Shown piece after piece: positions 1 through 64,000 of a DNA stretch of 64,000 nucleotides. The notes under the pieces are model-generated. The model saw only the letters and a program-made list of their open reading frames with translations, had not been told where the DNA came from and searched no databases. How positions within the stretch are numbered: the stretch's first letter is position 1; each line of letters opens with the position of its first letter. The stretch spans positions 1 to 64,000 of the forward strand of contig UPZS01000003.1 of NCBI GenBank assembly GCA_900538905.1, read 5' to 3'. The stretch is from an uncultured Sutterella sp. Its GTDB lineage: Bacteria; Pseudomonadota; Gammaproteobacteria; Burkholderiales; Burkholderiaceae_F. A program made the position numbers and the translations under genes.

Positions 1-93
1 CAAAGGCTCAAAAATTTATTTGCGAACAATTTGATCCGAATCAATGCGCTTGTGATCTAGCGATCCGGGAGGTTGGGTTTTGTGCGTCTTCGG

Positions 94-468
94 TCAATTC
101 CGATTCGGCGTTTGCTCCATTTCATCCTTGTCCTGCGGCTTCGGCTCAGGCGTCGCTTCATCGAAACCCTGCTTTTTCTCTTCTTGTGATACCCCGGCCG
201 CAGCCTGCGCAGCTGACTGAAAAGCTGAAAGGATTTCCTTAAGCCCATCAAGCCATTCGTGTGCCTTGGCCAACCAAGCATCAACTTTATCGGCAAGCAC
301 CTTCAAGGCGGCTCGCATACCTGCTGGATTAATGATGTAGAGAAGCGCAACCAAACAAATAAAAACACCAGCAGCAGTCAGAAGCGCCGCTACCGACACG
401 GCCACGAGGGCCACAAGCCCCAGCACCATGGCAACAACGGCAAACTTCTCCGCCCAAGATCGCGACAT
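94..468 (-). CDS. small two-segment membrane protein of the metal-ATPase operon
   Basis: I do not recognise this 124-residue protein as a named family. Two hydrophobic stretches (about residues 8-27 and 29-47) form a hairpin of membrane segments. An amphipathic helix rich in Ala, Lys and Trp follows, then an acidic, Pro/Glu/Lys-rich tail that is probably cytoplasmic and disordered. The ATG is preceded by an AGG-containing ribosome site. The gene lies 15 bases after the HMA-like gene and on the same strand, so it is the last gene of the P-type ATPase operon. A structural or accessory role for the transporter is inferred from position only. Confidence 0.6.
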   Translation of the reverse strand: MSRSWAEKFAVVAMVLGLVALVAVSVAALLTAAGVFICLVALLYIINPAGMRAALKVLADKVDAWLAKAHEWLDGLKEILSAFQSAAQAAAGVSQEEKKQGFDEATPEPKPQDKDEMEQTPNRN

Positions 469-483
469 AACCCAACCTGTTGT

Positions 484-1047
484 CTAAAGAACGCGGCGAT
501 GTTGCCACAGATGCAGCAGCACGAAAGCGGCAAAACCCCAGCCTAGATAGCCGTGACCGGTTTTGTTGAAAACCAGCGAAGCCACTGAAGCCGAACCCAG
601 TCCCAGCATGATTCGATTTTGTGCCATGCGTCGAGCACGCTTGGTATTTTTCACTTCGGGAACCAACATCTTGGCCGCTCTGTCAAGTGCCGTCTGTCCG
701 AGTTTCTTGGCTGGTGCCAGCACTTCGTTCGCACATTCCGCCAACGAACATCTTTCAGGCTTCGGTGCAGAATCGTTCGCTTCATCGGCCACTTCGTTCT
801 CACCACCAACCATCACGAGCCAATTTTGCAAATGATCCTTCAAAGTTTCAGCATCGAGTCGCAAAGGATCCCATAAAAGCAGTGCGCTACCCAATGACGG
901 ATTCAATTGCACCGACGTGATGCCTTCAACAGTCAAAACCATCGTCTCTATTGTCTTGTACTCGTCTGCAGAAAGTCCAACCAAGGCCGGATGCCGAATG
1001 CGCAGTCGACCGTTTGCAAAACTTCTGACATATTTATCCAGTTGCAT
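484..1047 (-). CDS. HMA-like (heavy-metal-associated fold) membrane-anchored protein
   Basis: This 187-residue protein has an N-terminal segment (about residues 1-75) that resembles the degenerate heavy-metal-associated domain found beside P1B ATPases: a beta-alpha-beta pattern around GRLRIRHP and a second strand at TSVQLNP..GSALL. No CXXC metal site is present in it. A linker and a C-terminal hydrophobic segment (about 150-180) follow, ending in His/Arg. It begins 12 bases downstream of the P-type ATPase stop with a clear AAGGG site. Its probable role is as a docking or regulatory partner of that ATPase. The missing CXXC argues against simple metal chaperoning. Confidence 0.65.
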   Translation of the reverse strand: MQLDKYVRSFANGRLRIRHPALVGLSADEYKTIETMVLTVEGITSVQLNPSLGSALLLWDPLRLDAETLKDHLQNWLVMVGGENEVADEANDSAPKPERCSLAECANEVLAPAKKLGQTALDRAAKMLVPEVKNTKRARRMAQNRIMLGLGSASVASLVFNKTGHGYLGWGFAAFVLLHLWQHRRVL

Positions 1048-1059
1048 TGTCTTTGCCCT

Positions 1060-3399
1060 TCAATGTCGGAACGACTCGCCCAGCAATCCCGCCAAATGTT
1101 CGGTATGAGGCTGTTGCAAGAGCACTTCCCTCACCTTTTCGATCACATCATGCCATTCAATGCGACCGTTGTCTGCCGGTCGCATAGCATTCAAGCAAAC
1201 GCCGATCGTCGTGAGATTGTGCAAGACTGCCCCCATGGCCGGCTGCAGCACTCCGGAGATACCGCCGGCCATAAAAGCTGAGTTAAGCCCCACGGAAGCG
1301 GCAAAGTTCGTGCGTACGCGCTTCATCACCGCGCGTCCCAGATCAATGGCACGAGGCAGGTCTTCGAGCGTATTGCGGGTGAGCACCACATCGGCCACTT
1401 CCTGCGCAATAGCGCTGCCTTCGCGCAATGTAACGCCGACATCTGCCGCGGAAAGCGCCGGACTGTCATTAATACCGTCGCCCACCATCAGAACCTTGCA
1501 ACCCTCCTCCTTGAGCTTTTGCACATAACCGGCTTTATCGGTCGGCAAAACCTGCGCACGATATTCATCCACACCGAGCTTGGATGCCACCACGGCTGCC
1601 GTGCGCTCATCATCACCCGTTAGCATCACGACGCGCTTGATGCCGCGTTTTTTCAGTTCAGCAATTACCCGCGCTGATTCCTCCCGAATCGGATCCACAA
1701 TGCCGAGCAACCCGATCAATTTTCCCGCGCAAGCAATGTAGAGAATCGATTTACCCTCGCGGGCAAGGCGTTCCACATGCTCGCTAGCCGCTGAGCAGTC
1801 CACACCTTCATCATCTTCAATAAAGTGCCGTGACCCGATGATGACTTTGGCCGAATCCACGCTTGAGCAGATGCCGTGTGCCACGACATAGTTCACTTGT
1901 GCATCGTGTTTTTCGATGAAGTGGTCCAAATCACGGTCAACAGCAGCCTGTACCACAGCTCGGGAAACCGGATGTGGAAAGTGTTCTTCCAAACAGGCCG
2001 CCAAACTCAGCAATTCTTTTTCGTCACGAGCCGCATCCAACGTCACAACATCGGAAAGCTTCGGAGAAGCCGCCGTGAGCGTCCCTGTCTTGTCAAACAC
2101 TACCGTATCAACTTCAGCGAGCGCTTCAAGATAGCGTCCGCCCTTGATAAGGGTGCCGTTTCTTGTTCCGGTCTTCATGCCGGCCAAAATCGCCAAAGGC
2201 GTTGCCAAACGCAGTGCGCAGGAATAGTCCACCATCAGGACGCCGGCCGTGCGCGTGAGATTTCGGGTAAGGAGAAACACAAGGCCGGCGAGCGCAAAGT
2301 TATAGGGAACGATGGCATCGGCCAGACGTTCAGCCTTCCCCTGAATACCCGCCTTGCTTTTCTCGCTGGTTTCAATAAATTCGATGATTTTTGACAAACG
2401 GGTTTCACCGGCCAATTTGGTTGGCCGAATGTCAATCTCTCCATCTTCAACTACCGTACCGGCGTAGACCTGCCCGCCGTGCGTACGGTGAACCGGCAAC
2501 GGCTCACCGGTCATCGTCGCTTGATTGACGTCGGCTTCGCCTCCCACAACTGTTCCGTCAACAGGAATCGTACTGCCGGCACGAACCACGATTACGTCGC
2601 TTTCAGACACTTCCACAAGCGGCACTTCGACAACAGTTTCACCTTTGCGCACCCAAACGCGATCAACCTTGAGAGCCAACTGGTCAGCCAAACTCTCAAG
2701 AGATTTCTTGCGAGTGTAGTTTTCAAGCATTTCGCCCAAACCCAGCAACAGAGCCACCAGGCCGGCAGTCTTGAAATCTCGCCTCAAAAGCGAAATACCG
2801 ATGGCGGCAGCGTCAAGCACCTCCACCGTCAATTTTCCGCGCCGCAATTGCTTTACCCCTTCGATTAAGAAAGGAATCGCGCCGAGCACCGCATTGATTG
2901 CGTTGACCACAAGCGGCATAAAGGGGCGCACCACCACCCAACGAACCAATGGGGAAAAATCAAGTTCTCCCGACTGAGGCTCTCTGAGAACCTGGTTGAG
3001 TCGATGCAACGGACGCGATAAAACACGAAGCAGAGGCATTGAGCGCAACGCTTGCACAACCGTGGATACAGCCGGCGCCCCAGCAGAAGGCGGCACTGAC
3101 AATGCCGCTCTCGACTCGGTTTGCGCCTTTTTGGCGGTATCAACGTGAATCTTGCGGGCGTCGCGAAGAATCGGCGGCACGACTGCCAAACTCTTGAGAT
3201 ACTCGGCCACAGGCGACAGGCCACAGGCATTGTCGTAAAAAACGATTACAGAGCCTGTACGAGGATTGACCCTCACGCCGGAAACGCCGATGATGCCCGA
3301 TACGTCGTCAGCAATTCGTTCGGCGCTTGCTGTCGTCATCGTTCCGGTCGTCACCCAACGCTGTCGATTGCCAACTTCATGAACTAACTTAAAAAACAT
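1060..3399 (-). CDS. P1B-like heavy-metal-translocating P-type ATPase with YSC instead of CPC
   Basis: This is a 779-residue cation-transporting ATPase. Visible motifs are an N-terminal degenerate HMA-like domain (residues 1-70), actuator TGEP (297-300), DKTGT phosphorylation loop (436-440), the HP dipeptide of the P1B nucleotide domain (EHFPHPVSRA), MLTGD and GDGINDSPAL. The transmembrane metal site, normally CPC before the ALxLATP segment, reads Tyr-Ser-Cys (392-394), so the substrate cannot be assumed to be copper or zinc. AAGGA lies directly against the ATG, which is too close for an ideal ribosome site. The start was kept because the HMA-like fold begins there. It heads an operon with three small proteins. 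The metal specificity is unknown to me; manganese is one possibility for such non-CPC pumps. Confidence 0.9.
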   Translation of the reverse strand: MFFKLVHEVGNRQRWVTTGTMTTASAERIADDVSGIIGVSGVRVNPRTGSVIVFYDNACGLSPVAEYLKSLAVVPPILRDARKIHVDTAKKAQTESRAALSVPPSAGAPAVSTVVQALRSMPLLRVLSRPLHRLNQVLREPQSGELDFSPLVRWVVVRPFMPLVVNAINAVLGAIPFLIEGVKQLRRGKLTVEVLDAAAIGISLLRRDFKTAGLVALLLGLGEMLENYTRKKSLESLADQLALKVDRVWVRKGETVVEVPLVEVSESDVIVVRAGSTIPVDGTVVGGEADVNQATMTGEPLPVHRTHGGQVYAGTVVEDGEIDIRPTKLAGETRLSKIIEFIETSEKSKAGIQGKAERLADAIVPYNFALAGLVFLLTRNLTRTAGVLMVDYSCALRLATPLAILAGMKTGTRNGTLIKGGRYLEALAEVDTVVFDKTGTLTAASPKLSDVVTLDAARDEKELLSLAACLEEHFPHPVSRAVVQAAVDRDLDHFIEKHDAQVNYVVAHGICSSVDSAKVIIGSRHFIEDDEGVDCSAASEHVERLAREGKSILYIACAGKLIGLLGIVDPIREESARVIAELKKRGIKRVVMLTGDDERTAAVVASKLGVDEYRAQVLPTDKAGYVQKLKEEGCKVLMVGDGINDSPALSAADVGVTLREGSAIAQEVADVVLTRNTLEDLPRAIDLGRAVMKRVRTNFAASVGLNSAFMAGGISGVLQPAMGAVLHNLTTIGVCLNAMRPADNGRIEWHDVIEKVREVLLQQPHTEHLAGLLGESFRH

Positions 3400-3442
3400 T
3401 CCTTATGCGTCCGAAAAGGAGGGCGAAACCGTTTGCGAGAAA

Positions 3443-3742
3443 TCAAGCCGGAGTCTTTTCAACGACCGGTTCCTGCACAGTCTGAGCTGCTTCCTGAGCT
3501 TCCTGGGCCGTCTTTTTTTCCTGATTTTTGAGCTGAGCTTCAGCCACAACGTCTTCAATGTCTTCCTTCACGCCTTCGGCTACCGCCATAAGCTTGTCAC
3601 GCAAAGCGATACCGCCGGCCACTAGGTCGGTTGCCAGGGGCTTGACCCCTTGCACGCGACCGCGGGAAATCGCCATCGCACCGATTGCGCCGAGTGCCAC
3701 GCCACCGAGAAAAATCAGGCCGTACTTCGTGTAGTTGTTCAT
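3443..3742 (-). CDS. single-pass membrane protein, DUF5132-like
   Basis: This 99-residue protein has one N-terminal glycine-rich transmembrane helix (about residues 8-25, GLIFLGGVALGAIGAM). A soluble helix of about 40 residues follows, then an Ala/Glu/Gln/Val-rich tail. The layout matches the small DUF5132-type proteins commonly found next to HMA-like and P-type ATPase genes. I assign the family from memory of that architecture, not a search. The ATG has an AGGAAG site 6-7 bases upstream. It is the first gene of the operon and is separated from the ATPase by about 40 bases. Confidence 0.6.
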   Translation of the reverse strand: MNNYTKYGLIFLGGVALGAIGAMAISRGRVQGVKPLATDLVAGGIALRDKLMAVAEGVKEDIEDVVAEAQLKNQEKKTAQEAQEAAQTVQEPVVEKTPA

Positions 3743-4064
3743 TTCTATCTTCCTTTTGAAGTGTCACAGTCATGAGACGCGCGTGCTTTATTTTTTCAAA
3801 CACGCGCGTTTCTTTTAAGGCGATTTTCACACGATCGTTTTTAAAAGTGCATGACGCTTTTTTGTATTTTTTGCGATTTTCTTTGACTTAATCCAAAAAA
3901 AGTCCAATTTTCGTACCAGCCACCAGTCCCAGCAGTTCTGCAAAGCGGTGCTATGCAAGCAAGTGTTTGCACCTGAAAAACAACAGATTGCGAAAGTGAC
4001 CCCGACGGAACGCGCCGCACGTTGTCAAATGTGGCAAACTGATAGCTTGTTGAGCTCTCGAACC
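3743..4064. other. divergent intergenic region between the metal operon and the AsmA-like gene
   Basis: This stretch carries the promoters for two divergent transcripts. The only strong structure is a GC-rich inverted repeat close to the minus-strand gene, listed separately. A T-rich run sits at 3840-3900. No gene with a convincing start was found. The upstream in-frame extension of the AsmA-like reading frame (3948-4064) lacks protein-like features and was excluded. Confidence 0.5.
3777..3809. repeat. 9-bp inverted repeat in the metal operon leader
   Basis: The arms ACGCGCGTG (3777-3785) and CACGCGCGT (3801-3809) are perfectly complementary, with a 15-base T-rich loop. For the leftward operon this places a hairpin about 35 bases upstream of the first ATG, in the probable 5' leader. 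Read rightward it is followed by TTCTTTT, so it could also stop transcription in that direction. Confidence 0.55.
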
Positions 4065-6530
4065 ATGTTCCTTTCATCATTGCCTCGTATTGCGCGCCTA
4101 GCCCTGGCGCTTGTCATTCTGATTTTTGTGTTGGCAGTTGCGGCTGTCGGCACTCTCTTTTATGTGCTCGATGAAAAGGCGGTAAAAGACACAATCGACA
4201 CCTACGCCAAAGAGGCGCTAAACGCGTCCGTAGAGTACAGCGGGCCGATCGGACTCAAGCATCTCACATCGCTTCACGTACAGCTCCCTGCGTTGCGCTT
4301 CATTGATATCGAAAGCGGCCAAGCAATCGGTGCGATCGCCGGCGCACAAGTCGAAGTTGCCATGTGGTCTTCGCTGCTTGGCGCCGTCAACGTTAAAAAC
4401 ATCACCATTGACGGCGCTCAGCTCTCATTGGCCGTTCCCCGCGCCAGCGGTGACGCGCTTTTTGAAGAAGCGTTCGGTTCCGTACGTTTTCCAGACAATC
4501 TGCGCGTTTCTAACTTCCGTCTGAACAATGCTCAGATCGCGCTTACGACCGGTTCGGCCGATTCTGCCCGTCAATGGAAAATCTCCGCGCTTACGCTTTC
4601 TTCGGGGCGTTTTTCGCCTGAAATGAACACGCCGTTTGAAGTGTCGGCTCACTTTGAAGCGATCGGCGCCAATGGCGAGCCTCAGGTTCCCGCTGTCGAA
4701 GCACCTGTTGTTGAAACACCCGAACCGACGGTCCCGTCCACCGAACCCGTTCAGGAAAAGCCTGCGGCCGCTTCCGAAGCCCAAAATACGCAGACTCCCG
4801 CTGAAACCGAAGCACCTGCTGCCCCTGAACAGCCGCAGGACTACATCACTGAAACAGCGCCAGCTGTCGAAACTCAGGCATCTGAGTCGACACCTGTTGC
4901 CGATGAACAAACTACCGAAGGAACGGCACCGACCGAAGCTCCTGCGCCCGAAACACAGCCCCCAGCCCCTGAACAAGCCCCTGCTCCAATCCCCGAAGAA
5001 ACGACTTCGGAATCCGCCACAACGGCCTGGAACATTCGCTTCATTAAGGACGCACACGCTCAGGAGGCTCTGAGCGAAGCCGCACAAACCTTTGTCAGTT
5101 TCGACCCCGAGACGCTTGCGGGAGACCTTTCTGCCAAGGGTATATTGACAATTTCCGTCACAGACCGCTACGTGATGGTCGAAGACGTCAGTTTTGCCGG
5201 CGAACTTAACAACAAAGGCTCTGCCTGGACCACGGTTGCCAAAGCCGACCGAGTTCGTTTCAAAGGCAACGAAGTTTCCGGTAGCAACCTATCCGCGTCT
5301 CTTTCCAAGCCTGATGACACAACTGGCGACATCCATCTCGGTGCCGTTGATTTCCGCGTGCGTCCCGGTATTCTCGAAAGTCCCGAAATGCGCTTTTCGC
5401 GTACCGAAGAACGCGGCAGCCGTGTCAGTACGTTTGAAGTGGCTAGTTCCGTTCGAGCCGACTTTGTCAAAAAGTCTGCCGATCTGGACAATCTCACTGC
5501 CCGCGTAAGCATCACGGGCGATGCAGCCCTGCCCACCGACTTCAACGCATCAGTATCGGGCTTCATCAAGGCCGATTGGAACGAAAATGCCGCTCAGGTC
5601 GGTTTATCGGGGGACTTTGCTGGAGCCCCCATCTCCTTTAACGGTACCGTTCGTCAAACTGCCGGCGTGCCCGAACTTGAAGGCGAACTGATGGTGGGCG
5701 AAATCAACCGCGACACATTACCCGGTGAAGAAATGCTCGCTTGGATGCGTCACTTTGATTTTTCGGGAGCCGTTCGAGTCGGGCGTATTGCCGCTGCCGG
5801 AATCACCGGCACCCAGTTGAGCGGCACGCTTGCCGTAAAGGGAGGAAAAGCCGTCGTCGATTCTCTCGTCGTAAATACCGCCGAAGGGCGCCTATTCGGC
5901 ACATTTGAACTCGCCGAAGATACATCCTGGCTCTTTAATGGCCGCGTGGATGGAGTAGCACTGGACAAGTTCATTGCTCCGGTAGCGGGAGCTTCTCCGG
6001 TGGCAGGCGTAGCCAACGGCGATCTGACCATTTCCGGAAAAGGATTCGCGGCAGAAACCCTAACCGGTACCTCCAAACTGCGCATACTGCGCCCTTCCTA
6101 TCTCGGCTTGGACGCCGCTGCCGTGCGCAATCATCTGGTCACCAACGCCGATACGACTCTTATCACGCGACAAGGCGCTCGTACCGACCTCGATGAGGCC
6201 ACGCTTTCGCTTACGCTCAACGGCAACTCGTTGACACTCAAAGACATCGTGGCGCGCTCCGTATACATCCGAGCCCGCGCCAATGCACAACTCGATCTCG
6301 CGGCAAGCACACTTGAAGGCAACTGCAGCCTCAACTTCGCGCCGCAACAAGGCATTCCGTCGATTCACCTCACGGCAGCCTTCAACGGCAAGAGCGCCGC
6401 TCCGGCCTGGAACTTCGACTGGCAGAAGTCTTCCGAGGCTTTGCGTCGCGCACAAGGCAAACCCATCGTGCCTTCCAAGAAGGAAGAAAAGAGCATCTGG
6501 CAAAGCGTCAAGGAGTTCTTCAGCTTCTAG
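4065..6530 (+). CDS. AsmA-like large periplasmic protein
   Basis: The 821-residue product has an N-terminal membrane anchor (about residues 5-30) and then long beta-rich sequence. The AsmA pattern is visible: a short helix after the anchor (EKAVKDTIDTYAKEAL), the G-x-I-G-L-K-H-L segment, and a C-terminal AsmA_2-like region (about 550-790) with repeated GxLAVKGGKAVVDSL-type motifs. A Pro/Glu/Ala/Thr-rich low-complexity insert lies at about 210-320. AsmA-family proteins are bridge-like, inner-membrane-anchored proteins implicated in phospholipid transfer to the outer membrane. I chose the ATG that directly precedes the hydrophobic anchor. An upstream extension to 3948 is possible in frame but looks non-coding. 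It stands alone, ending at a terminator shared with the convergent sulfite locus. Confidence 0.8.
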   Translation: MFLSSLPRIARLALALVILIFVLAVAAVGTLFYVLDEKAVKDTIDTYAKEALNASVEYSGPIGLKHLTSLHVQLPALRFIDIESGQAIGAIAGAQVEVAMWSSLLGAVNVKNITIDGAQLSLAVPRASGDALFEEAFGSVRFPDNLRVSNFRLNNAQIALTTGSADSARQWKISALTLSSGRFSPEMNTPFEVSAHFEAIGANGEPQVPAVEAPVVETPEPTVPSTEPVQEKPAAASEAQNTQTPAETEAPAAPEQPQDYITETAPAVETQASESTPVADEQTTEGTAPTEAPAPETQPPAPEQAPAPIPEETTSESATTAWNIRFIKDAHAQEALSEAAQTFVSFDPETLAGDLSAKGILTISVTDRYVMVEDVSFAGELNNKGSAWTTVAKADRVRFKGNEVSGSNLSASLSKPDDTTGDIHLGAVDFRVRPGILESPEMRFSRTEERGSRVSTFEVASSVRADFVKKSADLDNLTARVSITGDAALPTDFNASVSGFIKADWNENAAQVGLSGDFAGAPISFNGTVRQTAGVPELEGELMVGEINRDTLPGEEMLAWMRHFDFSGAVRVGRIAAAGITGTQLSGTLAVKGGKAVVDSLVVNTAEGRLFGTFELAEDTSWLFNGRVDGVALDKFIAPVAGASPVAGVANGDLTISGKGFAAETLTGTSKLRILRPSYLGLDAAAVRNHLVTNADTTLITRQGARTDLDEATLSLTLNGNSLTLKDIVARSVYIRARANAQLDLAASTLEGNCSLNFAPQQGIPSIHLTAAFNGKSAAPAWNFDWQKSSEALRRAQGKPIVPSKKEEKSIWQSVKEFFSF

Positions 6531-6555
6531 CCGCATTTCCAATGCGCCAAGAATT

Positions 6556-6588
6556 CGCCCGCTTTTCTCAATACGAAAAAAGCGGGCG
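6556..6588. terminator. bidirectional hairpin terminator between asmA-like gene and the sulfite locus
   Basis: An 11-bp perfect stem, CGCCCGCTTTT (6556-6566) with AAAAGCGGGCG (6578-6588), lies between two convergent genes (stops at 6530 and 6614). The T/A runs are inside the stem foot, so it can act in both directions, with only a weak external U-tract. Confidence 0.65.
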
Positions 6589-6613
6589 TTGTTTCGAGTA
6601 GAGCTAACTCGGC

Positions 6614-7240
6614 TTAATAGTCGCGGCCGGCGTACTTATCGGCAAGCTTATTGAGATAATCGATCACCTCAGGGCCGGTCCAGTCCACAAATCCGCGAAC
6701 GAACCCTATCAGATTGCCCTGACCGTCAAGCATAAAGAAGCTCGGCACCACATCGAGCGGCACATCGTCGCCGATCACCTGCTTGGCGTCGATCAGCGTT
6801 TCGAAGTCTTTACCCAAGCCATACTTCTTCATGAACTTCTGCACGTTCTTGACCTTGTCATCGACCGACACGGACAGAATGTGGATGCGGCTCTTGGGAT
6901 CGTGATTGAACTTCTTCTGCAGCTCGTGCATGGCCGGCATCGTACGGATGCACGGTTCGCACCAGCTCGCCCATATGTCGATCAACACCAACTTACCCTT
7001 AAAGGAGTCAAGTGCCACCTGTTTACCATTCAGATCCGGCAGAACAGCCTTGGAAAAGCCGTGCGTATGACGCATTTCCAGGAAGTCGCGCAACTGACCG
7101 GGCTTGCCGGCAATCGGCTCGCCGTTTTCGACGATCTTCGTCTGGAAGGCAGGAATGTGATCCGTAGCGGGTGCTTCAGCCGCCACAGCCGACAGAGAAA
7201 GGCTCGTTGCCAGAGCCAAGCTAAGCAGAAGACGTTTCAA
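6614..7240 (-). CDS. CcmG/TlpA-type periplasmic thioredoxin, last gene of the sulfite-reductase locus
   Basis: This 208-residue exported thiol oxidoreductase has a signal peptide (KRLLLSLALATSLSLSAVAA) followed by a thioredoxin fold with active site WCEPC (residues 93-97), the downstream ILSVSVDD strand and a cis-proline-type loop (DVVPSFFMLDGQG). The family (CcmG/DsbE/ResA/TlpA) keeps apocytochrome CXXCH cysteines reduced for heme ligation. The start is a TTG: the bases upstream read AGGAG, then six bases, then TTG, directly before the signal peptide. A longer reading to 7327 would bury the signal and was rejected. The gene lies 34 bases after the CcmH-like gene. With the CcmH lacking cysteines, this is the only visible thiol-redox protein in the set apart from DsbA at 24153. 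Confidence 0.85.
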   Translation of the reverse strand: MKRLLLSLALATSLSLSAVAAEAPATDHIPAFQTKIVENGEPIAGKPGQLRDFLEMRHTHGFSKAVLPDLNGKQVALDSFKGKLVLIDIWASWCEPCIRTMPAMHELQKKFNHDPKSRIHILSVSVDDKVKNVQKFMKKYGLGKDFETLIDAKQVIGDDVPLDVVPSFFMLDGQGNLIGFVRGFVDWTGPEVIDYLNKLADKYAGRDY

Positions 7241-7246
7241 TTGATA

Positions 7247-7251
7247 CTCCT
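7247..7251 (-). promoter_or_regulatory. ribosome binding site deciding a TTG start
   Basis: AGGAG on the minus strand, six bases before the TTG at 7240. It fixes the start of the CcmG-like gene in front of its signal peptide. Confidence 0.7.
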
Positions 7252-7274
7252 GAGAAATAACAAGTCCAAAAACA

Positions 7275-7769
7275 TTACGTACGGGCAGCCGGCTTTGTCT
7301 TGCGTCGCATGCTACGCCAAAAAACAAAGGCTCCGATCACCACGGCAATCCAGGGAGCCGCCCACAAAAGAAATGTCGTTGCGTTGAAATCAGGCTGATA
7401 GCGCACAGCTTCGCCGTAGCGCTCGGCCATGTAATCCAAAATTTCACCGCGCGTAGCTCCTTCCCGAAGCTTCTGATAGATCAAAGCCTTGAGTTCGCCC
7501 GAAAGCGCGGTCTCAGATTCAAACAGCGTATTGTTAGCCGAACTCGGATCCCGCAAAAGTTTGGAAACGGCAATGGCTTCGTCATAAAGCTCGCGTCCGC
7601 TCAATCCCTTTTTTGACTGGCTGTTTGTAGCGGTTGTTTGTTCAGCCGCCTGAGCATGAGCCACAAACCAAGACACAGTCGTTTGCACACCGTCAGGCAT
7701 CGACAGCAAAGCCAAGGATGCTACGGCAGCACAACCCAATGCCGCAAGCGTTCGTTTAAGCCAAAGCAT
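7275..7769 (-). CDS. CcmH/NrfF-like protein lacking the LRCxxC redox motif
   Basis: The 164-residue protein has an N-terminal signal/anchor and a CcmH-type helical core ending in the family hallmark (REGATRGEILDYMAERYGEAVRYQP). A C-terminal membrane helix follows (about 130-150). In CcmH/NrfF proteins the core starts with LRCxxC, the cysteine pair that handles apocytochrome thiols. Here the aligned segment is LRDPSS (residues 72-77), so both cysteines are gone, and the mature protein has none at all. The ATG at 7769 sits inside the end of ccmF (14-base overlap), indicating translational coupling. A structural rather than redox role in the heme lyase is inferred. The start is chosen by overlap with ccmF and the signal peptide. 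Confidence 0.85.
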   Translation of the reverse strand: MLWLKRTLAALGCAAVASLALLSMPDGVQTTVSWFVAHAQAAEQTTATNSQSKKGLSGRELYDEAIAVSKLLRDPSSANNTLFESETALSGELKALIYQKLREGATRGEILDYMAERYGEAVRYQPDFNATTFLLWAAPWIAVVIGAFVFWRSMRRKTKPAART

Positions 7770-9660
7770 TCTTTTCCTTCTCCTTGCGGCGACGCACGCA
7801 CAGCAAAACACCTGCAATCATCATCAGCGCCGCCGACAGCCACAGCCAGCTTGCCAGAGGCTTGACGGACAAACGCACCAACCATTCGGTATCGGAAAGC
7901 TTGTTACCCATCGACACGTAGAGGTCGCGTAACACGCCGTGATCAATGCCCGCCGCCGTCATCTGCATACCGCTTGAGACAAACGTCTGTCGCATCGGGA
8001 AGAGATCCGTGAGGTGACTTTCGTCCGTCGCCTTGAGCACTTCGATGTGAGCTGCGTCGCCAAAGTACGCATGCGTGTTGACCTTGTAAGTGTCACGATA
8101 AACAAAAATCACGTCACCGACGGGTTTGCCCGCGCCCGGCCCCATGCGAACCAGTGCTTCCTGCTCGTATTGCGCAATACCCGTCGCTCCGACAATGGCC
8201 ACAGCAATGGCCGCGTGAGCAAGCACAGCGCCGAAACTCGGACGACCGAAACCTCGACTGGCAACCGCCGCCACACTTGTGGTCACAAGCCACCCCGCTG
8301 CAGCAAACGCCGCAAACGTCATCGCGAGTTCTTTGGGATCGGTCGCAAAAGCAATCGCCCCGCACCCCAACGCTACAACCGCACAAACACTCGCCGTGAG
8401 TTTCACGTTTTTAGAAGCAAGAATCTGGGCACCGCCCGCCGCCACTGCGGCAAAAAGCGTCATCGGCGCAAAGAAGCTGTTGAAATAAGGAGCTCCCACA
8501 GTGAGCGTACCCAAGCCCAACATGTCGTAGAAGACCGGATAGAGCGTGCCGACCAGCACCGCGGCGGAAGCCACGCACAGCACGCAAACGGCAAGCGTTA
8601 GCGCCATATCAAACGCATTGGGCTCGTCGGCTTCGCGGCCGTCGGCAGCCTGCACGGCATCAATGCGCAACGTATAGAGAACCAACCCGGGAATCATCAC
8701 GAGAATGCAGGCAAACAAAAGCACGGTACCGCGTTCCGGATCGGACGCAAAGGCATGCACCGACTGCATCAGACCGCTTCGAACAATGAAGGTGCCAAGC
8801 AGACACAGCGCAAAGGAAACGATGCCGAGCATTACCACAGTCCTGAGCATACGGGCGCGCTTTTCAAACAGGATCAGAGCATGCAGCAAGGCGCCTACGG
8901 AAAGCCAGGGGATAAAGGAGGCGTTTTCCACCGGGTCCCAAAACCACCAACCGCCCCAACCGAGTTCGGTATAGGCCCACCAGGAACCGAGAGCATTGCC
9001 TGCAGTCAAAAAGATCCAGGTCACGATGCCGATGCGCTTGAGCGAGGTGACGGCTTGGGGCGACATGCGCCTTTGCCACAGCACTGCCACGATCACAGCA
9101 AAAATCACTGCCAAACCGGCATACGCAGCAAAGATCACCGGAGGATGCAGGATCATGCCGATATCCTGAAGGATCGGATTAAGGTCACGCCCTTCGGAAG
9201 GAACTGCCGGCAGATTACGCAGGAACGGATTGGAAACGGTCAGGACAAACGAGCAGAAAACGCCGATGACGGCAAGCATCGTGCATTGAATGCGAGCATT
9301 CAGCTCGTCGTTCTTACGCTGAGCAAAAGCAACAATGCAGGCAGTCAGCGCCATCAGGAGAATCCACAACAGCATGGATCCTTCGTGACTGCCCCACAAG
9401 GCTGCCGCCTTATAGATGACGTCAAGCTTGGTGTTGGAATGATCAGCCACGTAGGCAATCGAGAAATCATCGATCAGAAAGGCACGCAGCAAAATGCCGG
9501 TGGCAACGGCCAGACACAATGCCGCAACGGGCGTGCAGACACGCCAAAGACCGGCAGCCGCCTGCTGCCCCTTTACAAGTCCCGCCCAAACGGCAACCGC
9601 CCCGAAAAGCGAGCAGGCCGCCGCCAAACACAACAGATAGTGGCCGAATTCCGCAATCAC
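7756..9660 (-). CDS. CcmF/NrfE-type heme lyase subunit dedicated to the sulfite reductase
   Basis: The 634-residue polytopic membrane protein has the heme-handling signature WGGWWFWDPVEN (about residues 230-241 from this start), HPPVIFAAYAGL and many transmembrane segments. A periplasmic domain precedes the last helix and the basic tail. CcmF attaches heme to reduced apocytochrome c in system I maturation. I place the start at GTG 9660 (reading IAEFGHYLL..., as in other CcmF proteins), with AAAGGTG upstream. A longer frame to 9717 adds a cysteine-rich stretch unlike the family. CcmABCDE are not in the window, so this lyase presumably receives heme from CcmE encoded elsewhere. That is the arrangement of NrfEFG in enteric bacteria and SirEFG in Shewanella, where a special lyase serves a non-standard heme motif. 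Confidence 0.9.
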   Translation of the reverse strand: MIAEFGHYLLCLAAACSLFGAVAVWAGLVKGQQAAAGLWRVCTPVAALCLAVATGILLRAFLIDDFSIAYVADHSNTKLDVIYKAAALWGSHEGSMLLWILLMALTACIVAFAQRKNDELNARIQCTMLAVIGVFCSFVLTVSNPFLRNLPAVPSEGRDLNPILQDIGMILHPPVIFAAYAGLAVIFAVIVAVLWQRRMSPQAVTSLKRIGIVTWIFLTAGNALGSWWAYTELGWGGWWFWDPVENASFIPWLSVGALLHALILFEKRARMLRTVVMLGIVSFALCLLGTFIVRSGLMQSVHAFASDPERGTVLLFACILVMIPGLVLYTLRIDAVQAADGREADEPNAFDMALTLAVCVLCVASAAVLVGTLYPVFYDMLGLGTLTVGAPYFNSFFAPMTLFAAVAAGGAQILASKNVKLTASVCAVVALGCGAIAFATDPKELAMTFAAFAAAGWLVTTSVAAVASRGFGRPSFGAVLAHAAIAVAIVGATGIAQYEQEALVRMGPGAGKPVGDVIFVYRDTYKVNTHAYFGDAAHIEVLKATDESHLTDLFPMRQTFVSSGMQMTAAGIDHGVLRDLYVSMGNKLSDTEWLVRLSVKPLASWLWLSAALMMIAGVLLCVRRRKEKEKNALA

Positions 9661-9755
9661 GCTGAAAGCACCTTTCGTTTCTTCACACCGACAGTTCGGC
9701 GCACATGGACATACCAACAGACTTTAACGGGCAAACCTTCACGGACGCTGAAGCC

Positions 9756-10553
9756 TCAGAAGCGTTTGGTTGCGAAAATGCCGCGAGCCAGCGCGAAAAG
9801 AGCCACCGCCCATGCCGCGAGCACACCTGCCAAAGCCGCAATCGGAACCGTGGTCTGTACGCTTCCGAAAAGCGACTGATTGAGCAGTCGGAAGCCGCTG
9901 GCAGGATTAGCAAGCATCAGGGCGTTCAAAACACCTCGCGGCAAGCCTCCCGTAAAGGACACGGCCGCAACCAGAAGGCCCAGGTCATAAAGCAGCACGG
10001 CGGCAAGCCAAATCAAAATCAGGATGGCAAGCGCCTGAGCCTTCGTGCGCACGGCCAGACTCACACAATACGCCGCAAACATGAAGACGAGCCCCAGAAG
10101 CCAGGCCGACCCCGCCGTCACCGTCAAAGCTCCGGCCAATTCGCCGACACTGTAAGGCACGGCCGCAAATGAAGCGGCAATGGGCATCACGGCAAAACCA
10201 ACCGTCAGAACGATGAAGAGTGCCGCCCCTTGCCCAACGGCTTTACCAAGTAAAAACGCCGTTCGCGTCACTGGATAGGTGAGCATCAAAATCAGCATGC
10301 CGCCTTCGAGTTCGCCCACAAACGCGTCGTAGCTCAGAAGTATCGCCAGAAGCGGCAGCAAAAAGACCGTGAGGCTCACAAGTGAATTCATGACGACCGA
10401 AAGCGGCGGATACGCAAAGCTGCCGCCAATGGCCGCCGTACCGTAGAACACCGCCAGCGACAAAATTGCAAAGAGCAGGCCGCCGGAGAGCAGCCAACGA
10501 CTTTGCAGGCAATCTAGAAATTCCTTTCGGGCAACCAACCAAATGCTTCTCAT
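9756..10553 (-). CDS. nosY: NosY-like ABC transporter permease
   Basis: The 265-residue protein has six hydrophobic segments and begins RSIWLVARKEFLDCLQSRW, the typical cytoplasmic start of ABC-2/NosY permeases. It pairs with the ATPase encoded immediately upstream: its ATG overlaps that gene's TGA as ATGA. NosFY energises a function of NosD in copper-site maturation of nitrous oxide reductase. There is no nosZ here. The likely client is the copper-containing active site of the MccA cytochrome, which is an inference from operon context. The frame extends upstream to 10589, but the overlap and family start favour 10553. Confidence 0.85.
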   Translation of the reverse strand: MRSIWLVARKEFLDCLQSRWLLSGGLLFAILSLAVFYGTAAIGGSFAYPPLSVVMNSLVSLTVFLLPLLAILLSYDAFVGELEGGMLILMLTYPVTRTAFLLGKAVGQGAALFIVLTVGFAVMPIAASFAAVPYSVGELAGALTVTAGSAWLLGLVFMFAAYCVSLAVRTKAQALAILILIWLAAVLLYDLGLLVAAVSFTGGLPRGVLNALMLANPASGFRLLNQSLFGSVQTTVPIAALAGVLAAWAVALFALARGIFATKRF

Positions 10554-11446
10554 GCCGATGCCTCCGCCGTTTGAGCCGCAGGCACGCAATAAGCCCGGAA
10601 AATTTCCGAGAGTCCGGCACGGCGAATGTCGAAATCAAAATCCTTCGTCTCTTCGGTGAGCACGCGTACCACCTCGGCCACATCGTGATCGGGCACGCAC
10701 AGCATGTCACCTTTGAGATACTTCGAAGCCGATGTCATTGCCACTGCCGCCGCATCAAAACCGCGAATTACGGCAGGAAGATTGGCCTGACGGCGCAATT
10801 CGGCCACCGAACCGCTGGCACGCAGCTTGCCCGCGGCAAGCATCAGAACCACATCCGCAAAGGGTTCGATCAAACTCAATTCATGCGTGCAGACAATCAC
10901 CGTGCAACCCTGACTGCGCAGTTGCGCAAGTTGAGCGTACATCCAAGACGAAGCCTGAGGATCAAGCCCAACCGTCGGCTCGTCGAGAATCATGATTCTG
11001 GGCTGAGCCAAAAGCGCCTGCGCAAGACCGAGGCGCTGCCGCTGCCCCTTTGAGCACTGATTCATGCGGTTGCGGCGTACATGCGACAGGCCTAGCGCTT
11101 CCAACAGTTCATCAACACGGGAACGGGCCACTCCCTTGAGGTCCGCAAAATATTCCAGATGCGCCTGCATGGTCATCTGTTCGTAAAAACTGATGTTTTC
11201 GGGCAGATAACCGATGCTAAGCGGATCACTTCCGGGCGCGCGACCCAAAACCGTCACATTTCCTTCAGCCGGGTGAATCAATCCCAAAATGGTTTTGATC
11301 AAGGTTGATTTGCCCGCGCCGTTGTGTCCGATCAAAGCAGTCAGCGTTCCAGATTGCAGTCGGCAGCTCACGCCGTCGAGAACCTTACGGCGACCACGCC
11401 AAAAACCGACGTTATCAACGCAAATCGTTTCTTGTTTCGCGCTCAT
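10550..11446 (-). CDS. nosF: NosF-like ABC transporter ATPase
   Basis: The 298-residue nucleotide-binding subunit has Walker A GHNGAGKST (about 38-46), Q-loop region YLPENISFYE, signature segment CSKGQRQR (a variant of LSGGQ), Walker B MILDEPTVGLDP and the H-loop THE. The YLPEN segment is characteristic of NosF-type ATPases. Start and stop both overlap the neighbours as ATGA, so nosD, nosF and nosY are translationally coupled. It probably energises NosD/NosY for metal-centre assembly of the sulfite reductase. Confidence 0.9.
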   Translation of the reverse strand: MSAKQETICVDNVGFWRGRRKVLDGVSCRLQSGTLTALIGHNGAGKSTLIKTILGLIHPAEGNVTVLGRAPGSDPLSIGYLPENISFYEQMTMQAHLEYFADLKGVARSRVDELLEALGLSHVRRNRMNQCSKGQRQRLGLAQALLAQPRIMILDEPTVGLDPQASSWMYAQLAQLRSQGCTVIVCTHELSLIEPFADVVLMLAAGKLRASGSVAELRRQANLPAVIRGFDAAAVAMTSASKYLKGDMLCVPDHDVAEVVRVLTEETKDFDFDIRRAGLSEIFRAYCVPAAQTAEASA

Positions 11447-12729
11447 TGCGCCGCTCCTTTGACGATCGGTGCCATCATCAGCGGATAACTATCCGTCACG
11501 CCCTTGCCGCGATCAATTTCAAGACGCGCAGCAAACCAGCGCAACAACGCTGTGACCGGACTTTGCATCAAAAATCTCGCTTCCGGATAGATCCAAAAAA
11601 TACGATCCAGGCTGTCGTTAGGCTGATACGGCGTATCGGCAATGCCATCGCCGTCGGCGTCCCAGCTCATGAACGTACTCCAGTAGTTACCCCGACCGTT
11701 TTCACTCCACTCTAGCGGAGCCTTACCGACGTAGCGCACCTGAATCGTGTTCTTGTCAAAGACGTTTTCGGTCACGATCGTCTTCTCGCCGCCCAATGCC
11801 ACGCCGATTCCGATATCAGCCCCCGTAAAAGCGTTGCCTTCAACTCGGCTGGCTCCGGGGCCGTAGATAAAAAGTCCTTTGCCCTCGGTATCAAGCGCCG
11901 CTTTCCCTTTGGGATTGTGCACACCTTCAACCAGGTTGCTCTTGACAGTACAACCTTCGCAGACGTTAAGCAGGATGCCGAACTCGACGTTGTCCCGCGC
12001 GGTATTGTCGCGGCACATGATTCGCTTGCTGCTCATCAGGGCAAAACCACCCACGGAATTTACAGTCACGTTGTCGTAGCCGATGTCATTGCGGGTGTAC
12101 ATCCAATGGATGCCATATTGGGTGTTGTCGAAATGGTTGCCGACAGCCTCCGTCGCATCGGTGTTTTCAAAGTAAAAACCGTCGCGAACGTTCTTAACCT
12201 TGTTATTGATGAGTTTGGAGTGCTTGACGTAGTTGAGAAAGACCCCGTCACCGCGATCCAGGATATGCCGGCGCGAGTTGCCCGTGATTTCGCAGTCCCG
12301 AATCTCCAGATTGTCCAGTCGATCGGCACGGATGCCGAAACCAGACCCGGAAAGCTTGAGATTCGTTAGCTTCACACCGGTGCAGCCGTCCATCACGCGC
12401 ACACCACTGTCTCGCTTGTAGAGATCCCCGCCGTAGTTTTTGATGGTCAGATTCTCAACCGTCGTCCGGGAACGGCGAATCGTGATGCCCGAGCCTTTTC
12501 CTCCGGCATTGATCACAGCGCCGTCTTCTCCCTTCAGACTCAAAGGTTCGGTAAGAAGCAGATTGACCTTGTATTCGCCCTTGGCAAAGATGATCGTGTC
12601 GCCCTCTTCGGCATTGTCCACGATGTCTTCCACGTCGTCGGCAGGCGTCACGCGCCATACAGCAGCATCTGCCGCAGGCACGCTCAAAGCCAGAAAAATG
12701 GCCGCCAAGGGCGTCAAACGCAAAAACAT
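11443..12729 (-). CDS. nosD: NosD-like periplasmic parallel beta-helix protein
   Basis: The 428-residue protein has a cleavable signal (FLRLTPLAAIFLALSVPAADA) and then the NosD/CASH right-handed beta-helix. Repeated short coils with N-, G- and D-rich turns run from about residue 60 to 330, including ITIRRSRTTVENLTIKNYGG and the IHWMYTRND segment. The C-terminal part contains NYWSTFMSWDADGDGIAD, typical of NosD. NosD with NosF, NosY and NosL delivers or assembles copper in nitrous oxide reductase. In this locus it probably serves the heme-copper site of the MccA cytochrome. The ATG at 12729 is 13 bases after the preceding stop. An upstream TTG at 12762 is less likely because it extends in front of the signal. 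Confidence 0.88.
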   Translation of the reverse strand: MFLRLTPLAAIFLALSVPAADAAVWRVTPADDVEDIVDNAEEGDTIIFAKGEYKVNLLLTEPLSLKGEDGAVINAGGKGSGITIRRSRTTVENLTIKNYGGDLYKRDSGVRVMDGCTGVKLTNLKLSGSGFGIRADRLDNLEIRDCEITGNSRRHILDRGDGVFLNYVKHSKLINNKVKNVRDGFYFENTDATEAVGNHFDNTQYGIHWMYTRNDIGYDNVTVNSVGGFALMSSKRIMCRDNTARDNVEFGILLNVCEGCTVKSNLVEGVHNPKGKAALDTEGKGLFIYGPGASRVEGNAFTGADIGIGVALGGEKTIVTENVFDKNTIQVRYVGKAPLEWSENGRGNYWSTFMSWDADGDGIADTPYQPNDSLDRIFWIYPEARFLMQSPVTALLRWFAARLEIDRGKGVTDSYPLMMAPIVKGAAQ

Positions 12730-12742
12730 CGTGGTACCGGTA

Positions 12743-13234
12743 CTACTTGTCAAGCAGCTCAAGCGTCACGTCCTTGTAGGCGTACAGCTTGCCGCCGTGC
12801 TTTTTGATGAATTCCTGCGCCTTATCCTGAGAGGTAAACGCCACGGGCTCATTGCCCATCACGCCGTCGACGTCGTGGCCGTAAACGTAAACAGCCTTCG
12901 TCGCATCAACAAGCGCGGCATCGTCAGGCTTTTCCCAACCGGTCTTACCCATGTCATGGATGAAAAAACCGATCAGGCGACGCGCGTTTTCAGGCTGCAG
13001 CGCAAAGGTAAAGGCATCGCGGCCGGAACAGAACTTCACGGCCTCTCCATCGGCCCCTTTGATGAAGATCTCAGCCTTGGGGCCGGGATAGTGCACGATC
13101 ACCATGCCGCACATCTTGCAGCGATCGTGCGCTCCGATGGGAACAGCCTTGACAACCTCTGTCGCTTCTTCCGAGCAGCCGACAAGCGCCGCGCAAGCTA
13201 TCGCTGCCAGCGCCAGTCCACGAACAAGAGACAT
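12743..13234 (-). CDS. nosL: NosL-like copper-binding lipoprotein
   Basis: The 163-residue protein has a lipoprotein signal ending ALVGC (lipid cysteine at about residue 20), then the NosL signature CKMCGMVIVHYPGPKAE and a downstream KFCSG cysteine. NosL proteins bind Cu(I) and pass it to periplasmic maturation factors. The ATG overlaps the TGA of the preceding NosL gene (ATGA). Together with that second, non-lipidated paralogue it forms a two-copy copper relay: this copy is membrane-tethered and the other is soluble. The W. succinogenes mcc cluster also encodes a NosL-like protein (MccL), which supports a role in loading MccA. Confidence 0.88.
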   Translation of the reverse strand: MSLVRGLALAAIACAALVGCSEEATEVVKAVPIGAHDRCKMCGMVIVHYPGPKAEIFIKGADGEAVKFCSGRDAFTFALQPENARRLIGFFIHDMGKTGWEKPDDAALVDATKAVYVYGHDVDGVMGNEPVAFTSQDKAQEFIKKHGGKLYAYKDVTLELLDK

Positions 13235-13710
13235 CAATATTTTTCTCCGCAGCCAAGTGCTTCAGGCGTTAAATCGGCAAAACTCATCAGCTTGCCGCCA
13301 TTTGCCTTCTGGAAAGCTTCCGCAGCTTCCTTCGTGGCAAAGGGGGCCAAAGACGGCCCCATCACGGCCTTAACCTTGGAGCCGTAGACGAACCACGCCT
13401 TGGTAGCGTCAATTAACTTTGAGTCGTCGGGATTTTTCCAATCCACGACGCCTGCGTCATGCATGAACACGTGAACAACGCCAGTCTTTTTCATGGCCGC
13501 CGCATAGCCGCAAGCCGTGCCGCGAGCCGAGCAGAATTTCTGTACGGATTTATCTTTGAGAACAAGCAGTCCCTTGGGGCCGGGATACTTTTTGATCACC
13601 ATGGCGCAGGAAGAGCACTGATCCGTCTGAGTGAAGGGGCCGGCAACAGCGGCGGTGGACAGGCTCACGGCAACAGCCGCGCCAAGGCACAGTTTAATCA
13701 GGCTTTTCAT
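13234..13710 (-). CDS. NosL-like periplasmic copper protein (non-lipidated paralogue)
   Basis: The 158-residue protein has a signal peptide cleaved at about AAVAG and the NosL core CSSCAMVIKKYPGPKG, then KFCSARGTACG and the downstream helix KEAAEAFQKANGGKLMSFADLTPEAL shared with its neighbour. No lipobox cysteine follows the signal, so it is predicted to be soluble in the periplasm. The C-terminus adds another cysteine (LGCGEKY). It is the first gene after the internal terminator and hairpin, so it probably heads its own transcript with nosL, nosD, nosF, nosY and ccmFHG. The ATG at 13710 was chosen for the signal peptide; the frame extends to 13788 without signal-like sequence. Confidence 0.85.
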   Translation of the reverse strand: MKSLIKLCLGAAVAVSLSTAAVAGPFTQTDQCSSCAMVIKKYPGPKGLLVLKDKSVQKFCSARGTACGYAAAMKKTGVVHVFMHDAGVVDWKNPDDSKLIDATKAWFVYGSKVKAVMGPSLAPFATKEAAEAFQKANGGKLMSFADLTPEALGCGEKY

Positions 13711-13799
13711 GAGATTATTTCTCTGGATGGTTTGCACGAATTTGCGCTTTCGACGTGCGGTAAACACTCCGTCTTCTGCGATTTGCACCGCGCAATTGT

Positions 13800-13823
13800 A
13801 AAAACGCCGCCGATAACGGCGGC
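13800..13823 (-). terminator. rho-independent terminator inside the sulfite locus
   Basis: On the minus strand GCCGCCG-TTAT-CGGCGGC (7-bp stem, 4-base loop) is followed by G and then five T. It lies between mccD and the first NosL gene, about 115 bases after the mccD stop. It would end or attenuate mccA-mccD transcription. Confidence 0.65.
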
Positions 13824-13871
13824 CCGTTCGACAAGACCGTTATATCAGTCTTCTAGTGTTATGAGAAGAGT

Positions 13872-13903
13872 CAACTGCGGCGGAGCAATTTCCGCCGCAG
13901 TTG
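13872..13903. repeat. 13-bp perfect hairpin after mccD
   Basis: CAACTGCGGCGGA (13872-13884) pairs perfectly with TCCGCCGCAGTTG (13891-13903) around a 6-base loop. There is no T-run on either side. It sits 35 bases after the mccD stop and may protect the 3' end of the mccA-mccD message from exonucleases. Confidence 0.7.
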
Positions 13904-13937
13904 CTTAAGACTTAAAGTCTTATGGGATCCTCAGCAA

Positions 13938-14858
13938 TCAGATCGCGTAGGTCTGACCGGCGTAGAGGATGAAGAGTCGCAGGCACATCATGCCGACAAC
14001 GCTGCAAAGACCGGTCAGGTAGAACGTACCCGAACCCTTGGCCTTGCAGAGCACCACCGGGATGACAAAGCCGATACCGACGACACCAACCCAGAACAGC
14101 GTGGCCCAGGTGCCCGTGCAGAAGGCCTGAGCGGCGTGCTGAGCAGCAGCATTGCCGGTAAACAGCGCCACAGCGATCATGAAGATGCACAGAGCTTCGG
14201 CAGCCATGATCGGCCACTCGGCGCCGTGCAGCACCTTCTGGTCGGCGCTGTGCTGATCTTCACCAAACATGCCGGCGGCAACCATCTTCGCAGCGGCGGT
14301 ACCGGCGGAAAGACCGGAAGCCACAAAGAGGGCCGGAAGCACTGCCTGATTGATCAGCGGGAAGCGGATCAGCGCGCTGATCAGGAAGCCCGTGTATGCG
14401 CAGATTGTCAGCGCAAACACCAGCGTGATCCACTGAAGGCCACAACGATGGTTGTCAAACCAACCGATAAGGCCGTCGAGGAACCCGATCTTGAAGCTGT
14501 CGCGAACCGCAACCAGCGTGAGGATGCACACCAACGGGATGTAGACAATAAGCGCGATAACGCCCAAGCTCATCACAGAGGTGAGGTTGTAGTACACCAG
14601 GATCCGCCAGAACCACAGCGGATTGGTCAAGTCAGCAACCAGGCAGACCATACCGAGAATGATGGTCACGGCGCCGATCAGCGACGCGGCCTTCAGAATC
14701 GGAGTGTTCTGCGCGGTCTGCTTCTTATACAGGTTGAGCATGATGGCAACGGCCACCGCGCCGCCCGAAATACCTGCCAAGAACAGGTACACGGCAATCG
14801 GCCACGGCCAGCTGATGCCTTGCGTCAGACCAAGTGTAAAGTTCATGGTGATATCCAT
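13938..14858 (-). CDS. mccD: MccD/NrfD-type quinol dehydrogenase membrane subunit
   Basis: The 306-residue protein has about eight transmembrane helices and begins with the NrfD-like segment QGISWPWPIAVYLFLAG. NrfD/PsrC-family subunits oxidise menaquinol and pass electrons to a four-cluster iron-sulfur partner, here the MccC-like protein encoded 2 bases upstream. Together they are expected to feed the periplasmic MccA cytochrome. A strong AAGGAG site lies 7 bases before the ATG. Family and partner are clear. The symbol follows the Wolinella mcc nomenclature (SirD in Shewanella). Confidence 0.9.
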   Translation of the reverse strand: MDITMNFTLGLTQGISWPWPIAVYLFLAGISGGAVAVAIMLNLYKKQTAQNTPILKAASLIGAVTIILGMVCLVADLTNPLWFWRILVYYNLTSVMSLGVIALIVYIPLVCILTLVAVRDSFKIGFLDGLIGWFDNHRCGLQWITLVFALTICAYTGFLISALIRFPLINQAVLPALFVASGLSAGTAAAKMVAAGMFGEDQHSADQKVLHGAEWPIMAAEALCIFMIAVALFTGNAAAQHAAQAFCTGTWATLFWVGVVGIGFVIPVVLCKAKGSGTFYLTGLCSVVGMMCLRLFILYAGQTYAI

Positions 14859-14860
14859 CT

Positions 14861-15547
14861 TTACACTCCTTTCTTCACAATGGGAATGTAGCGAAGCTGC
14901 GGCTCAGTGCCGAGTTCCGGACGAATACGAACGGAATCCTTCACGGCGAGCAACTTGCTCACATACGACTTCGGGTCGTTGGTGTCGCCGAAGATCAGCG
15001 CATCGTACTTGCAGCTTTCCACGCATGCCGGCTGCTCGTTCTTTTCGAGGCGGGTATGCAGGCAGAAGTCGCAGTTGTCAGCGACCTTGGTCTCTTCATT
15101 GATGAAGCGCACGTTGTACGGACATGCCACGATGCAGTATTTGCATCCGACGCACTTGGAAGTGTCCATCGTAACGATACCCGTCTTGGGATCGCGATGG
15201 GCGGCGCCGGTCGGGCACACTCTCACGCAGGGAGCGTTCTTGCACTGCTGGCAAGAAACGCGGATATAGCGGCGGTTGGGCTCGTAGCCGCGATCGGTTT
15301 CGAGCTTGCTGCCCTGCAGTTCCAGTAACAGACGCGAGCGGCCTTTCGGCAACTTGTTGGTCTCGTTGCAGGCAATTCTGCAGTCTCTGCAGCCGACGCA
15401 CTTGTTCTGGTCAAAGACCATCACATATTGCGGCCGGTTGCCGCCGTCGGACTTGCCAGCAGCTGCCGCCCCACCGAGAGGCGACAGGAGCAGCGAGCCG
15501 GCTCCGGCACCTGCGAGGAATTTTCTCCTGTCAATCTTTTCGCTCAC
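14861..15547 (-). CDS. mccC: MccC/NrfC-type four-cluster ferredoxin, Tat-exported
   Basis: The 228-residue protein begins with a twin-arginine signal (SEKIDRRKFLAGAGAG). It carries four groups of cysteines typical of four [4Fe-4S] clusters: CVGCRDCRIAC, CQQCKNAPCVRVCP, CVGCKYCIVACP and CDFC...CVESC. It transfers electrons from the NrfD-like quinol dehydrogenase to the periplasmic cytochrome. The start is GTG 15547: GGAG lies six bases upstream and the Tat motif follows directly. A GTG at 15559 is in frame but has no ribosome site. The stop is 2 bases from the mccD start, so the two are co-translated. Confidence 0.92.
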   Translation of the reverse strand: MSEKIDRRKFLAGAGAGSLLLSPLGGAAAAGKSDGGNRPQYVMVFDQNKCVGCRDCRIACNETNKLPKGRSRLLLELQGSKLETDRGYEPNRRYIRVSCQQCKNAPCVRVCPTGAAHRDPKTGIVTMDTSKCVGCKYCIVACPYNVRFINEETKVADNCDFCLHTRLEKNEQPACVESCKYDALIFGDTNDPKSYVSKLLAVKDSVRIRPELGTEPQLRYIPIVKKGV

Positions 15548-15553
15548 AATATT

Positions 15554-15557
15554 CTCC
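15554..15557 (-). promoter_or_regulatory. ribosome binding site deciding the mccC GTG start
   Basis: GGAG on the minus strand with a 6-base spacer (AATATT) to the GTG at 15547. It favours the shorter mccC product with a normal Tat signal. Confidence 0.6.
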
Positions 15558-15604
15558 ACAGACAGAACCGAATTTCTTATTGCTAAGACAAAGGGTTCCG
15601 CCGA

Positions 15605-16249
15605 TTAGTCTTGCAACCGAGCCCTGGACTCGGCATTGGCGATGGCATTTCTGAGCGCTCTTTGCTGAGCGGGTGCAACGCCCGCATCAAGCAGCATCTT
15701 CCAGTGGCTGACGGCTTCGTCATAACGTTGATGCATAAACGCATCCTCCCCGAGGAGCATTCGCGTCTGCACATCCAGCGCATTGATCGACAAAGCGCGC
15801 TCGATCACACGGTGAGTTTCGGCAGTTATCACTCTGGCGTCGCGATAGTACATCGCACGCGCGAGTCTCCCGAGTGCCTCCGCACTTTCTCCGCCCACCT
15901 TGATGAATTCGTTGAAAACCTCAACGGCCTCATCGTATTGGCCTGCTTCGTAAAGCGCTTCGGCCAACTCCGATTGCGCCCGCGCATTGTTGGGCATGTT
16001 TTTCACCATGCGCCGCGCTTCGGCAATCTTTGCTGCGAGCATGTAGTTCGTCTCAACCCCCGTTTGCTCGTTCTGCCAGTCGGCATACCTACCGAAACCG
16101 GCATAAACGGCAACGCTTGATGCGAGTACAAGAACTGCAAACCCGACCGTTAGCGGCATTGAGCGAAATTTGACGCGGTACGCATACACCCCGAGCAGAA
16201 ATGCAAAGAGTGCGGCAGTCAATGCAATCAAAACGTCCAAGCCGTTCAC
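15605..16249 (-). CDS. CcmI/NrfG-like TPR protein for cytochrome c maturation
   Basis: The 214-residue protein has two N-terminal membrane segments (about 5-25 and 33-51) and a tetratricopeptide-repeat domain (about 75-200) with motifs such as ARAQSELAEALYEAGQYDEAVEVF and MLLGEDAFMHQRYDEAVSHW. CcmI and NrfG use such domains to hold apocytochrome C-termini for the heme lyase. In this locus it would complete the CcmF/CcmH set encoded downstream and guide the CX15CH-containing MccA. The start is a GTG with AAGG 7-8 bases upstream. It is the first of the maturation genes but is separated from ccmF by the mccCD and nos genes. Confidence 0.8.
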   Translation of the reverse strand: MNGLDVLIALTAALFAFLLGVYAYRVKFRSMPLTVGFAVLVLASSVAVYAGFGRYADWQNEQTGVETNYMLAAKIAEARRMVKNMPNNARAQSELAEALYEAGQYDEAVEVFNEFIKVGGESAEALGRLARAMYYRDARVITAETHRVIERALSINALDVQTRMLLGEDAFMHQRYDEAVSHWKMLLDAGVAPAQQRALRNAIANAESRARLQD

Positions 16250-16318
16250 GAAAATGCCTTCACTTTGTTAAAGAGCTTGTTTATTGCTCAGAAAGTCAAG
16301 TCGTCATCACCAGCACAT

Positions 16319-17086
16319 TTATTTGTGCGGGTTGGGCATACCGTTGATCACGGTCTTACCCATGCCTTGATGGGCTCCGACTTTTTCGACCTTGATCAGT
16401 TCCAGTTCAAAGATCAGCGGAGATTCCGGGGGGATCTGACCGGCACCGAATTCGCCGTAAGCAAGGTTCGCAGGAATCGTGAAACGGAACTGCGCACCTT
16501 CCTTCATCAGCTTCAGGCCTTCTTCCAGACCCGGAATAATGCTCATGACCACGAAACGGGCAGGCTGCTTGGCCTCATACGTGCTTTCAAACACCGTGCC
16601 GTCCATGAGTTTGCCCGTATAACCGACAGTGACCACGTCCTCAATGCGAGGCGTTGCGCCGGACCCCTTTCTGAGCACCTCATACTGCAGGCCGCTCTTC
16701 GTAACCGTCACGCCCTTTTTCTTAGCGTTTTCGGCGAGGAACTTGGTGGCCTTGGCCTTGTTTTCCTTGGCCATTTTCTCCTTGGCAGCCACATCCAGCT
16801 TATTGAGCTTTTCAGCGCGGCTGTTGAGGAACTTCAGCATGTCTTCGTCAGAAAGTTTGCTTTTTCCGCGAATCGCATCCTGGAAGCCCTGTTCAATAAG
16901 AGCCATGTCAGCCGACAAGCCGAGCTTGCTCTGCTTGTAGATCTGATCAGAGAGGTAGTTTCCGACCGATGCCCCCATGCTGTAGGACTCTTTGGCCTGC
17001 TGCGTGTCAAGTTCGCCAGCGAAAGCAACGGTACCGGCACACATCAGAACGGAGGCCGTCAGCACGATTTTCTTGAGGGATTGCAT
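16319..17086 (-). CDS. mccB: MccB, periplasmic FKBP-type peptidyl-prolyl isomerase
   Basis: The 255-residue protein has a signal peptide (cleavage about AFA), a FkpA-like helical dimerisation domain (about 25-140, ending in the Lys-rich MAKENKAKATKFLAEN segment) and a C-terminal FKBP domain (about 150-240) with VTVGYTGKLMDGTVFESTY, IPGLEEGL, IPANLAYGEFG and PLIFELELIKV. It catalyses proline isomerisation during periplasmic folding. The Wolinella mcc operon has a peptidyl-prolyl isomerase gene (mccB) next to mccA, and this gene matches that role for the octaheme cytochrome. Confidence 0.9.
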   Translation of the reverse strand: MQSLKKIVLTASVLMCAGTVAFAGELDTQQAKESYSMGASVGNYLSDQIYKQSKLGLSADMALIEQGFQDAIRGKSKLSDEDMLKFLNSRAEKLNKLDVAAKEKMAKENKAKATKFLAENAKKKGVTVTKSGLQYEVLRKGSGATPRIEDVVTVGYTGKLMDGTVFESTYEAKQPARFVVMSIIPGLEEGLKLMKEGAQFRFTIPANLAYGEFGAGQIPPESPLIFELELIKVEKVGAHQGMGKTVINGMPNPHK

Positions 17087-17185
17087 TGTGGTTTCTTTCT
17101 TCAGTTAATACAGTTCACCCGCAGTACTCTTCCAAAACTGGAATCGAGTACTGCGCAAAAGCTTGCTTGGTTTATTGCCGCTTCT

Positions 17186-17611
17186 TTATGGAAGCTCAAC
17201 TTGCCGCCCCGTAAGCTTCCAGCCATAGATTCCATCGGGCATCTGCCACACGTTGGTGTAGCCGAGTTTCATGGTCTCATAGGCTGCAATCTGACTGGAA
17301 CTGCACAAGCGATTTGCGCAATAAAACACAATCAGTGTGTTCTTATCCTTGGGAAGGAGCTTCTTCCAGTTGCCGACGTTAAAAAACACCGCTCCTGGAA
17401 TGTAACCCTCAGCCCAGAGCTCGAGCGTATTGACATCAAAGATGCGCACACCGGGCTCCATAAAGAGCTGTTCGGCCTCGGGAATCGAGACTTGTCTGAC
17501 TTTGTAGACATATTCCTCGGCCGCTTCCAAAGGAGCATCCCCGCCGGCAAAGCCGAGCATCGGGATTGCTAGAAGCGCACAGACCGCAAGATTTTGCAGT
17601 TGTTTTTTCAT
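17186..17611 (-). CDS. exported single-domain rhodanese in the sulfite locus
   Basis: The 141-residue protein has a cleavable signal (LAVCALLAIPMLGFA) and one rhodanese domain with IFDVNTLELWAEGYIPGA and an active-site loop VFYCANRLCSSS. The loop cysteine at its start is the expected sulfur acceptor, and the loop contains a second cysteine five residues later. Periplasmic rhodaneses move sulfane sulfur; near a sulfite reductase it could handle sulfide, polysulfide or thiosulfate. It lies 108 bases after mccA, behind a stable hairpin, and 99 bases before mccB, suggesting lower expression than mccA. The ATG before KKQLQN was chosen; an upstream TTG is in frame. Confidence 0.85.
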   Translation of the reverse strand: MKKQLQNLAVCALLAIPMLGFAGGDAPLEAAEEYVYKVRQVSIPEAEQLFMEPGVRIFDVNTLELWAEGYIPGAVFFNVGNWKKLLPKDKNTLIVFYCANRLCSSSQIAAYETMKLGYTNVWQMPDGIYGWKLTGRQVELP

Positions 17612-17651
17612 TTCGTGTTCCAATGAACCTGTTTTTCCATCTGACCCTCGA

Positions 17652-17683
17652 AGCGAAGGGAGTTTTGAGTCACTCCCTTCGCT
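17652..17683. repeat. 12-bp perfect hairpin after mccA
   Basis: AGCGAAGGGAGT (17652-17663) pairs with ACTCCCTTCGCT (17672-17683) around an 8-base loop, 36 bases past the mccA stop. There is no T-run on the minus strand, so it is more likely a message-stabilising or partial-termination hairpin that raises mccA output over the genes behind it. Confidence 0.7.
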
Positions 17684-17719
17684 CGAGAATAGGAGATCAA
17701 GGTTTACTAGTCGCTTAGA

Positions 17720-19774
17720 TTACTTCTTGGCTTCAGTCTTGATGAGCGGGAAGTTGCCGTTATCAAGAATCTTCTGAGCCTGCGTCAAGTAGGCGTTAGC
17801 GGTATCAACGCGCTGCTTGAGGTAATCGGGAGCGTGAACACCCCAGGAACCGTCTTCTTCAACCTGCTTGGTGATGTCGGCAGCCTTGTCGACGAGCAGC
17901 ATGATTTCGGTCTTGGCTTCAACCGTGAGCTTGGTGACTTCCAGAAGCTTGTTGATGCGTTCCAGAGCAGCCTTGGCGGTCTTGAAGCCGTCCTTGACCG
18001 GGTTCTGCCACTTCATGACTTCACCGTAGATGACCTTCTGATCACCGTACTGCAGGCCCTTTTCGAGTTCGGACAGGAACAGGCTATGGCAACCCTTGTT
18101 GTCCATCACACCCTTTTCAGCGTTGGCCGTACGGGCGCAGGACCACATCAGGTCAACGTAGCCATGGCCTTCTTCGTCACGTGCAACGTGCCAGCCCTTG
18201 GAGTTGGAAGCACGAGACTGACCGGCACCCGGGTTCATCATCTTCTTTTCCGGATCGACTTCGATCTTGAAGAGGTGAGAACGACGGACGGCGTCGAAGC
18301 CGGCCATGTCAGGACGCTGGATAGCCGTGAAGTTTTCGCAGCTCATCGTGAACGGCATATGGCAGTCCACGCAGTCCATCTTCTTGTGGGTGTTGGTGTT
18401 AGCAACAACGTCGGCCTGGGTCTTGTGGCAGTCCTGGCAGGTCTGACGGATGGCGGGCTTGGTGTAGTAGTCCTTCCAATCGTTGCTGGTCACTTCGTGC
18501 GGATCGTGGCAGGTCACGCAACGCATACCCTTTTCATAGTGCTTGGACATCATGAGCTGAGAGCCTTCGGTACCGCAGGACGGGCAAGAAGACTTCGTCT
18601 TGATGTTGAAGCCCTTTTCAAGCTTGCCCTGAGCGGACGGAAGCTTGTAGTCGCTTTCGACGAAGTTGGAACGCTGGTGGCAACGTTCGCAGTTCGTCTG
18701 GAAGCCGTTGGATTCAGCGCCAACCAAGTGGCCGCCGGCACCGTGGCATTCTTCGCAGGAAATACCGCGAGAAATCGTGTGCTTCTGCAGTTCCTTGGCG
18801 TTGCCAAGAGCCTTGAAGAATTCGTCCTTAGACTTAAAGTCAAACTTGAACGAGTGGCAGACTTCGCAGTAGGAGGTAGCGGACTGGAACAACAGAGTCT
18901 GTTCGTAGGTCGAACCGTAGGAGGTCATACCCCACTGGTGCGAAGCCGACGGACCGAACTTGCTCAATTCAGTCGGGAAATCAGGAATAACCTTCTGAAT
19001 TTCCTTGGCCTTTTCGGGGGTGAGCCACTGTGCCCAACCGCGGGAGAACTGGTTGCCGCCGGCAACAATCGTACCGGAGAGGTCACTCAGAAGACCGTCA
19101 CGGACGTGGTAGGAACCACGAACCAGCCACTTGTCGATGAAGCCATACTTCGTGCGCGGCGTACCGACGGTCACGTAAATGTCGTCAGGCATGATGCCAT
19201 CAGGCAGAATCGAAGCCTGAGAGCCATAAAGCTTCTTCTTCAGATCGTTGTTGACTTCGGGATGTTCGCCCGGGAAGCGCAACGTCTGAGCATGACGCGA
19301 TCTCTTCCACTTCTGGTACTGGATCGCATGGCATTCACCGCAGCGTTCCGGACCGACGAAGCGGTTCGGGAAGTCCAGCACGGACTTGGCAGCCAGGCGG
19401 TACTGGGAAGCGCTCGGACGGCCGCCGGCAAGCTTCGAATAGGTCTGAGCATTACCTTCCGTCAAGAATTCCGAACCACGGGTCGAAATCTTGTACACAC
19501 CCTTGATGGCGCCTTTTTCAGCATACTTAAACACCGGGTGATTCTGGAAAAGGTAGTCCCACATTTCCTTTTCTTGGACGATGTAGTCCTGGAGCGTCTT
19601 GACGCCCATTTCCTTTTCAGTCGTAGACGGATTGTCCCAAACCTTCTGCGTAATGGTATTCACGGTCTTGGTGCCGAGGCCAGGGCCCGTAGAGGCAGCT
19701 TGTACACCAGACGCAACCAAAGCAGCGGAGCAAAACAGCGTTGCAGCCGCCGTTTTGATCATTTTTGTTGTCAT
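17720..19774 (-). CDS. mccA: MccA/SirA-type octaheme cytochrome c sulfite reductase
   Basis: The 684-residue periplasmic protein has a signal peptide cleaved near VQA-AS. Seven CXXCH heme sites are at residues 145, 303, 340, 362, 419, 446 and 468. An eighth site is C546-X15-C562-H563, the CX15CH motif that defines MccA/SirA dissimilatory sulfite reductases. These enzymes reduce sulfite to sulfide with six electrons at a heme-copper centre. Extra cysteines in the mature protein are C397 and C400 (CPSC) and C479, candidates for the two Cu(I) ligands. The C-terminal 100 residues are helical. A strong AGGAG lies 6 bases before the ATG. It heads the locus and is followed by its isomerase, electron-donor and maturation genes. 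NrfA and hydroxylamine oxidoreductase were considered and excluded by the CX15CH motif and neighbours. Confidence 0.96.
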
Positions 19775-19957
19775 CTCAATCTCCTAAATCTTTTTTAAAC
19801 CCCTGCCGTCGGGGGAGACAGCAGAAGCGCCGCAATACCTTGAGGCATCGCGAGCGCTGTAAGACTACCTTAAGACTTCCTTCAGGTAGGTTGGAGTTTT
19901 GTCGCAATCCAAAGGGAGATTGATTAAAGTCGAAACGGCCTCATCGCCTATTATTTG

Positions 19958-19971
19958 TTGATTTACATCAA
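19958..19971. promoter_or_regulatory. perfect FNR-type binding site upstream of mccA
   Basis: TTGATTTACATCAA matches the FNR/CRP-family consensus TTGAT-N4-ATCAA at every defined base. It lies about 187 bases before the mccA ATG. Anaerobic activation of the sulfite locus is the natural inference. Confidence 0.75.
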
Positions 19972-19998
19972 TAAAAAATCAGCTCTTAACAATAAGAC

Positions 19999-20016
19999 CT
20001 ACTCACTAATGAGTAG
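19999..20016. promoter_or_regulatory. 18-base palindrome upstream of mccA, possible operator
   Basis: CTACTCA and TGAGTAG form perfect 7-base arms around CTAA. It lies 27 bases from the FNR-type site, on the side away from mccA. No known regulator is assigned. Confidence 0.5.
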
Positions 20017-20131
20017 TGAAATTATAAATGCCTTCTTTTGGAACATCGCTTCGTCATCCTGTTGAGGGTTAACCCAGGAAATACGAAGACTGCAAATAAA
20101 GTCTTGTTCTAACAGACTTTCCGCATTGTTT

Positions 20132-20145
20132 TTGACCTAAGTCAA
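20132..20145. promoter_or_regulatory. FNR/Dnr-like palindrome TTGAC-N4-GTCAA
   Basis: TTGACCTAAGTCAA has perfect 5-base arms and overlaps the stop codon of the 20142 gene. It is a weaker match to the FNR family (GTCAA variant) about 170 bases from the perfect site. Confidence 0.4.
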
Positions 20146-20528
20146 AGGTCCTTGTGTCGAATTTCTTCCACAACAACAGCATCTTCGACAACTGTCACGC
20201 GCTTGATGCCCGTGCGGGCCGTTCCGGCCTTAAGGTCAGGTTCGTCCTGCACCGTCTGCTGCTGGGGCTGCTCCTCTTGAGGTCGTGCGCGGCGACGCAA
20301 TATTTCTTCGGCCTGCTTTTGCATCTGAGCAAAAGGATCGCCGTAGCGCCAGCGGCAGTAGGCGCCGTAAAGCGCAATGCCCGCCACGATCAAAAGAGCG
20401 ATCACGAAAAGCCCGCCGATCACGGGCAACAACAAAATCCCCAAGCCGATAATGCCTGCTATGACAACGGCGGAGGCCAGGAAGGTTACGATGGGATTGA
20501 CGGGGCGGCCGTTGATGTAGAGAGCCAT
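20142..20528 (-). CDS. small membrane protein of unknown function
   Basis: I do not recognise a named family for this 128-residue protein. Residues 12-58 form one or two membrane segments (IVTFLASAVVIAGIIGLGILLLPVIGG and FVIALLIVAGIALYG), followed by an amphipathic, Arg/Gln/Glu-rich cytoplasmic helix and a charged tail. A good AAGGA site precedes the ATG by about 9 bases, so the frame is likely real. It reads towards mccA, with the locus control region after its stop. Whether it contributes to mccA transcription by readthrough cannot be told; no terminator was seen after it. Confidence 0.65.
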   Translation of the reverse strand: MALYINGRPVNPIVTFLASAVVIAGIIGLGILLLPVIGGLFVIALLIVAGIALYGAYCRWRYGDPFAQMQKQAEEILRRRARPQEEQPQQQTVQDEPDLKAGTARTGIKRVTVVEDAVVVEEIRHKDL

Positions 20529-20924
20529 GCTCGCAGTTCCTTGTTCTGTAGAGGTGCTTTAAGGTGTGCGCTCAGTGTACCGATGCACACCTGGCAAGTG
20601 CGTATGTTTCTATCGCAGTTGGCAACCGTTTGTTTCGGCTGTTTATTCTTTATATGGAGACGTGCCATAGCTTTTTCCAGTACTTGCTGATTGTCTTCGT
20701 TGATGAACAGTTGGTAAAGGCACGACTTTTGTCATATGTTCTTCACAAATCCATTATTATTCGCTCTCCAACGAAATTTCATGATCCGACAGACCTCTCG
20801 GTTTGTGTCGCCGTGCGTCTATCGCCGCCCATTCCGGCCCGCCTTCTTCGCTGTCTTACTTGAGGCCCTGGCTGGCGCTCCGAACACCGTGAAATAACAA
20901 TAAAAACGCACGACGGGATCGCAC
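20529..20924. other. divergent intergenic region upstream of folE2
   Basis: These 396 bases contain no convincing gene. An 8-bp inverted repeat (AGGTGTGC 20562-20569 with GCACACCT 20585-20592) lies in the leader of the leftward gene. A candidate rightward promoter for folE2 is listed separately. I looked for a folate or zinc (Zur) control element and saw none that I could support. Confidence 0.5.
20729..20757 (+). promoter_or_regulatory. candidate sigma70 promoter of folE2
   Basis: TTGTCA (20729-20734), a 17-base spacer and CATTAT (20752-20757). Five of six and four of six bases match consensus. It lies about 165 bases upstream of the folE2 start. Confidence 0.4.
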
Positions 20925-21737
20925 TTGACTGTTATTGATATGGATAAGACCAGCAATGCCCTGCCCGACGTTCAGAATTTGATGGACGGGCGCAATATTC
21001 CGATCGACCGCGTCGGCATCCGCGGCCTTACTGTCCCCCTGCAGGTGCAAAGCGTCAAGGGCGCCCAGCCCACCGTCGCCAATGTGTGCATGTGCGTGGG
21101 ACTTCCTGCCGACAAGCGTGGCACGCATATGTCGCGCTTCGTTTCGCTCATTGCCGACAACCATGCTCCGCTTTCAAGCGACATGATGCGTGAAACGCTC
21201 GAAAAAATGCTCACGCTTCTGGAAGCTGAAGAGGGCTACATCGAAATTTCCTGCCCCTTCTTCGTCACCAAGACGAGCCCCATGTCCAAATTGAAGAGCC
21301 TCATGAACTACGACGTACGCTTCCTGGCCGAACGAGTCGGCGGAAAGACACGCGTCATTCAGGAGGTCACCGTTCCAGTCACGAGTCTGTGCCCCTGCAG
21401 CCGCGAAATCAGCGACTATGGTGCCCACAATCAGCGCTCTCACATCGTTGTGGCACTGGAACTGTCCGAACCCATTTCGCTCGAAGAGCAGATCCGCTTT
21501 GCCGAAACGTCCGCCTCGTGCGAACTTTGGAGCCGTCTGAAGCGCAACGATGAAAAGTTCGTCACGGAATTTGCGTACGACCATCCGAAGTTCGTCGAGG
21601 ACATCATCCGCGACGTCTGCAAGCAGCTCAACGCCGACGATCGAGTGCTCTGGTACCGAGCCGAAGCCGAGAACTTTGAATCAATTCATAACCATTCTGC
21701 TTACGCAACGATTTCCCGCGACAAGCGCCTCGCGTAA
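20925..21737 (+). CDS. folE2: GTP cyclohydrolase FolE2 (type IB)
   Basis: The 270-residue enzyme converts GTP to 7,8-dihydroneopterin triphosphate, the first step of folate synthesis. FolE2 hallmarks are visible: LPDVQN near the start, GIRGLTVPLQV, GTHMSRFVSLI, the active-site segment SLCPCSREISDYGAHNQRS with its metal-binding cysteine, and the C-terminal NFESIHNHSAYA. FolE2 enzymes can use several divalent metals and often replace or supplement zinc-dependent FolE. The TTG at 20925 has GGGAT upstream; an ATG at 20940 is in frame but lacks a ribosome site. It stands alone, ended by a hairpin. Confidence 0.93.
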   Translation: MTVIDMDKTSNALPDVQNLMDGRNIPIDRVGIRGLTVPLQVQSVKGAQPTVANVCMCVGLPADKRGTHMSRFVSLIADNHAPLSSDMMRETLEKMLTLLEAEEGYIEISCPFFVTKTSPMSKLKSLMNYDVRFLAERVGGKTRVIQEVTVPVTSLCPCSREISDYGAHNQRSHIVVALELSEPISLEEQIRFAETSASCELWSRLKRNDEKFVTEFAYDHPKFVEDIIRDVCKQLNADDRVLWYRAEAENFESIHNHSAYATISRDKRLA

Positions 21738-21763
21738 AATTCAGGAACATCTCAGGCAGATAG

Positions 21764-21790
21764 GCGGTCGATTCGACCGCCTCTTTGTCA
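21764..21790 (+). terminator. hairpin terminator after folE2
   Basis: AGGCGGTCG and CGACCGCCT form a 9-bp stem (21764-21772, 21776-21784) with a 3-base loop, followed by CTTTGT. The U-tract is weak, so termination may be partial before argS. Confidence 0.55.
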
Positions 21791-21851
21791 TGTCTGCGGC
21801 CAACCTTTCCAAACAGGCTCTCACCCGCTTCATTTCAACGAAGACGAAAAA

Positions 21852-23582
21852 ATGATCGAAGACCAGAAACAGGCTCTCACTGAACTTCTGACCCGTGCCT
21901 TGTCCGCTTGCGGTCTTTCCCAGGAACCCATCCGCCTTGAACGCCCCAAGCAGGCCGGCCACGGTGATCTTGCCAGTACCATCGCACTGCAATGCGCCAA
22001 GAAAGCCGGTAAGAACCCCCGCGAACTCGCCGCGGCTCTGGTCGAAGCCATGAAGCAGGACGCCGCTTTCAGCGACATCCTCTCCGACGTTGAAATTGCC
22101 GGCCCCGGCTTTATCAATTTCCGTTTCTCACAGGAAGCCAAGGTGCGTGCCGTGCGCGATGTGCTGCGTCAGGGTTCCTCCTACGGCACTAGCAAAGCTT
22201 TTGAAGGCAAGAGCGTGCTTCTCGAGTACGTCTCGGCCAACCCCACCGGGCCGCTGCATCTGGGGCACGCTCGTCAGGGGGCTCTAGGCGACGTGCTCTC
22301 CCGCATCATGGCCACGCAGGGCTACCGCGTGATGCGCGAGTTCTACTACAACGACGCCGGCGTTCAGATTCATAATCTCACGATTTCCGTTCAGGCCCGC
22401 GCTAAGGAGCTTGCAGGCGAACAGACCGCCGAAGCTTTCCCCGAAAACGGTTATCACGGCGACTATATCGTTGACATCGCCCGCGACTACTGCGCCAAAA
22501 AGCCTGTCGTCACGACCACAGGTGAAACAATCGAGAGCATGGGCGATACGGCTGATCTTGAATGCATCCGCCGCTACTCTGTGGCTTATCTGCGCAACGA
22601 ACAGGACTCCGACCTCAAGCAGCTCGGCGTTGCCTTCGACAACTTCTATCTCGAAAGCTCGCTGTACACCGACGGCCGTGTGCAGAAGGCCGTTGACGCC
22701 ATGGTGCAAGCCGGTTTCACCTACGAAGCCGACGGTGCTCTGTGGCTGCGCACCACCGATGAAGCATTCAAGGACTTCAAGGACGACAAGGATCGAGTGA
22801 TGCGCAAGAAGGACGGTTACTACACCTACTTCGTGCCTGACGTAGCCTATCACCTGGCCAAGTTCGAACGCGGTTTTGATCGCGCCATTAACATTCAGGG
22901 GTCGGACCACCACGGTACCGTAGCTCGCGTACGCATCGGCTTGCAGGCCGCCTCGAAGACGCTCGGCATCAGCATTCCCAAGACCTTCCCCGAGTACCTT
23001 CTGCACAAGATGCTGTTGGTGGTCAAAGACGGTCAGGAAGTCAAGATGAGCAAGCGCGCTGGCACCTACGTCACGCTGCGCGACCTCGTCGACTGGGTCG
23101 GTCGCGACGCCGCCCGCTTCTTCCTCGTTTCGCGCAAGTCCGATGCCGAATTCGTGTTCGACATCAACTTGGCCTGCTCAAAGTCCGACGAAAACCCGGT
23201 CTACTATCTGCAGTACGCGCACGCCCGCATCTGCTCGGTCCTGCGCCAGGCTCAGGAAAAGGGCTTTGCCATTCCGGCCGAAGCCGAAGCCGCAGAGTTC
23301 AATCTGTCGAGCCTGACCGGCACGGCCGCCACCGCTTTGGCAGCCAAGTTTGCCGGTTACGGCGAAACGCTCGCCGTTGCGGCCCGTGATCTAGCTCCGC
23401 ACCTCATTTGCGTCTACCTGAAGGAACTTGCCGCCGACTTCCACGCGTTCTACAACGCCGAACGCGTGCTCGTCGACAACGAAGCCGAACGCAACGCGCG
23501 CTTGGCCTTGTGCATGGCGGCGCGCCGCGTCCTTGCCAATGGCCTGGAAGTGCTCGGCGTATCCGCTCCCGAACGTATGTAA
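21852..23582 (+). CDS. argS: arginyl-tRNA synthetase
   Basis: The 576-residue class I synthetase charges tRNA-Arg. Visible features are the N-terminal Add-1 domain (about 1-110), the HIGH motif variant in [18 protein letters not shown], the stem contact segment [13 protein letters not shown] corresponding to KMSKS, and the DALR anticodon-binding C-terminus. Length is normal for the family. It starts 114 bases after folE2 and is followed closely by the SPOR-domain gene, with which it probably shares a transcript. The ribosome site is weak (purine-rich GAAGACGAAAAA). Confidence 0.96.
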
Positions 23583-23598
23583 AGAAAACGGAACAAAG

Positions 23599-24123
23599 AT
23601 GACGATGCGTAAATATTCCGGGGCAGCGCTTTTCTGGTCCTTTACGATGGGCGTCGTAACGGCACTCATCCTTGCGGCTGCCGTTTTCATCTTTATTTCG
23701 AATGCTCCGATTCCGTTCGTCAACAAGATTCAGCAGGTGAGCACCTCGGTTGATGAAAAGCTTCTTGACGGCAAGACCATTGATCCGAACAAAAAGCTTT
23801 ACGCCTCCGGCCAGGGCAGCGAACAGACCGAAAGTCAGGTTGCTTCCGTCACGGCCGGCAACATCGATGCTGCCGAAGTGGTTGCAACCGATCGCTACTG
23901 GGTCAACGCCGGCACCTTCTCCGAGTTGCCGGATGCCGAAAAAGTGCGCGGCCAGATTGCCTTTACAGGCAACGACGCTCAAATCGAGTACCGTCGTGAA
24001 GCCGGCAAGCGTGTCTATCGCGTTCGCCTCGGTCCCTTCGACAACGAAACGGCTGCCGAAGAAATTCGACAGACCCTGGCCGACAACGGCATTCAGGGCA
24101 CTGTCATGCATCAACCCAACTAA
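23599..24123 (+). CDS. SPOR-domain membrane protein (FtsN/DedD-like)
   Basis: The 174-residue inner-membrane protein has a short cytoplasmic start, one transmembrane helix (about residues 12-36), a linker and a C-terminal SPOR domain (about 95-170: YWVNAGTFSELPDAEKVRGQI, VRLGPFDNETAAEEIRQTL). SPOR domains bind denuded glycan strands at the division septum. The position directly behind argS is common for ftsN-like genes in proteobacteria. The ATG is 16 bases past argS with GGAA upstream. DsbA is encoded next, probably in the same transcript. Confidence 0.85.
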   Translation: MTMRKYSGAALFWSFTMGVVTALILAAAVFIFISNAPIPFVNKIQQVSTSVDEKLLDGKTIDPNKKLYASGQGSEQTESQVASVTAGNIDAAEVVATDRYWVNAGTFSELPDAEKVRGQIAFTGNDAQIEYRREAGKRVYRVRLGPFDNETAAEEIRQTLADNGIQGTVMHQPN

Positions 24124-24152
24124 ATTTTCGTAAGAGACAAGGACTATCGACC

Positions 24153-24812
24153 ATGATTTCTCGCCGACTCCTGATTTCTTCTGCCGCCGCCGTTGGCGCG
24201 GCCGGTTTTTCCGGTTCGCTTTTCGCTGCCGCTCCGGATCCCGTTCTCGGCAAAGACTACATCGAGGTGCGTCCTCCTCTGGAATTTCCCAAAAAACCGA
24301 TCGTCGTTCACGACTTCTTCGCCTACACCTGCCCGCACTGTCTGACCTTTGCTCCGGTCATGGAAAAGTTCATCGAGTCCGTTAAGGGCAATCCGGAAGT
24401 GAAGGTCGTGCCGGTTCCCGTAGCTTGGAACGACGATCTCGCCATCTTCCCGCATACCTACTACGCCTTTGAAGCGCTCGGCCGCATGGGCGATCTGCAT
24501 ATTGAATTCTGGACCTGGGTGATCCGCGGTTCTCACGACTGGAGCTCGGCAGCCGACATCGAAAAGGATGTTCTGCAGTGGGTCGGCGAGCATGGCCTCG
24601 ATCAGAACAAGTTCCGTCAGACGCTCGGTAGCTTCTCCGTTGTGAGCAAAGCTCGCCAAGCCACCCGCACCTGGAAGAACTACGGTGTGGACTCCACGCC
24701 TTGCGTAGGCGTTGCCGGCCGCTATATCACTGCTCCGCATCTCGTTGGTACGCGTCAGGGTACGGTCGACACCGTGCAGTGGCTCATCAACAAAATCCGT
24801 CAGGAAAAATAA
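24153..24812 (+). CDS. dsbA: periplasmic thiol:disulfide oxidoreductase DsbA
   Basis: The 219-residue protein has an N-terminal export signal that contains Arg-Arg followed by a hydrophobic run (SRRLLISSAAAVGAAGFSGSLFAA), a thioredoxin fold with CPHC (residues 60-63) and a helical insertion. The downstream segment DSTPCVGVAGRYITA supplies the cis-Pro region; its Thr-Pro is as in DsbA. It oxidises cysteine pairs of exported proteins, including many cytochromes before heme loading. An AAGGA site lies 10 bases before the ATG. Its stop overlaps the next ATG (TAATG). Confidence 0.93.
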   Translation: MISRRLLISSAAAVGAAGFSGSLFAAAPDPVLGKDYIEVRPPLEFPKKPIVVHDFFAYTCPHCLTFAPVMEKFIESVKGNPEVKVVPVPVAWNDDLAIFPHTYYAFEALGRMGDLHIEFWTWVIRGSHDWSSAADIEKDVLQWVGEHGLDQNKFRQTLGSFSVVSKARQATRTWKNYGVDSTPCVGVAGRYITAPHLVGTRQGTVDTVQWLINKIRQEK

Positions 24813-25582
24813 TGCGCGTTTTCATCACTGGGGCTTCCAGCGGCATCGGCGCTGCGATGGCCAAGAAGTTCGATGCCATGGGCGCTCAGCTGGGTCTTGT
24901 CGGCCGCAGTCAGGAAAAGCTTGACGCCGTGCTTTCGAGCATGCAAAACGCTCAGGCACACACCACCTATGCGCTCGACGTCACCGACCGCGCAGCACTC
25001 TTTGCCGCGGCTCGGGACTTTGACGGCAAAGCCCCCGTGGACATCGTGCTTGCCAATGCCGGCATTTCGATCGGCGTCAAAACGGAATACGAAGAAGACC
25101 TGGACGTCCTTGAAAAGGTCTACCGCACGAACGTCTTTGCAATGGCCGCAACTTTCCACCCCTTCATCGAACCGATGAGTAAGCGCGGCGGCGGTCAGTT
25201 TGCCGGCATCGGGTCCGTAGGCGGCATCCGCGGCCTTCCCGGCAGCGAAGCTTATTGTTCCAGCAAGGCTGCCGTGATCAGCTATCTGGAAAGTTTGCGC
25301 AACGACGTGCGTAAGTACGGCATTTCCGTCACAACGATCTGCCCGGGCTTCGTGCGTACCCCGCTCGTTGCAAAGAACCCGTACAAGATGCCCTTCATTC
25401 TGGAGCCAGAAGAATTTGCCGAGCGCGCCGTCAAGGCGATTCTCAACAAGGATTCCTATCGTGTGATTCCCTGGCAGATGGCCTGGGTGGCACGCCTTCT
25501 GAAGATTCTTCCCGATTCCGTCTTCGACTGGGCCTTAAGCGGTCGAGGAGAAAAGCCGCGCGCCAAAGAGCTCGGCCTCTGA
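24812..25582 (+). CDS. short-chain dehydrogenase/reductase
   Basis: The 256-residue SDR enzyme has the nucleotide-binding motif TGASSGIG (residues 6-13), NAGIS after the fourth strand, and catalytic Ser and YxxxK in IGSVGG...SEAYCSSKAA. The substrate cannot be told from sequence. SDR proteins in this context (after dsbA) are annotated as generic oxidoreductases. Translation is coupled to dsbA through TAATG. A rho-independent terminator follows. Confidence 0.88.
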   Translation: MRVFITGASSGIGAAMAKKFDAMGAQLGLVGRSQEKLDAVLSSMQNAQAHTTYALDVTDRAALFAAARDFDGKAPVDIVLANAGISIGVKTEYEEDLDVLEKVYRTNVFAMAATFHPFIEPMSKRGGGQFAGIGSVGGIRGLPGSEAYCSSKAAVISYLESLRNDVRKYGISVTTICPGFVRTPLVAKNPYKMPFILEPEEFAERAVKAILNKDSYRVIPWQMAWVARLLKILPDSVFDWALSGRGEKPRAKELGL

Positions 25583-25597
25583 CGAATGCACCTCTTC

Positions 25598-25633
25598 TCA
25601 GCCCGGTTGCCATTGCGCCGGGCTGAATTTTTT
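25598..25633 (+). terminator. rho-independent terminator after the argS-dsbA-SDR genes
   Basis: TCAGCCCGG and CCGGGCTGA form a 9-bp stem (25598-25606, 25618-25626) followed by ATTTTTT. It also separates this transcript from the convergent AAA gene. Confidence 0.85.
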
Positions 25634-26919
25634 CAGTTGTCGCCCCACATCAACGTAAACGGAACGGCAAAGCAACCATTGCCAAACGATCGCACCGCAT
25701 TTCCGGCATAAAGCACAATGCCCGTGTAAGGCACCTCCGGTCGCAGAATTTTGTCTTTAAACCACTGCAGGTGCTTGAAATCGTCTGTGCTGACACTCTG
25801 ACTGGCCTTGACCTCAATTCCTAAAATCGCTCCGTTTTCGTTTGTGACGACAAAATCGATTTCTCGATCGCCGCTGCGTAGGTGGCTCATCTGCCACATC
25901 GGCTGCAGATCAATTTCAGGCATCAGTTGGTTGTACACCCAGGTTTCGATCAGTTTGCCAACAAAATCCGTACCCTGATACGAAACGTCCTCCAAGACCG
26001 CATCAAGATCGTATTTTCCGAGGATATGGCTCATCAGCCCCGTATCCGTCATAAAAAACTTCGGTGTCTTTCCCGGTCGGTCGTAATCCTTACGAGACCA
26101 AGCTGGCAGTTCCTCAACCACGAACATGGCCTTGAGCACATCTACATATCGACTCAGCGTCTGCCAGTTTGCGCCCAACTGCTTTGCCATTTCGCTCGCA
26201 TTGCACAATTTGCTTGAATTTGCCGCAAGATAAGGAAACAGTTGCTCGAGAATATCTTCTCGACGAATCGACCACTGCTCCTTCATGTCGAGAATGACCT
26301 GTTGCTCCAGATAGGAACGGAACCACCGTGCCCGAGTTTGTAGATCCGGTTGCTGAAAAATCCTGGGATAGCCGCCCGTAAGCGCTTCGGATACAGCAAA
26401 TCTTTTGCCAGTCGTCTCGGCAGCATATGCGCCGCTGAAGTCACGCTCGAACATGCGTTTCAAGAACGTGGGCTTGGCTCCCATTTGCTCTGCCGAGGAG
26501 AATGTTCTGAGCCGGACAAAATCAACTCGGCCGGCCAGCGATTCATTCGCGTGCGGAAGGCGGCGATAGTCGGAGGAACCGGTCAGCACAAACTGACCGC
26601 ATCGGTGATCATGATCCACCGCGTACTTAATTTCGCCAATCAGAATCGGTGCTTTCTGGATTTCGTCAAGGATAAGACAGCGGCTACGGTACTGACTGAT
26701 CAGAAAGCCGGGATCTTGTAGAGCGGCCTGAAGATTCGACTCCAAATCCAGAGAGTAATAGACGGAATTCTCCAATCCGCAACTCTCCACGAGAGTCGTC
26801 TTGCCGCATTGACGAGGTCCAACCACAGAGGCAATCCTCTGAGATTTCAGGACGTCTTTGAGTTCTTGCGACGCCCATCGTAAAAGCACTGCCGACTCGA
26901 CAGAGGTTGAAGCACGCAT
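25633..26919 (-). CDS. AAA ATPase with DUF4143 C-terminus
   Basis: The 428-residue protein has an N-terminal AAA_14 domain with Walker A GPRQCGKTTL (about 34-43), Walker B CLILDEIQ, sensor-like LTGSSDYRRL and a C-terminal DUF4143 region. The C-terminus carries a PD-(D/E)XK-like signature: DREIDFVVTNENG...IEVKAS. Such proteins are widespread, often strain-variable, and have no agreed function; nuclease or toxin-like roles are proposed. The gene is isolated between two conserved blocks, and its upstream flank is AT-rich with phased repeats, which suggests acquisition by transfer. The ATG at 26919 has no clear ribosome site. Confidence 0.85.
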   Translation of the reverse strand: MRASTSVESAVLLRWASQELKDVLKSQRIASVVGPRQCGKTTLVESCGLENSVYYSLDLESNLQAALQDPGFLISQYRSRCLILDEIQKAPILIGEIKYAVDHDHRCGQFVLTGSSDYRRLPHANESLAGRVDFVRLRTFSSAEQMGAKPTFLKRMFERDFSGAYAAETTGKRFAVSEALTGGYPRIFQQPDLQTRARWFRSYLEQQVILDMKEQWSIRREDILEQLFPYLAANSSKLCNASEMAKQLGANWQTLSRYVDVLKAMFVVEELPAWSRKDYDRPGKTPKFFMTDTGLMSHILGKYDLDAVLEDVSYQGTDFVGKLIETWVYNQLMPEIDLQPMWQMSHLRSGDREIDFVVTNENGAILGIEVKASQSVSTDDFKHLQWFKDKILRPEVPYTGIVLYAGNAVRSFGNGCFAVPFTLMWGDN

Positions 26920-26954
26920 TCCTAATGCCTGTACTGATTTTTAATTCAAAAAAA

Positions 26955-27048
26955 ATTCTACAGTAGGTACTCAAAAATTTCTACAATAAAAAGCTAAAAA
27001 TTTCTACAGTAGGAACTCCAAAATTTCTACAATAGGAAGAACTTTCCT
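26955..27048. repeat. four 23-bp-phased repeats upstream of the AAA/DUF4143 gene
   Basis: The core TCTACARTA recurs at 26957, 26980, 27003 and 27026, exactly 23 bases apart. Copies 1 and 3 read TCTACAGTAGG, copies 2 and 4 TCTACAATA. An A-rich TTT/AAAAATT spacer precedes each of copies 2 to 4. CTAC-A-GTAG in copies 1 and 3 is an interrupted palindrome. The array begins 36 bases from the ATG, so it is placed like an operator for that gene. Confidence 0.8.
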
Positions 27049-27100
27049 TTTACATTCAATGGACTACAAGGACGCCAAAAACAACCGCAAAAACTCGTCT

Positions 27101-28036
27101 TCACTCCGAATCTTCGGCGTTAAGCATCTGATAAATCGCATCGCGCTTCATGCCGGTAACCTTTGCCGCCAAAGCCGCCGCTCTGCTCTTGGGCATTTCT
27201 TCCGCAATAGCTCGCAGCCATTTGAGGTCCTTGGCGTCAAGCCCTTCCTCACTCTTGTCCTGCATATCCACAACCACGGCATATTCGCCACGCGGATCGT
27301 GAGCCTGCGCCCAATCGGGCAAATCGGACGCCGTCATCGCATCGAAAGTTTCGAACTTTTTCGTGAGTTCACGAGCCACCACAACCCGGCGTCCGGCATG
27401 CAACACGCCGGCCAGATCCTTGAGAAGATCGCAAATGCGGTGCGGTGCCTCATAAAGCACAAACGCCTCTTCTTTCTGCGCTAACTTAGAAAGTGCCGTT
27501 CGGCGAGCCTTCCCCGAAGGAGGCACAAATCCAGCGAAGGTAAAACTGTATGAATCCAAGCCGCTTGCCGAGAGCGCCGTCACAATCGCACTCGCGCCCG
27601 GTACCGGCACCACACGGAAGCCCGCTTCGCGAACGCTTTGAACCGCTTTTGCTCCGGGATCACTCACGGCCGGAGTACCCGCATCCGTCACAAGAGCGAT
27701 GCGTTCACCCTTGGCAAGATAGTTAATGATTTTTTGCGATGCCGAGCGTTCGTTATGCTCATGCACGCTGATCGTCGGCGTGGAAATCCCGTAGCGATCC
27801 AGAAGTTTGCGAGTTTCCCGGGTATCCTCACAGGCCACACGGTCACAGATGTCCAACACCCAAAGCGCGCGCAGGGTAATGTCTGCCGCATTCCCGATCG
27901 GAAGCCCTACAATATAGAGCGCTGACTGCGGAAAGGTCTGCTGCGCCGTCTGTGCGCTCTGCATTAGGGGGTCTGCCGCAAACTGCGACGATCGTGTCCC
28001 TTGTCCTGTTTCATCAATATCTGAAGTGAACTGCAT
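27101..28036 (-). CDS. rsmI: 16S rRNA (cytidine1402-2'-O)-methyltransferase RsmI
   Basis: The 311-residue tetrapyrrole-methylase-fold enzyme modifies C1402 of 16S rRNA. Family motifs are LYIVGLPIGNAADITLRAL, DRVACEDTRETRKLLDRYGI, LVTDAGTPAVSDPG, VVPVPGASAIVTALSASG and FYEAPHR-like VLYEAPHRI. The protein has about 38 residues before the first strand, longer than usual. The ATG at 28036 has AGGA 9 bases upstream, while a later ATG at 27964 has none. It is divergent from lpoA, as in enteric genomes (yraL/yraM). Confidence 0.95.
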   Translation of the reverse strand: MQFTSDIDETGQGTRSSQFAADPLMQSAQTAQQTFPQSALYIVGLPIGNAADITLRALWVLDICDRVACEDTRETRKLLDRYGISTPTISVHEHNERSASQKIINYLAKGERIALVTDAGTPAVSDPGAKAVQSVREAGFRVVPVPGASAIVTALSASGLDSYSFTFAGFVPPSGKARRTALSKLAQKEEAFVLYEAPHRICDLLKDLAGVLHAGRRVVVARELTKKFETFDAMTASDLPDWAQAHDPRGEYAVVVDMQDKSEEGLDAKDLKWLRAIAEEMPKSRAAALAAKVTGMKRDAIYQMLNAEDSE

Positions 28037-28037
28037 C

Positions 28038-30011
28038 GTGAAAAATCCTGCCGTTGCTGGTCTTTTTTGCGCTTTTTCGTTACTGACTTGTGCTGCTGCG
28101 GCTCAAGAAACAACCCCGGCCATGAGCGCTGTCGAAACCGCGCCAGCCGCTGCTGTCAACAGCGAGCTTGAAGCCGCTCTCGGAACCGTTTCAGCTGCCG
28201 AAGCCGCTGAAGCAGCTCAGCAGCAGGCTCAGCCCGCTGCGACCGCCCCTGCCGCCTCATCTGTTGACGCACTGTCTTCCAACGCTGTCCCGACTTCATC
28301 TTCCGAGGAATCCGGCCAGACGTCGGAAACTCCACTTGCGGTTAACAGTGCGGCCTCCGAAGGGCTCTCCGGCGAGCCTCAAGAGTACAGCATGCGCATG
28401 GCGTTTTTGCTACCGGCCGCTGATTCTCCTCTGGAAGGTCCCTCACAGACGGCTCTCTTAGGCCTTCTGGCAGCCAATTATGCATCAGAGCATCCCGCCG
28501 AAGTCCTGCTGGTGCGTCCAGGTTCCAATGGTTCGGCCGTTGATCAGCTCAAAGCGGCGGCACGTGCGGGCGCTCAGGTGGCCGTCGGTCCGCTCGATCG
28601 CGCCGCTATTTCCGAAATCGCCAAGCTCAACTACCTGCCGCTTCCCTTGGTGACGCTCAACGAAATCGAACTCAACGAGCTCACGCCGATGACACAGGAC
28701 GAAATCTTCGCCGAACGCCGTTTGCGTGAAGCGCAGAAAAACGCCGCAGCTCTCGAAGCCGCCGAAGAGCGTCCGCTTGAAGCCGCCATGGCCGAAAAAG
28801 AAGCCGCCGACAATCAGCCGACCGGCGGTCGCATCTCAAACAAAACCAAAGTACCGGGACTGGTGTTGGCTGAAGAAATCGAACTGCCCTTTTACAACCG
28901 TACGCCGCTGAAATTCCCGCGCAACATGCTCATGCTCGGCATGTCCATGGAACATGACGCTGAATACGTCGCCCGTCTCGGCGTAGCCGCCCTGCCCGAA
29001 ACCACGGAAGCAGGTGAAAAACCCAAAGTACTGCTGATCGACCACGACACGCCACTTGAAAAGCGTGTCTCGCAAGCCTTCGAGCAAGAACTGATCCGCA
29101 TGGGCTTTACGCCTGATCGACTGACGGTCGACCTCAATGAATTCACGCGCCTGCGCAAGTTCTTCGAACTCGTTGTCGAAAAGCTCAATACCGACGAATT
29201 CGACGAGGTATTAATCGACCAAGAAGCCGACCCTGTCGGTTGGCGTCAGCAGCAAATTCGCATCCGTCGTCTACAAGCTGCCAAGCGCGCCCGCGTGGCT
29301 CTTTCCGAACCACCCTACTATGCCGCGTTCCTAGCCATGGATGCGAAAAACGCCTCGCTTGTTCGTTCGCGCCTGCCGATTCGCACACGCGTGTGGGCCA
29401 CCTCGCTGACAAATCCCGGCGAAACGGCCACTGATTCGGCCGCCCGAGCCATGACATACGATCTGCTGCAAGTCGGCCTTGTAGACGCGCCGCTGATTCT
29501 GAACTTCAACCCCGAAGAATTCGAACAGACATATCAGGTTCCGGTGCCTGAAACAACATTTGACAAGCGACTCTTTGCGCTCGGCGCCGATGCCTATGCT
29601 CTGTCGCAGTCTGTAGCTCACGGCATTTCCTCGGCTCAGATCAAAGGACTTCTTGGTACGCTCACCTACAACCTCAATTTCACGCCGGTTGTGGATCGCC
29701 GTGCTCAGACCGCCATGATTCAGGGCGGTGTCGTCAAGCCGGTTAGCGAAGAAGACATGGTGGAATTTGAAGTTCTGCGTCAAAGCAAGCGTCTGCGAGC
29801 CCAAAGCCGCTCGTTGGAGCGTCTGACGCGCGAAGCCGAACGTGCTGCACAGGAAGCAGGAACGCTAGCGCCCAACGACCCGGAACTAGAGCCCGAACTC
29901 CTGCAACAAATGCAAAACACACCGGCGAAATCTTCGGCAGAAACCCCTGAAGAACTCGACGATGCTCTTGAAGCCACAACCACAGAAACGGCAACCACGC
30001 CTGCTCCCTAA
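28038..30011 (+). CDS. lpoA: penicillin-binding protein activator LpoA (LppC family)
   Basis: The 657-residue outer-membrane protein has an export signal ending SLLTC-AAAA, possibly a lipobox with the cysteine as lipid site, followed by an Ala/Ser/Thr-rich disordered stretch (about 25-110). An LppC domain follows (from YSMRMAFLLPAADSPL) resembling a periplasmic-binding fold. LpoA activates the peptidoglycan synthase PBP1A. The C-terminal 100 residues are helical and acidic. GTG 28038 was chosen for its signal peptide; GTG 28026 is an in-frame alternative, and neither has a strong ribosome site. It lies one base from the divergent rsmI start, so each promoter must lie inside the other gene. 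Confidence 0.85.
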   Translation: MKNPAVAGLFCAFSLLTCAAAAQETTPAMSAVETAPAAAVNSELEAALGTVSAAEAAEAAQQQAQPAATAPAASSVDALSSNAVPTSSSEESGQTSETPLAVNSAASEGLSGEPQEYSMRMAFLLPAADSPLEGPSQTALLGLLAANYASEHPAEVLLVRPGSNGSAVDQLKAAARAGAQVAVGPLDRAAISEIAKLNYLPLPLVTLNEIELNELTPMTQDEIFAERRLREAQKNAAALEAAEERPLEAAMAEKEAADNQPTGGRISNKTKVPGLVLAEEIELPFYNRTPLKFPRNMLMLGMSMEHDAEYVARLGVAALPETTEAGEKPKVLLIDHDTPLEKRVSQAFEQELIRMGFTPDRLTVDLNEFTRLRKFFELVVEKLNTDEFDEVLIDQEADPVGWRQQQIRIRRLQAAKRARVALSEPPYYAAFLAMDAKNASLVRSRLPIRTRVWATSLTNPGETATDSAARAMTYDLLQVGLVDAPLILNFNPEEFEQTYQVPVPETTFDKRLFALGADAYALSQSVAHGISSAQIKGLLGTLTYNLNFTPVVDRRAQTAMIQGGVVKPVSEEDMVEFEVLRQSKRLRAQSRSLERLTREAERAAQEAGTLAPNDPELEPELLQQMQNTPAKSSAETPEELDDALEATTTETATTPAP

Positions 30012-30017
30012 ACCACC

Positions 30018-31853
30018 ATGCCTTTTATTACGATTGCAGACGCGCAGCTTGCTTGGGGTGACCTGCCCCTTCTAGACCGAGCCCAAATGCAGCTTGATGC
30101 CGGTGAGCGCGTGGGCCTCATCGGCCGCAACGGTACCGGCAAAAGTTCTCTGATGCATGTTCTTGCCGGTCGCGACAAACTGGACGATGGCATTTTGACG
30201 CGTCAAGATGGTCTGGTTTCGGTTTATCTCGAACAAGAACCGAACCTTCCCGAAGCCGCTACTCTGCGAGAAAGTCTGCTCGCACGCGGCCGTTTTGAAG
30301 ACATTGCCGACGAACGTGAAAAGTGGGCAGCCATCGCTCGTCTCGATGAATACCTGCATCGCCTGCGCACGGCAAGCGAACAAAATCCCCAAGCCGCTTC
30401 GGGCGGTGAAAAGAAAAAAGCAGCGCTTGCCCTAGCGCTCAGCCTCAAGCCTGATTTTCTGCTGCTTGATGAGCCGACAAATCATCTTGACGTTGAAACC
30501 ATCGAAATTCTTGAAGGCATTCTCACGCAAGAGTATCGCAGCAACCGTTCGCTCATCGTTGTGACGCACGATCGTGCTTTCCTGGATACGGTTTGCACAC
30601 GCATTCTCGAACTCGATCGAGGTATCCTGCGCAGCTATCCGGGCAATTTTGCGGCCTACGAAAACCGCAAAAACGAAGAACTTAATGCTGAAGCCATTGC
30701 CAACCGGCGTTTTGACAAGTTCTGGGCACAGGAGGAAGTTTGGATTCGCAAGGGTATCGAAGCACGCCGCACCCGCAATGAAGGCCGTGTGCGCCGTCTG
30801 GAAGCCCTGCGTCGCGAACGCGCCGCTCGCCGCGAGCGTATGGGACGCGTGTCCATGACAGTGGACGCAGGCGAGCGAAGCGGAAAACTGGTGGCCGAAG
30901 TCACGTCTTTGAGCAAAGTCTTCGGCGACAAAACCGTCGTCAAGGATCTGAATTTTCGTCTGCTGCGCGGCGACAAGCTCGGCCTGGTCGGTCCCAACGG
31001 TGCAGGCAAGTCAACACTCATCAAGCTGCTTTTGGGAAAACTCGAACCTGACGCAGGCAGTGTGCGACTCGGCACCAATCTGAAAATCGCCTATTTCGAT
31101 CAGTTGCGCGAACAGCTCGACGACACCAAAACCGTGGCCGAAACCGTGAGTCCCGGCAGCGAATGGATTGAAATCGCCGGCGTGAAAAAGCATGTCATGA
31201 GCTATCTCGGTGACTTCCTGTTTGCTCCGCATCGCGCGGAAGTTCCGGTTGCCAACCTTTCGGGCGGTGAGCGCAATCGCCTCCTTCTCGCGCGTCTTTT
31301 TGCTCTGCCTGCCAACCTTCTGGTGCTCGACGAACCCACCAACGATCTGGACATTGACTCGCTCGAACTCCTTGAAGAGACGCTTGAAAACTACCCCGGC
31401 ACCGTGATTCTGGTGAGCCACGACCGCCGCTTTCTCGACAGCGTCGTCACGCAGGTGCTCGCTCCGGTCAACTATCTTGCTCCCGACGGACGCTGGATGG
31501 AATTTGCTGGCGGCTACGAAGACTGGGTACGTCAGCGGCCCGCAATTGAAACTCCCGAAACCGGAGCAGTACCGGATAAGCCCGCCGCAAAGAAACCCGT
31601 TCGTCAACGCGCCGAACGCATGAGCTGGAAGGAAAACAAGGAACTTGAAACGCTTCCCGAAACCATTGAAACATTGGAGTCCGAGCAGGAAGTACTCATG
31701 CAGAAGATGAGTTCGGCCGATTTCTTCAGGCTTCCCGTTTCCGAACAGCAAACCGTAACGGCCCGATCGGAAGCGCTCACGCAGGAAATCGAAGCCGCCT
31801 ACGAACGTTGGGAATTCCTCACGCAAAAGGCACAGTCCTGCGCTAAGAACTAA
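30018..31853 (+). CDS. uup: ABC-F ATPase Uup
   Basis: The 611-residue soluble tandem ABC protein of the ABC-F class has two Walker A motifs (GRNGTGKSS and GPNGAGKST), two signature segments (SGGEKKKA, LSGGERNRL) and two LLDEPTNHLD/VLDEPTNDLD Walker B motifs. A C-terminal coiled-coil domain (from about residue 530) is specific to Uup. ABC-F proteins act on the ribosome; Uup has also been linked to precise excision of transposons and to ribosome quality control. It follows lpoA by 6 bases and is probably cotranscribed. Confidence 0.93.
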   Translation: MPFITIADAQLAWGDLPLLDRAQMQLDAGERVGLIGRNGTGKSSLMHVLAGRDKLDDGILTRQDGLVSVYLEQEPNLPEAATLRESLLARGRFEDIADEREKWAAIARLDEYLHRLRTASEQNPQAASGGEKKKAALALALSLKPDFLLLDEPTNHLDVETIEILEGILTQEYRSNRSLIVVTHDRAFLDTVCTRILELDRGILRSYPGNFAAYENRKNEELNAEAIANRRFDKFWAQEEVWIRKGIEARRTRNEGRVRRLEALRRERAARRERMGRVSMTVDAGERSGKLVAEVTSLSKVFGDKTVVKDLNFRLLRGDKLGLVGPNGAGKSTLIKLLLGKLEPDAGSVRLGTNLKIAYFDQLREQLDDTKTVAETVSPGSEWIEIAGVKKHVMSYLGDFLFAPHRAEVPVANLSGGERNRLLLARLFALPANLLVLDEPTNDLDIDSLELLEETLENYPGTVILVSHDRRFLDSVVTQVLAPVNYLAPDGRWMEFAGGYEDWVRQRPAIETPETGAVPDKPAAKKPVRQRAERMSWKENKELETLPETIETLESEQEVLMQKMSSADFFRLPVSEQQTVTARSEALTQEIEAAYERWEFLTQKAQSCAKN

Positions 31854-31870
31854 ACCGAAGGACGACGGCC

Positions 31871-33352
31871 GTGCTCGAAAGTTTGATCAATCAAGACTTC
31901 TGGGTGACTCTTGCAGGAGCGGCGGCCGTTTTGCTTCAATTTCTCCTCACGGCCGGTGTTATCTTGCGCGTGATTCTCACGCGTCACCCTCCCGGCAGTT
32001 CGTTTGCCTGGATTCTGCTCGTCACGATCTTGCCCTACATCGGCTTCATTCTCTACGTCTGGCTCGGCGAGCGCCCCATCGGCCGCTGGCGAGCCTTGAG
32101 ACTGCGCCATTTGCTCAAGCACTGGGAAGAGGTGACCGATGAGGGTTATGCCATCTCGGGCACGCTTCCTACAATGCCGCACGGCCAGCGCCATAAGGGA
32201 CTCACGCGTCTGGCCGAGCGTCTGGGCGACCTGCCGATGAGTTGCGGCTCACGCCTGGAATTGATTTCCGACTCCGTCGAAGCACTCTCCCGTATTGAGT
32301 ACGACGTCAACAACGCTCGGAAATCCGTCTCCATGGAGTTCTATATCTGGGGCGTCGGCGGATGGTGCGACAAAGTTGCTCAGGCCATTATCCACGCCGC
32401 AGAACGCGGCTGCGAATGCCGCATCCTCGTCGACGACATCGGAGCCCGCGCCTGGCTTCGCAGTTCTTGGCCCTCCAAGATGCTCGCTGCAGGTGTACAC
32501 GTTTCCCGTGCATTGCCGGTGAGTCTTTTCCCGATCACCAAGGGCCGTGCCGACCTGCGCCTGCACAGAAAGACGGTCATCATCGATGATCGCCTCGGCT
32601 ACACGGGAAGCCTCAATCTCATTGATCCCAACATCTTCAACGCAACCGAAGGTGTCGGCGAATGGGTCGATGCGATGGTGCGCGTCGAAGGCTCTGCGGT
32701 GCGCGACCTCAATCAGGTCTTTCTCTTTGACTGGGCACTGCAGCCTGACATTGAAGGCGAGCGTATCTCACTGGAGAAGATTGCTCCCGTTCCCGCTGTG
32801 GGTTCAGCCTGCGTGACTGTCGTTCCTTCCGGTCCTACCACAGTTGACGACGCCAACCAACGCCTGATTTTGGAAGCCATCAGCTGTGCGCGCGAGCGCA
32901 TCTATCTCACAACGCCCTATTTCATTCCGGGCGAAACACTGATCCTGGCGCTTCAAAATGCCGCCATGCGCGGGGTCGATGTGCGTCTGTGCATCCCGAG
33001 CAAACCTGATTCACAGTTTGTGCGCTGGGCGAGCCGCCGATACTTCAGTGACCTGATGAACGCGGGCGTGAAGATTTCCTTTTTCACAGACGGTCTTTTG
33101 CACACCAAAGCAATCACGGTTGACGACACGTTCAGCCTTTTTGGCACCGTCAATTTGGACAAACGCAGCCTGCACCTGAATTTCGAAATGATGCTGCTGA
33201 TTTTCGACCCAAAGTTTGTCGCCGACATGACTGCTCTGCATCGACACTACGAAGCAAAATCCATGCCGATCGATCCGGTACGGTGGCACCGCCGCCACAT
33301 TGGGCAGCGTTTCCTCGAAGGCCTCTCCTATCTGCTCAGTCCTTTGCTCTGA
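31871..33352 (+). CDS. cls: cardiolipin synthase (phospholipase D family)
   Basis: The 493-residue membrane enzyme joins two phosphatidylglycerols to cardiolipin. It has two N-terminal transmembrane helices (about 12-32 and 41-63) and two HKD motifs: HRKTVIIDD and HTKAITVDD. The ClsA-type PLDNF region precedes them (PGSSFAWILLVTILPYIGFILY). The start is a GTG with AAGGA 9 bases upstream, 17 bases past uup. It ends at a hairpin shared with the convergent gpmI. Confidence 0.93.
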   Translation: MLESLINQDFWVTLAGAAAVLLQFLLTAGVILRVILTRHPPGSSFAWILLVTILPYIGFILYVWLGERPIGRWRALRLRHLLKHWEEVTDEGYAISGTLPTMPHGQRHKGLTRLAERLGDLPMSCGSRLELISDSVEALSRIEYDVNNARKSVSMEFYIWGVGGWCDKVAQAIIHAAERGCECRILVDDIGARAWLRSSWPSKMLAAGVHVSRALPVSLFPITKGRADLRLHRKTVIIDDRLGYTGSLNLIDPNIFNATEGVGEWVDAMVRVEGSAVRDLNQVFLFDWALQPDIEGERISLEKIAPVPAVGSACVTVVPSGPTTVDDANQRLILEAISCARERIYLTTPYFIPGETLILALQNAAMRGVDVRLCIPSKPDSQFVRWASRRYFSDLMNAGVKISFFTDGLLHTKAITVDDTFSLFGTVNLDKRSLHLNFEMMLLIFDPKFVADMTALHRHYEAKSMPIDPVRWHRRHIGQRFLEGLSYLLSPLL

Positions 33353-33356
33353 TGTA

Positions 33357-33395
33357 TTTCGGGCGCCGTTCCTTCAGTGGAAAAGGCGCCCGAAA
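33357..33395. terminator. hairpin between convergent cls and gpmI
   Basis: TTTCGGGCGCC (33357-33367) and GGCGCCCGAAA (33385-33395) form a perfect 11-bp stem with a 17-base loop. The T-runs are short in both directions, but the position between two converging stops supports a terminator. Confidence 0.6.
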
Positions 33396-33421
33396 CATTG
33401 TTTGTCCGCTAGTTTTTGCCG

Positions 33422-34966
33422 TCAGGCCTTGAACTCAATGAGACTCTTGCCGGTCATCGCGGCAGGCGGTTCAACTCCCATGAGCGAGAGCACGGTTGGC
33501 GCCACGTCGGCAAGCACACCGTTTTGAACCGATGCCACGCGATCGGACACAACAACGATGGGCACGGGATTGAGCGAATGTGCCGTATTGGGCGAACCGT
33601 CTGCATTGACGGCATTGTCGGCGTTGCCATGATCAGCAATGATCACCACCTCGTAGTCGGCGTCCTTGGCGGCCTGCACTACGGTTTTTACGCAGTCGTC
33701 AACCGCATGCACAGCCTTCAAAATTGCCTCGTACACACCGGTGTGTCCCACCATGTCGCCGTTGGCAAAGTTCAGGCATACAAAGTTGTACTTGCGTTCA
33801 GACAAAGCTGCCGCCAGTTTGTCGGCCACTTCGTAGGCACTCATTTCAGGCTGCAGATCGTAGGTCGCCACCTTGGGACTCGGCACCAGAATGCGGTCCT
33901 CACCATCAAACACCGCTTCGCGTCCGCCATTGAGGAAGAACGTCACATGCGCGTATTTTTCCGTCTCCGCGATGCGCAACTGCTTGAGTCCTTGCTTGGA
34001 AACCCACTCTCCGATCGTATCGGGCACGTTTTCCTTCGGGAAAAGCACATGTACGCCCGTGAACGTCGGGTCATAAGGCGTCATCGTGGCAAAGAAAAGA
34101 TCCAACGGCTTCATGCCTTCGATTTCGGCCTGTGTAAGTACCGTCGTCAGTTCCTTGGCACGATCGTTGCGGAAATTGATGAAAATGACCGCGTCACCCG
34201 ACTGAATGCGACCGACAGGACGTCCCTGCACGTCCACACGTACGTGCGGTTTCATGAATTCGTCGGTCACGCCTTCGTCATAGGAAGTTGCCACGGCATC
34301 CTCCGCGTTGGTGTAAGCGGTTCCCTTCCCCTTGACCAACAGATCATAGGCTTCACGCACGCGCTCCCAGCGCTTGTCGCGATCCATAGCGTAATAGCGG
34401 CCGACAAGACTGGCCACCGTCCCGGCCAGCGCACCCGAGTTCATCTTTTCTTCAACCTGGCGCACAAAGCCAAGACCGCTCTTGGGATCCGTGTCGCGGC
34501 CATCCATGAAAGCATGCACATAACACTTTTCCATCCCTTCGCGCTTAGCAAGCGCCAGAAGCGCTTCGAGATGTTCGAGAGAAGAATGCACGCCGCCGTC
34601 GGAGAAAAGCCCCATCACGTGCAGTGCGCAGCCCGTGCTTTTCACATGATTGATGATTGCGCGGATTTCCGTGTTCTGAGCCAGCGAATGGCTCTCCGAA
34701 TCCTGCGCACGGCAGGCACGGTTGATCTTGACGAGGTCCTGATAGACCACGCGGCCGGCACCGATGTTGAGGTGCCCCACCTCGGAGTTTCCCATCTGGC
34801 CTTCGGGAAGGCCCACATTTTCGCCATCGGTACGAAGAGTGGCGTGCGGAGTGCTACGGGTGAGCTCCTCGATATAAACGGGGTGCCCGGCACGGATGGC
34901 ATCCGACTTGGAGCCGTCGCCAATTCCCCAGCCGTCTAGGATCATTAACAAAACATTGCGCGTCAT
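33422..34966 (-). CDS. gpmI: 2,3-bisphosphoglycerate-independent phosphoglycerate mutase
   Basis: The 514-residue glycolytic enzyme interconverts 3- and 2-phosphoglycerate. It has the alkaline-phosphatase-like metal site: LDGWG with D11, catalytic Ser61 in [19 protein letters not shown]-type [10 protein letters not shown] and the late IADHGNADN. The start at 34966 is preferred because AGAGGA lies six bases upstream; the ATG at 34972 abuts that site. It stands alone between two terminators. Confidence 0.95.
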
Positions 34967-35001
34967 AGACATTCCTCTTTGATCGGATGCACGGACCGCA
35001 C

Positions 35002-35042
35002 AAAAAACAAAAGAAGCCGAGAGGAATCAACCACTCGGCTTC
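35002..35042 (-). terminator. rho-independent terminator after the nitronate-monooxygenase-like gene
   Basis: GAAGCCGAG (35013-35021) and CTCGGCTTC (35034-35042) form a 9-bp stem. On the minus strand it is followed by TTTTGTTTTTTG. It lies about 110 bases after the stop at 35152. Confidence 0.85.
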
Positions 35043-35151
35043 GGAGTCAGAAACTACAAAGCGATCCGCCGGAGTGTGCGAAAGATAATACCCGATTCGA
35101 CTTTGGTCGACTCAGAAAATCCGCAACTCCACGAGTTGAAGCTTCAAGGCA

Positions 35152-36396
35152 TTAGGCCGCCTTGGGCTGACGCACGCATTCGGTCTCAACGTAATCGCGC
35201 CACACCTCTTCGGCTGTCGGCAACTGCCAAGTGCCGTCAGGCAGACGCTTAGTAACATCTTTCAGACGCGATACGCTCGCACCGCACGTCCACACCTTAA
35301 AGTTGCGCATATGCGTACACAGGCAGCACTTAGTGTGCTCGGGTACCGGTTGAATATCAATCTTGCCGTGTCGGGCAAACCATTCCTTGACGTAAGAACA
35401 TTCGCCCTTTTGCAGCAAATAACCGTACGCCTCACAGTTGGGACGAATGTCGCTCGTAATAGCCGGAGAATCTTTGAGCATCCGCATCGGATATCCCGTC
35501 GTTGAAAAATGATTGACCTGCACGTCCTCGTCTGTAGCGTCAATGTAACGCTGCTTGACAGCCTGCGGCAGGCCGCTTTCTTGTGTCACGGCAAAACGTG
35601 TGGCCACCTGCACTCCCGCAGCGCCCACATCGCGCACAAAATGCACGGCGTCTTCGCCTGTGAAAATTCCGCCTGCCGCAAACACCGGAATATCGAAGTG
35701 ATTATCTTCGAGCCACTTCACCACATCGCGCACGATGTCTTCAAGGTTGTATTCGGCCCAATCGTCTCCAAAACCCAAATGGCCTCCTGCAAGCGGTCCC
35801 TCAACCACGACGTAGTCAGGCAAGCGGTTCACAGCTTGAGCTCGTTTCATGAAGATTTGCAACGCACGCGTACTGGAGACGACAATACCGATCAGAGCTT
35901 CGCGGAAACGCGGATTGTCCTGCATGAGCTTCATACTCGACAGATGCAGACCGGCAGAAAGGGTAATACCGTCAATACCGCCGTCCAGAGCCGCATTTAA
36001 ACGCGTCTTGAGCGTTGCGGCGCTTGCGTTCATCGTGAGCTTTTCCATGCAGTTGATCAGAATGAGGCCGCGACCAGTTTTGCGACTCATCACGTCAGAA
36101 ACATAATGACGCGTGGACTCTGCCAAGCGATCGAGATCAAACGCAATTTCCGACTTGTCATAGGTGTCGACAAGATTCTTGTAACGGTGAATCTTGTCCT
36201 TGCAAAACCCTGTTCCGAACTGTTTGTCAGCGATATCCATCAAAAGCGCATCGGACAAATGCGCAATGCCGCCAAGCTTCTCTACAGCAAGCGCAAGCGT
36301 GTCGTTGGAAATGTTGACTCCCATGCCTCCGACCATCAGCGGTGCATATTGGCGGTTGTGAAACGTGACGGGAAAGTCCGCGAGTCTGTCGCTCAT
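35152..36396 (-). CDS. nitronate monooxygenase-like flavin oxidoreductase
   Basis: The 414-residue FMN-dependent TIM-barrel protein of the NMO/2-nitropropane dioxygenase superfamily has APLMVGGMGVNIS at the start, ILINCMEKL, VVVEGPLAGGHLGFG (phosphate/FMN loop) and VFAAGGIFTGEDA. The C-terminal 60 residues carry a cysteine cluster (KCCLCTHM..VWTCGAS) that is not part of the minimal fold and could bind iron or zinc. The substrate is unknown. It is longer than classical NMOs and resembles the group annotated as enoyl-ACP reductase II or nitronate monooxygenase. It is separated from the upstream heme operon by that operon's terminator, so it is probably independently transcribed. Confidence 0.8.
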   Translation of the reverse strand: MSDRLADFPVTFHNRQYAPLMVGGMGVNISNDTLALAVEKLGGIAHLSDALLMDIADKQFGTGFCKDKIHRYKNLVDTYDKSEIAFDLDRLAESTRHYVSDVMSRKTGRGLILINCMEKLTMNASAATLKTRLNAALDGGIDGITLSAGLHLSSMKLMQDNPRFREALIGIVVSSTRALQIFMKRAQAVNRLPDYVVVEGPLAGGHLGFGDDWAEYNLEDIVRDVVKWLEDNHFDIPVFAAGGIFTGEDAVHFVRDVGAAGVQVATRFAVTQESGLPQAVKQRYIDATDEDVQVNHFSTTGYPMRMLKDSPAITSDIRPNCEAYGYLLQKGECSYVKEWFARHGKIDIQPVPEHTKCCLCTHMRNFKVWTCGASVSRLKDVTKRLPDGTWQLPTAEEVWRDYVETECVRQPKAA

Positions 36397-36551
36397 GTTT
36401 GGTTGATCCTTAGAAGTTTTGAAAGCTGCAAAACATTGGGATCAACATTGTTTCGCGTTTGCAAGCCTTTGAGATGACTTGAAAATTCAGAACAATTCCG
36501 TAATTTTCACAGGCTCCCAACACCTTGATTTTGTGGTAGTGCGCACATTCG

Positions 36552-36589
36552 AAAAAAGATCGGGGACCGTATGCACACCGGCACCGATC
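36552..36589 (-). terminator. terminator of the heme operon
   Basis: On the minus strand GATCGG...CCGATC (36584-36589 with 36558-36563) closes a hairpin with an inner CCG/CGG pairing, followed by six T. It starts 33 bases past the flavodoxin stop. Confidence 0.65.
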
Positions 36590-36622
36590 CCCTGTGTTTC
36601 AACAAAATATTGCGATATTTAC

Positions 36623-37126
36623 TCAGGCACCAAACACATCTTGGTAGGTCCTAACGGCCGCCAACGCATCAAGTCGATCCGGATGCGTTTCGCTTTGCTT
36701 GCGGCGCGCTTCACGTTCGGGCGTCACTTCGCCGCCCATCATGGCGGTCATGCGGGCAAAAAGTTCCGGATCAATGCGTCCTCGGCATAAAAATTCCAAC
36801 TTGAGCGTGTTGTCCTCTCCTGCCTCGACCAATGTCATACTCGTACGATGCATCCAGTCCTTGGCTTTCGGATTTTCCGGATCACCGCCCATCGTGGCAA
36901 AGCAGGCAATGTCTTTGCCCTTAATCCGTTTAGCAACAGCCTTGGTGTCTTCGGGCGCCATGCCGCGATCGCACCAAAAACAAAGCACGATCGGGTTGTA
37001 TGCGCTCAGATCGGCAGGCACCTGAGAGGCTTCGACATAGTCGCAGGGCCCAATGCCGTCTTGCAGAGCGCGTGCAATGACACGGGTATTTCCCGTTTTC
37101 GAACTGACAACAATCAGAGGTTTCAT
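36623..37126 (-). CDS. flavodoxin-superfamily protein of the heme operon
   Basis: This 167-residue single-domain flavodoxin-like protein begins KPLIVVSSKTGNTRVIA, with the FMN-phosphate loop SKTGNT. It continues with IVLCFWCDRGMAPEDTKA and FATMGGDPENPKAKDWM, and has a C-terminal helical tail (RMTAMMGGEVTPEREARRK). It is the last gene of the heme operon, 14 bases after the HutX-like gene. Two roles are plausible: electron donor to the radical SAM heme-opening enzyme, or reductase of the linear tetrapyrrole product, as proposed for HmuF of Fusobacterium nucleatum and for the BilS partner of bilirubin reductase. I chose the ATG at 37126 because GGGAAG lies just before it; ATG 37138 adds four residues. 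Confidence 0.82.
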   Translation of the reverse strand: MKPLIVVSSKTGNTRVIARALQDGIGPCDYVEASQVPADLSAYNPIVLCFWCDRGMAPEDTKAVAKRIKGKDIACFATMGGDPENPKAKDWMHRTSMTLVEAGEDNTLKLEFLCRGRIDPELFARMTAMMGGEVTPEREARRKQSETHPDRLDALAAVRTYQDVFGA

Positions 37127-37140
37127 GATGCTTCCCATTT

Positions 37141-37674
37141 TTAAGCGCAGAAGGCTTCCTTGCCCGCAAAAAACAGTGTCTTGACGGACTCGATGATTTT
37201 GTGATTTTCTCGTCCGAGATAAACCGAGAAGGAAACCTTACCCTCCTTGTCAAAGAAAATCACGCAATGCGATTCGCGCTTCATGAAGGGAATGGAAGCA
37301 AACGCGATGGCACCGACGGCGTCGAACTTCAAATGTCCACCCACCACAGCGTTCTTATGAAGGATGTTGTAGTAACCTTGGGCGCGCTTACCCGCAGAAA
37401 GCTTCGCTTCGATTTCAAACACGTGGCCGCCGTGCTGAATGAAAAGCGTAGCGCGCTCCCATTGTGCGAGACTCTCCCACACCTCATCAAAGCGTTCCGC
37501 CACGTCACCCGTCACGAACGAACACATGTCGCGCCCGAGAAGTTGTGCGGCCGCAAGCGGCGTCAGATCAAGACGAGCAGCAATCGTCTCAAGCGTAGCC
37601 GGAAAAGGCGCGGCAAGCAGTTCCTCGATCACAGACTTCTGCTCTTCGGTTGCGGTGCGATATTCAATCGTCAT
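37141..37674 (-). CDS. hutX: HutX/HuvX-type cytoplasmic heme carrier
   Basis: The 177-residue protein matches the HutX/ChuX heme-utilisation fold. It has an N-terminal winged-helix-like segment (ATLETIAARLDLTPLAAAQLL), then the conserved core KNAVVGGHLKFDAVGAIAFASIPFMKRESHCVIFFDKEG and VYLGRENHKIIESV. HutX binds heme in the cytoplasm and passes it to degradation enzymes. No hutZ is present next to it; in this operon the recipient would be the HutW-like radical SAM enzyme. The gene follows the ECF ATPase by 55 bases and precedes the flavodoxin by 14. Confidence 0.85.
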   Translation of the reverse strand: MTIEYRTATEEQKSVIEELLAAPFPATLETIAARLDLTPLAAAQLLGRDMCSFVTGDVAERFDEVWESLAQWERATLFIQHGGHVFEIEAKLSAGKRAQGYYNILHKNAVVGGHLKFDAVGAIAFASIPFMKRESHCVIFFDKEGKVSFSVYLGRENHKIIESVKTLFFAGKEAFCA

Positions 37675-37729
37675 CGTTTTATCCCCTCAAAAATGTGAGC
37701 TGAAATTTACTTTTGCTTCTTCAAAACAT

Positions 37730-39211
37730 TTATCTGGCGCATTCCTTCTGCAAATCCGTCATCACCAACGCCCGATCACACGATTCCAAAAGCTCCAGAT
37801 CGTGCGTTACCAGAAACACGGCGCGCCCTGCATCTGCCTGCTCGCGCATCAGACGGGCAATGGCGGCCATATTGGCGCCGTCCAACCCGCTCGTCGGTTC
37901 ATCCAAAATCAAAATGGCTGGATTTTTTGCAACGGCGCAGGCAATCACCAGACGCTGTTTTTCGCCTCCGGAAAGACTTTGCGGATGGCGCTCTGCCAAC
38001 GCCAATAAATTGAGACTTGTCAAAATTTCATGGACGCGAGTCTTGTCTTCAGAACTCGGCCGCATGACAGCCAAACGTCGCCATCCCCTGGCACCCGAGG
38101 CACCGATGCGCCCAGCCACAATGGCACCTTCGACTTCTTCGGTCACCGTCCGCATCTGCAACTGATGATCGGCGTTTTGAAGCACCAATCCGGAAAACGG
38201 CATCAATCCTTCGTCGCCGACTTTTTCCTCGCCAATGTAAAAGTCCCCCTTAGCCTTATTGAGGCCCGTGAGAATGCGGGCCAATGTCGTCTTACCCGTG
38301 CCGTTGTCACCCACAAGTGCCGTAATACCCTGCCCAACAGTAAAACCCGTGCCGTCAAAAATGACATGCTTGTCGTCGTAGGCAAAACGTATGCGGCTCG
38401 CTGAAAATACGTCGCGCGTTTTCGGTGTTGTTTCTTGGCTCGTCACCTCAATGCGCGGCAAGGCCCGACGCACATCCGACACCTCGGCTTTTCTCAGTCC
38501 CCAGCGGGCACGGAAAGCATCGTCATAGAGTCCGATAAACGGCATTTCAGTCACGATCCTGCCCTGGCTCATCACGATGACGGCATCGGCAGCGTCTTTG
38601 AGCCAGTAAAGCCGATGATCCACCACCAAAATTGCCGCACCTTCTTTTTTAAGCTCCAAGATCGTGCGAGCAAGCGCTTGTGTTGCTTCCGGATCCAAGT
38701 TGGCACTGGGCTCATCGAAAATAAGCGTCTTGGGCCCCAACGCCAGAATGGCCGCCAGACCGACCTTCTGCTTTTGTCCTTCGGACAGCGCATGAATATC
38801 GCGCGTGAGCAGTTCCTCAATTCCAAGTTTGCGGGCAGCTTTTAGCGTACGCTCGCGCACATCCTTGGGGTCAAACGAGCGGCTACGCAGAGCAAAAGCA
38901 ATTTCGTCGCCCGCGTTGAGTGCGAAAAACTGCTCTTCGGGATCTTGAAAAAGCGTGCCAATCACTTCCGACAATTCCGCCACCGGCGTTTCGGAAACAT
39001 TGAATCCGGCCACCGTCACACTGCCTTCGAGTCGGCCGCCGTATATCTGCGGGCAAAGCCCATTGGCCAGACGCATCAATGTGGTCTTGCCGCAGCCTGA
39101 CGCCCCCGTCACCAATTTGAGCTCCCCCGAAGCAACCGTGAAACTGATGTCGGAAACAGCCGGCGTCTGCGTATTAGCGTAGGTGTATGAAACGTTCTTG
39201 AATTCGATCAT
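37730..39211 (-). CDS. ECF transporter fused double ATPase (EcfA-EcfA')
   Basis: The 493-residue protein carries two ABC ATPase domains in one chain. Domain 1 has Walker A GASGCGKTT (about 37-45), the ECF-type Q-loop FQDPEEQFF, signature LSEGQKQKV and LIFDEPSANLD. Domain 2 (from about 255) has GDNGTGKTT, LQNADHQLQM, LSGGEKQRL and LILDEPTSGLD. The Q-loop DPEEQ is diagnostic of energy-coupling-factor transporters. It works with the T and S components encoded immediately upstream. The position between a TonB receptor and HutX points to heme or a tetrapyrrole as substrate, which is inference. Confidence 0.92.
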   Translation of the reverse strand: MIEFKNVSYTYANTQTPAVSDISFTVASGELKLVTGASGCGKTTLMRLANGLCPQIYGGRLEGSVTVAGFNVSETPVAELSEVIGTLFQDPEEQFFALNAGDEIAFALRSRSFDPKDVRERTLKAARKLGIEELLTRDIHALSEGQKQKVGLAAILALGPKTLIFDEPSANLDPEATQALARTILELKKEGAAILVVDHRLYWLKDAADAVIVMSQGRIVTEMPFIGLYDDAFRARWGLRKAEVSDVRRALPRIEVTSQETTPKTRDVFSASRIRFAYDDKHVIFDGTGFTVGQGITALVGDNGTGKTTLARILTGLNKAKGDFYIGEEKVGDEGLMPFSGLVLQNADHQLQMRTVTEEVEGAIVAGRIGASGARGWRRLAVMRPSSEDKTRVHEILTSLNLLALAERHPQSLSGGEKQRLVIACAVAKNPAILILDEPTSGLDGANMAAIARLMREQADAGRAVFLVTHDLELLESCDRALVMTDLQKECAR

Positions 39212-39230
39212 GTCGGGAACCTCACAAACC

Positions 39231-40022
39231 CTAGTGCATCATCTTGACGCCCCCGTCGGGCATCCAGATATGTGCAAGCCATATTTCGCAGCAAATCACA
39301 GCAACGGTCGTCAAAACCAACAACCCCAAGACATTCCAGTCAATCGGACAAAGGCCGACGCCGTCGCTGCGAATCGTGCGCTGGCGGGCACCCATTCCTT
39401 TGAGTTCCGCGGCAACGCCCAGCGTTTCCGAGCTCTTCAAAGCCCGAAACAGAATCGGTGCCAGAATCAAGCGGGCCGATAGGATCGGGTGTAGCGTGAG
39501 CATCGCCGGCCCCAGCGGCCAGCCCTTGATGCGAAGAGTTTCCCAAACCTGTTTGATGTCGTTGGCAAAAGTCGGAATAAAGCGCAGCATCACGGCCGTG
39601 GGCAAAAAGATGACAAAAGGCAACTTCATGCGTTCCAACGTCAGCAACAGATCTTCCACACGTGTAGTGAGAGCCAGAACCATCACCACGTTCATCATGG
39701 AAAGTCCGCGCAAAAAGGGAATCAGGAGCATCTTGGCGCTCAGCCCGCCGAGCCCCGGCATCCAGAGCTGAAAGCCCAGCGCGCAGAGCGCTGCAATGGC
39801 CATCATCGCCGCCATCAGAACGTACAAGACAGCGACCAGACCGGGGCGCTTGAGCAACAACACGTAAACAAGTGTGACAGCAAAAAGCACGAGCTGTGAC
39901 ACCATGCCGGAAGAGGCGACAGTCAGCACCGCCGTTGTTGCCGTCACGATGAGTTTGGTACGGGCGTCGAGCTTTCGCAGCACGCTCGACTGTGCCACCC
40001 CCTTAGCGAACAAAGCCCGCAT
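39231..40022 (-). CDS. ECF transporter transmembrane component EcfT
   Basis: The 263-residue protein begins VLRKLDARTKLIVTATTAVLTV, the typical EcfT start, and has four to five membrane segments (about 24-110 and 225-245). Cytoplasmic coupling helices carry the short basic segment LRIKGWPLG and AELKGMGARQRTIRS, corresponding to the A-R-G motifs that contact the ATPases. The ATG lies 20 bases inside the S-component gene, so the two are coupled. The ATPase gene starts 19 bases downstream. Confidence 0.9.
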   Translation of the reverse strand: MRALFAKGVAQSSVLRKLDARTKLIVTATTAVLTVASSGMVSQLVLFAVTLVYVLLLKRPGLVAVLYVLMAAMMAIAALCALGFQLWMPGLGGLSAKMLLIPFLRGLSMMNVVMVLALTTRVEDLLLTLERMKLPFVIFLPTAVMLRFIPTFANDIKQVWETLRIKGWPLGPAMLTLHPILSARLILAPILFRALKSSETLGVAAELKGMGARQRTIRSDGVGLCPIDWNVLGLLVLTTVAVICCEIWLAHIWMPDGGVKMMH

Positions 40023-40551
40023 GTCGCAACTCCTTTACCGTTTTACGACCAAACCAAAGTCCGCCGAGAGACCCCAGATAACCAATGAAGACGATCGGCA
40101 CAACCATCGTCATCAAGCTTGGGCTTTCGCGCATGAAAAGAAACGACACGCCAAGCGACAACCCTTTGCTCACAAGGTCATAAACGCCGACACCCACCCA
40201 AGGCGACCAAGGCTTGAAAGCCCCTCCCGTCAACCAAATGCAAAGTTCCCCCAGCAAAGCTCCGGCTAAGGCTGCCGGCAACAGCGTCAGACTGCCGCCC
40301 ATCAAACACACGCTCACGATCATGCTGATGACCGTAAACAAAAGCAACGTGCCGGGCTTGGGCACTTTGGTAAGCAGCACAATGATCAGCGTCGTATAGA
40401 CAAGGTTTTTCGCAATCAGCGACACAGGGTTCATGCCGCCGCCGGCCAGAGCGATCAACAGGCTCGAGAGTTTGGCCGCTGCGGCAAAAACGCCGATAAG
40501 TACAAGCTCTCGCGCTTCCCAATGCCGTTTTCTGATGGGAGTGTCCGTCAT
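40003..40551 (-). CDS. ECF transporter substrate-binding S component (MptD/Trep_Strep type)
   Basis: The 182-residue polytopic protein has about five to six membrane helices. It starts HWEARELVLIGVFAAAAKLSSLL and has the segment VLLTKVPKPGTLLLFTVIS found in MptD/Trep_Strep-type S components. S components fix the substrate of ECF transporters. The family's substrate is not established to my knowledge; here the gene sits between a TonB-dependent receptor and HutX in a heme operon, so heme or a related tetrapyrrole is the natural candidate. No permease of the classical HutCD/HmuUV type is in the operon. Confidence 0.82.
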   Translation of the reverse strand: MTDTPIRKRHWEARELVLIGVFAAAAKLSSLLIALAGGGMNPVSLIAKNLVYTTLIIVLLTKVPKPGTLLLFTVISMIVSVCLMGGSLTLLPAALAGALLGELCIWLTGGAFKPWSPWVGVGVYDLVSKGLSLGVSFLFMRESPSLMTMVVPIVFIGYLGSLGGLWFGRKTVKELRHAGFVR

Positions 40552-40658
40552 AACGTTTCGTAGGTGCGGGAAAAGCCGTCCGGAAAGTGTTGATCAGGAA
40601 GCCAAATCAAACACTTTCCGGATCAGCCCGGTCTTTTCAGACCTTTGAAGAGGGTGAT

Positions 40659-42710
40659 TTAGAAGCGAGCTCCCAGTTTGGCCACAAAGTAGCGCCCGGG
40701 TTCATAGATGGAGGTCTGTTCCTGATACCCCTTGTCAAAGATGTTGTAGAGCCCCAGATCAAACGTGTACTGGCGCTTCGGGCCGAAGTCCACACCCGCC
40801 GTCAGATTGAGCGTGGTGTAGCCGCCGAGTCGATAGCTACTCGAGTCCGTTGCGCTCTGAATACCATCGTTGTATTCGATTTCGGTCTGCGAGCGGGCAA
40901 AAGCATCGGCTCTCAACCCCAATCCCGCGTACATGCCGCTCCAGCGCACGCCGTAGCGCAGCATAAATGCCGGAGTAGCGGTGTCGTACGTCGAAAAACC
41001 GTTGCCGTTTTGATATTGACGACGCATCCACGTCGCAGTCAGATAGGGTTCAAAGCCGGTCTCGGCAATGCGTACGGATGACGTCAGCTCGACGCCGAAC
41101 GTCTTGGCCTCTGCCACATTGCTGTACTTATAGCCCCCCAATGATTCATTCCAAAGCGTCGCAATGTAGTCGTCCGCCTCCGAGTAGAACGCCGCAATAT
41201 CGGCCGACACATAAGCCGAAGACCAGCGCGCACCGATTTCGAAGTTGTCCGACGTTTCAGGCTTCAGATCCGGATTGGCATAAGTCGTGCCTCCGGCCTG
41301 CCCCATGGCGGTATCCACATAGAGTTCCTGCAGAATGGGAGAGCGGTAGCCCTGTGCGTAACTTGCACGCAAAGACAGATTGTCCGTTGCCCGCCACAAG
41401 AGACCCGCGTTGAAAATCAGTTTACCGTCCGACTGGTTGGCATTCTTCCAGTCCCCCGCTTTTTTGACGTCCCGGCTGTCCATGTCCGTCTTCACCCAGG
41501 TGTAGCGTGCGCCGTAGGTCAGCGTAACGTCGGCCGGCAACTGCGTTTCCATGCTAGCGTAAACAGCGTTGGTCATCTGATAGCCGTCGTAGAGCTTGTT
41601 GCCCATGACCATCGTCATCATGGGCATTATCATTTGCGTGATGCTTTGGGCCGATAAGTCATCATAAGAAAGTTCATAACCGGCAATCAGGTAATTGCGT
41701 TCGCCCAACTGCCAATCCGTCTGCAACGAGAACCCATACTGATCGGTCGTGTTATAGGCCATCGGCTGAACCACATAAGACATCGATCCCATTGATCCGG
41801 GTACGCTGTTTACCATGTCTTTCTTGCTTTTCTGGTAGAAGGCATCGGTACGCAATCGCACAAACGCATCACTGATGTTTCTAAACTCCCCAAATGCCGC
41901 CGTTTTGAATCGCGACCACTTGGGTACATCCACCGTAAAGCCCGGCGTGTTGACGTCGCTCGAACCAAATTCAAGGTCGTAGTAATCCACCGAGGCTCCG
42001 ACCGTGGTGTTCGGCGTGAAGTCATATGACAAGAAGCCGGAAACCGAACGAGCCGTGAAGTACGTGTTCTCCATTTCACCCTTCGGGGTCTTCAAATTGT
42101 CGTTGTCTTCAATCGACGCACTTAACCGATATTTCCAACCATCAATTCCGCCGTAAATCGAACCCGAGGCGTTCTTCCCAGAAGCCGAAGTATTCATGCC
42201 TGCCGATACCTCGCCTTCGATCAGCTTCGTACCGCCCTTTTTCGTGATGATGTTGATGGCGCCGCCAATGGCGTCCGAGCCGTACAAAACGGAAGCCGGC
42301 CCTTTGATCACTTCGATGCGTTCGATCATGGATGGATCGATCAGCATCGGCGAGCCCGACATGGACTTGTGTTCCGATACCTTCTGCCCATCGATCATCA
42401 CGAGGGTGCGAAAGGCATCTTCACCGCGAATCTTGATTCGCTTCATTCCCTGACCGCCGTCGTTATTGATGCGAACACCAGGAATGTCTTCGAGCAGTTC
42501 ACCCACGTTACGTGCGCTTGAACGGCGAATCTCCTCCTGCGTGATCACCGAAACGGACATGTTCACGTCCATCAGTTCCTGTTCCACGCGACCGGCTGTG
42601 ACCTTGACCTCATCAAGTTCTACGGTTTCCTGTGCCTGTACTTGCAGCGCGAGGCCGGAAAACGCAGCCAATACAGCGACAGCCGCAAGTTTGGGAGTAC
42701 GGGACATCAT
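40659..42710 (-). CDS. TonB-dependent outer-membrane receptor, probable heme receptor
   Basis: The 683-residue receptor has a signal peptide (AAVAVLAAFSGLALQVQA), a TonB box-like VELDEVKVTAG, a plug domain (about 45-160: LLEDIPGVRINN, GPASVLYGSDAIGGAINIITK) and a 22-strand barrel ending in aromatic-rich strands with a final Phe (AKLGARF). The segments YRSPILQELY and YANPDLKPETSDNFEIG resemble the FRAP and NPDL boxes of heme receptors. AAGGA lies 7 bases before the first ATG. It is 110 bases from hutW and 107 from the ECF genes. Without the operon context a siderophore receptor would be equally possible. Confidence 0.88.
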   Translation of the reverse strand: MMSRTPKLAAVAVLAAFSGLALQVQAQETVELDEVKVTAGRVEQELMDVNMSVSVITQEEIRRSSARNVGELLEDIPGVRINNDGGQGMKRIKIRGEDAFRTLVMIDGQKVSEHKSMSGSPMLIDPSMIERIEVIKGPASVLYGSDAIGGAINIITKKGGTKLIEGEVSAGMNTSASGKNASGSIYGGIDGWKYRLSASIEDNDNLKTPKGEMENTYFTARSVSGFLSYDFTPNTTVGASVDYYDLEFGSSDVNTPGFTVDVPKWSRFKTAAFGEFRNISDAFVRLRTDAFYQKSKKDMVNSVPGSMGSMSYVVQPMAYNTTDQYGFSLQTDWQLGERNYLIAGYELSYDDLSAQSITQMIMPMMTMVMGNKLYDGYQMTNAVYASMETQLPADVTLTYGARYTWVKTDMDSRDVKKAGDWKNANQSDGKLIFNAGLLWRATDNLSLRASYAQGYRSPILQELYVDTAMGQAGGTTYANPDLKPETSDNFEIGARWSSAYVSADIAAFYSEADDYIATLWNESLGGYKYSNVAEAKTFGVELTSSVRIAETGFEPYLTATWMRRQYQNGNGFSTYDTATPAFMLRYGVRWSGMYAGLGLRADAFARSQTEIEYNDGIQSATDSSSYRLGGYTTLNLTAGVDFGPKRQYTFDLGLYNIFDKGYQEQTSIYEPGRYFVAKLGARF

Positions 42711-42820
42711 CGATTTTTCCTTCGTTTGATAAAGACAGCGCGCACTCTTGTGGTTTGTTTTTTACGGTGCGGCGTGTTCGTTAAATTCCTGTGTCAACGG
42801 GGATACTTTGAATGGAGTTC

Positions 42821-44311
42821 CTAACCGTGAGCGGGTTTTTCGCCGGAAAACACAGCGGCATTACCTGCCGGACGTCCGCTCATTCCATTGGCACCCAATC
42901 GCATGCCAATAAGACCGATCAGCAATTGCGCCAGCGTCACGTGCCAATACTGACCAGCCACCGTTTGAACCAACCAATCGTCTACACGACGAAGTAATCC
43001 AGCATCAATCCACTGATTGATCACATCCTCAGACAACGCTCTAACAGGAACACCAAAACGTTTTTCGATTCGGGATAAATTGATGCGACCCGACTCCATT
43101 TCCGAACTGAGCGTTCGCATCAGGTGCCAATGATGGCCGGGCTTCATCAGCATGCCGACAGGTTTTTGCCCTCCTTCAAGCACCTTTTCCCATTCGGCAA
43201 GCCGTCTTTCCATCATGAAGCTGTTGCCGTACAGGCGACCGCCTGCTCCGCAACCGAAAGCCAGACAGTCGCATGGCCCTTTTCCGAGCGCGTTGTAGAT
43301 GTTTCGCTCGCGCATCGTCTGGCCCCAATGATTGTTTGAAAGCCGCCGCCACTGCGCGTTCGTGAAACGTTCGACCGAGAGAGCAAACATATCGGCCTTC
43401 ATAGCCGTGTCAGCAGCCGGGGGCAATTTGCCGTTGGCAATGTATTTAGCCAAAGGAGACTTCTCAAAGACGTTGAGTTGGTAGCAGTCCACGCCGTCAA
43501 GCTTGAGACTTTGCGCCGTACGAATGTCGTCTTCCCAAACTTCCATCGTCTGCCAAGGAAAACCGTAGATCAGATCAATCACAACGGCAGCTTCGTCATA
43601 GGAAATCAGCTTGTCGAGTCGCGACAAAATGGCGTCGCGCCCGTCCACTCGCATCACCGATTGACGCACGCGGTCGTCAAAGGTCTGCACGCCGAGCGAA
43701 AAGCGATTGGCGCCGCCTTCCAGGGCCGCCTCGATCTTGTCGTCTCCGAAATTGTGAATTCGCCCTTCAATTGTTATTTCGCAGTCGTTGGCAAGCGGCA
43801 GATAGCGATTGACGGCGGTAAGCACCGTCTTGAGATCTTCGGGTTCAAGCGCCGTAGGCGTTCCGCCGCCGAAGTAAACGGCGTGCACAGGATGAGAATT
43901 CATCGCCGCCTTGTCACTCCACAGTTCGATTTCGCGCACGAGATTGCGGGCAAAAACCGAAGAAGCCTCTTTGCTGTAAGGGTTCTGATAGAACATGCAG
44001 TAAAGGCAGCGCGTTTCGCAAAAAGGCACATGCAAATAAGCAAGCGTCTTGCCATTTCGCGGCTGCTCGGCGACGGCCTCAAGGTAGTCGCGTGCCTCTT
44101 TTCCCATCAACGGCATACCGCCAGGACCAGAGTGAATGACCGCCTTGGCTTCAAAAGCCGCATGAAGAGGGTCGGCTGCATTGGCAAAAAAACTCTCAGC
44201 CGTACCGTTTTTGAGCTTTTCGCTCATCTTCTTGGCACCGGCTTCAAAGGTCACGTGCTTTAGTGCGGCACCGCCGTGGCCGACGGACAACTTCGTCTGA
44301 TTTTCCTGCAT
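42821..44311 (-). CDS. hutW: HutW/ChuW-type radical SAM anaerobic heme-degrading enzyme
   Basis: The 496-residue HemN-related radical SAM protein has the cluster motif in FCETRCLYC (C-x3-C-x2-C) and VYFGGGTPTALEPEDL, SLGVQTFDDRVRQSVMR and the C-terminal HemN-like helical region. HutW, ChuW and HmuW open heme without oxygen by radical methylation, releasing iron and an anaerobilin. It is not a coproporphyrinogen dehydrogenase, judging from the heme operon context and the N-terminal extension (SVGHGGAALKHVTFEAG). ATG 44311 is preceded in frame by TTG 44314; GGAG is 8 bases before the TTG, so either could start. It is the first gene after the Fur-controlled promoter. Confidence 0.9.
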   Translation of the reverse strand: MQENQTKLSVGHGGAALKHVTFEAGAKKMSEKLKNGTAESFFANAADPLHAAFEAKAVIHSGPGGMPLMGKEARDYLEAVAEQPRNGKTLAYLHVPFCETRCLYCMFYQNPYSKEASSVFARNLVREIELWSDKAAMNSHPVHAVYFGGGTPTALEPEDLKTVLTAVNRYLPLANDCEITIEGRIHNFGDDKIEAALEGGANRFSLGVQTFDDRVRQSVMRVDGRDAILSRLDKLISYDEAAVVIDLIYGFPWQTMEVWEDDIRTAQSLKLDGVDCYQLNVFEKSPLAKYIANGKLPPAADTAMKADMFALSVERFTNAQWRRLSNNHWGQTMRERNIYNALGKGPCDCLAFGCGAGGRLYGNSFMMERRLAEWEKVLEGGQKPVGMLMKPGHHWHLMRTLSSEMESGRINLSRIEKRFGVPVRALSEDVINQWIDAGLLRRVDDWLVQTVAGQYWHVTLAQLLIGLIGMRLGANGMSGRPAGNAAVFSGEKPAHG

Positions 44312-44419
44312 CAATCTTTTTTCTCCGAGAAGTGCCGACCGCCTTAACGCTTTCGGTCACAAGACGGCACTCGACGTTTTTGAGAACCGACTTAAAATTT
44401 CGAGCTCTCAGAATATCAC

Positions 44420-44436
44420 GAATGATAATCGTTCTC
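44420..44436. promoter_or_regulatory. Fur-like box overlapping the hutW promoter
   Basis: The 16 bases AATGATAATCGTTCTC (44421-44436) match 14 of 16 positions of the Fur consensus core AATGATAATCATTATC. They overlap the -10 of the hutW promoter, so iron-bound Fur would block it. Confidence 0.65.
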
Positions 44437-44449
44437 AAATTTAGATCAA
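44422..44449 (-). promoter_or_regulatory. candidate hutW operon promoter
   Basis: On the minus strand TTGATC (44449-44444), a 16-base spacer and TATCAT (44427-44422). The predicted start is near 44414, giving a leader of about 100 bases. Confidence 0.5.
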
Positions 44450-44473
44450 TCAAACTTCTGTAAGCTTTGCCGA

Positions 44474-44479
44474 TATAAT
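44474..44479 (+). promoter_or_regulatory. -10 element of the DtxR-like gene
   Basis: A perfect TATAAT lies 47 bases before the ATG at 44527. No good -35 is visible, which suggests an activated or weak promoter. Confidence 0.4.
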
Positions 44480-44526
44480 TCCTCGTCGGATCTCTGTTCA
44501 GCCGCTCTTCACTCCTTTGTCGTTAC

Positions 44527-45009
44527 ATGTCTTTTGCTTCTAACCCATTGATTCAACAAGGAACAACAACCGATCACAATGGTTTGACGGCCATCCAAGC
44601 CGACTATCTTGAGATCATCTATGAAGAGCTTCTCGTCAATGGATCAGCCCGCGGTTGCGCCATTGCCAAAGCCGCCAACGTGACGCGCTCGACCGTCACC
44701 TCAACCATGCGAGCGCTCAAAGAGATGGGCTTTATCCACTACGAGCCCTACGGTACGATCACCCTTACCGAGAAAGGACTCAGCACAGCCAAGGATTTAC
44801 GCCGTCGTCGTCAGGCCATCGAAGCGTTTTTCACCGATATCTTCGGTACGCCGCCGCAGATTGCCCGAGAGCTTGCCGACATGAATAAGCACGGAGCTCC
44901 GGACAAGATGGTGAGTTCGCTACAGCGTCTGACGCGCTTTATCCGAGCGCATAAAGATGAGTGGCTCGATTGGGAACGCCAAGAGGCCTCCGAGAAACCG
45001 CACGCGTAG
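44527..45009 (+). CDS. DtxR/MntR-like transcriptional regulator
   Basis: The 160-residue regulator has an N-terminal winged helix resembling DtxR/MntR: LTAIQADYLEIIYE, then a recognition helix STVTSTMRALKEMGFI and wing YEPYGTITLTEKG. A helical dimerisation region (about 90-150) follows. Some metal-ligand positions expected in MntR look changed (KH where EH is typical, Arg-Arg before the dimer helix), so metal response is uncertain. It is divergent from hutW across the Fur-like box and overlaps no neighbour. The ABC exporter genes follow 9 bases downstream and are probably in the same transcript. Confidence 0.8.
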   Translation: MSFASNPLIQQGTTTDHNGLTAIQADYLEIIYEELLVNGSARGCAIAKAANVTRSTVTSTMRALKEMGFIHYEPYGTITLTEKGLSTAKDLRRRRQAIEAFFTDIFGTPPQIARELADMNKHGAPDKMVSSLQRLTRFIRAHKDEWLDWERQEASEKPHA

Positions 45010-45018
45010 GACGCACTC

Positions 45019-45954
45019 ATGTCGTCAAAAGAATCCGAGAACAGTGCCGCTCTGCGCGTGCTCAACCTTCGCAAAACCTACAAAGCCGCCGCGGCACCGG
45101 CGCTTGATGGCGTAACTTTCGAGGTTGGGCAAGGCGAATTTTTCGGCCTGCTCGGCCCCAACGGCGCCGGCAAGTCAACCCTAATCGGCACCGTTGCCGG
45201 CCTCGTCACACCCGATGCGGGAAGCGCTTACATACTCGGCCGCGACACGGTCAAAGAACCGCGCTTTACCAAAATGGCAGTGGGCATCGTGCCACAGGAA
45301 ATCACGTTCGATCCGTTTTTCACCGTAAGAGAAACATTGCGTCTGCAAAGCGGGTTCTACGGCATCCGTCACAACGACATCTGGATTTCCACGTTGATCT
45401 CAAGGCTGGGGCTTTCCGACAAAATAAACGAAAAAGTCTCACGCCTATCGGGCGGCATGAAGCGTCGCGTTCTGATTGCACAGGCACTCGTTCACAAGCC
45501 TCCGGTCATCATTCTCGACGAGCCCACGGCAGGCGTTGATGTTGAATTGCGTCACCGCATCTGGGACTTCATGCAGGAGTTGCACGCGCACGGTCACACG
45601 ATCATCCTCACAACGCACTACCTCGAGGAAGCCCAGAGCTTGTGCGACCGCATTGCGCTCCTTAACGGCGGGAAACTAGCCGCTTTGGACACCACCAAAG
45701 CACTTTTGAGCCGCTTCTCCGGTAAACGCCTGCGCTTTACCTTGCGCTCGGGTTCATTGCCGACAATCGAAGATTTTGTCTTCGAGCGCATCGACCAGAC
45801 CAACGACTACGCAGTGTCGTATCGCAATGACACCGACATCCTGACCGTGCTGCAAGCCCTGCAAAGCACGGCCCGCATCGATGACATTCACACGGGAGAA
45901 TCCAGCCTCGAAGAGGTGTTCCTGCACCTAACCAATTCGGACAAACGCCCATGA
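45019..45954 (+). CDS. ABC-2 exporter ATPase (YadG-like)
   Basis: The 311-residue ATPase has Walker A GPNGAGKST (about 45-53), Q-loop VGIVPQEITFD, signature LSGGMKRRV and Walker B IILDEPTAGVD, and the YLEEAQSLCDR segment typical of YadG/DrrA-type exporters. A C-terminal extension (about 230-300) is common to the group. AGGA lies 8 bases before the ATG. The stop overlaps the permease ATG (ATGA). The substrate is unknown. Confidence 0.9.
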   Translation: MSSKESENSAALRVLNLRKTYKAAAAPALDGVTFEVGQGEFFGLLGPNGAGKSTLIGTVAGLVTPDAGSAYILGRDTVKEPRFTKMAVGIVPQEITFDPFFTVRETLRLQSGFYGIRHNDIWISTLISRLGLSDKINEKVSRLSGGMKRRVLIAQALVHKPPVIILDEPTAGVDVELRHRIWDFMQELHAHGHTIILTTHYLEEAQSLCDRIALLNGGKLAALDTTKALLSRFSGKRLRFTLRSGSLPTIEDFVFERIDQTNDYAVSYRNDTDILTVLQALQSTARIDDIHTGESSLEEVFLHLTNSDKRP

Positions 45955-46736
45955 AACCTGTTGTGACCGACTACCGCCCGTTTGCCGCCTTCCTTACGCT
46001 TTTCGACAAAGAAGTCCTGCGGTTTCGGAAGATTGCGCTTCACGCCATCCTCGCGCCCATTCTCACATCGATTCTTTACCTGTTGGTGTTCGGCGAAGTG
46101 CTCAAAGGCAAGATGTCCGTACTTGGCGGCGTGGACTACGTCGCCTTTCTGATTCCGGGCCTAGTGATGATGGCACTGCTACAAAACGCGTTTGCCAACT
46201 CGGCCTCTTCGATTCTTCAGTCCAAGATCATGGGCAGCATCGTCTTTATTGAACTGCCGCCTTTTTCAGGCTGGCAGCTTGCCGCGGCCTTTATTTCAGC
46301 ATCCGTCGCGCGCGGACTGATTGTCGGCGCGGGCGTCTTTGCTGCCACCTGTCTTTGGAGCGTGCCGCCTCTGGGAAACGTCTTTTGGGTGCTCGGCTTT
46401 GCGATTTTAGGTGCCGCACTGATGGCTAGCCTCGGCGTCATCTGCGGGCTTTGGGCGGAAAAGTACGATCAGATGGGCGCTTTTCAAAGCTTTGTGATCA
46501 TGCCGCTCACATTCCTGTCAGGAGTCTTCTATTCGGTCGAGCAACTGCCGGATTTCTGGGCCAAAGCGTCGCTTCTCAACCCCTTCTTCTACATGATCGA
46601 CGGCTTTCGCTACGGTTTTTTCGGTCGCAGCGACTTCGATCCCTTCATTTCGCTGTTTGTGACCGGAGTTTTCTGCGCAACCGCTGTCGCCATTGCGACG
46701 ACACTGTTTGTGACCGGCTACAAGCTCAGACATTAA
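45951..46736 (+). CDS. ABC-2 exporter permease (YadH-like)
   Basis: The 261-residue permease has six membrane segments. Family features are FLTLFDKEVLRFRKIALHAILAPILTSILYLLVFG, DYVAFLIPGLVMMALLQNAF, VFIELPPFSGWQ and PLTFLSGVFYSVEQLPDFW, matching ABC-2 permeases of the YadH type. It completes the exporter with the overlapping ATPase. Cotranscription with the DtxR-like regulator suggests a link to metal or heme stress, which is inference. Confidence 0.9.
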   Translation: MKPVVTDYRPFAAFLTLFDKEVLRFRKIALHAILAPILTSILYLLVFGEVLKGKMSVLGGVDYVAFLIPGLVMMALLQNAFANSASSILQSKIMGSIVFIELPPFSGWQLAAAFISASVARGLIVGAGVFAATCLWSVPPLGNVFWVLGFAILGAALMASLGVICGLWAEKYDQMGAFQSFVIMPLTFLSGVFYSVEQLPDFWAKASLLNPFFYMIDGFRYGFFGRSDFDPFISLFVTGVFCATAVAIATTLFVTGYKLRH

Positions 46737-46935
46737 TCTCGTTTTTCTCGATCCCCAACGTCGCATGTCGCACTGCTGCGTTATGCCGGTTGATTTCTTG
46801 CAAAAAAGCTCTCATCCGTCAAAAACAGGCGCCTTTCTCATATAACATTGCCATCGGGTTTTCCATTAATCGTTTAACCCTACTGATCTAGGCCCTTCTG
46901 CCTCGTTTTTTGGTTCTTTTTTCCCAAGTTCGGCA

Positions 46936-47622
46936 ATGTCTCTGCAAGAAGCAAAGAAACAGACTCAGACAGATCCCGTCAAAAAAACTTCAGGCCGCGG
47001 CGGCCATCGCCCCGGTTCCGGCCGCAAGCCGATCGAAGGCGTTCCTTACAACCGCCACATCGTCATTCGCGTATCGGAAGAGCAAAGAAGCACCTTCGTC
47101 AACCGCGGCGGTTCTCGATGGATCCGCACGCTGATTATGCAAACCCAAACCAACATGCAGGCATTGGAAAACTGCATCGAACCGACCAAGGATTCGGACA
47201 TCCGCCGCATCAAGGCCCAAAGCGCATCAGACGTTGAGATTGAACCCACAAAAGTAAACCTCACCCAACTACCGTTGCATAACAATCAATCTACGTTTGT
47301 CGTAACCGTCAACGGCAACGCCATGAATGCCGCCGGCATTGCACACGGCGACTCCGTTCTGATCGACAGCAAGCGCACACCCGTCACCGATGATATCGTC
47401 GTCGTTCAAATCGGCGACAAAACGCTTCTTCGACGTCTCGCATACGACGTCAAGATCAAATGTCCCTGTCTGAAGGCAGAGACCACGACGGACGAAGTTT
47501 TCGAAGATCTGTTTCCGTGGGACGAGAACCGGTGGCAATGTCTGGGCGTGGTGACGCACAGCATCCGACCGTTCATTGAAAACCATCCGCTCAACGAACC
47601 CGGCTTCCTGCCCGGCCAATAA
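46936..47622 (+). CDS. S24 (LexA/UmuD-like) protein with a basic DNA-binding N-terminus and no catalytic dyad
   Basis: The 228-residue protein has two parts. Residues 18-68 resemble the small basic DNA-binding segments of mobile elements (GRGGHRPGSGRKP, then HIVIRVSEEQRSTFVNRGGSRWIRTLI). Residues about 118-212 form a LexA/UmuD-type S24 domain: FVVTVNGNAMNAAGIAHGDSVLID and VVVQIGDKTLLRRL. In active S24 proteins the first segment has G-x-S-M and the second V-K-R/K-L. Here the serine is Ala129 and the lysine is Arg166, so self-cleavage should be impossible. It reads as a non-inducible repressor or a protein-protein platform. The 3' end overlaps the convergent primase gene by 32 bases. Confidence 0.8.
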   Translation: MSLQEAKKQTQTDPVKKTSGRGGHRPGSGRKPIEGVPYNRHIVIRVSEEQRSTFVNRGGSRWIRTLIMQTQTNMQALENCIEPTKDSDIRRIKAQSASDVEIEPTKVNLTQLPLHNNQSTFVVTVNGNAMNAAGIAHGDSVLIDSKRTPVTDDIVVVQIGDKTLLRRLAYDVKIKCPCLKAETTTDEVFEDLFPWDENRWQCLGVVTHSIRPFIENHPLNEPGFLPGQ

Positions 47623-48628
47623 GTTCATCAAGCCAGTCGGTGCCGACTATAGGCGGCACCAGGACGGTCACCTCCATTGAAGTTGTTGTCGCAAGGCGGT
47701 GCGCCAGCGCATAAGCGGCCGCCTGCCCCGCAAATTTGGCATCGTTGTCCGCAAACACCAACAGACGCTTGACTCCGGCGGGAATACCCATGAAATCGTG
47801 CATGTTCGTACAACCGAGCGTCGCCCAAACCGGGATGCTTCGCTTCTGATGCACCGCAATCGCCGTCTCAATGCCTTCGGCAAGTCCGAGCACATCTTCG
47901 ACCTCGCCTCCGAAATGCACCGCTCCGCCTTTGGCAGCCCCTGACATCAACTTTTTCGGTTTCGGAAGATCCGCTTTCTCACCTTTCTCATCCAAGTAGG
48001 TTCGGTGCAAATTGATCACCACGCCGTGCCGATCAATCACACGCGCGAGCATCGCCGGATGCTGCGTAACCGTACCGTCCTCGTGGTTATAGGAAAGAGC
48101 CGGATGGTAGCGCACCTCCAAACCGGCACAACTCGGCGTGAGTCCTCGACCGGCCAAGTAGGTCCAAACCGGATCACCGAGCACAATGGGATGAGCCTGA
48201 CTCCAAAGCTTCATGCGCTCGCGTGCCTGCTCCTTTTCCTTGATCTGCGCCTGCGTCAGTTCCAAGCGAGCATCGGCTTTTTCGCCCTGCCAAGAAATGC
48301 CGCAAAAACGCTCCACCACTTCCAGAGCTTCAATAAAACCGCACTGACAGTAGCGCGAAATCAGATCAAAACCGTCGCCCGACCCGCAGCCGCGGCAGAT
48401 AAAGTTGCCTCGCCCCCAGCGATCGGTAAAGGAAAAGCGATCGGTTCCGCCGCACACAGGGCACGGACGCCCCTGCTTGACAAAGTGAGAGCCATCCATT
48501 CCGCAGGAGGCAAAAATGGCCAGCCAACGTCCCTTGGCAGCACGCACGGCAGAATCGGTTCGCAAAGTCAGAGGCGTGGCGGCAGATGTCGTCATGCTAA
48601 ACAGGCTTTCGAAAGTAAGTAGCCGCAT
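47591..48628 (-). CDS. P4-type phage/plasmid primase (zinc ribbon plus Toprim), no helicase
   Basis: The 345-residue protein begins with a Prim_Zn_Ribbon segment (RPCPVCGGTDRFSFTDRW, ICRGCG), then a helical region and a Toprim-like domain with GLAEGIETAIAVHQ and LLVFADNDAK. Full P4 alpha proteins continue into a helicase domain that is missing here. Two ATGs (48628 and 48595) are possible and neither has a strong ribosome site. With the convergent S24 protein it marks a mobile-element remnant between two host operons. No integrase, capsid gene or att repeat was seen. Confidence 0.82.
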   Translation of the reverse strand: MRLLTFESLFSMTTSAATPLTLRTDSAVRAAKGRWLAIFASCGMDGSHFVKQGRPCPVCGGTDRFSFTDRWGRGNFICRGCGSGDGFDLISRYCQCGFIEALEVVERFCGISWQGEKADARLELTQAQIKEKEQARERMKLWSQAHPIVLGDPVWTYLAGRGLTPSCAGLEVRYHPALSYNHEDGTVTQHPAMLARVIDRHGVVINLHRTYLDEKGEKADLPKPKKLMSGAAKGGAVHFGGEVEDVLGLAEGIETAIAVHQKRSIPVWATLGCTNMHDFMGIPAGVKRLLVFADNDAKFAGQAAAYALAHRLATTTSMEVTVLVPPIVGTDWLDELIGRAGSRVR

Positions 48629-48641
48629 CAAGGGATGCAGA

Positions 48642-49163
48642 CTAGAAACTCATGAAATTGTTGCGATCGTTGTTCTTCCAAGGATCTTCGGTGACATCCA
48701 TCGACTGCATCACACCGCTTTTATCAAACTGCGGCCAAACAGCCATATCAAAACCACCGTTGTCTTTGAAACGATACATCCAGGCGTGCTCGTCCACCAA
48801 GGCAAATTCATACTCCTGAGCACACTTTCCCCACAAAGCCCACACGTCGGCTTCAGTGGATTTGCCCGGCGTAAGCATCTTGAAGTACTTTTCCTGCAAC
48901 CCCTGTTCACGAGAAACAACGCGTCCGCTTTGATCGATAAAGAGCCACCAAACCTGTTGCCCGAAAGGCTGCACGCTGTAGGTAAAGCGTACGGTACCGT
49001 CGGGCATAGGCGTCTTGGCCTGCGGCTCTCCCAAATAAGCGATGACGTCTTCCTGTGTTTGCCCCATCTCAACGAGCTGAGGGTGCGCACAACCGCTTAG
49101 TACTGCAACTGCTCCGACGGCAGTTGCCAATGCCGCGGCTTTCGTCACAAAATGGATGCTCAT
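48642..49163 (-). CDS. BamE/SmpA-like lipoprotein, copy 1
   Basis: The 173-residue lipoprotein has a signal ending VLSGC (lipid site), then GQTQEDVIAYLGEP and FTYSVQPFGQQVWWLFID, a BamE/OmlA-type pattern of a helix followed by a beta-hairpin. A second domain (about 100-165) contains GKSTEADVWALWGKC, KDNGGFDMAVWPQFD and the final DPWKNN. It is a paralogue of the next gene, with most motifs shared. Function is unknown; an outer-membrane or envelope assembly role is possible. Confidence 0.75.
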   Translation of the reverse strand: MSIHFVTKAAALATAVGAVAVLSGCAHPQLVEMGQTQEDVIAYLGEPQAKTPMPDGTVRFTYSVQPFGQQVWWLFIDQSGRVVSREQGLQEKYFKMLTPGKSTEADVWALWGKCAQEYEFALVDEHAWMYRFKDNGGFDMAVWPQFDKSGVMQSMDVTEDPWKNNDRNNFMSF

Positions 49164-49181
49164 CTCGACAGCCCTTACAAA

Positions 49182-49697
49182 TCAATCAAAACTGTCGCCG
49201 TCATTGAGAACCCAAGGGTCCAACGTCACTTCCAGCGAACGCATGACGCCGTTGACATCAAACTGCGGCCACACGGCCATGTCGAATCCACCCGGAGCCT
49301 TGTATCGGTACATCCACGCGTGTTCGTTGACAAGCGGAAATTCGTACTTCTCCGCGCACTTCCCCCAAAGCGCCCACACATCGGCTTCAGTGGACTTACC
49401 CGGCGTGAGCATATTGAAGTACTTCTCCTGCAGGCCCTGTTCGCGTGAAACGACGGTACCGTCCTGACCGATGAAGATCCACCAGGCGTCCTGTCCATAA
49501 GGTTGACCGCTATAGGTCAGACGCGTTGTTCCGTCGGGCATCTGCGTCTTGGCATGCGGTTCCCCCAGATAAGCAATCACTTCCTGTTGCGTCTCACCCA
49601 TGCTAACAAGCTGCGGATGCGCGCAACCGGCCAATACGCCGACGACACTCAGTGCAGTTGCAAGAAAGGCCGTCTTCAAACTTGAACCCTTGCGCAT
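49182..49697 (-). CDS. BamE/SmpA-like lipoprotein, copy 2
   Basis: The 171-residue lipoprotein is arranged like its neighbour: lipobox VLAGC, GETQQEVIAYLGEPHAKTQMPDG, DAWWIFIGQDGTVVSREQG, and the second domain TPGKSTEADVWALWGKCAEKYEF. The high similarity and 18-base gap show a tandem duplication. A good AGGAG lies 8 bases before the ATG, so this copy is probably translated best. Two tandem WALWGKC motifs in neighbouring genes may indicate diverging partners. Confidence 0.75.
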   Translation of the reverse strand: MRKGSSLKTAFLATALSVVGVLAGCAHPQLVSMGETQQEVIAYLGEPHAKTQMPDGTTRLTYSGQPYGQDAWWIFIGQDGTVVSREQGLQEKYFNMLTPGKSTEADVWALWGKCAEKYEFPLVNEHAWMYRYKAPGGFDMAVWPQFDVNGVMRSLEVTLDPWVLNDGDSFD

Positions 49698-49746
49698 TTT
49701 TCGATCTCCTTAGAAAAAGGAGGCAAGCAAACGATCAAAAGACCGC

Positions 49747-50421
49747 TTAAAGCTTGTCGAGATGGTGCTCTACGGCAAACACCGCCGCCTGCACACGGCT
49801 CTTGATGTTGAGCTTGCGAAGCACGCTCTGAACATGCACCTTAACCGTAGATTCCGCCAAATCCAACGTGCGGGCAATCTCCTTGTTGGAAACACCGCGC
49901 GCAAGCCATGCCAAAGTCTGACGTTCACGCGGCGTGAGTGACTCGATATCAGCGCTTGCCGAACTGGCGCGATACGTATCGTTGCGCAACTTCATCACAA
50001 GCTTGCTGGTCATTTCCGGAGAAATCACCGAATCCCCCGCGACAGCATGGCGAATGCTCTGCAGTAGGAAATCGGCATCGATTTTTTTAAGCAAATAACC
50101 AACAGCGCCAAGACGCATACACTCGGCCAGATCGTCACCGTCTTCGCTCACCGTGAGCATCAACACCTTCATCGATGGATCGGTTTCGAGAATTTGCGCA
50201 AGAGCTTCATTGCCGCTCATCGTCGGCATATCCAGATCAAGCAGAACGATATCCGGCTTGATTTGTTCGACCAGCTTGACGCCTTCAAGACCATCGGCAG
50301 CTTCGCCCACGATTTCAAAATCGCTCTGTCGCGTCAGCAGCGCCTTTAAGCCGCTTCGAAACAGCGTGTGATCGTCAATGAGCGCAATGCGGATTTTTTT
50401 TGCGGTTTCTTCTGCAGTCAT
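49747..50421 (-). CDS. NarL-family response regulator, orphan in this window
   Basis: The 224-residue regulator has a receiver domain (1-120) with acidic pair D16/D17, phospho-acceptor D62 in LLDLDMP and K109-type KKI, and a LuxR-type HTH (about 160-220) with LTPRERQTLAWLARGVSNKEIARTLDLAESTVKVHVQSVLRKL. It resembles NarL/NarP. No sensor kinase gene lies next to it. It could regulate anaerobic respiration genes including the sulfite locus, but nothing here shows that. Confidence 0.9.
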   Translation of the reverse strand: MTAEETAKKIRIALIDDHTLFRSGLKALLTRQSDFEIVGEAADGLEGVKLVEQIKPDIVLLDLDMPTMSGNEALAQILETDPSMKVLMLTVSEDGDDLAECMRLGAVGYLLKKIDADFLLQSIRHAVAGDSVISPEMTSKLVMKLRNDTYRASSASADIESLTPRERQTLAWLARGVSNKEIARTLDLAESTVKVHVQSVLRKLNIKSRVQAAVFAVEHHLDKL

Positions 50422-50545
50422 ACGTGTAAAAAGGCTAATCGGTTAAATGCAGATCGCCGACTCCGATGTCAGACGAAAATTAATTCCTGAGGTTAGCGCA
50501 TTTTTGGACATATGGATAACTTAGGATGCGGATTATCCTAACATC

Positions 50546-50585
50546 AAAAGAAAAAACCGCCGACGGAGCGAGATTCCGACGGCGG
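50546..50585 (-). terminator. terminator after secB
   Basis: CCGCCG-A-CGG and CCG-A-CGGCGG form a 9-bp stem with one A-A mismatch (50557-50566, 50576-50585). On the minus strand it is followed by TTTTTTCTTTT. Confidence 0.8.
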
Positions 50586-50631
50586 CTTACGAGCAAAGCG
50601 GACCCGCAGATCCGCTGTTTCTGCCAAACGA

Positions 50632-51174
50632 TTAGGCGTTGGCTTCCGGAGCGGCAGGAGCAGCAGCGGCTGCTTCGGCCTGCTTCTGGGCCTGCTGCGC
50701 CATGCGCTGCTGATAGAGGCCTTCGAAGTTAACTTCGGGCAGATGCACTGGCGGCAGTCCCGTACGATTAATAAGGTCGGCCAAATTGGCACGCAAGTAG
50801 GGGTAGATGGTGCTTGCGCACAGCACATTGAGGATGTGATGAACACCTTCCTGCGGAATACCACGGATCTCAAAAATACCGGCCTGCTTGCCTTCAACGA
50901 GGAACATAGCCTGGCCCTTCACGGATACCGTGATCGTGCCGCGCACCACCACCTCATACGTGTTGGGGATCTGAAGCGCACGCTGAGACACTTCGAACTG
51001 AATGTCAACATTGGGCTGCTCTTCGGGCGTGGTCATGAAAATCTCGGGTGCGTGCGGCATTTCGAGCGACGCATCCTTCATGTAGCAGCGAACAAGCTGG
51101 AAGAACGGTTCGTTCTTGTCCTGAGCCTGCTGAGCCTGACCTTCTGTATTTTCCGTGCGGTTTTCTTCTGCCAT
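50632..51174 (-). CDS. secB: protein-export chaperone SecB
   Basis: The 180-residue chaperone keeps precursors unfolded for SecA. Family motifs are PFFQLVRCYMKDASLEMPHAPEIF, FEVSQRALQIPNTYEVVV, FLVEGKQAGIFEIRGIP and CASTIYPYLRANLADLINRTGLPPVHLPEVNF. The N-terminus is Gln/Glu-rich and the C-terminus Ala-rich, both disordered. It follows the YibN-like gene, the conserved yibN-secB order (here without grxC). Confidence 0.95.
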   Translation of the reverse strand: MAEENRTENTEGQAQQAQDKNEPFFQLVRCYMKDASLEMPHAPEIFMTTPEEQPNVDIQFEVSQRALQIPNTYEVVVRGTITVSVKGQAMFLVEGKQAGIFEIRGIPQEGVHHILNVLCASTIYPYLRANLADLINRTGLPPVHLPEVNFEGLYQQRMAQQAQKQAEAAAAAPAAPEANA

Positions 51175-51232
51175 TTTGGCTTACTCCGTCAATGGGTTTT
51201 CTTGAGTGAATAAATGGAAATCTTTGTGTCTT

Positions 51233-51634
51233 TTAGCGGCTAAACGGCGTACCGGATCGACGCCATGCATTCAAGCCGCCCTGCAGAATGTAGACCTGCT
51301 TGCAGCCGACACCGCGTAGCAAGGGTGAAGCCATGCGAGCACGCTTGCCGTCTTCGTCAACAAGCAAAATGGGTTTGGTCTTGTCCAACTTGTCAAGTTC
51401 ATAATGAATGCGGTCGGCCGGGATATTGACCGAGCGGGCAATGCATTCCTTCTTGAAGTCGCTCGGATCGCGCAAATCAATGATCTGGGCGCCTTTATGG
51501 TTAATGAGATCGGTAGCCGAAGCGTTATCCAGTTCCGCAAAGCGGCGGCGATTGATATAAGGAGCTGCAAGCGTCACCACGCAGACCAGAATGATGACCA
51601 AAAGCAGGATATTGTCGATCAGAAATTGGTTCAC
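51233..51634 (-). CDS. yibN: YibN-like membrane-anchored rhodanese domain without the catalytic cysteine
   Basis: The 133-residue protein has an N-terminal membrane helix (about 8-25) and one rhodanese domain: GAQIIDLRDPSDFKKECIARSVNIP and VDEDGKRARMASPLLRGVG. In active rhodaneses the loop starts with cysteine; here it is Asp-Glu-Asp-Gly, so sulfur transfer is not expected. This degenerate form is typical of YibN upstream of secB. The start is a GTG with AGGA 10 bases before it. Another rhodanese in the sulfite locus (17186) keeps its cysteine and is unrelated in role. Confidence 0.85.
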   Translation of the reverse strand: MNQFLIDNILLLVIILVCVVTLAAPYINRRRFAELDNASATDLINHKGAQIIDLRDPSDFKKECIARSVNIPADRIHYELDKLDKTKPILLVDEDGKRARMASPLLRGVGCKQVYILQGGLNAWRRSGTPFSR

Positions 51635-51903
51635 AGCCGTATGTTCCTGTTTCTTTGAATGACTTGCCCGGGCCTTTATTCAAAGGTCGCCTCGGGAGGA
51701 TGTGGGGGCACAAGCCCGACTTTTCAACCCATGCAGCAAGCCGTTAAACATGAGCAACGGATTATAAAGTCATGCGCCCAAAGCTTGCACTCCAAAAAAC
51801 GCATCCAATCGAGCTTCCACTACAATTATGATCGCCTCGCGGCGGTGCGTTGTGTCCGCAGCGAGCGTTTGTGTTGCCTGCTTGTTTTTGCGACTGCCCT
51901 TTC

Positions 51904-53244
51904 ATGCTCTTCGCACTTCCTGCCAAACTGTTCGTGATTGCGGCATTTGCCGCAGGGCTGGTCGCGCCTGTCGTACAGGCAACAGCGGCACCGGCCAAGC
52001 AGTCAAGTAGCCAACCGAAACAAAAGAAAAGCTCTTTGCAAAAAGAGCAGCGTTCGATCAAGGGGCAAATCTCTTCGATCAAAAAAGAGATTTCTGAGAA
52101 AGAAGCCAGTCTCGACAAAGTCAACAGCGAACTTGCCGCTTCGGAAAAGGCCATCTCGCAGAGCAATCGAACCCTCAAGGAACTCGGCGACAAAAAGCAA
52201 AATGTCGAGAATCAACTCGAAGACCTCAAGCGCGAAGCCGGCATCGTAAGTCTGCACGTCTCGGAAGCCGAGGATCTCATCGCAAGCATCAGCCAGGCTC
52301 AGTTCGTCAATTCACGCCGTCACCCGTGGCAAACGGCCCTCGTCGGCAACAATCCCAACGACATTGCGCGTATGTCGGCCATCCTGCAGTACATGGCCCG
52401 CGAACAGGACCGCACCATTGACCGCTTGGCCAATCGCCGCAAGAACATCGAAATCGTGACGGCCAAAACGAATGAAACGCAACAGGAATTGATTCGCATC
52501 GAAACTGCCGAACAGAAGAACCGTTCGGAACTCGAACGCGAAAAGACGCGTCGCGAAAGCGCTTTTGCGCAGCTCAAAAAAGAACTCAGCTCTCAAAAAG
52601 CCCGCTATGAGCAGTTGGTCAAGAACGATCGGCAGCTCACTGACCTCATTGCCGACATCGACAAGCAGATTGCTGCGGCAGCCGCGCGAGAACGCGCCAA
52701 GAAAGCAGCGCTTGCCGCCGCCAAGCGCCGCGAGCAAGAAAAGGCCGCAGCCAAACGCAAAGAATCAAAGAAGACGACGCAGACGGCAAAAATGGCCAAG
52801 CCGGATCCGCGCCGCACCACCGTTGCTCCGACCACCGGCAACTTCGGCAAATTGCGCGGCAAACTCACCATGCCGACCAAAGGCACGATCGTAGCCAAGT
52901 TCGGCCAGAAGCGTGAAGGCGCCGCCTCCACGCTTGCCTGGCGCGGACTTCTGATTCGCGCCAAGCAAGGACAGGACGTCGTTGCCGCCGGTCCCGGCAC
53001 CGTTGTCTTTTCCGACTGGATGCGCGGCTTCGGCAATCTGCTGATCGTCGATCACGGCTCCAATTACCTTTCGGTCTACGCCAACAACGAAACACTTTAT
53101 AAGAGCGTGGGCGACGCCGTTAAACAAGGCGAAACAATTGCCAGCGTCGGAAGCTCGGGTGGCGAAGATGCCCCTGGCTTATACTTTGAGCTCCGCTACA
53201 AAGGCAAACCCTTTGATCCGTCGCGTTGGATCGCCAAAAACTAG
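51904..53244 (+). CDS. envC: EnvC-like murein hydrolase activator
   Basis: The 446-residue exported protein has a signal (LPAKLFVIAAFAAGLVAPVVQA), a long coiled coil (about 30-285: SIKKEISEKEASLDKVNSEL and similar heptads) and a C-terminal LytM/M23 domain. In that domain the metal ligands of true endopeptidases are changed: the usual H-x-H segment reads YFELRY, as in EnvC, which activates amidases AmiA/AmiB at the septum rather than cutting. The upstream TTG/ATG alternatives lack signal sequence. The ribosome site is weak. It starts the envC-ctpA-moeB cluster. Confidence 0.88.
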   Translation: MLFALPAKLFVIAAFAAGLVAPVVQATAAPAKQSSSQPKQKKSSLQKEQRSIKGQISSIKKEISEKEASLDKVNSELAASEKAISQSNRTLKELGDKKQNVENQLEDLKREAGIVSLHVSEAEDLIASISQAQFVNSRRHPWQTALVGNNPNDIARMSAILQYMAREQDRTIDRLANRRKNIEIVTAKTNETQQELIRIETAEQKNRSELEREKTRRESAFAQLKKELSSQKARYEQLVKNDRQLTDLIADIDKQIAAAAARERAKKAALAAAKRREQEKAAAKRKESKKTTQTAKMAKPDPRRTTVAPTTGNFGKLRGKLTMPTKGTIVAKFGQKREGAASTLAWRGLLIRAKQGQDVVAAGPGTVVFSDWMRGFGNLLIVDHGSNYLSVYANNETLYKSVGDAVKQGETIASVGSSGGEDAPGLYFELRYKGKPFDPSRWIAKN

Positions 53245-53295
53245 GCTTCGTACGGATCACTGTACTCAATGCCAGCCATTGGAAAGCAATAAAAC

Positions 53296-54891
53296 ATGAC
53301 CTCTCAACGACTCAAAGGCACCGCTTTTGCCTTTTTTCTTGCCGCCGGTACGCTCTTCGGCGGATCCGTTCTTGCCGCTGACACACAGCCCCAGGCGCAG
53401 GAACCAACACAAGCCGAGGAAAGCATTCCTCTTGAAGAAATCGGCCTCTTTGCGGACATTTTCGGCACCATCAAGAACTATTACGTTGATGAAGTGCCGA
53501 GCAATGATCTGATTGAAAACGCTATTCGCGGCATGGTTGAGGGGCTTGATCCGCACTCGTCCTATCTTGATTTCAACGATTTCAAGGACATGGAAGAGTC
53601 CACGATGGGAGAATTCGGCGGGCTCGGCCTTGAAGTCACCAAAGATGCGCAAGGCGTGCGTGTCGTCAATCCGATTGACGATACGCCCGCGGCTAAAGCC
53701 GGCGTCATGGCCGGCGACTTGATCGTCAAGATTGACGGCAAGTCCACGGCCGATCTGAGCCTCAACGAAAACGTGAAGCTCATGCGCGGCAAACCCAAGA
53801 CGTCAATTACGCTCACCATCGCTCGCAAAGGTGTGGCCAAACCCATTGTTATCAAACTGGTGCGCGACATCATCAAGATTCAGTCGGTAAAGTCCAAATC
53901 CTTGGGTGACGGTCTGGCCTACATCCGCATCTCGCAGTTCCAAGAACGCACGGCAACCGACGTAGCTGATGCCCTCGCAAAGCTCAACAAGGAAAAGCCG
54001 CTCAAGGGCGTGGTGCTTGATCTGCGCAACAACTCAGGCGGACTTCTCAATGCGGCAATCGGCGTTTCTGCTGCCTTCATCAAACCCGGTAGCCTTGTGG
54101 TGTCCACACGCGGCCGCAATCCGGAAGACGAACGCAAGTTCAACGCCGTTGAAAAGGACTACGCCACCGGCAAGTCGAGCCAGGACAACATCGCACATCT
54201 GCCCGAAATCACCAAGACGGTACCCGTCGTTGTCCTCATCAATTCAGCTTCGGCATCCGCCTCGGAAATCGTCGCCGGCGCACTGCAGGATCACAAACGC
54301 GCCACCATCATGGGCACACGCAGCTTCGGCAAAGGCAGCGTTCAGACCATCATCCCGATTCGGATGAAAAAAGATCAGACGACCGGCGTCAAAATCACAA
54401 CGGCTCGTTACTACACCCCTTCGGGCCGCACGATTCAGGCCACGGGCATCACGCCCGACATTGCCGTTGACGATACGCCTGAAGGCAACTATCCCTCCTT
54501 CTCGATTCGCGAGTCGGAACTTGCGCATCACCTTGAAGTGAAGGACGAAAAGAAGTCCGGTCAAAAAGACGGAGTCAAGCCTGAAGTCAAGAAAGACGAC
54601 AAAGTGAGCGCCCCGCACGATAAGGAAGACAAGAAGGCCGCCAAAGAGCTCTCGGACGAAGAAGAGGTCACCATGCCCAAGCTTCGCTACATCTTTGGTG
54701 ACGAAAAAGACTTCCCGTTGCAGCAGGCCAAGGCCTTCCTGAAGGGTGAACATGTCGTCACGCACGAGGAAACGCAAGCCAAGCTCAAGGCCGAACGCGA
54801 CAAGAAGAAGGCTGAAAAAGCCGCCAAGGACAAGCAACAGGGCAAAGCTCAAAACAAGACGGGCACCCCAACTGAAACTGAAAAGAAGTGA
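53296..54891 (+). CDS. ctpA: carboxy-terminal processing protease CtpA (S41)
   Basis: The 531-residue periplasmic serine protease has a signal peptide (cleavage near VLA), a PDZ domain (about 105-185: GLGLEVTKDAQGVRVVNPIDDTPAAKAG) and an S41 domain with the catalytic serine in SASASE (319-324) and Lys346 in FGKGSVQT. A Lys/Glu-rich C-terminal tail of about 110 residues is longer than usual. It trims peptidoglycan hydrolases or lipoproteins in relatives. Its TGA overlaps the next ATG. Confidence 0.93.
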   Translation: MTSQRLKGTAFAFFLAAGTLFGGSVLAADTQPQAQEPTQAEESIPLEEIGLFADIFGTIKNYYVDEVPSNDLIENAIRGMVEGLDPHSSYLDFNDFKDMEESTMGEFGGLGLEVTKDAQGVRVVNPIDDTPAAKAGVMAGDLIVKIDGKSTADLSLNENVKLMRGKPKTSITLTIARKGVAKPIVIKLVRDIIKIQSVKSKSLGDGLAYIRISQFQERTATDVADALAKLNKEKPLKGVVLDLRNNSGGLLNAAIGVSAAFIKPGSLVVSTRGRNPEDERKFNAVEKDYATGKSSQDNIAHLPEITKTVPVVVLINSASASASEIVAGALQDHKRATIMGTRSFGKGSVQTIIPIRMKKDQTTGVKITTARYYTPSGRTIQATGITPDIAVDDTPEGNYPSFSIRESELAHHLEVKDEKKSGQKDGVKPEVKKDDKVSAPHDKEDKKAAKELSDEEEVTMPKLRYIFGDEKDFPLQQAKAFLKGEHVVTHEETQAKLKAERDKKKAEKAAKDKQQGKAQNKTGTPTETEKK

Positions 54892-55667
54892 TGACCGACG
54901 AACGCTACAGCCGTCACGTTTTTTTGAAGGAGATCGGCGCTGAAGGGCAGTCGCGCATTGCCGCAAGCCGCGTATTCGTCATCGGCGCGGGCGGCGTGGG
55001 CTGTCCCGCCGCTCTGGCGCTTGTCGAAAGCGGGATTGCGTCGCTGACGATTGCCGACGCTGACGCGGTGGATCTTTCCAATCTGCCGCGCCAGATTTTG
55101 CACACGCCCGATCGCATCGGCATGAACAAAGCGCAAAGCGCGGCCATTGCCTTACGCACCGTCAATCCGGCCGTTCCGGTCAATGTCGTCACCGACTACG
55201 TCGACGAAGAAAAACTCACGGCTCTTGCCCGAGACTGCGACATCATCATTGATGCTTCGGATAATTTCCGCACGCGTCACGCCTCCAACCGCGCGGCCAA
55301 AGCGTTGCGAAAAGTCCTGATTTCTGCATCCTCCGTGCGTTACAGCGTTCAGCTTGCTGTCTTCGACTTCCGCAGCGGCAACCCAGCCTGCTATCAATGC
55401 ACCTTCCCCGAAGACAATGCCACAGACGTGAAAGCCGCTCAGACGGGTGTTCTGGCACCAGTGACGTCCATCGCCGGCATGATGGCCGCTGAAGAAGCAC
55501 TAAAGATTGCCGCAGGACTAACTCCCGTTTCCATCGGAAGCCTTCTCATTCTCGATACGCTGTCGTGGGAATTCACCCGCATGAAGCTCGCGAGCGACCC
55601 CGACTGCCCGGTATGTGCCAAGTACCGCTGCTTTGCCGCTTCTTACCAAAGCAGACGCCCCCAGTAG
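54891..55667 (+). CDS. moeB: MoeB/ThiF-type adenylyltransferase
   Basis: The 258-residue E1-like enzyme has the nucleotide loop FVIGAGGVGCPAALALVESG, the IIDASDNFRTR segment, the cysteine region CYQCTFPED and a zinc site from CYQC with CPVC near the C-terminus. It adenylates the C-terminal glycine of MoaD or ThiS for molybdopterin or thiazole sulfur transfer; which one cannot be told from sequence. It is coupled to ctpA through TGATG. Its 3' end overlaps the convergent patatin gene by 25 bases. Confidence 0.88.
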   Translation: MTDERYSRHVFLKEIGAEGQSRIAASRVFVIGAGGVGCPAALALVESGIASLTIADADAVDLSNLPRQILHTPDRIGMNKAQSAAIALRTVNPAVPVNVVTDYVDEEKLTALARDCDIIIDASDNFRTRHASNRAAKALRKVLISASSVRYSVQLAVFDFRSGNPACYQCTFPEDNATDVKAAQTGVLAPVTSIAGMMAAEEALKIAAGLTPVSIGSLLILDTLSWEFTRMKLASDPDCPVCAKYRCFAASYQSRRPQ

Positions 55668-57904
55668 AACGTCAAAGACGAGCTTTCGCCGAATGTTCTG
55701 CCCGCGACCAGATACATGGGACCGAGCCAGGTGTCGCTTGCGATGTACAAGCTTGCGGCCTTGCGCCACGGCGTTCCTTGATCCCCAATATCCTCTGTGA
55801 TCGTGCCGTTCCACACACGCCCGACTTCAAACGAACCGCCGAGATAGATCGGCATGCGCAGTTCGCGCATGGTGCGGCTCAAGTCGTGATAGATCATCAC
55901 GCGACCGAACGCCAGCCGATCACCCGAATAACGACCGTAGGGCGAACCGGAAAGATTAAAGACGCCGCCCATGTTGTAGTTGCCGACCTCGCTTGCCGCC
56001 GCAACTCTGCCGCTCACCAAAGCCGTCGTTCGTTCGCCGAATTGAAGCGGTATAGCGGCCTTGATCTCGTAGCGCGTGTTGGAGTCCGGCTCTCCGATCG
56101 AACCCTGCGGATTAAAGTCGTAGGTCACCGAACCGTCGAAGTAGAAACCTCTGCGCGGGAAGCTCGCATCGTCGAGCGTATCGAAATTGGCACGCAGAGA
56201 CACAAACGACGAATCTTCGGTGTATTTCAGATCCGTGATGAATGTTTCCGTTTTGATACGGCTATCGTACCAGCCTGCTCCCGCAGAGACGCGACCGAGC
56301 CTTGGAAATTCGTACCCCAGGAACACACCCGCTTCGAACGTCTCGGTTCGGAACTCGCCCACCGGCGTGTCGCTGTCGCCGACGTAAAGATCAAACGGTT
56401 CCCACTGGTAGCTCACGCGCGGCATCAGAAACCAGCGTCCGCCCACGCCCAAAGGCTGGTGGAATTCGGAAAGGAATCGCTTGACCTCACCGAGCTGAAT
56501 TTCGTTGCGCCACTCACCGCCCCATTTGTTAAGCCATCCCCAGGTATGCGCCAGTAACACGTTAAAAGTGTTGGACGACTGGAAGTCAGACTGCACATTG
56601 CCGCCGAACATCAGACGGGAGTAGCCCACTGTCTTTTCTTCGGGCTCAAACACCAGCACTTCCGTGCCGTTCGGGCCGGGTTCAAAACGAAACGGCACGC
56701 TCTGAAAGTCACCTTCGGCCCAGATGTCGCGCGCGGCCTCTGCCGCTTGTTCGTTGCTCACGGGCTTGTCGGTGTCAATATCAATTGTGGCCAGCACGTG
56801 CTCGGGATTGACGTGCTCCAGACCCGCAACCTTCACTTCGGAAACGTTATGTTCACCCTCGACGAGCGTCTTTTCGTAGCGAGCGCTCAAATAGAACCGA
56901 TAGTCGTATTCGTCTTCGATGTAGGGCTCAAAGAGCTCCCTGTTGTCCATCACGGCCTTGTAGCCGATTTCGATGATGTCGCGCGACTTCATGAAGTCGC
57001 CGGAAGTCAGCTCCCCCAGATCAGGTTCGATGTAGATGTCCCCCGGCCGGATGGACTCCTTTGATTTGCGCACGTTCTGCTCGGTCAAAATATTGACCAC
57101 CTGCGCCATAACGCCCAACAGACCTTTAATGTCATCGCGCTTACCCAAAGGCGTGCCAACGTTGATCGCCACCACGCGATCCGCGCCCATATCCCGAGCC
57201 AGATCAATCGGCAAGTTGTCAATCAGACCGCCGTCAACCAAGACTCTGCCCTTGTACTCGGCCGGACGAAATGCCCCCGGCACCGACATTGAGCAACGCA
57301 TGGCCTGTGCCAAAGAGATTTCTTTTTGAAGCACCACTCTTTGACCGCTTTCCAGATCCGTGGCAACGGCCGCAAACGGGATATCCAGTTCGGAGAGGTC
57401 GTAGACGCTGTTAAAAGGCTCCGTAGAACGCTGCAAGAAGATGTCGAGTTCCTGCGAAGGAACCAACTGCCCCGAAAAGCGCAATCCGTCCCTTGTGACG
57501 CCGATTTCAGTGGGACCCAAACCTCTGCGGTCGTTGTCCTTGCCTTGCCAGTCCATACGATCGCGATCCGGACGCGGCGCAAACATGCGAGGCCAGTCAA
57601 CAGCAAGCGTGATGTCCTCAATTTGCTTGGCGCTGTAGCCAGCCGCATACGCGCCGCCCACCATTGAACCCATGCTCGTGCCGGCAATCACGTCAAAACG
57701 CACGCGAAGCTCTTCGAGCGCCTTAAGCGCTCCGATATGTGCAAAACCGCGCGCGCCGCCGCCGGAAAGCACCAGACCCAATTTAGGTCTTTCGGCTCGT
57801 GCCTGCTGCGCCTGAGCCGCATACACCGCATCCGCACTGACAAGCGTCGTCGACAGCAACGCAAACAGCGCGAGCTTCAAAGAAAAACCGAGTCGCTCCG
57901 TCAT
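55643..57904 (-). CDS. patatin-like phospholipase with BamA-type barrel (PlpD-like, type Vd autotransporter)
   Basis: The 753-residue outer-membrane protein has a signal peptide, a patatin domain (about 40-320) with the oxyanion loop GGGARG, catalytic Ser77 in GTSMG and Asp224 in DGGLIDNLP. A POTRA-like linker (about 325-410: VSEVKVAGLEHVNPEHVLATIDIDTDKPVS) and a BamA-superfamily barrel to the C-terminus follow. This order is that of PlpD, a type Vd autotransporter whose lipase is released or displayed. Start 57904 was preferred for its GGGTG site; ATG 57916 adds four residues. The 3' end overlaps moeB. Confidence 0.9.
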   Translation of the reverse strand: MTERLGFSLKLALFALLSTTLVSADAVYAAQAQQARAERPKLGLVLSGGGARGFAHIGALKALEELRVRFDVIAGTSMGSMVGGAYAAGYSAKQIEDITLAVDWPRMFAPRPDRDRMDWQGKDNDRRGLGPTEIGVTRDGLRFSGQLVPSQELDIFLQRSTEPFNSVYDLSELDIPFAAVATDLESGQRVVLQKEISLAQAMRCSMSVPGAFRPAEYKGRVLVDGGLIDNLPIDLARDMGADRVVAINVGTPLGKRDDIKGLLGVMAQVVNILTEQNVRKSKESIRPGDIYIEPDLGELTSGDFMKSRDIIEIGYKAVMDNRELFEPYIEDEYDYRFYLSARYEKTLVEGEHNVSEVKVAGLEHVNPEHVLATIDIDTDKPVSNEQAAEAARDIWAEGDFQSVPFRFEPGPNGTEVLVFEPEEKTVGYSRLMFGGNVQSDFQSSNTFNVLLAHTWGWLNKWGGEWRNEIQLGEVKRFLSEFHQPLGVGGRWFLMPRVSYQWEPFDLYVGDSDTPVGEFRTETFEAGVFLGYEFPRLGRVSAGAGWYDSRIKTETFITDLKYTEDSSFVSLRANFDTLDDASFPRRGFYFDGSVTYDFNPQGSIGEPDSNTRYEIKAAIPLQFGERTTALVSGRVAAASEVGNYNMGGVFNLSGSPYGRYSGDRLAFGRVMIYHDLSRTMRELRMPIYLGGSFEVGRVWNGTITEDIGDQGTPWRKAASLYIASDTWLGPMYLVAGRTFGESSSLTFYWGRLLW

Positions 57905-58522
57905 GCCGACACCCATTCAGACACAGCAACGCCCCAGATCGATGCCACACGGGATCGATCAAGCCACAACATGACTGTCCATGACCACGGATTCACGTCG
58001 ATTTTCCTCGATAGTAGATTCTGAAATTGGTTATGTCCTACGGTGCCAAAGATACCTGAAGACTATTCGATTCTATCTTGCGTCACCTTCGGACTAACGG
58101 CAATCGCTTTGAACATTTCACCTCATATTTTTAACCGATAGCGTAGTTTGGGCTTTTGTTCGGTTTGGTAGCTTCCTCCAAACCAACTTGCTGTACCTGC
58201 TTCAAATGCTTCGTGATTGACGATTTCGACAGCCCAGTCCTCCTGCCGTAAGCATCAATATGCACAGCTAACTGCTTGCTCTTTAAGTAGACGATAGAGA
58301 ATTTCTCTTTCATTTTCAGCATGTTAACTGGACACTCCGCCAACAACTCAACACAGAATAAGCAATTCCCGCAAACTTACCTTTATGCTCACCCGCAATA
58401 CTCCGAACTGGCATATCGGCGCAAAAGAGTCGACGCGATTTTCCGCAATACCTTACAATTAAGCGCTACGCTTGAAAGACAAGCATTTTTTCAAAGACAC
58501 CCACAGAAGAGGCCTTTTTCCC
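57905..58522. other. AT-richer intergenic stretch with a doubtful short frame
   Basis: These 618 bases separate the patatin gene from the GltL-like ATPase. Base composition is more AT-rich than the surroundings and no transporter partner of the ATPase is encoded here. A short leftward frame at 58131-58346 with helix-turn-helix-like sequence is listed separately. No repeat or insertion-sequence end was found. Confidence 0.45.
58131..58346 (-). pseudogene. short helix-turn-helix-like frame, possible gene remnant
   Basis: This 71-codon frame contains RRTGLSKSSITKHLKQVQQVGLE, which looks like a helix-turn-helix. It has no clear ribosome site, no family I recognise and no partner genes. It may be the leftover end of a transposon or regulator gene, or may not be expressed at all. 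The local AT-rich composition fits foreign origin. Confidence 0.3.
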
Positions 58523-59257
58523 ATGGCGATGATTGAAATCAAAAATGTGAGCAAGTGGTACGGTTCCTTCCAAGTTCTGAAGAACTGTTCCACGTCCGTT
58601 GAAAAAGGCGAGGTGGTGGTCGTCTGCGGCCCCTCCGGCTCCGGCAAATCCACGCTCATCAAGACCGTCAATGCTCTGGAACCGTTCCAGCAAGGTGAAG
58701 TACTCATCAACGGTATCAACGTGGGTGATCCCAAGACCGATCTACCCAAGTTGCGCAGTCACGTCGGCATGGTGTTCCAGCACTTCGAGCTCTTCCCGCA
58801 TCTGTCCATCACCGACAATCTGACGCTCGCTCAGATGAAGGTGCTTGGCCGTTCGCGCGAGGAAGCCACGGAGCGCGGTCTCGCGCTTCTTGATCGCGTG
58901 GGTCTTCTCAAACATGCTCCCAAGTTTCCCGGCCAACTATCGGGTGGCCAGCAGCAGCGTGTAGCCATCGCTCGCGCTCTTGCCATGGATCCGGTGTGCA
59001 TGCTCTTTGACGAACCGACGTCGGCTCTCGATCCGGAAATGATTAACGAAGTACTCGATGTCATGGTTGAACTCGCTCGCGAAGGTATGACCATGATGGT
59101 GGTGACGCACGAAATGGGGTTTGCCCGCAAGGTAGCCGACCGAGTGGTCTTCATGGAAGCAGGCGAAATTCTTGAAGATGCCAAGAAAGAAGAATTCTTC
59201 AGCTCGCCGCGCTCGGAACGCGCTCAGCAATTCCTCTCCAAGATTCTCTCGCACTAA
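58523..59257 (+). CDS. amino-acid ABC transporter ATPase (GltL/GlnQ type), no partners nearby
   Basis: The 244-residue ATPase has Walker A GPSGSGKST (about 36-44), Q-loop VGMVFQHFELFPHLSITDNL, signature LSGGQQQRV and Walker B MLFDEPTSALD, with VTHEMGFARKVADRVVFMEAGEI. This is the standard polar amino-acid transporter ATPase (glutamate/aspartate or glutamine). The usual binding protein and permease genes are absent on both sides, so it must partner proteins encoded elsewhere. AGAGG precedes the ATG by about 10 bases. A strong terminator follows. Confidence 0.92.
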   Translation: MAMIEIKNVSKWYGSFQVLKNCSTSVEKGEVVVVCGPSGSGKSTLIKTVNALEPFQQGEVLINGINVGDPKTDLPKLRSHVGMVFQHFELFPHLSITDNLTLAQMKVLGRSREEATERGLALLDRVGLLKHAPKFPGQLSGGQQQRVAIARALAMDPVCMLFDEPTSALDPEMINEVLDVMVELAREGMTMMVVTHEMGFARKVADRVVFMEAGEILEDAKKEEFFSSPRSERAQQFLSKILSH

Positions 59258-59282
59258 GCGAAACCTTCGCTTTTTGCAAACC

Positions 59283-59318
59283 AAAGCAGAAAAGCTCTCA
59301 CGCCTTTCTGCTTTTTTT
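59283..59318 (+). terminator. rho-independent terminator after the GltL-like gene
   Basis: AAAGCAGAAA (59283-59292) and TTTCTGCTTT (59305-59314) form a 10-bp stem followed by a run of T to 59318. It lies only 14 bases before the next start codon, so the helicase gene needs its own promoter upstream or depends on readthrough. Confidence 0.9.
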
Positions 59319-59332
59319 GTACCGGATTCCTT

Positions 59333-62300
59333 ATGGCCAAACGCAGAACTTTCGGCAATACCTGGTGGGGCAAACAGTGGCTTGATGCTCTCAGCTACGT
59401 TGACTATGACAACCGTCTGCCTCGCGGACGAACCTATTACAACACCGGTCATGTTGAAAGTTGCGAATGGATCGCGCATGAACAATCCATTGAAGCATTC
59501 GTTTCAGGCTCGGCTTACTACCCTTACGAAATCAGCATTGCGCTTCCCAAATGGGGAGAAGAAAAGGAAAGGCAGTTGCTTGACGCCATCGCACAGGATC
59601 CGGCGCTGGTTGCCGAACTGCTGGAAGGCACACTGTCTCCGACCGTCGCCGACATTTGCAGAGAACTACATCTCGATCTCTTTCCCAAATCCTGGCGAGA
59701 AATGCGAACATCGTGCTCCTGCCCTGACAGCGCCCGCATCTGCAAGCACATCGCCGCCGTCTTCTATTGTCTAGCCGATCAGATTGATGCCAACCCGTTT
59801 CTGATCTTCAAACTTCACGGCCTTGATCTGCAGTCCGAACTCAAAAACCGAGGAGTTGATCTGAAATCGGCAACGACGGCTCGACCACTCTTTTTGTCTG
59901 AACTCGCTTCGACCGCCACCGAGTCCAAACCCGATCCGATAAGTCTTGACGAAACAGTCTCTCTGACTCAATTGAGAAGCCTGCCCTACGGAACGCTTGA
60001 ACCTTTGCGAGAAACCATTTTGTCGCTATTGCCCAAGTCGCTTCCGTTGCCGGGCGATGAAACATTCAGAGACGACATCCGAAAACTCCTGACCGGAACA
60101 GAACAACAGCTCAAGCGAATTCCGCCCACTACTGACGCGTCGGACTGGCTCAGTTCGTATTTGGCACCACAGCTTTATCGCAAAAGAATTGCTGTCGACG
60201 ACTCGTCTCTTCCGTCCCTGTCTTTAGTCATGCAAGCTTGGGCAGACAACAACACAGGCTTTGAAACCAAGCTTGTCGTGCGCATCCGAGACACGGACGG
60301 GAAAGACCATAAAATCAACCTTTCCGATCCGGCTGTCGTCTTTGAACTGCTCCTGACAATGCCCGTCGGCATAGCGCAGGAAGCCTCGCCGGAGGTGGAA
60401 TGCTGGCGCGAAATCTCAAAACTGGCTGCACGCCTGCTCTTGAACTCGGCCATCGTCCCTGCGCTTGTCGTGCCAAAAAACAACCCCAAGGCCGTTCCCT
60501 TCTTCCTGTGGACACCGGCCGTTCGCAATCGGCGGGTCGCTCAACTTGTCGAGCAACTGACTCAAGCCTGTAAGCCCTATGCAACGCACCTCTTTGATGC
60601 TTGCGCTCTTGAGGAAAAGGCCGGCGTTGTGCGGCAAACCGTCTTTCTGGCAATCACGTCCGCTCTCTGCGCTCTTGTTCGTTTCTGTGCCGACAAAATC
60701 ACAGCGCTTTCCAAAACCGGTTCGCTCACGATGCTGTTGGCCATGCAAACACCACTGCCGTCCCGCAATGAAATTCCCGAGACGCTGCTCAAGTCCATGC
60801 TGCGCGGCTTGAGACCTTTCCTGCTTGGCAATTCCTACCCGTGGCGTCCTGTACTCACAGTACGCACACATTTGGACGGTATCAAAATCAACTACGGCAT
60901 TCTGGGGCGCGAAGTCGACCCCGCTCAGATTGAGGTTCTTGAATCGGTCGAAGACTCCCTTTTCGATGAAGAAACCTCCTCTCGCACCACAACGCTCTCA
61001 ACCAAGCGGCCTGTGATGCTCAAGCGTCTTCTAAAAGAAGATCGGTTTAAAGACGAACGGTTTGCTGCCGTCTCCGTGCTCAAAACGTTAACCTCGGCCT
61101 ATCCGGCTCTGAGCCGCATCGAAGAAACCAACGGAAGCCCTGTTACGCTTGAGCGAAACGAACTCAAAAACTTCCTCTTTGATGCTGCGCCGGTGCTTAC
61201 GCTTTTGGGCGTGGCCGTGATGCTTCCCGAACGGCTCAAGAACCTGCTCAAGCCCCGTCTGGTCGCCCACATGGATGCCGGCACTGGCAAATCATTTCTG
61301 GGCAAAGAGGCCTTCTCGCGCTTTGACTGGCGTGTAGCCGTCGGCGACCGAGAGATCACGCAGCAAGAACTCGAAGAACTCGTCAAACACGCCGGCGAAA
61401 TCGTTCAGCTCGGTGACGATTTCGTTTACCTTGAACCCAATGAGCTCGCGCGTTTAGCTGAAACGGTCGACAAACAGCCGCAACCCACGTATCTGGAAAA
61501 AATGCGCGCCGCCCTGATGGGCGACTATGAGAAAAACGGTCAGCAGGCCGAAGTGTTCGTCAGCGCCGAAATTCGACAACGTCTCAAAACGCTCACGGAA
61601 GTCACAGACATCGCTCCGCCCGAGAACCTCAACGCCACACTGCGTCCCTATCAGGCGCGCGGCTTTGCATGGTTGATGAAAAATCTGCGGCTCGGCATCG
61701 GCGCCCTGATTGCCGATGACATGGGGCTGGGCAAAACGCTTCAGGTGATCGCCACATTGCTGCAACTTAAAAACGACGGCGAACTCAGTAAAACGAAGGC
61801 GCTTGTCGTCGTACCGACAACGCTCATGACAAACTGGCAGCGAGAAATCGCCAAATTTGCCCCCGATCTCTCCGTCGGCGTGTACCACGGCTCCAACCGT
61901 GTTCTTCCCGAAGCCGTCAAGGATCTTCCAGATGTGACGCTGACAACCTACGGTTTGATGCGCCGGGAAACCGAGAAACTTGCCGGCTACAAGTGGCGTC
62001 TGCTGGTGCTCGACGAAGCGCAAGCCGTTAAAAACACCGCCTCCAGTCAATCCGTGGCAGCAAAATCCATCAAGGCCACGCAAACTATCGCCATGACGGG
62101 CACGCCCGTTGAAAATCGCCTGAGCGAATACTGGTCGATTCTTGAAACCGTTCAGCCGCGTCTTTTAGGCTCGCTCAAAGATTTCACAGAAACGTTTGCC
62201 ACCCCCATCGAAACGGATCACAGTGAAGCCGCCGCCGAAGCTTTTCGGCGTCTAACGGCACCCTTTATGCTGCGACGCTTAAAGAGCGACAAAACCATCA

Positions 62301-63094
62301 TTGCCGATCTGCCCGAACGCAATACGATTGATCAGTTCACCAATCTCACTGCCGAACAAGCGGCTCTTTACAGCAAAGTTCTCGAAGAACATATGGCCAA
62401 GCTCAAAAAGCTCGATGCAAAGGCCGCTGACGATCCAACCGGAAACGACGCTAAGACAGCTCGCCGAGGACAAGTACTCAGGCTCATCACGAGCATGAAG
62501 CAAATTTGCAATTCGCCTTCTCAGTACCTCAAGACCGAAGCAGCAACTCCCGACTCCGGCAAGGCTGCCGCCCTCTTTGATATTCTCGGGCGATGCCGCG
62601 AGGCCAGCCGTAAAGTTTTGATCTTCACCCAATACCGAGAAATGGGAGAACGTCTGCAAACCTGGATTGAAAAAGCTACCGGCGAGCGCCCCGACTTCCT
62701 GCACGGCGGCGTTTCCGTCAAAGCGCGTCAGGACATGGTCGATCGTTTTCAGACAGACCGTTCCGTTCATTCCATGATCATTTCACTCAAAGCCGGCGGT
62801 ACGGGTCTCAATCTCACAGCGGCAAGCTGCGTCGTACATTATGACTTATGGTGGAATCCGGCTGTCGAGGCACAGGCTACCGATCGCGCCTACCGCATCG
62901 GTCAAAGACGCGATGTATTGGTCTATCGATTTGTGACGGCAGGCACTTTCGAAGAGCGCATCAACGAAATGCTCACAGAGAAACAAAGTCTCGCCGATCT
63001 GACCGTCACCACAGGCGAAACCTGGATCGGAGATCTTTCCTCCTCTGAACTGCAATCGCTCTTTTCGCTGGATCCCAAGAGCGTTACCGGCTAA
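59333..63094 (+). CDS. SWIM zinc-finger and SNF2-family helicase fusion protein
   Basis: The 1253-residue protein joins two modules that are often separate genes. Residues about 1-150 form a SWIM-type zinc-finger module with C128-x-C130-x6-C137-x-H139 (CSCPDSARICKH). A long middle region (150-760) has no motif I can name. The C-terminal SNF2/Rad54-type helicase has DDMGLGKT (about 795-802), DEAQ (about 893-896), SMTGTPVENR-type MTGTPVENR, LRRLKSD, VLIFTQYREMGERL, LHGGVSVKARQDMVDRF and the final DRAYRIGQRRDVLVYRFV. Such enzymes remodel protein-DNA complexes or recycle RNA polymerase. Its start is 14 bases after a terminator, implying a very short leader or internal promoter. Confidence 0.88.
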   Translation: MAKRRTFGNTWWGKQWLDALSYVDYDNRLPRGRTYYNTGHVESCEWIAHEQSIEAFVSGSAYYPYEISIALPKWGEEKERQLLDAIAQDPALVAELLEGTLSPTVADICRELHLDLFPKSWREMRTSCSCPDSARICKHIAAVFYCLADQIDANPFLIFKLHGLDLQSELKNRGVDLKSATTARPLFLSELASTATESKPDPISLDETVSLTQLRSLPYGTLEPLRETILSLLPKSLPLPGDETFRDDIRKLLTGTEQQLKRIPPTTDASDWLSSYLAPQLYRKRIAVDDSSLPSLSLVMQAWADNNTGFETKLVVRIRDTDGKDHKINLSDPAVVFELLLTMPVGIAQEASPEVECWREISKLAARLLLNSAIVPALVVPKNNPKAVPFFLWTPAVRNRRVAQLVEQLTQACKPYATHLFDACALEEKAGVVRQTVFLAITSALCALVRFCADKITALSKTGSLTMLLAMQTPLPSRNEIPETLLKSMLRGLRPFLLGNSYPWRPVLTVRTHLDGIKINYGILGREVDPAQIEVLESVEDSLFDEETSSRTTTLSTKRPVMLKRLLKEDRFKDERFAAVSVLKTLTSAYPALSRIEETNGSPVTLERNELKNFLFDAAPVLTLLGVAVMLPERLKNLLKPRLVAHMDAGTGKSFLGKEAFSRFDWRVAVGDREITQQELEELVKHAGEIVQLGDDFVYLEPNELARLAETVDKQPQPTYLEKMRAALMGDYEKNGQQAEVFVSAEIRQRLKTLTEVTDIAPPENLNATLRPYQARGFAWLMKNLRLGIGALIADDMGLGKTLQVIATLLQLKNDGELSKTKALVVVPTTLMTNWQREIAKFAPDLSVGVYHGSNRVLPEAVKDLPDVTLTTYGLMRRETEKLAGYKWRLLVLDEAQAVKNTASSQSVAAKSIKATQTIAMTGTPVENRLSEYWSILETVQPRLLGSLKDFTETFATPIETDHSEAAAEAFRRLTAPFMLRRLKSDKTIIADLPERNTIDQFTNLTAEQAALYSKVLEEHMAKLKKLDAKAADDPTGNDAKTARRGQVLRLITSMKQICNSPSQYLKTEAATPDSGKAAALFDILGRCREASRKVLIFTQYREMGERLQTWIEKATGERPDFLHGGVSVKARQDMVDRFQTDRSVHSMIISLKAGGTGLNLTAASCVVHYDLWWNPAVEAQATDRAYRIGQRRDVLVYRFVTAGTFEERINEMLTEKQSLADLTVTTGETWIGDLSSSELQSLFSLDPKSVTG

Positions 63095-63111
63095 TTGGCA
63101 CACCACCAACG

Positions 63112-63147
63112 AAAACGCTGCGAAATCCTTCCTTTTCGTAGCGTTTT
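63112..63147. terminator. bidirectional terminator between the helicase and lptG
   Basis: AAAACGCTGCGAA (63112-63124) and TTCGTAGCGTTTT (63135-63147) form a 13-bp stem with one G-U pair and a 10-base loop, between two converging stops. Confidence 0.75.
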
Positions 63148-63168
63148 GTTTGTTGTCGTTTGCGGTCG

Positions 63169-64000
63169 CTACCTTCGCTCCAGAAGCCACAAAGCTACCG
63201 CCGCACATATCAGCATAACGCTTGTGGGCACTACCGCAACCACCATCGGGTGCCAGGTGTTCAGGACACCGAGGAAGGAGAAGATGTTGTTGAGGGCATA
63301 GAACGAAATACCGATCATCAACCCAGCAAAGATCTTGATCGAAACGCCGCCCGATCGTGTATTGAGGTACGCAAAGGGCATTGCCACAGCAAGCATCACG
63401 AATATGGCCAAGGGATAAAACACCTTTGACCAAAGCGCCACCTGATAACGGTCCGATGTCTGTCTTGTTTCCTTCAGATGAGCAATGTACTGCCAAAGGT
63501 CGGAAATCCCCATGCGTTCGGGCTTAATTGTCAGCACGCCCAGAATTTCCGGTCTCATTTCGGACGGCAACATCAAATCCACATCTTTGCGGGCGGAGCT
63601 CTTTTCCACCATGGGTGTTTCATCGTGCGTGATCTTGGGAAGAGTCTCGACCTTAGCGTCCTTAAGATGCCAACCGCGTCCGGAAATGTAGTTGGCTTCC
63701 GGTGCGTGCAGCACGCGAATCAAACTGCCGTCCTTATCAAACTCGAAGACGCGCCAGGCACCTGTGCGACTGTGCTCACCCGCAATCAGGTTGTGTACGT
63801 TCACAAAGCGCACAGTCGCCTGACCGGCGTTTTGCTGCTCCTTGACGTTGTCCTTTACCCAGACACCCGACGAATAACCTCTTGCCGAAAGTTTCCTGTT
63901 AAAAAGGATGTTGTCCATGTCGTTGCGCATCATGTCGGCGGCAGGCGTGAGCCACTCCCCCAGACAGTACGTCATGGCAATCAAAATGAGCGCCGGCACC
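63169..64000 (-). CDS. lptG: LptG-type LPS export permease, 5' end outside the window
   Basis: The visible 277 codons are the C-terminal part of an LptF/LptG (YjgP/YjgQ) permease of the Lpt lipopolysaccharide exporter: periplasmic beta-jellyroll (about VRFVNVHNLIAGEHS to LHAPEANYISGRGWHLKDA), then the last three membrane helices. The segment FYALNNIFSFLGVLNTWHP is characteristic of LptG rather than LptF. The reading frame is open to the window edge, so the start codon is not shown. Confidence 0.88.
   Translation of the reverse strand, partial: VPALILIAMTYCLGEWLTPAADMMRNDMDNILFNRKLSARGYSSGVWVKDNVKEQQNAGQATVRFVNVHNLIAGEHSRTGAWRVFEFDKDGSLIRVLHAPEANYISGRGWHLKDAKVETLPKITHDETPMVEKSSARKDVDLMLPSEMRPEILGVLTIKPERMGISDLWQYIAHLKETRQTSDRYQVALWSKVFYPLAIFVMLAVAMPFAYLNTRSGGVSIKIFAGLMIGISFYALNNIFSFLGVLNTWHPMVVAVVPTSVMLICAAVALWLLERR

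What the first reader, a model, noticed from the sequence alone, without database searches (positions are those of the whole stretch)
36552..44449. Heme operon built around an ECF transporter
One minus-strand transcript, bounded by a Fur-overlapped promoter and a terminator, encodes a HutW-type radical SAM heme-opening enzyme, a TonB receptor with heme-like boxes, ECF S, T and double ATPase, a HutX carrier and a flavodoxin. No HutBCD/HmuTUV heme ABC importer is present. The parsimonious reading is outer-membrane capture, ECF-driven import, HutX hand-off and oxygen-free degradation. ECF heme import is little described (one Lactobacillus sakei system comes to mind) and I know of none in a Gram-negative heme-degradation operon.
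Basis: partly seen in the sequence, partly recalled or inferred. Interest (0 to 1): 0.82.

Follow-up and report, generated by a model that had tools for sequence, protein, structure and literature searches.

The report
Heme importer powered by ECF module
A gut bacterium's iron-scavenging gene set seems to pull heme (the iron pigment of blood) through its inner membrane with a vitamin-type ECF pump instead of the usual heme ABC importer, an arrangement that related gene sets in several phyla share but that no experiment has yet tested.

Summary
A minus-strand operon (44449 to 36552), preceded by a Fur-like site, encodes HutW, a TonB-dependent receptor, ECF S, T and double ATPase, HutX and an HmuF/BilS-like flavodoxin. 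A scan of species genomes by S-component peptides alone gave 31 loci; HutW lies on the same strand within 4.5 kb in 28, in Sutterellaceae, Succinatimonas, Desulfovibrionaceae, a Deferribacterales MAG and others. Of 156 HutW neighbourhoods, 62 hold a FecCD permease, 30 hold ECF S+T, none both, 62 neither. In 16 genomes with the ECF operon no permease nears the HutW-linked HmuU profile (best 284 bits; its own source genomes 452-517); two have no FecCD match. The S component folds like ECF S components. Best reading: TonB-driven capture, ECF import, HutX hand-off, HutW ring opening, flavodoxin reduction. Heme as ECF ligand is inferred, not shown; the receptor lacks the classical His pair and has conserved Met, or His, there. 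ECF heme import is already shown in a Gram-positive (LhaSTA), so this is a new variant: ECF heme import joined to TonB and anaerobic heme opening.

The parts
42821..44314 (-). HutW/ChuW-type class C radical SAM anaerobilin synthase (CxxxCxxC present); listed TTG start, ATG at 44311
   Evidence: TIGR04107 499 bits, cut-off 400; Radical_SAM; motif read in the translation
40659..42710 (-). TonB-dependent receptor, probably for heme
   Evidence: Plug and barrel Pfam; best NCBIfam TIGR01785 228 bits, below cut-off 316.85; best solved relative PhuR 8the 201 bits, then colicin I receptor 195
40003..40551 (-). ECF S component (Trep_Strep/MptD kind), putative heme binder
   Evidence: PF09605 36.5 bits, cut-off 28.7; AlphaFold2 model pLDDT 85; best VIA-align rows are ECF S components
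39231..40022 (-). ECF T component
   Evidence: PF02361 CbiQ 56.9 bits, cut-off 25
37730..39211 (-). ECF double ATPase (two ABC domains in one protein), Walker and signature motifs present in both halves
   Evidence: two ABC_tran stretches; ECF_ATPase_1 288 bits, cut-off 315; cbiO subfamily 217.3, cut-off 211.8; motifs read in the translation
37141..37674 (-). HutX cytosolic heme carrier
   Evidence: TIGR04108 123.4 bits, cut-off 110
36623..37138 (-). flavodoxin-like protein of the HmuF/FldH/BilS kind, putative anaerobilin reductase
   Evidence: PF12641 94 bits; BilS model 66.7, below cut-off 155; best solved relative 8g64, 106 bits
44418..44436 (.). Fur-box-like site
   Evidence: 14 of 19 to the recalled consensus, single best in 64 kb
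44410..44449 (-). two overlapping sigma-70-like promoter candidates
36552..36592 (-). terminator-like hairpin with U tract
   Evidence: -19.4 kcal/mol; z -0.88; not listed by the scan

Best explanation
This is an iron-regulated heme-iron operon of a bacterium close to Duodenibacillus/Sutterella (host inferred from S-component identity). The TonB-dependent receptor takes heme into the periplasm; the ECF S component binds heme at the periplasmic face of the inner membrane and, docked on its dedicated T plus double ATPase, releases it into the cytosol at the cost of ATP; HutX takes it over; HutW opens the ring without oxygen to anaerobilin and frees Fe2+; the flavodoxin reduces the product. The ECF module stands in for the binding-protein-dependent HmuTUV/HutBCD importer found beside HutW in many other bacteria. 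Shown here by sequence: gene content, families, fold, conserved order, and that ECF and FecCD genes were never found together beside HutW. Inferred: heme as the ECF substrate, direction, hand-off steps, regulation.
For: Families and order. S-family scan made without regard to HutW: HutW same strand within 4.5 kb in 28 of 31 loci, receptor in 24, HutX in 22, flavodoxin in 24. HutW neighbourhoods: FecCD 62 of 109, 0 of 18, 0 of 29; ECF S+T 4 of 109, 7 of 18, 19 of 29; both 0 of 156. HmuU profile: best 284 bits in 16 ECF-operon genomes; 452-517 for the linked permease in six genomes that gave rows to the profile, and 392-405 for two further permeases there that are not its rows. The 20 held FecCD permeases all lie outside the HutW-linked group. 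HutW tree: one side (99/99) holds ECF-linked HutW of Sutterellaceae, gammaproteobacteria, Desulfovibrionaceae, Desulfobacula and Deferribacterota and no FecCD-linked row. S fold. Fur-like site. ExbB-like genes in 38, ExbD in 35, TonB in 27 of 50 S-bearing stretches. Precedent: LhaS binds heme and LhaSTA feeds heme iron in S. lugdunensis (PMC7299338, passages).
Against: No ligand evidence of any kind. LhaS spectra suggest His coordination; this S family has no His conserved on the presumed periplasmic side: His177 (68 of 72) is near the presumed cytosolic C terminus, and the best outer candidate is Met40 (66 of 72). The receptor lacks the ShuA His pair and misses the TIGR01785 cut-off. The ATPase passes the cbiO ('cobalt') subfamily cut-off, though that model may only mark ECF ATPases. 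FecCD importers of unknown substrate exist in 14 of 16 relatives; other heme routes (Dpp type) were not searched. HutW occurs without ECF or FecCD genes in 62 of 156 stretches, 18 of which are shorter than 15 kb; one is L213, with HutW and a receptor fragment but no ECF in 14.7 kb. The S family occurs without HutW in L027 and on the short contig L022, and with a distant, opposite-strand HutW in L026. HutW is not rare everywhere (107 of 394 genomes of one order over cut-off). No TonB/ExbBD relative was found in the window.
Confidence: 0.79

Rival explanations
1. The ECF module imports another tetrapyrrole (cobalamin, a bilin, a chlorin or another metalloporphyrin), a metal, or has broad tetrapyrrole specificity; it is co-regulated with heme degradation because niche and receptor are shared.
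For: BtuM, an S-component-like protein of Gram-negatives, binds cobalamin with a Cys axial ligand (PMC6072759, passages); the receptor also scores on the B12 receptor model (TIGR01779, 151.5 bits, cut-off 599.7) and the ATPase passes the cbiO subfamily cut-off; no conserved outer-face His in S.
Against: HutW, HutX and the flavodoxin are heme-pathway families; ECF and FecCD were never found together beside HutW, as expected of replacements for one substrate; none of the seven proteins scores above a cobalamin-specific cut-off.
Confidence: 0.11
2. A FecCD-type ABC importer encoded elsewhere carries most heme, and the ECF module is an auxiliary or serves another nutrient of the same niche.
For: FecCD matches in 14 of 16 relatives, up to 7 per genome; one partner ATPase (L044) scores best on the heme-ATPase model, 164.8 bits, below its cut-off of 261. 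In S. lugdunensis ECF and classical heme importers coexist.
Against: None resembles the HutW-linked HmuU. Succinatimonas hippei (L021, G015) and the gammaproteobacterial MAG of L019 (G016) have no FecCD match yet carry the operon. Eight binding proteins beside these permeases were scanned: seven match ferrichrome/ferrioxamine, Fe-dicitrate, archaeal-anchored, B12 or IsdE models, all far below cut-off, and one matches nothing.
Confidence: 0.08
3. Chance or hitch-hiking: the ECF genes sit in the operon without a role in heme use.
For: No experiment; three of 31 S loci lack nearby same-strand HutW.
Against: 28 of 31 linkage over several phyla and on both sides of the HutW tree; S and T overlap within the operon.
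Confidence: 0.02

Closest known systems
LhaSTA, ECF heme importer of Staphylococcus lugdunensis (PMC7299338, passages read)
   Same: S, T and A genes; Fur box upstream; heme as iron source
   Different: Gram-positive, inside the isd locus, no TonB receptor, no HutW in the passages read; LhaS spectra suggest His coordination, here only Met40 is a conserved outer-face candidate; sequence relation to LhaS not tested (sequence not at hand)
ECF-like heme uptake of Lactobacillus sakei (seen only through a citing paper, PMC7872071; PMC7480364 itself is not held) and SiaFGH of Streptococcus pyogenes (recalled; the term gave no paper)
   Same: ECF-type heme uptake reported
   Different: Gram-positive, so no outer membrane
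hutWXZ with tonB-exbBD-hutBCD of Vibrio (recalled) and hmuTRUVWF of Fusobacterium nucleatum (PMC10404700, abstract and passages)
   Same: Receptor, HutW/HmuW, HutX or HmuF; anaerobic heme iron release
   Different: Inner-membrane step by a binding-protein-dependent importer instead of ECF; the window has both HutX and an HmuF-like flavodoxin
BtuM, S-component-like cobalamin transporter (PMC6072759, passages)
   Same: S-component fold in Gram-negatives for a metallated tetrapyrrole, its gene found beside a TonB receptor gene
   Different: Works without an ECF module, binds cobalamin through Cys80; here a dedicated T and double ATPase are encoded

Membership tests
ECF-type ABC transporter with dedicated module (group I) | S component with six-helix S fold | tested here: met
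ECF-type ABC transporter with dedicated module (group I) | T component and two ABC ATPase domains encoded together with S | tested here: met
   CbiQ family and two ABC domains, adjacent genes
ECF-type ABC transporter with dedicated module (group I) | transport activity, substrate | not testable with these tools
   needs experiment
MptD/Trep_Strep S-component family | curated cut-offs | tested here: inconclusive
   Pfam PF09605 36.5, cut-off 28.7, met; NCBIfam TIGR02185 24.7, cut-off 76.45, not met
HutW/ChuW/HmuW anaerobilin synthase | equivalog score and radical SAM CxxxCxxC | tested here: met
   499 bits, cut-off 400; motif in translation
HutX heme carrier | equivalog score | tested here: met
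   123.4 bits, cut-off 110
Heme/hemoglobin TonB receptor TIGR01785 | family cut-off | tested here: not met
   228 of 316.85 bits, still the best-scoring family
Heme TonB receptor of ShuA type | axial His pair (His86 of the plug; His between FRAP and NPNL, recalled as ligands) | tested here: not met
   Ser116 aligns to ShuA His86, Met117 beside it is invariant in 41 of 41; Met469 aligns to the second His, Met in 36 and His in 5 of 41; five of the 41 rows are genomes reached twice
HmuF/FldH anaerobilin reductase | flavodoxin relative with the His150-Pro151-Asp155 segment | tested here: met
   8g64 106 bits over nearly the whole profile; His152-Pro153-Asp157 invariant in 12 rows; residue numbers from PMC10404700; that 8g64 is FldH is deduced from its residue spacing
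HmuF/FldH anaerobilin reductase | heme-ligating His134 | tested here: not met
   no His at that place in the profile; the paper says some HmuF also lack it
HmuTUV/HutBCD heme importer (the part thought to be replaced) | FecCD permease in the operon, or HmuU-type permease in the genome | tested here: not met
   none in the window; none in 16 relatives carrying the operon; the window's own genome could not be tested
LhaS-type heme S component | sequence relation to LhaS; heme binding | not tested

The most novel reading that the evidence does not exclude
A horizontally spread ECF heme importer has replaced the binding-protein-dependent heme ABC importer in anaerobic Gram-negatives of several phyla, taking heme straight from the periplasm, with methionine rather than histidine ligands in both the outer-membrane receptor (Met117/Met469) and the S component (Met40).
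Probability: 0.35. Interest if true: 0.82.

Novelty: new variant of a known kind. Interest (0 to 1): 0.7.

Why it matters
If true, heme joins the substrates that Gram-negatives move through ECF modules, coupled (for the first time in what I could search) to a TonB receptor and to oxygen-free heme opening. It would explain how gut anaerobes such as Sutterella, Parasutterella, Mailhella and Succinatimonas could get iron from heme without a HmuU-type importer, and it makes a clean test case for how a hydrophobic, redox-active ligand is passed from an outer-membrane receptor to an S component when the operon encodes no binding protein.

Tried and rejected
First FecCD profiles were faulty: the seed was a wrong ORF (no FecCD hits); the 12 of 20 seeds that lie on the minus strand were read on the plus strand. 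One search repeats it with correct strands, gave the same counts, and is the one cited. The class-wide HutW search without a tight E-value mostly returned low-scoring matches (352 of 369 genomes, presumably HemN/HemW relatives); 1 of 369, the centre genome, was over cut-off. That sample understates HutW: 107 of 394 genomes of one order are over cut-off. Hhalign of the L201 S-like protein against A2 gave no support for homology (probability 1%). Rfam and ARAGORN found nothing in the window. PDB sequence search with the S component found nothing. Judging the receptor by 'heme boxes' alone was rejected, since they also align in the colicin I receptor.

Rows dropped or doubled: L052-L081 (4 kb versions) were replaced by longer stretches of the same places (L161-L190); the 18 'others' were left out of the 156 because they were not drawn by HutW (none of them has both ECF and FecCD either). 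Of the 62 stretches with neither, 18 are shorter than 15 kb. Some loci are one genome reached twice (L005/L209, L006/L214, L007/L216, L010/L219, L019/L155, L021/L159), and G015's HutW is split over two contigs (L158, L159), so counts are of loci. In one search, second HutW copies (L011 at 4170, L218 at 7960) carry the ECF label only because they lie near the S gene. HutX is 21 of 31 by profile assignment plus L017 by tblastn. Twenty-six of 45 orthologous HutW upstream regions have no Fur-like match of 14 or better.

Papers looked into without use for the case: PMC12670364 (search inside: the one 'ECF' is a sigma factor), PMC8638967 (ECF means sigma factor), PMC12077173 (passages on the monocistronic E. 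faecalis anaerobilin synthase), PMC3654945 (one passage naming an HtsTUV family). That a Gram-negative ECF heme importer is not in print rests on the listings, open-access PMC papers only.
Full report
OBSERVATION. On the minus strand, 44314 to 36623, seven genes run in one direction; S and T overlap by 20 bases. Family scans name them HutW (499 bits, cut-off 400), a TonB-dependent receptor, ECF S (Pfam Trep_Strep; NCBIfam's MptD model is matched below its cut-off), ECF T, a double ECF ATPase, HutX (123.4, cut-off 110) and a flavodoxin of Flavodoxin_3/BilS kind. The best Fur-box match of the 64 kb (14 of 19; next score 12) lies at 44418-44436 among two promoter-like sites. A hairpin with U tract follows the last gene (statistically weak; not listed). 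Upstream and divergent is an MntR/DtxR-like regulator.

IS IT MORE THAN CHANCE? I aligned 39 S components and scanned the held species genomes by S peptides alone. Of 31 loci found, 28 have HutW on the same strand within 4.5 kb, 24 the receptor, 22 HutX, 24 the flavodoxin. The exceptions for HutW are L022 (a 6.7 kb contig), L026 (HutW-like gene 9.9 kb away on the other strand) and L027 (none). The order HutW, receptor, S, T, ATPase, HutX, flavodoxin recurs in Sutterella, Duodenibacillus, Parasutterella, Mesosutterella, Mailhella, Desulfovibrio, a Deferribacterales MAG, Succinatimonas and a Desulfobacula MAG; L005 lacks the receptor. HutW is over its cut-off in 1 of 369 genomes drawn from the class but in 107 of 394 of one of its orders, so it is common in places; the linkage is to within a few kilobases. 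Nineteen of 45 orthologous HutW upstream regions carry a Fur-like match of 14 or better, 26 do not.

REPLACEMENT OF THE CLASSICAL IMPORTER. I then started from HutW. Matches at E 1e-85 or better occur in 108 of 394 genomes of one gammaproteobacterial order, 17 of 345 of the phylum of a Desulfovibrio relative and 23 of 67 of the family of Sutterella. Stretches of up to about 20 kb were read for 156 loci (and eleven; classified). FecCD permeases: 62 of 109, 0 of 18, 0 of 29. ECF S+T: 4 of 109, 7 of 18, 19 of 29; T alone in 2. Both kinds together: 0 of 156. In 62 neither was seen (43, 10, 9), 18 of these stretches being shorter than 15 kb. In a HutW tree of 84 rows one side (99/99; 29 ECF-linked, 8 unlinked, no FecCD-linked) holds the enzymes of Sutterellaceae, gammaproteobacteria, Desulfovibrionaceae, Desulfobacula and Deferribacterota; seven further ECF-linked HutW (L024, L028, L030, L031, L204-L206) lie on the other side.

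IS THERE A CLASSICAL HEME IMPORTER ELSEWHERE? The window's genome is not held. In 16 genomes of relatives with the operon, FecCD matches occur in 14; none in Succinatimonas hippei (G015) and in the MAG of L019 (G016). A tree of 20 of the 40 listed matches with six E. coli references and 18 of 62 HutW-linked permeases put all 20 outside the HutW-linked group (91/84). A profile of those 18 scores at most 284 bits in the 16 genomes, against 452-517 on the linked permease in six genomes that had given rows to the profile (so high by construction) and 392-405 on two other permeases there that are not its rows. Eight binding proteins beside such permeases match siderophore, citrate or other models weakly or nothing. 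So no HmuU-type importer is seen, though a FecCD importer of another lineage could still move heme.

THE RECEPTOR. Its best solved relative is the heme receptor PhuR (201 bits), closely followed by the colicin I receptor (195). In 41 rows no His is conserved. Against ShuA, His86 aligns to Ser116 next to the invariant Met117, and the ShuA His between FRAP and NPNL aligns to Met469, which is Met in 36 and His in 5 of 41. Met/His alternation at the very ligand column suggests Met ligation of heme; it is not shown.

THE DOWNSTREAM STEPS. HutW and HutX pass the curated cut-offs of the heme families. The flavodoxin aligns with 8g64 over nearly the whole profile and keeps the His-Pro...Asp segment described for FldH/HmuF, which carries heme to HmuW and reduces anaerobilin in F. 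nucleatum (PMC10404700, abstract and passages); the ligand His134 is absent.

ENERGY AND VARIANTS. ExbB-like genes were found in 38, ExbD in 35 and TonB in 27 of 50 S-bearing stretches, but none in the window. In L024 and L026 a periplasmic binding protein gene lies shortly upstream of the ECF genes. In L201 a HutW operon has ECF T and ATPase with an S-like protein not recognisably related to this S family. So ECF modules seem to have joined HutW operons in more than one form.

COMPARISON AND NOVELTY. ECF heme import is known in Gram-positives (LhaSTA, passages; L. sakei only through a citing paper; SiaFGH recalled). Anaerobic heme opening with other importers is known in Vibrio, E. coli and Fusobacterium. 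A joining of TonB receptor, ECF importer and HutW did not show in the listings of seven searches of open-access papers. I file it as a new variant of a known kind.

WHAT IS NOT SHOWN. Ligand, direction, transfer steps and regulation are all inferred; the counts are of loci, some from one genome twice; many of the genomes are MAGs.

Noticed in passing
L024:6845-7840 and L026:8895-9869: A Peripla_BP_2-like periplasmic binding protein gene lies just upstream (of the receptor in L024, of the S gene in L026), an unusual binding protein plus ECF pairing; a relative also lies near HutW in L191.
   Followed up: partly
L201:4563-16304: Desulfobacterota HutW operon with heme-type receptor, PNPOx-like protein, ExbB, ExbD, TonB, HutW, Flavodoxin_5, an S-like protein without Pfam or NCBIfam match (P0121), ECF T and ATPase, and a heavy-metal P-type ATPase (ExbD by clustering only).
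   Followed up: partly
L208, L210, L217, L221, L223; L011:4170, L218:7960; L224, L225: Several Sutterellaceae have a further HutW copy without ECF or FecCD genes in the stretch read, or beside the operon; L224 and L225 (3 kb contig) are the only HutW matches of their genomes.
   Followed up: partly
L213:3447-5794: HutW followed by only about 170 residues of the receptor and no ECF genes in 14.7 kb: a broken operon or an assembly fault.
   Followed up: partly
window 44527-46736: Divergent MntR/DtxR-like regulator followed by what looks like an ABC exporter pair; MntR-like hits also occur near some orthologous operons.
   Followed up: no
window 9756-19774: Genes that look by eye like a nitrous-oxide reductase (nos) cluster; no family search was run on them.
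   Followed up: no
window 26950-27038: Tandem array of a 23-base unit, 3.9 copies, between two long ORFs.
   Followed up: no
L027:9971-12672: Yak-colon MAG with S, T and double ATPase of this family but no HutW, receptor, HutX or flavodoxin in the stretch.
   Followed up: partly
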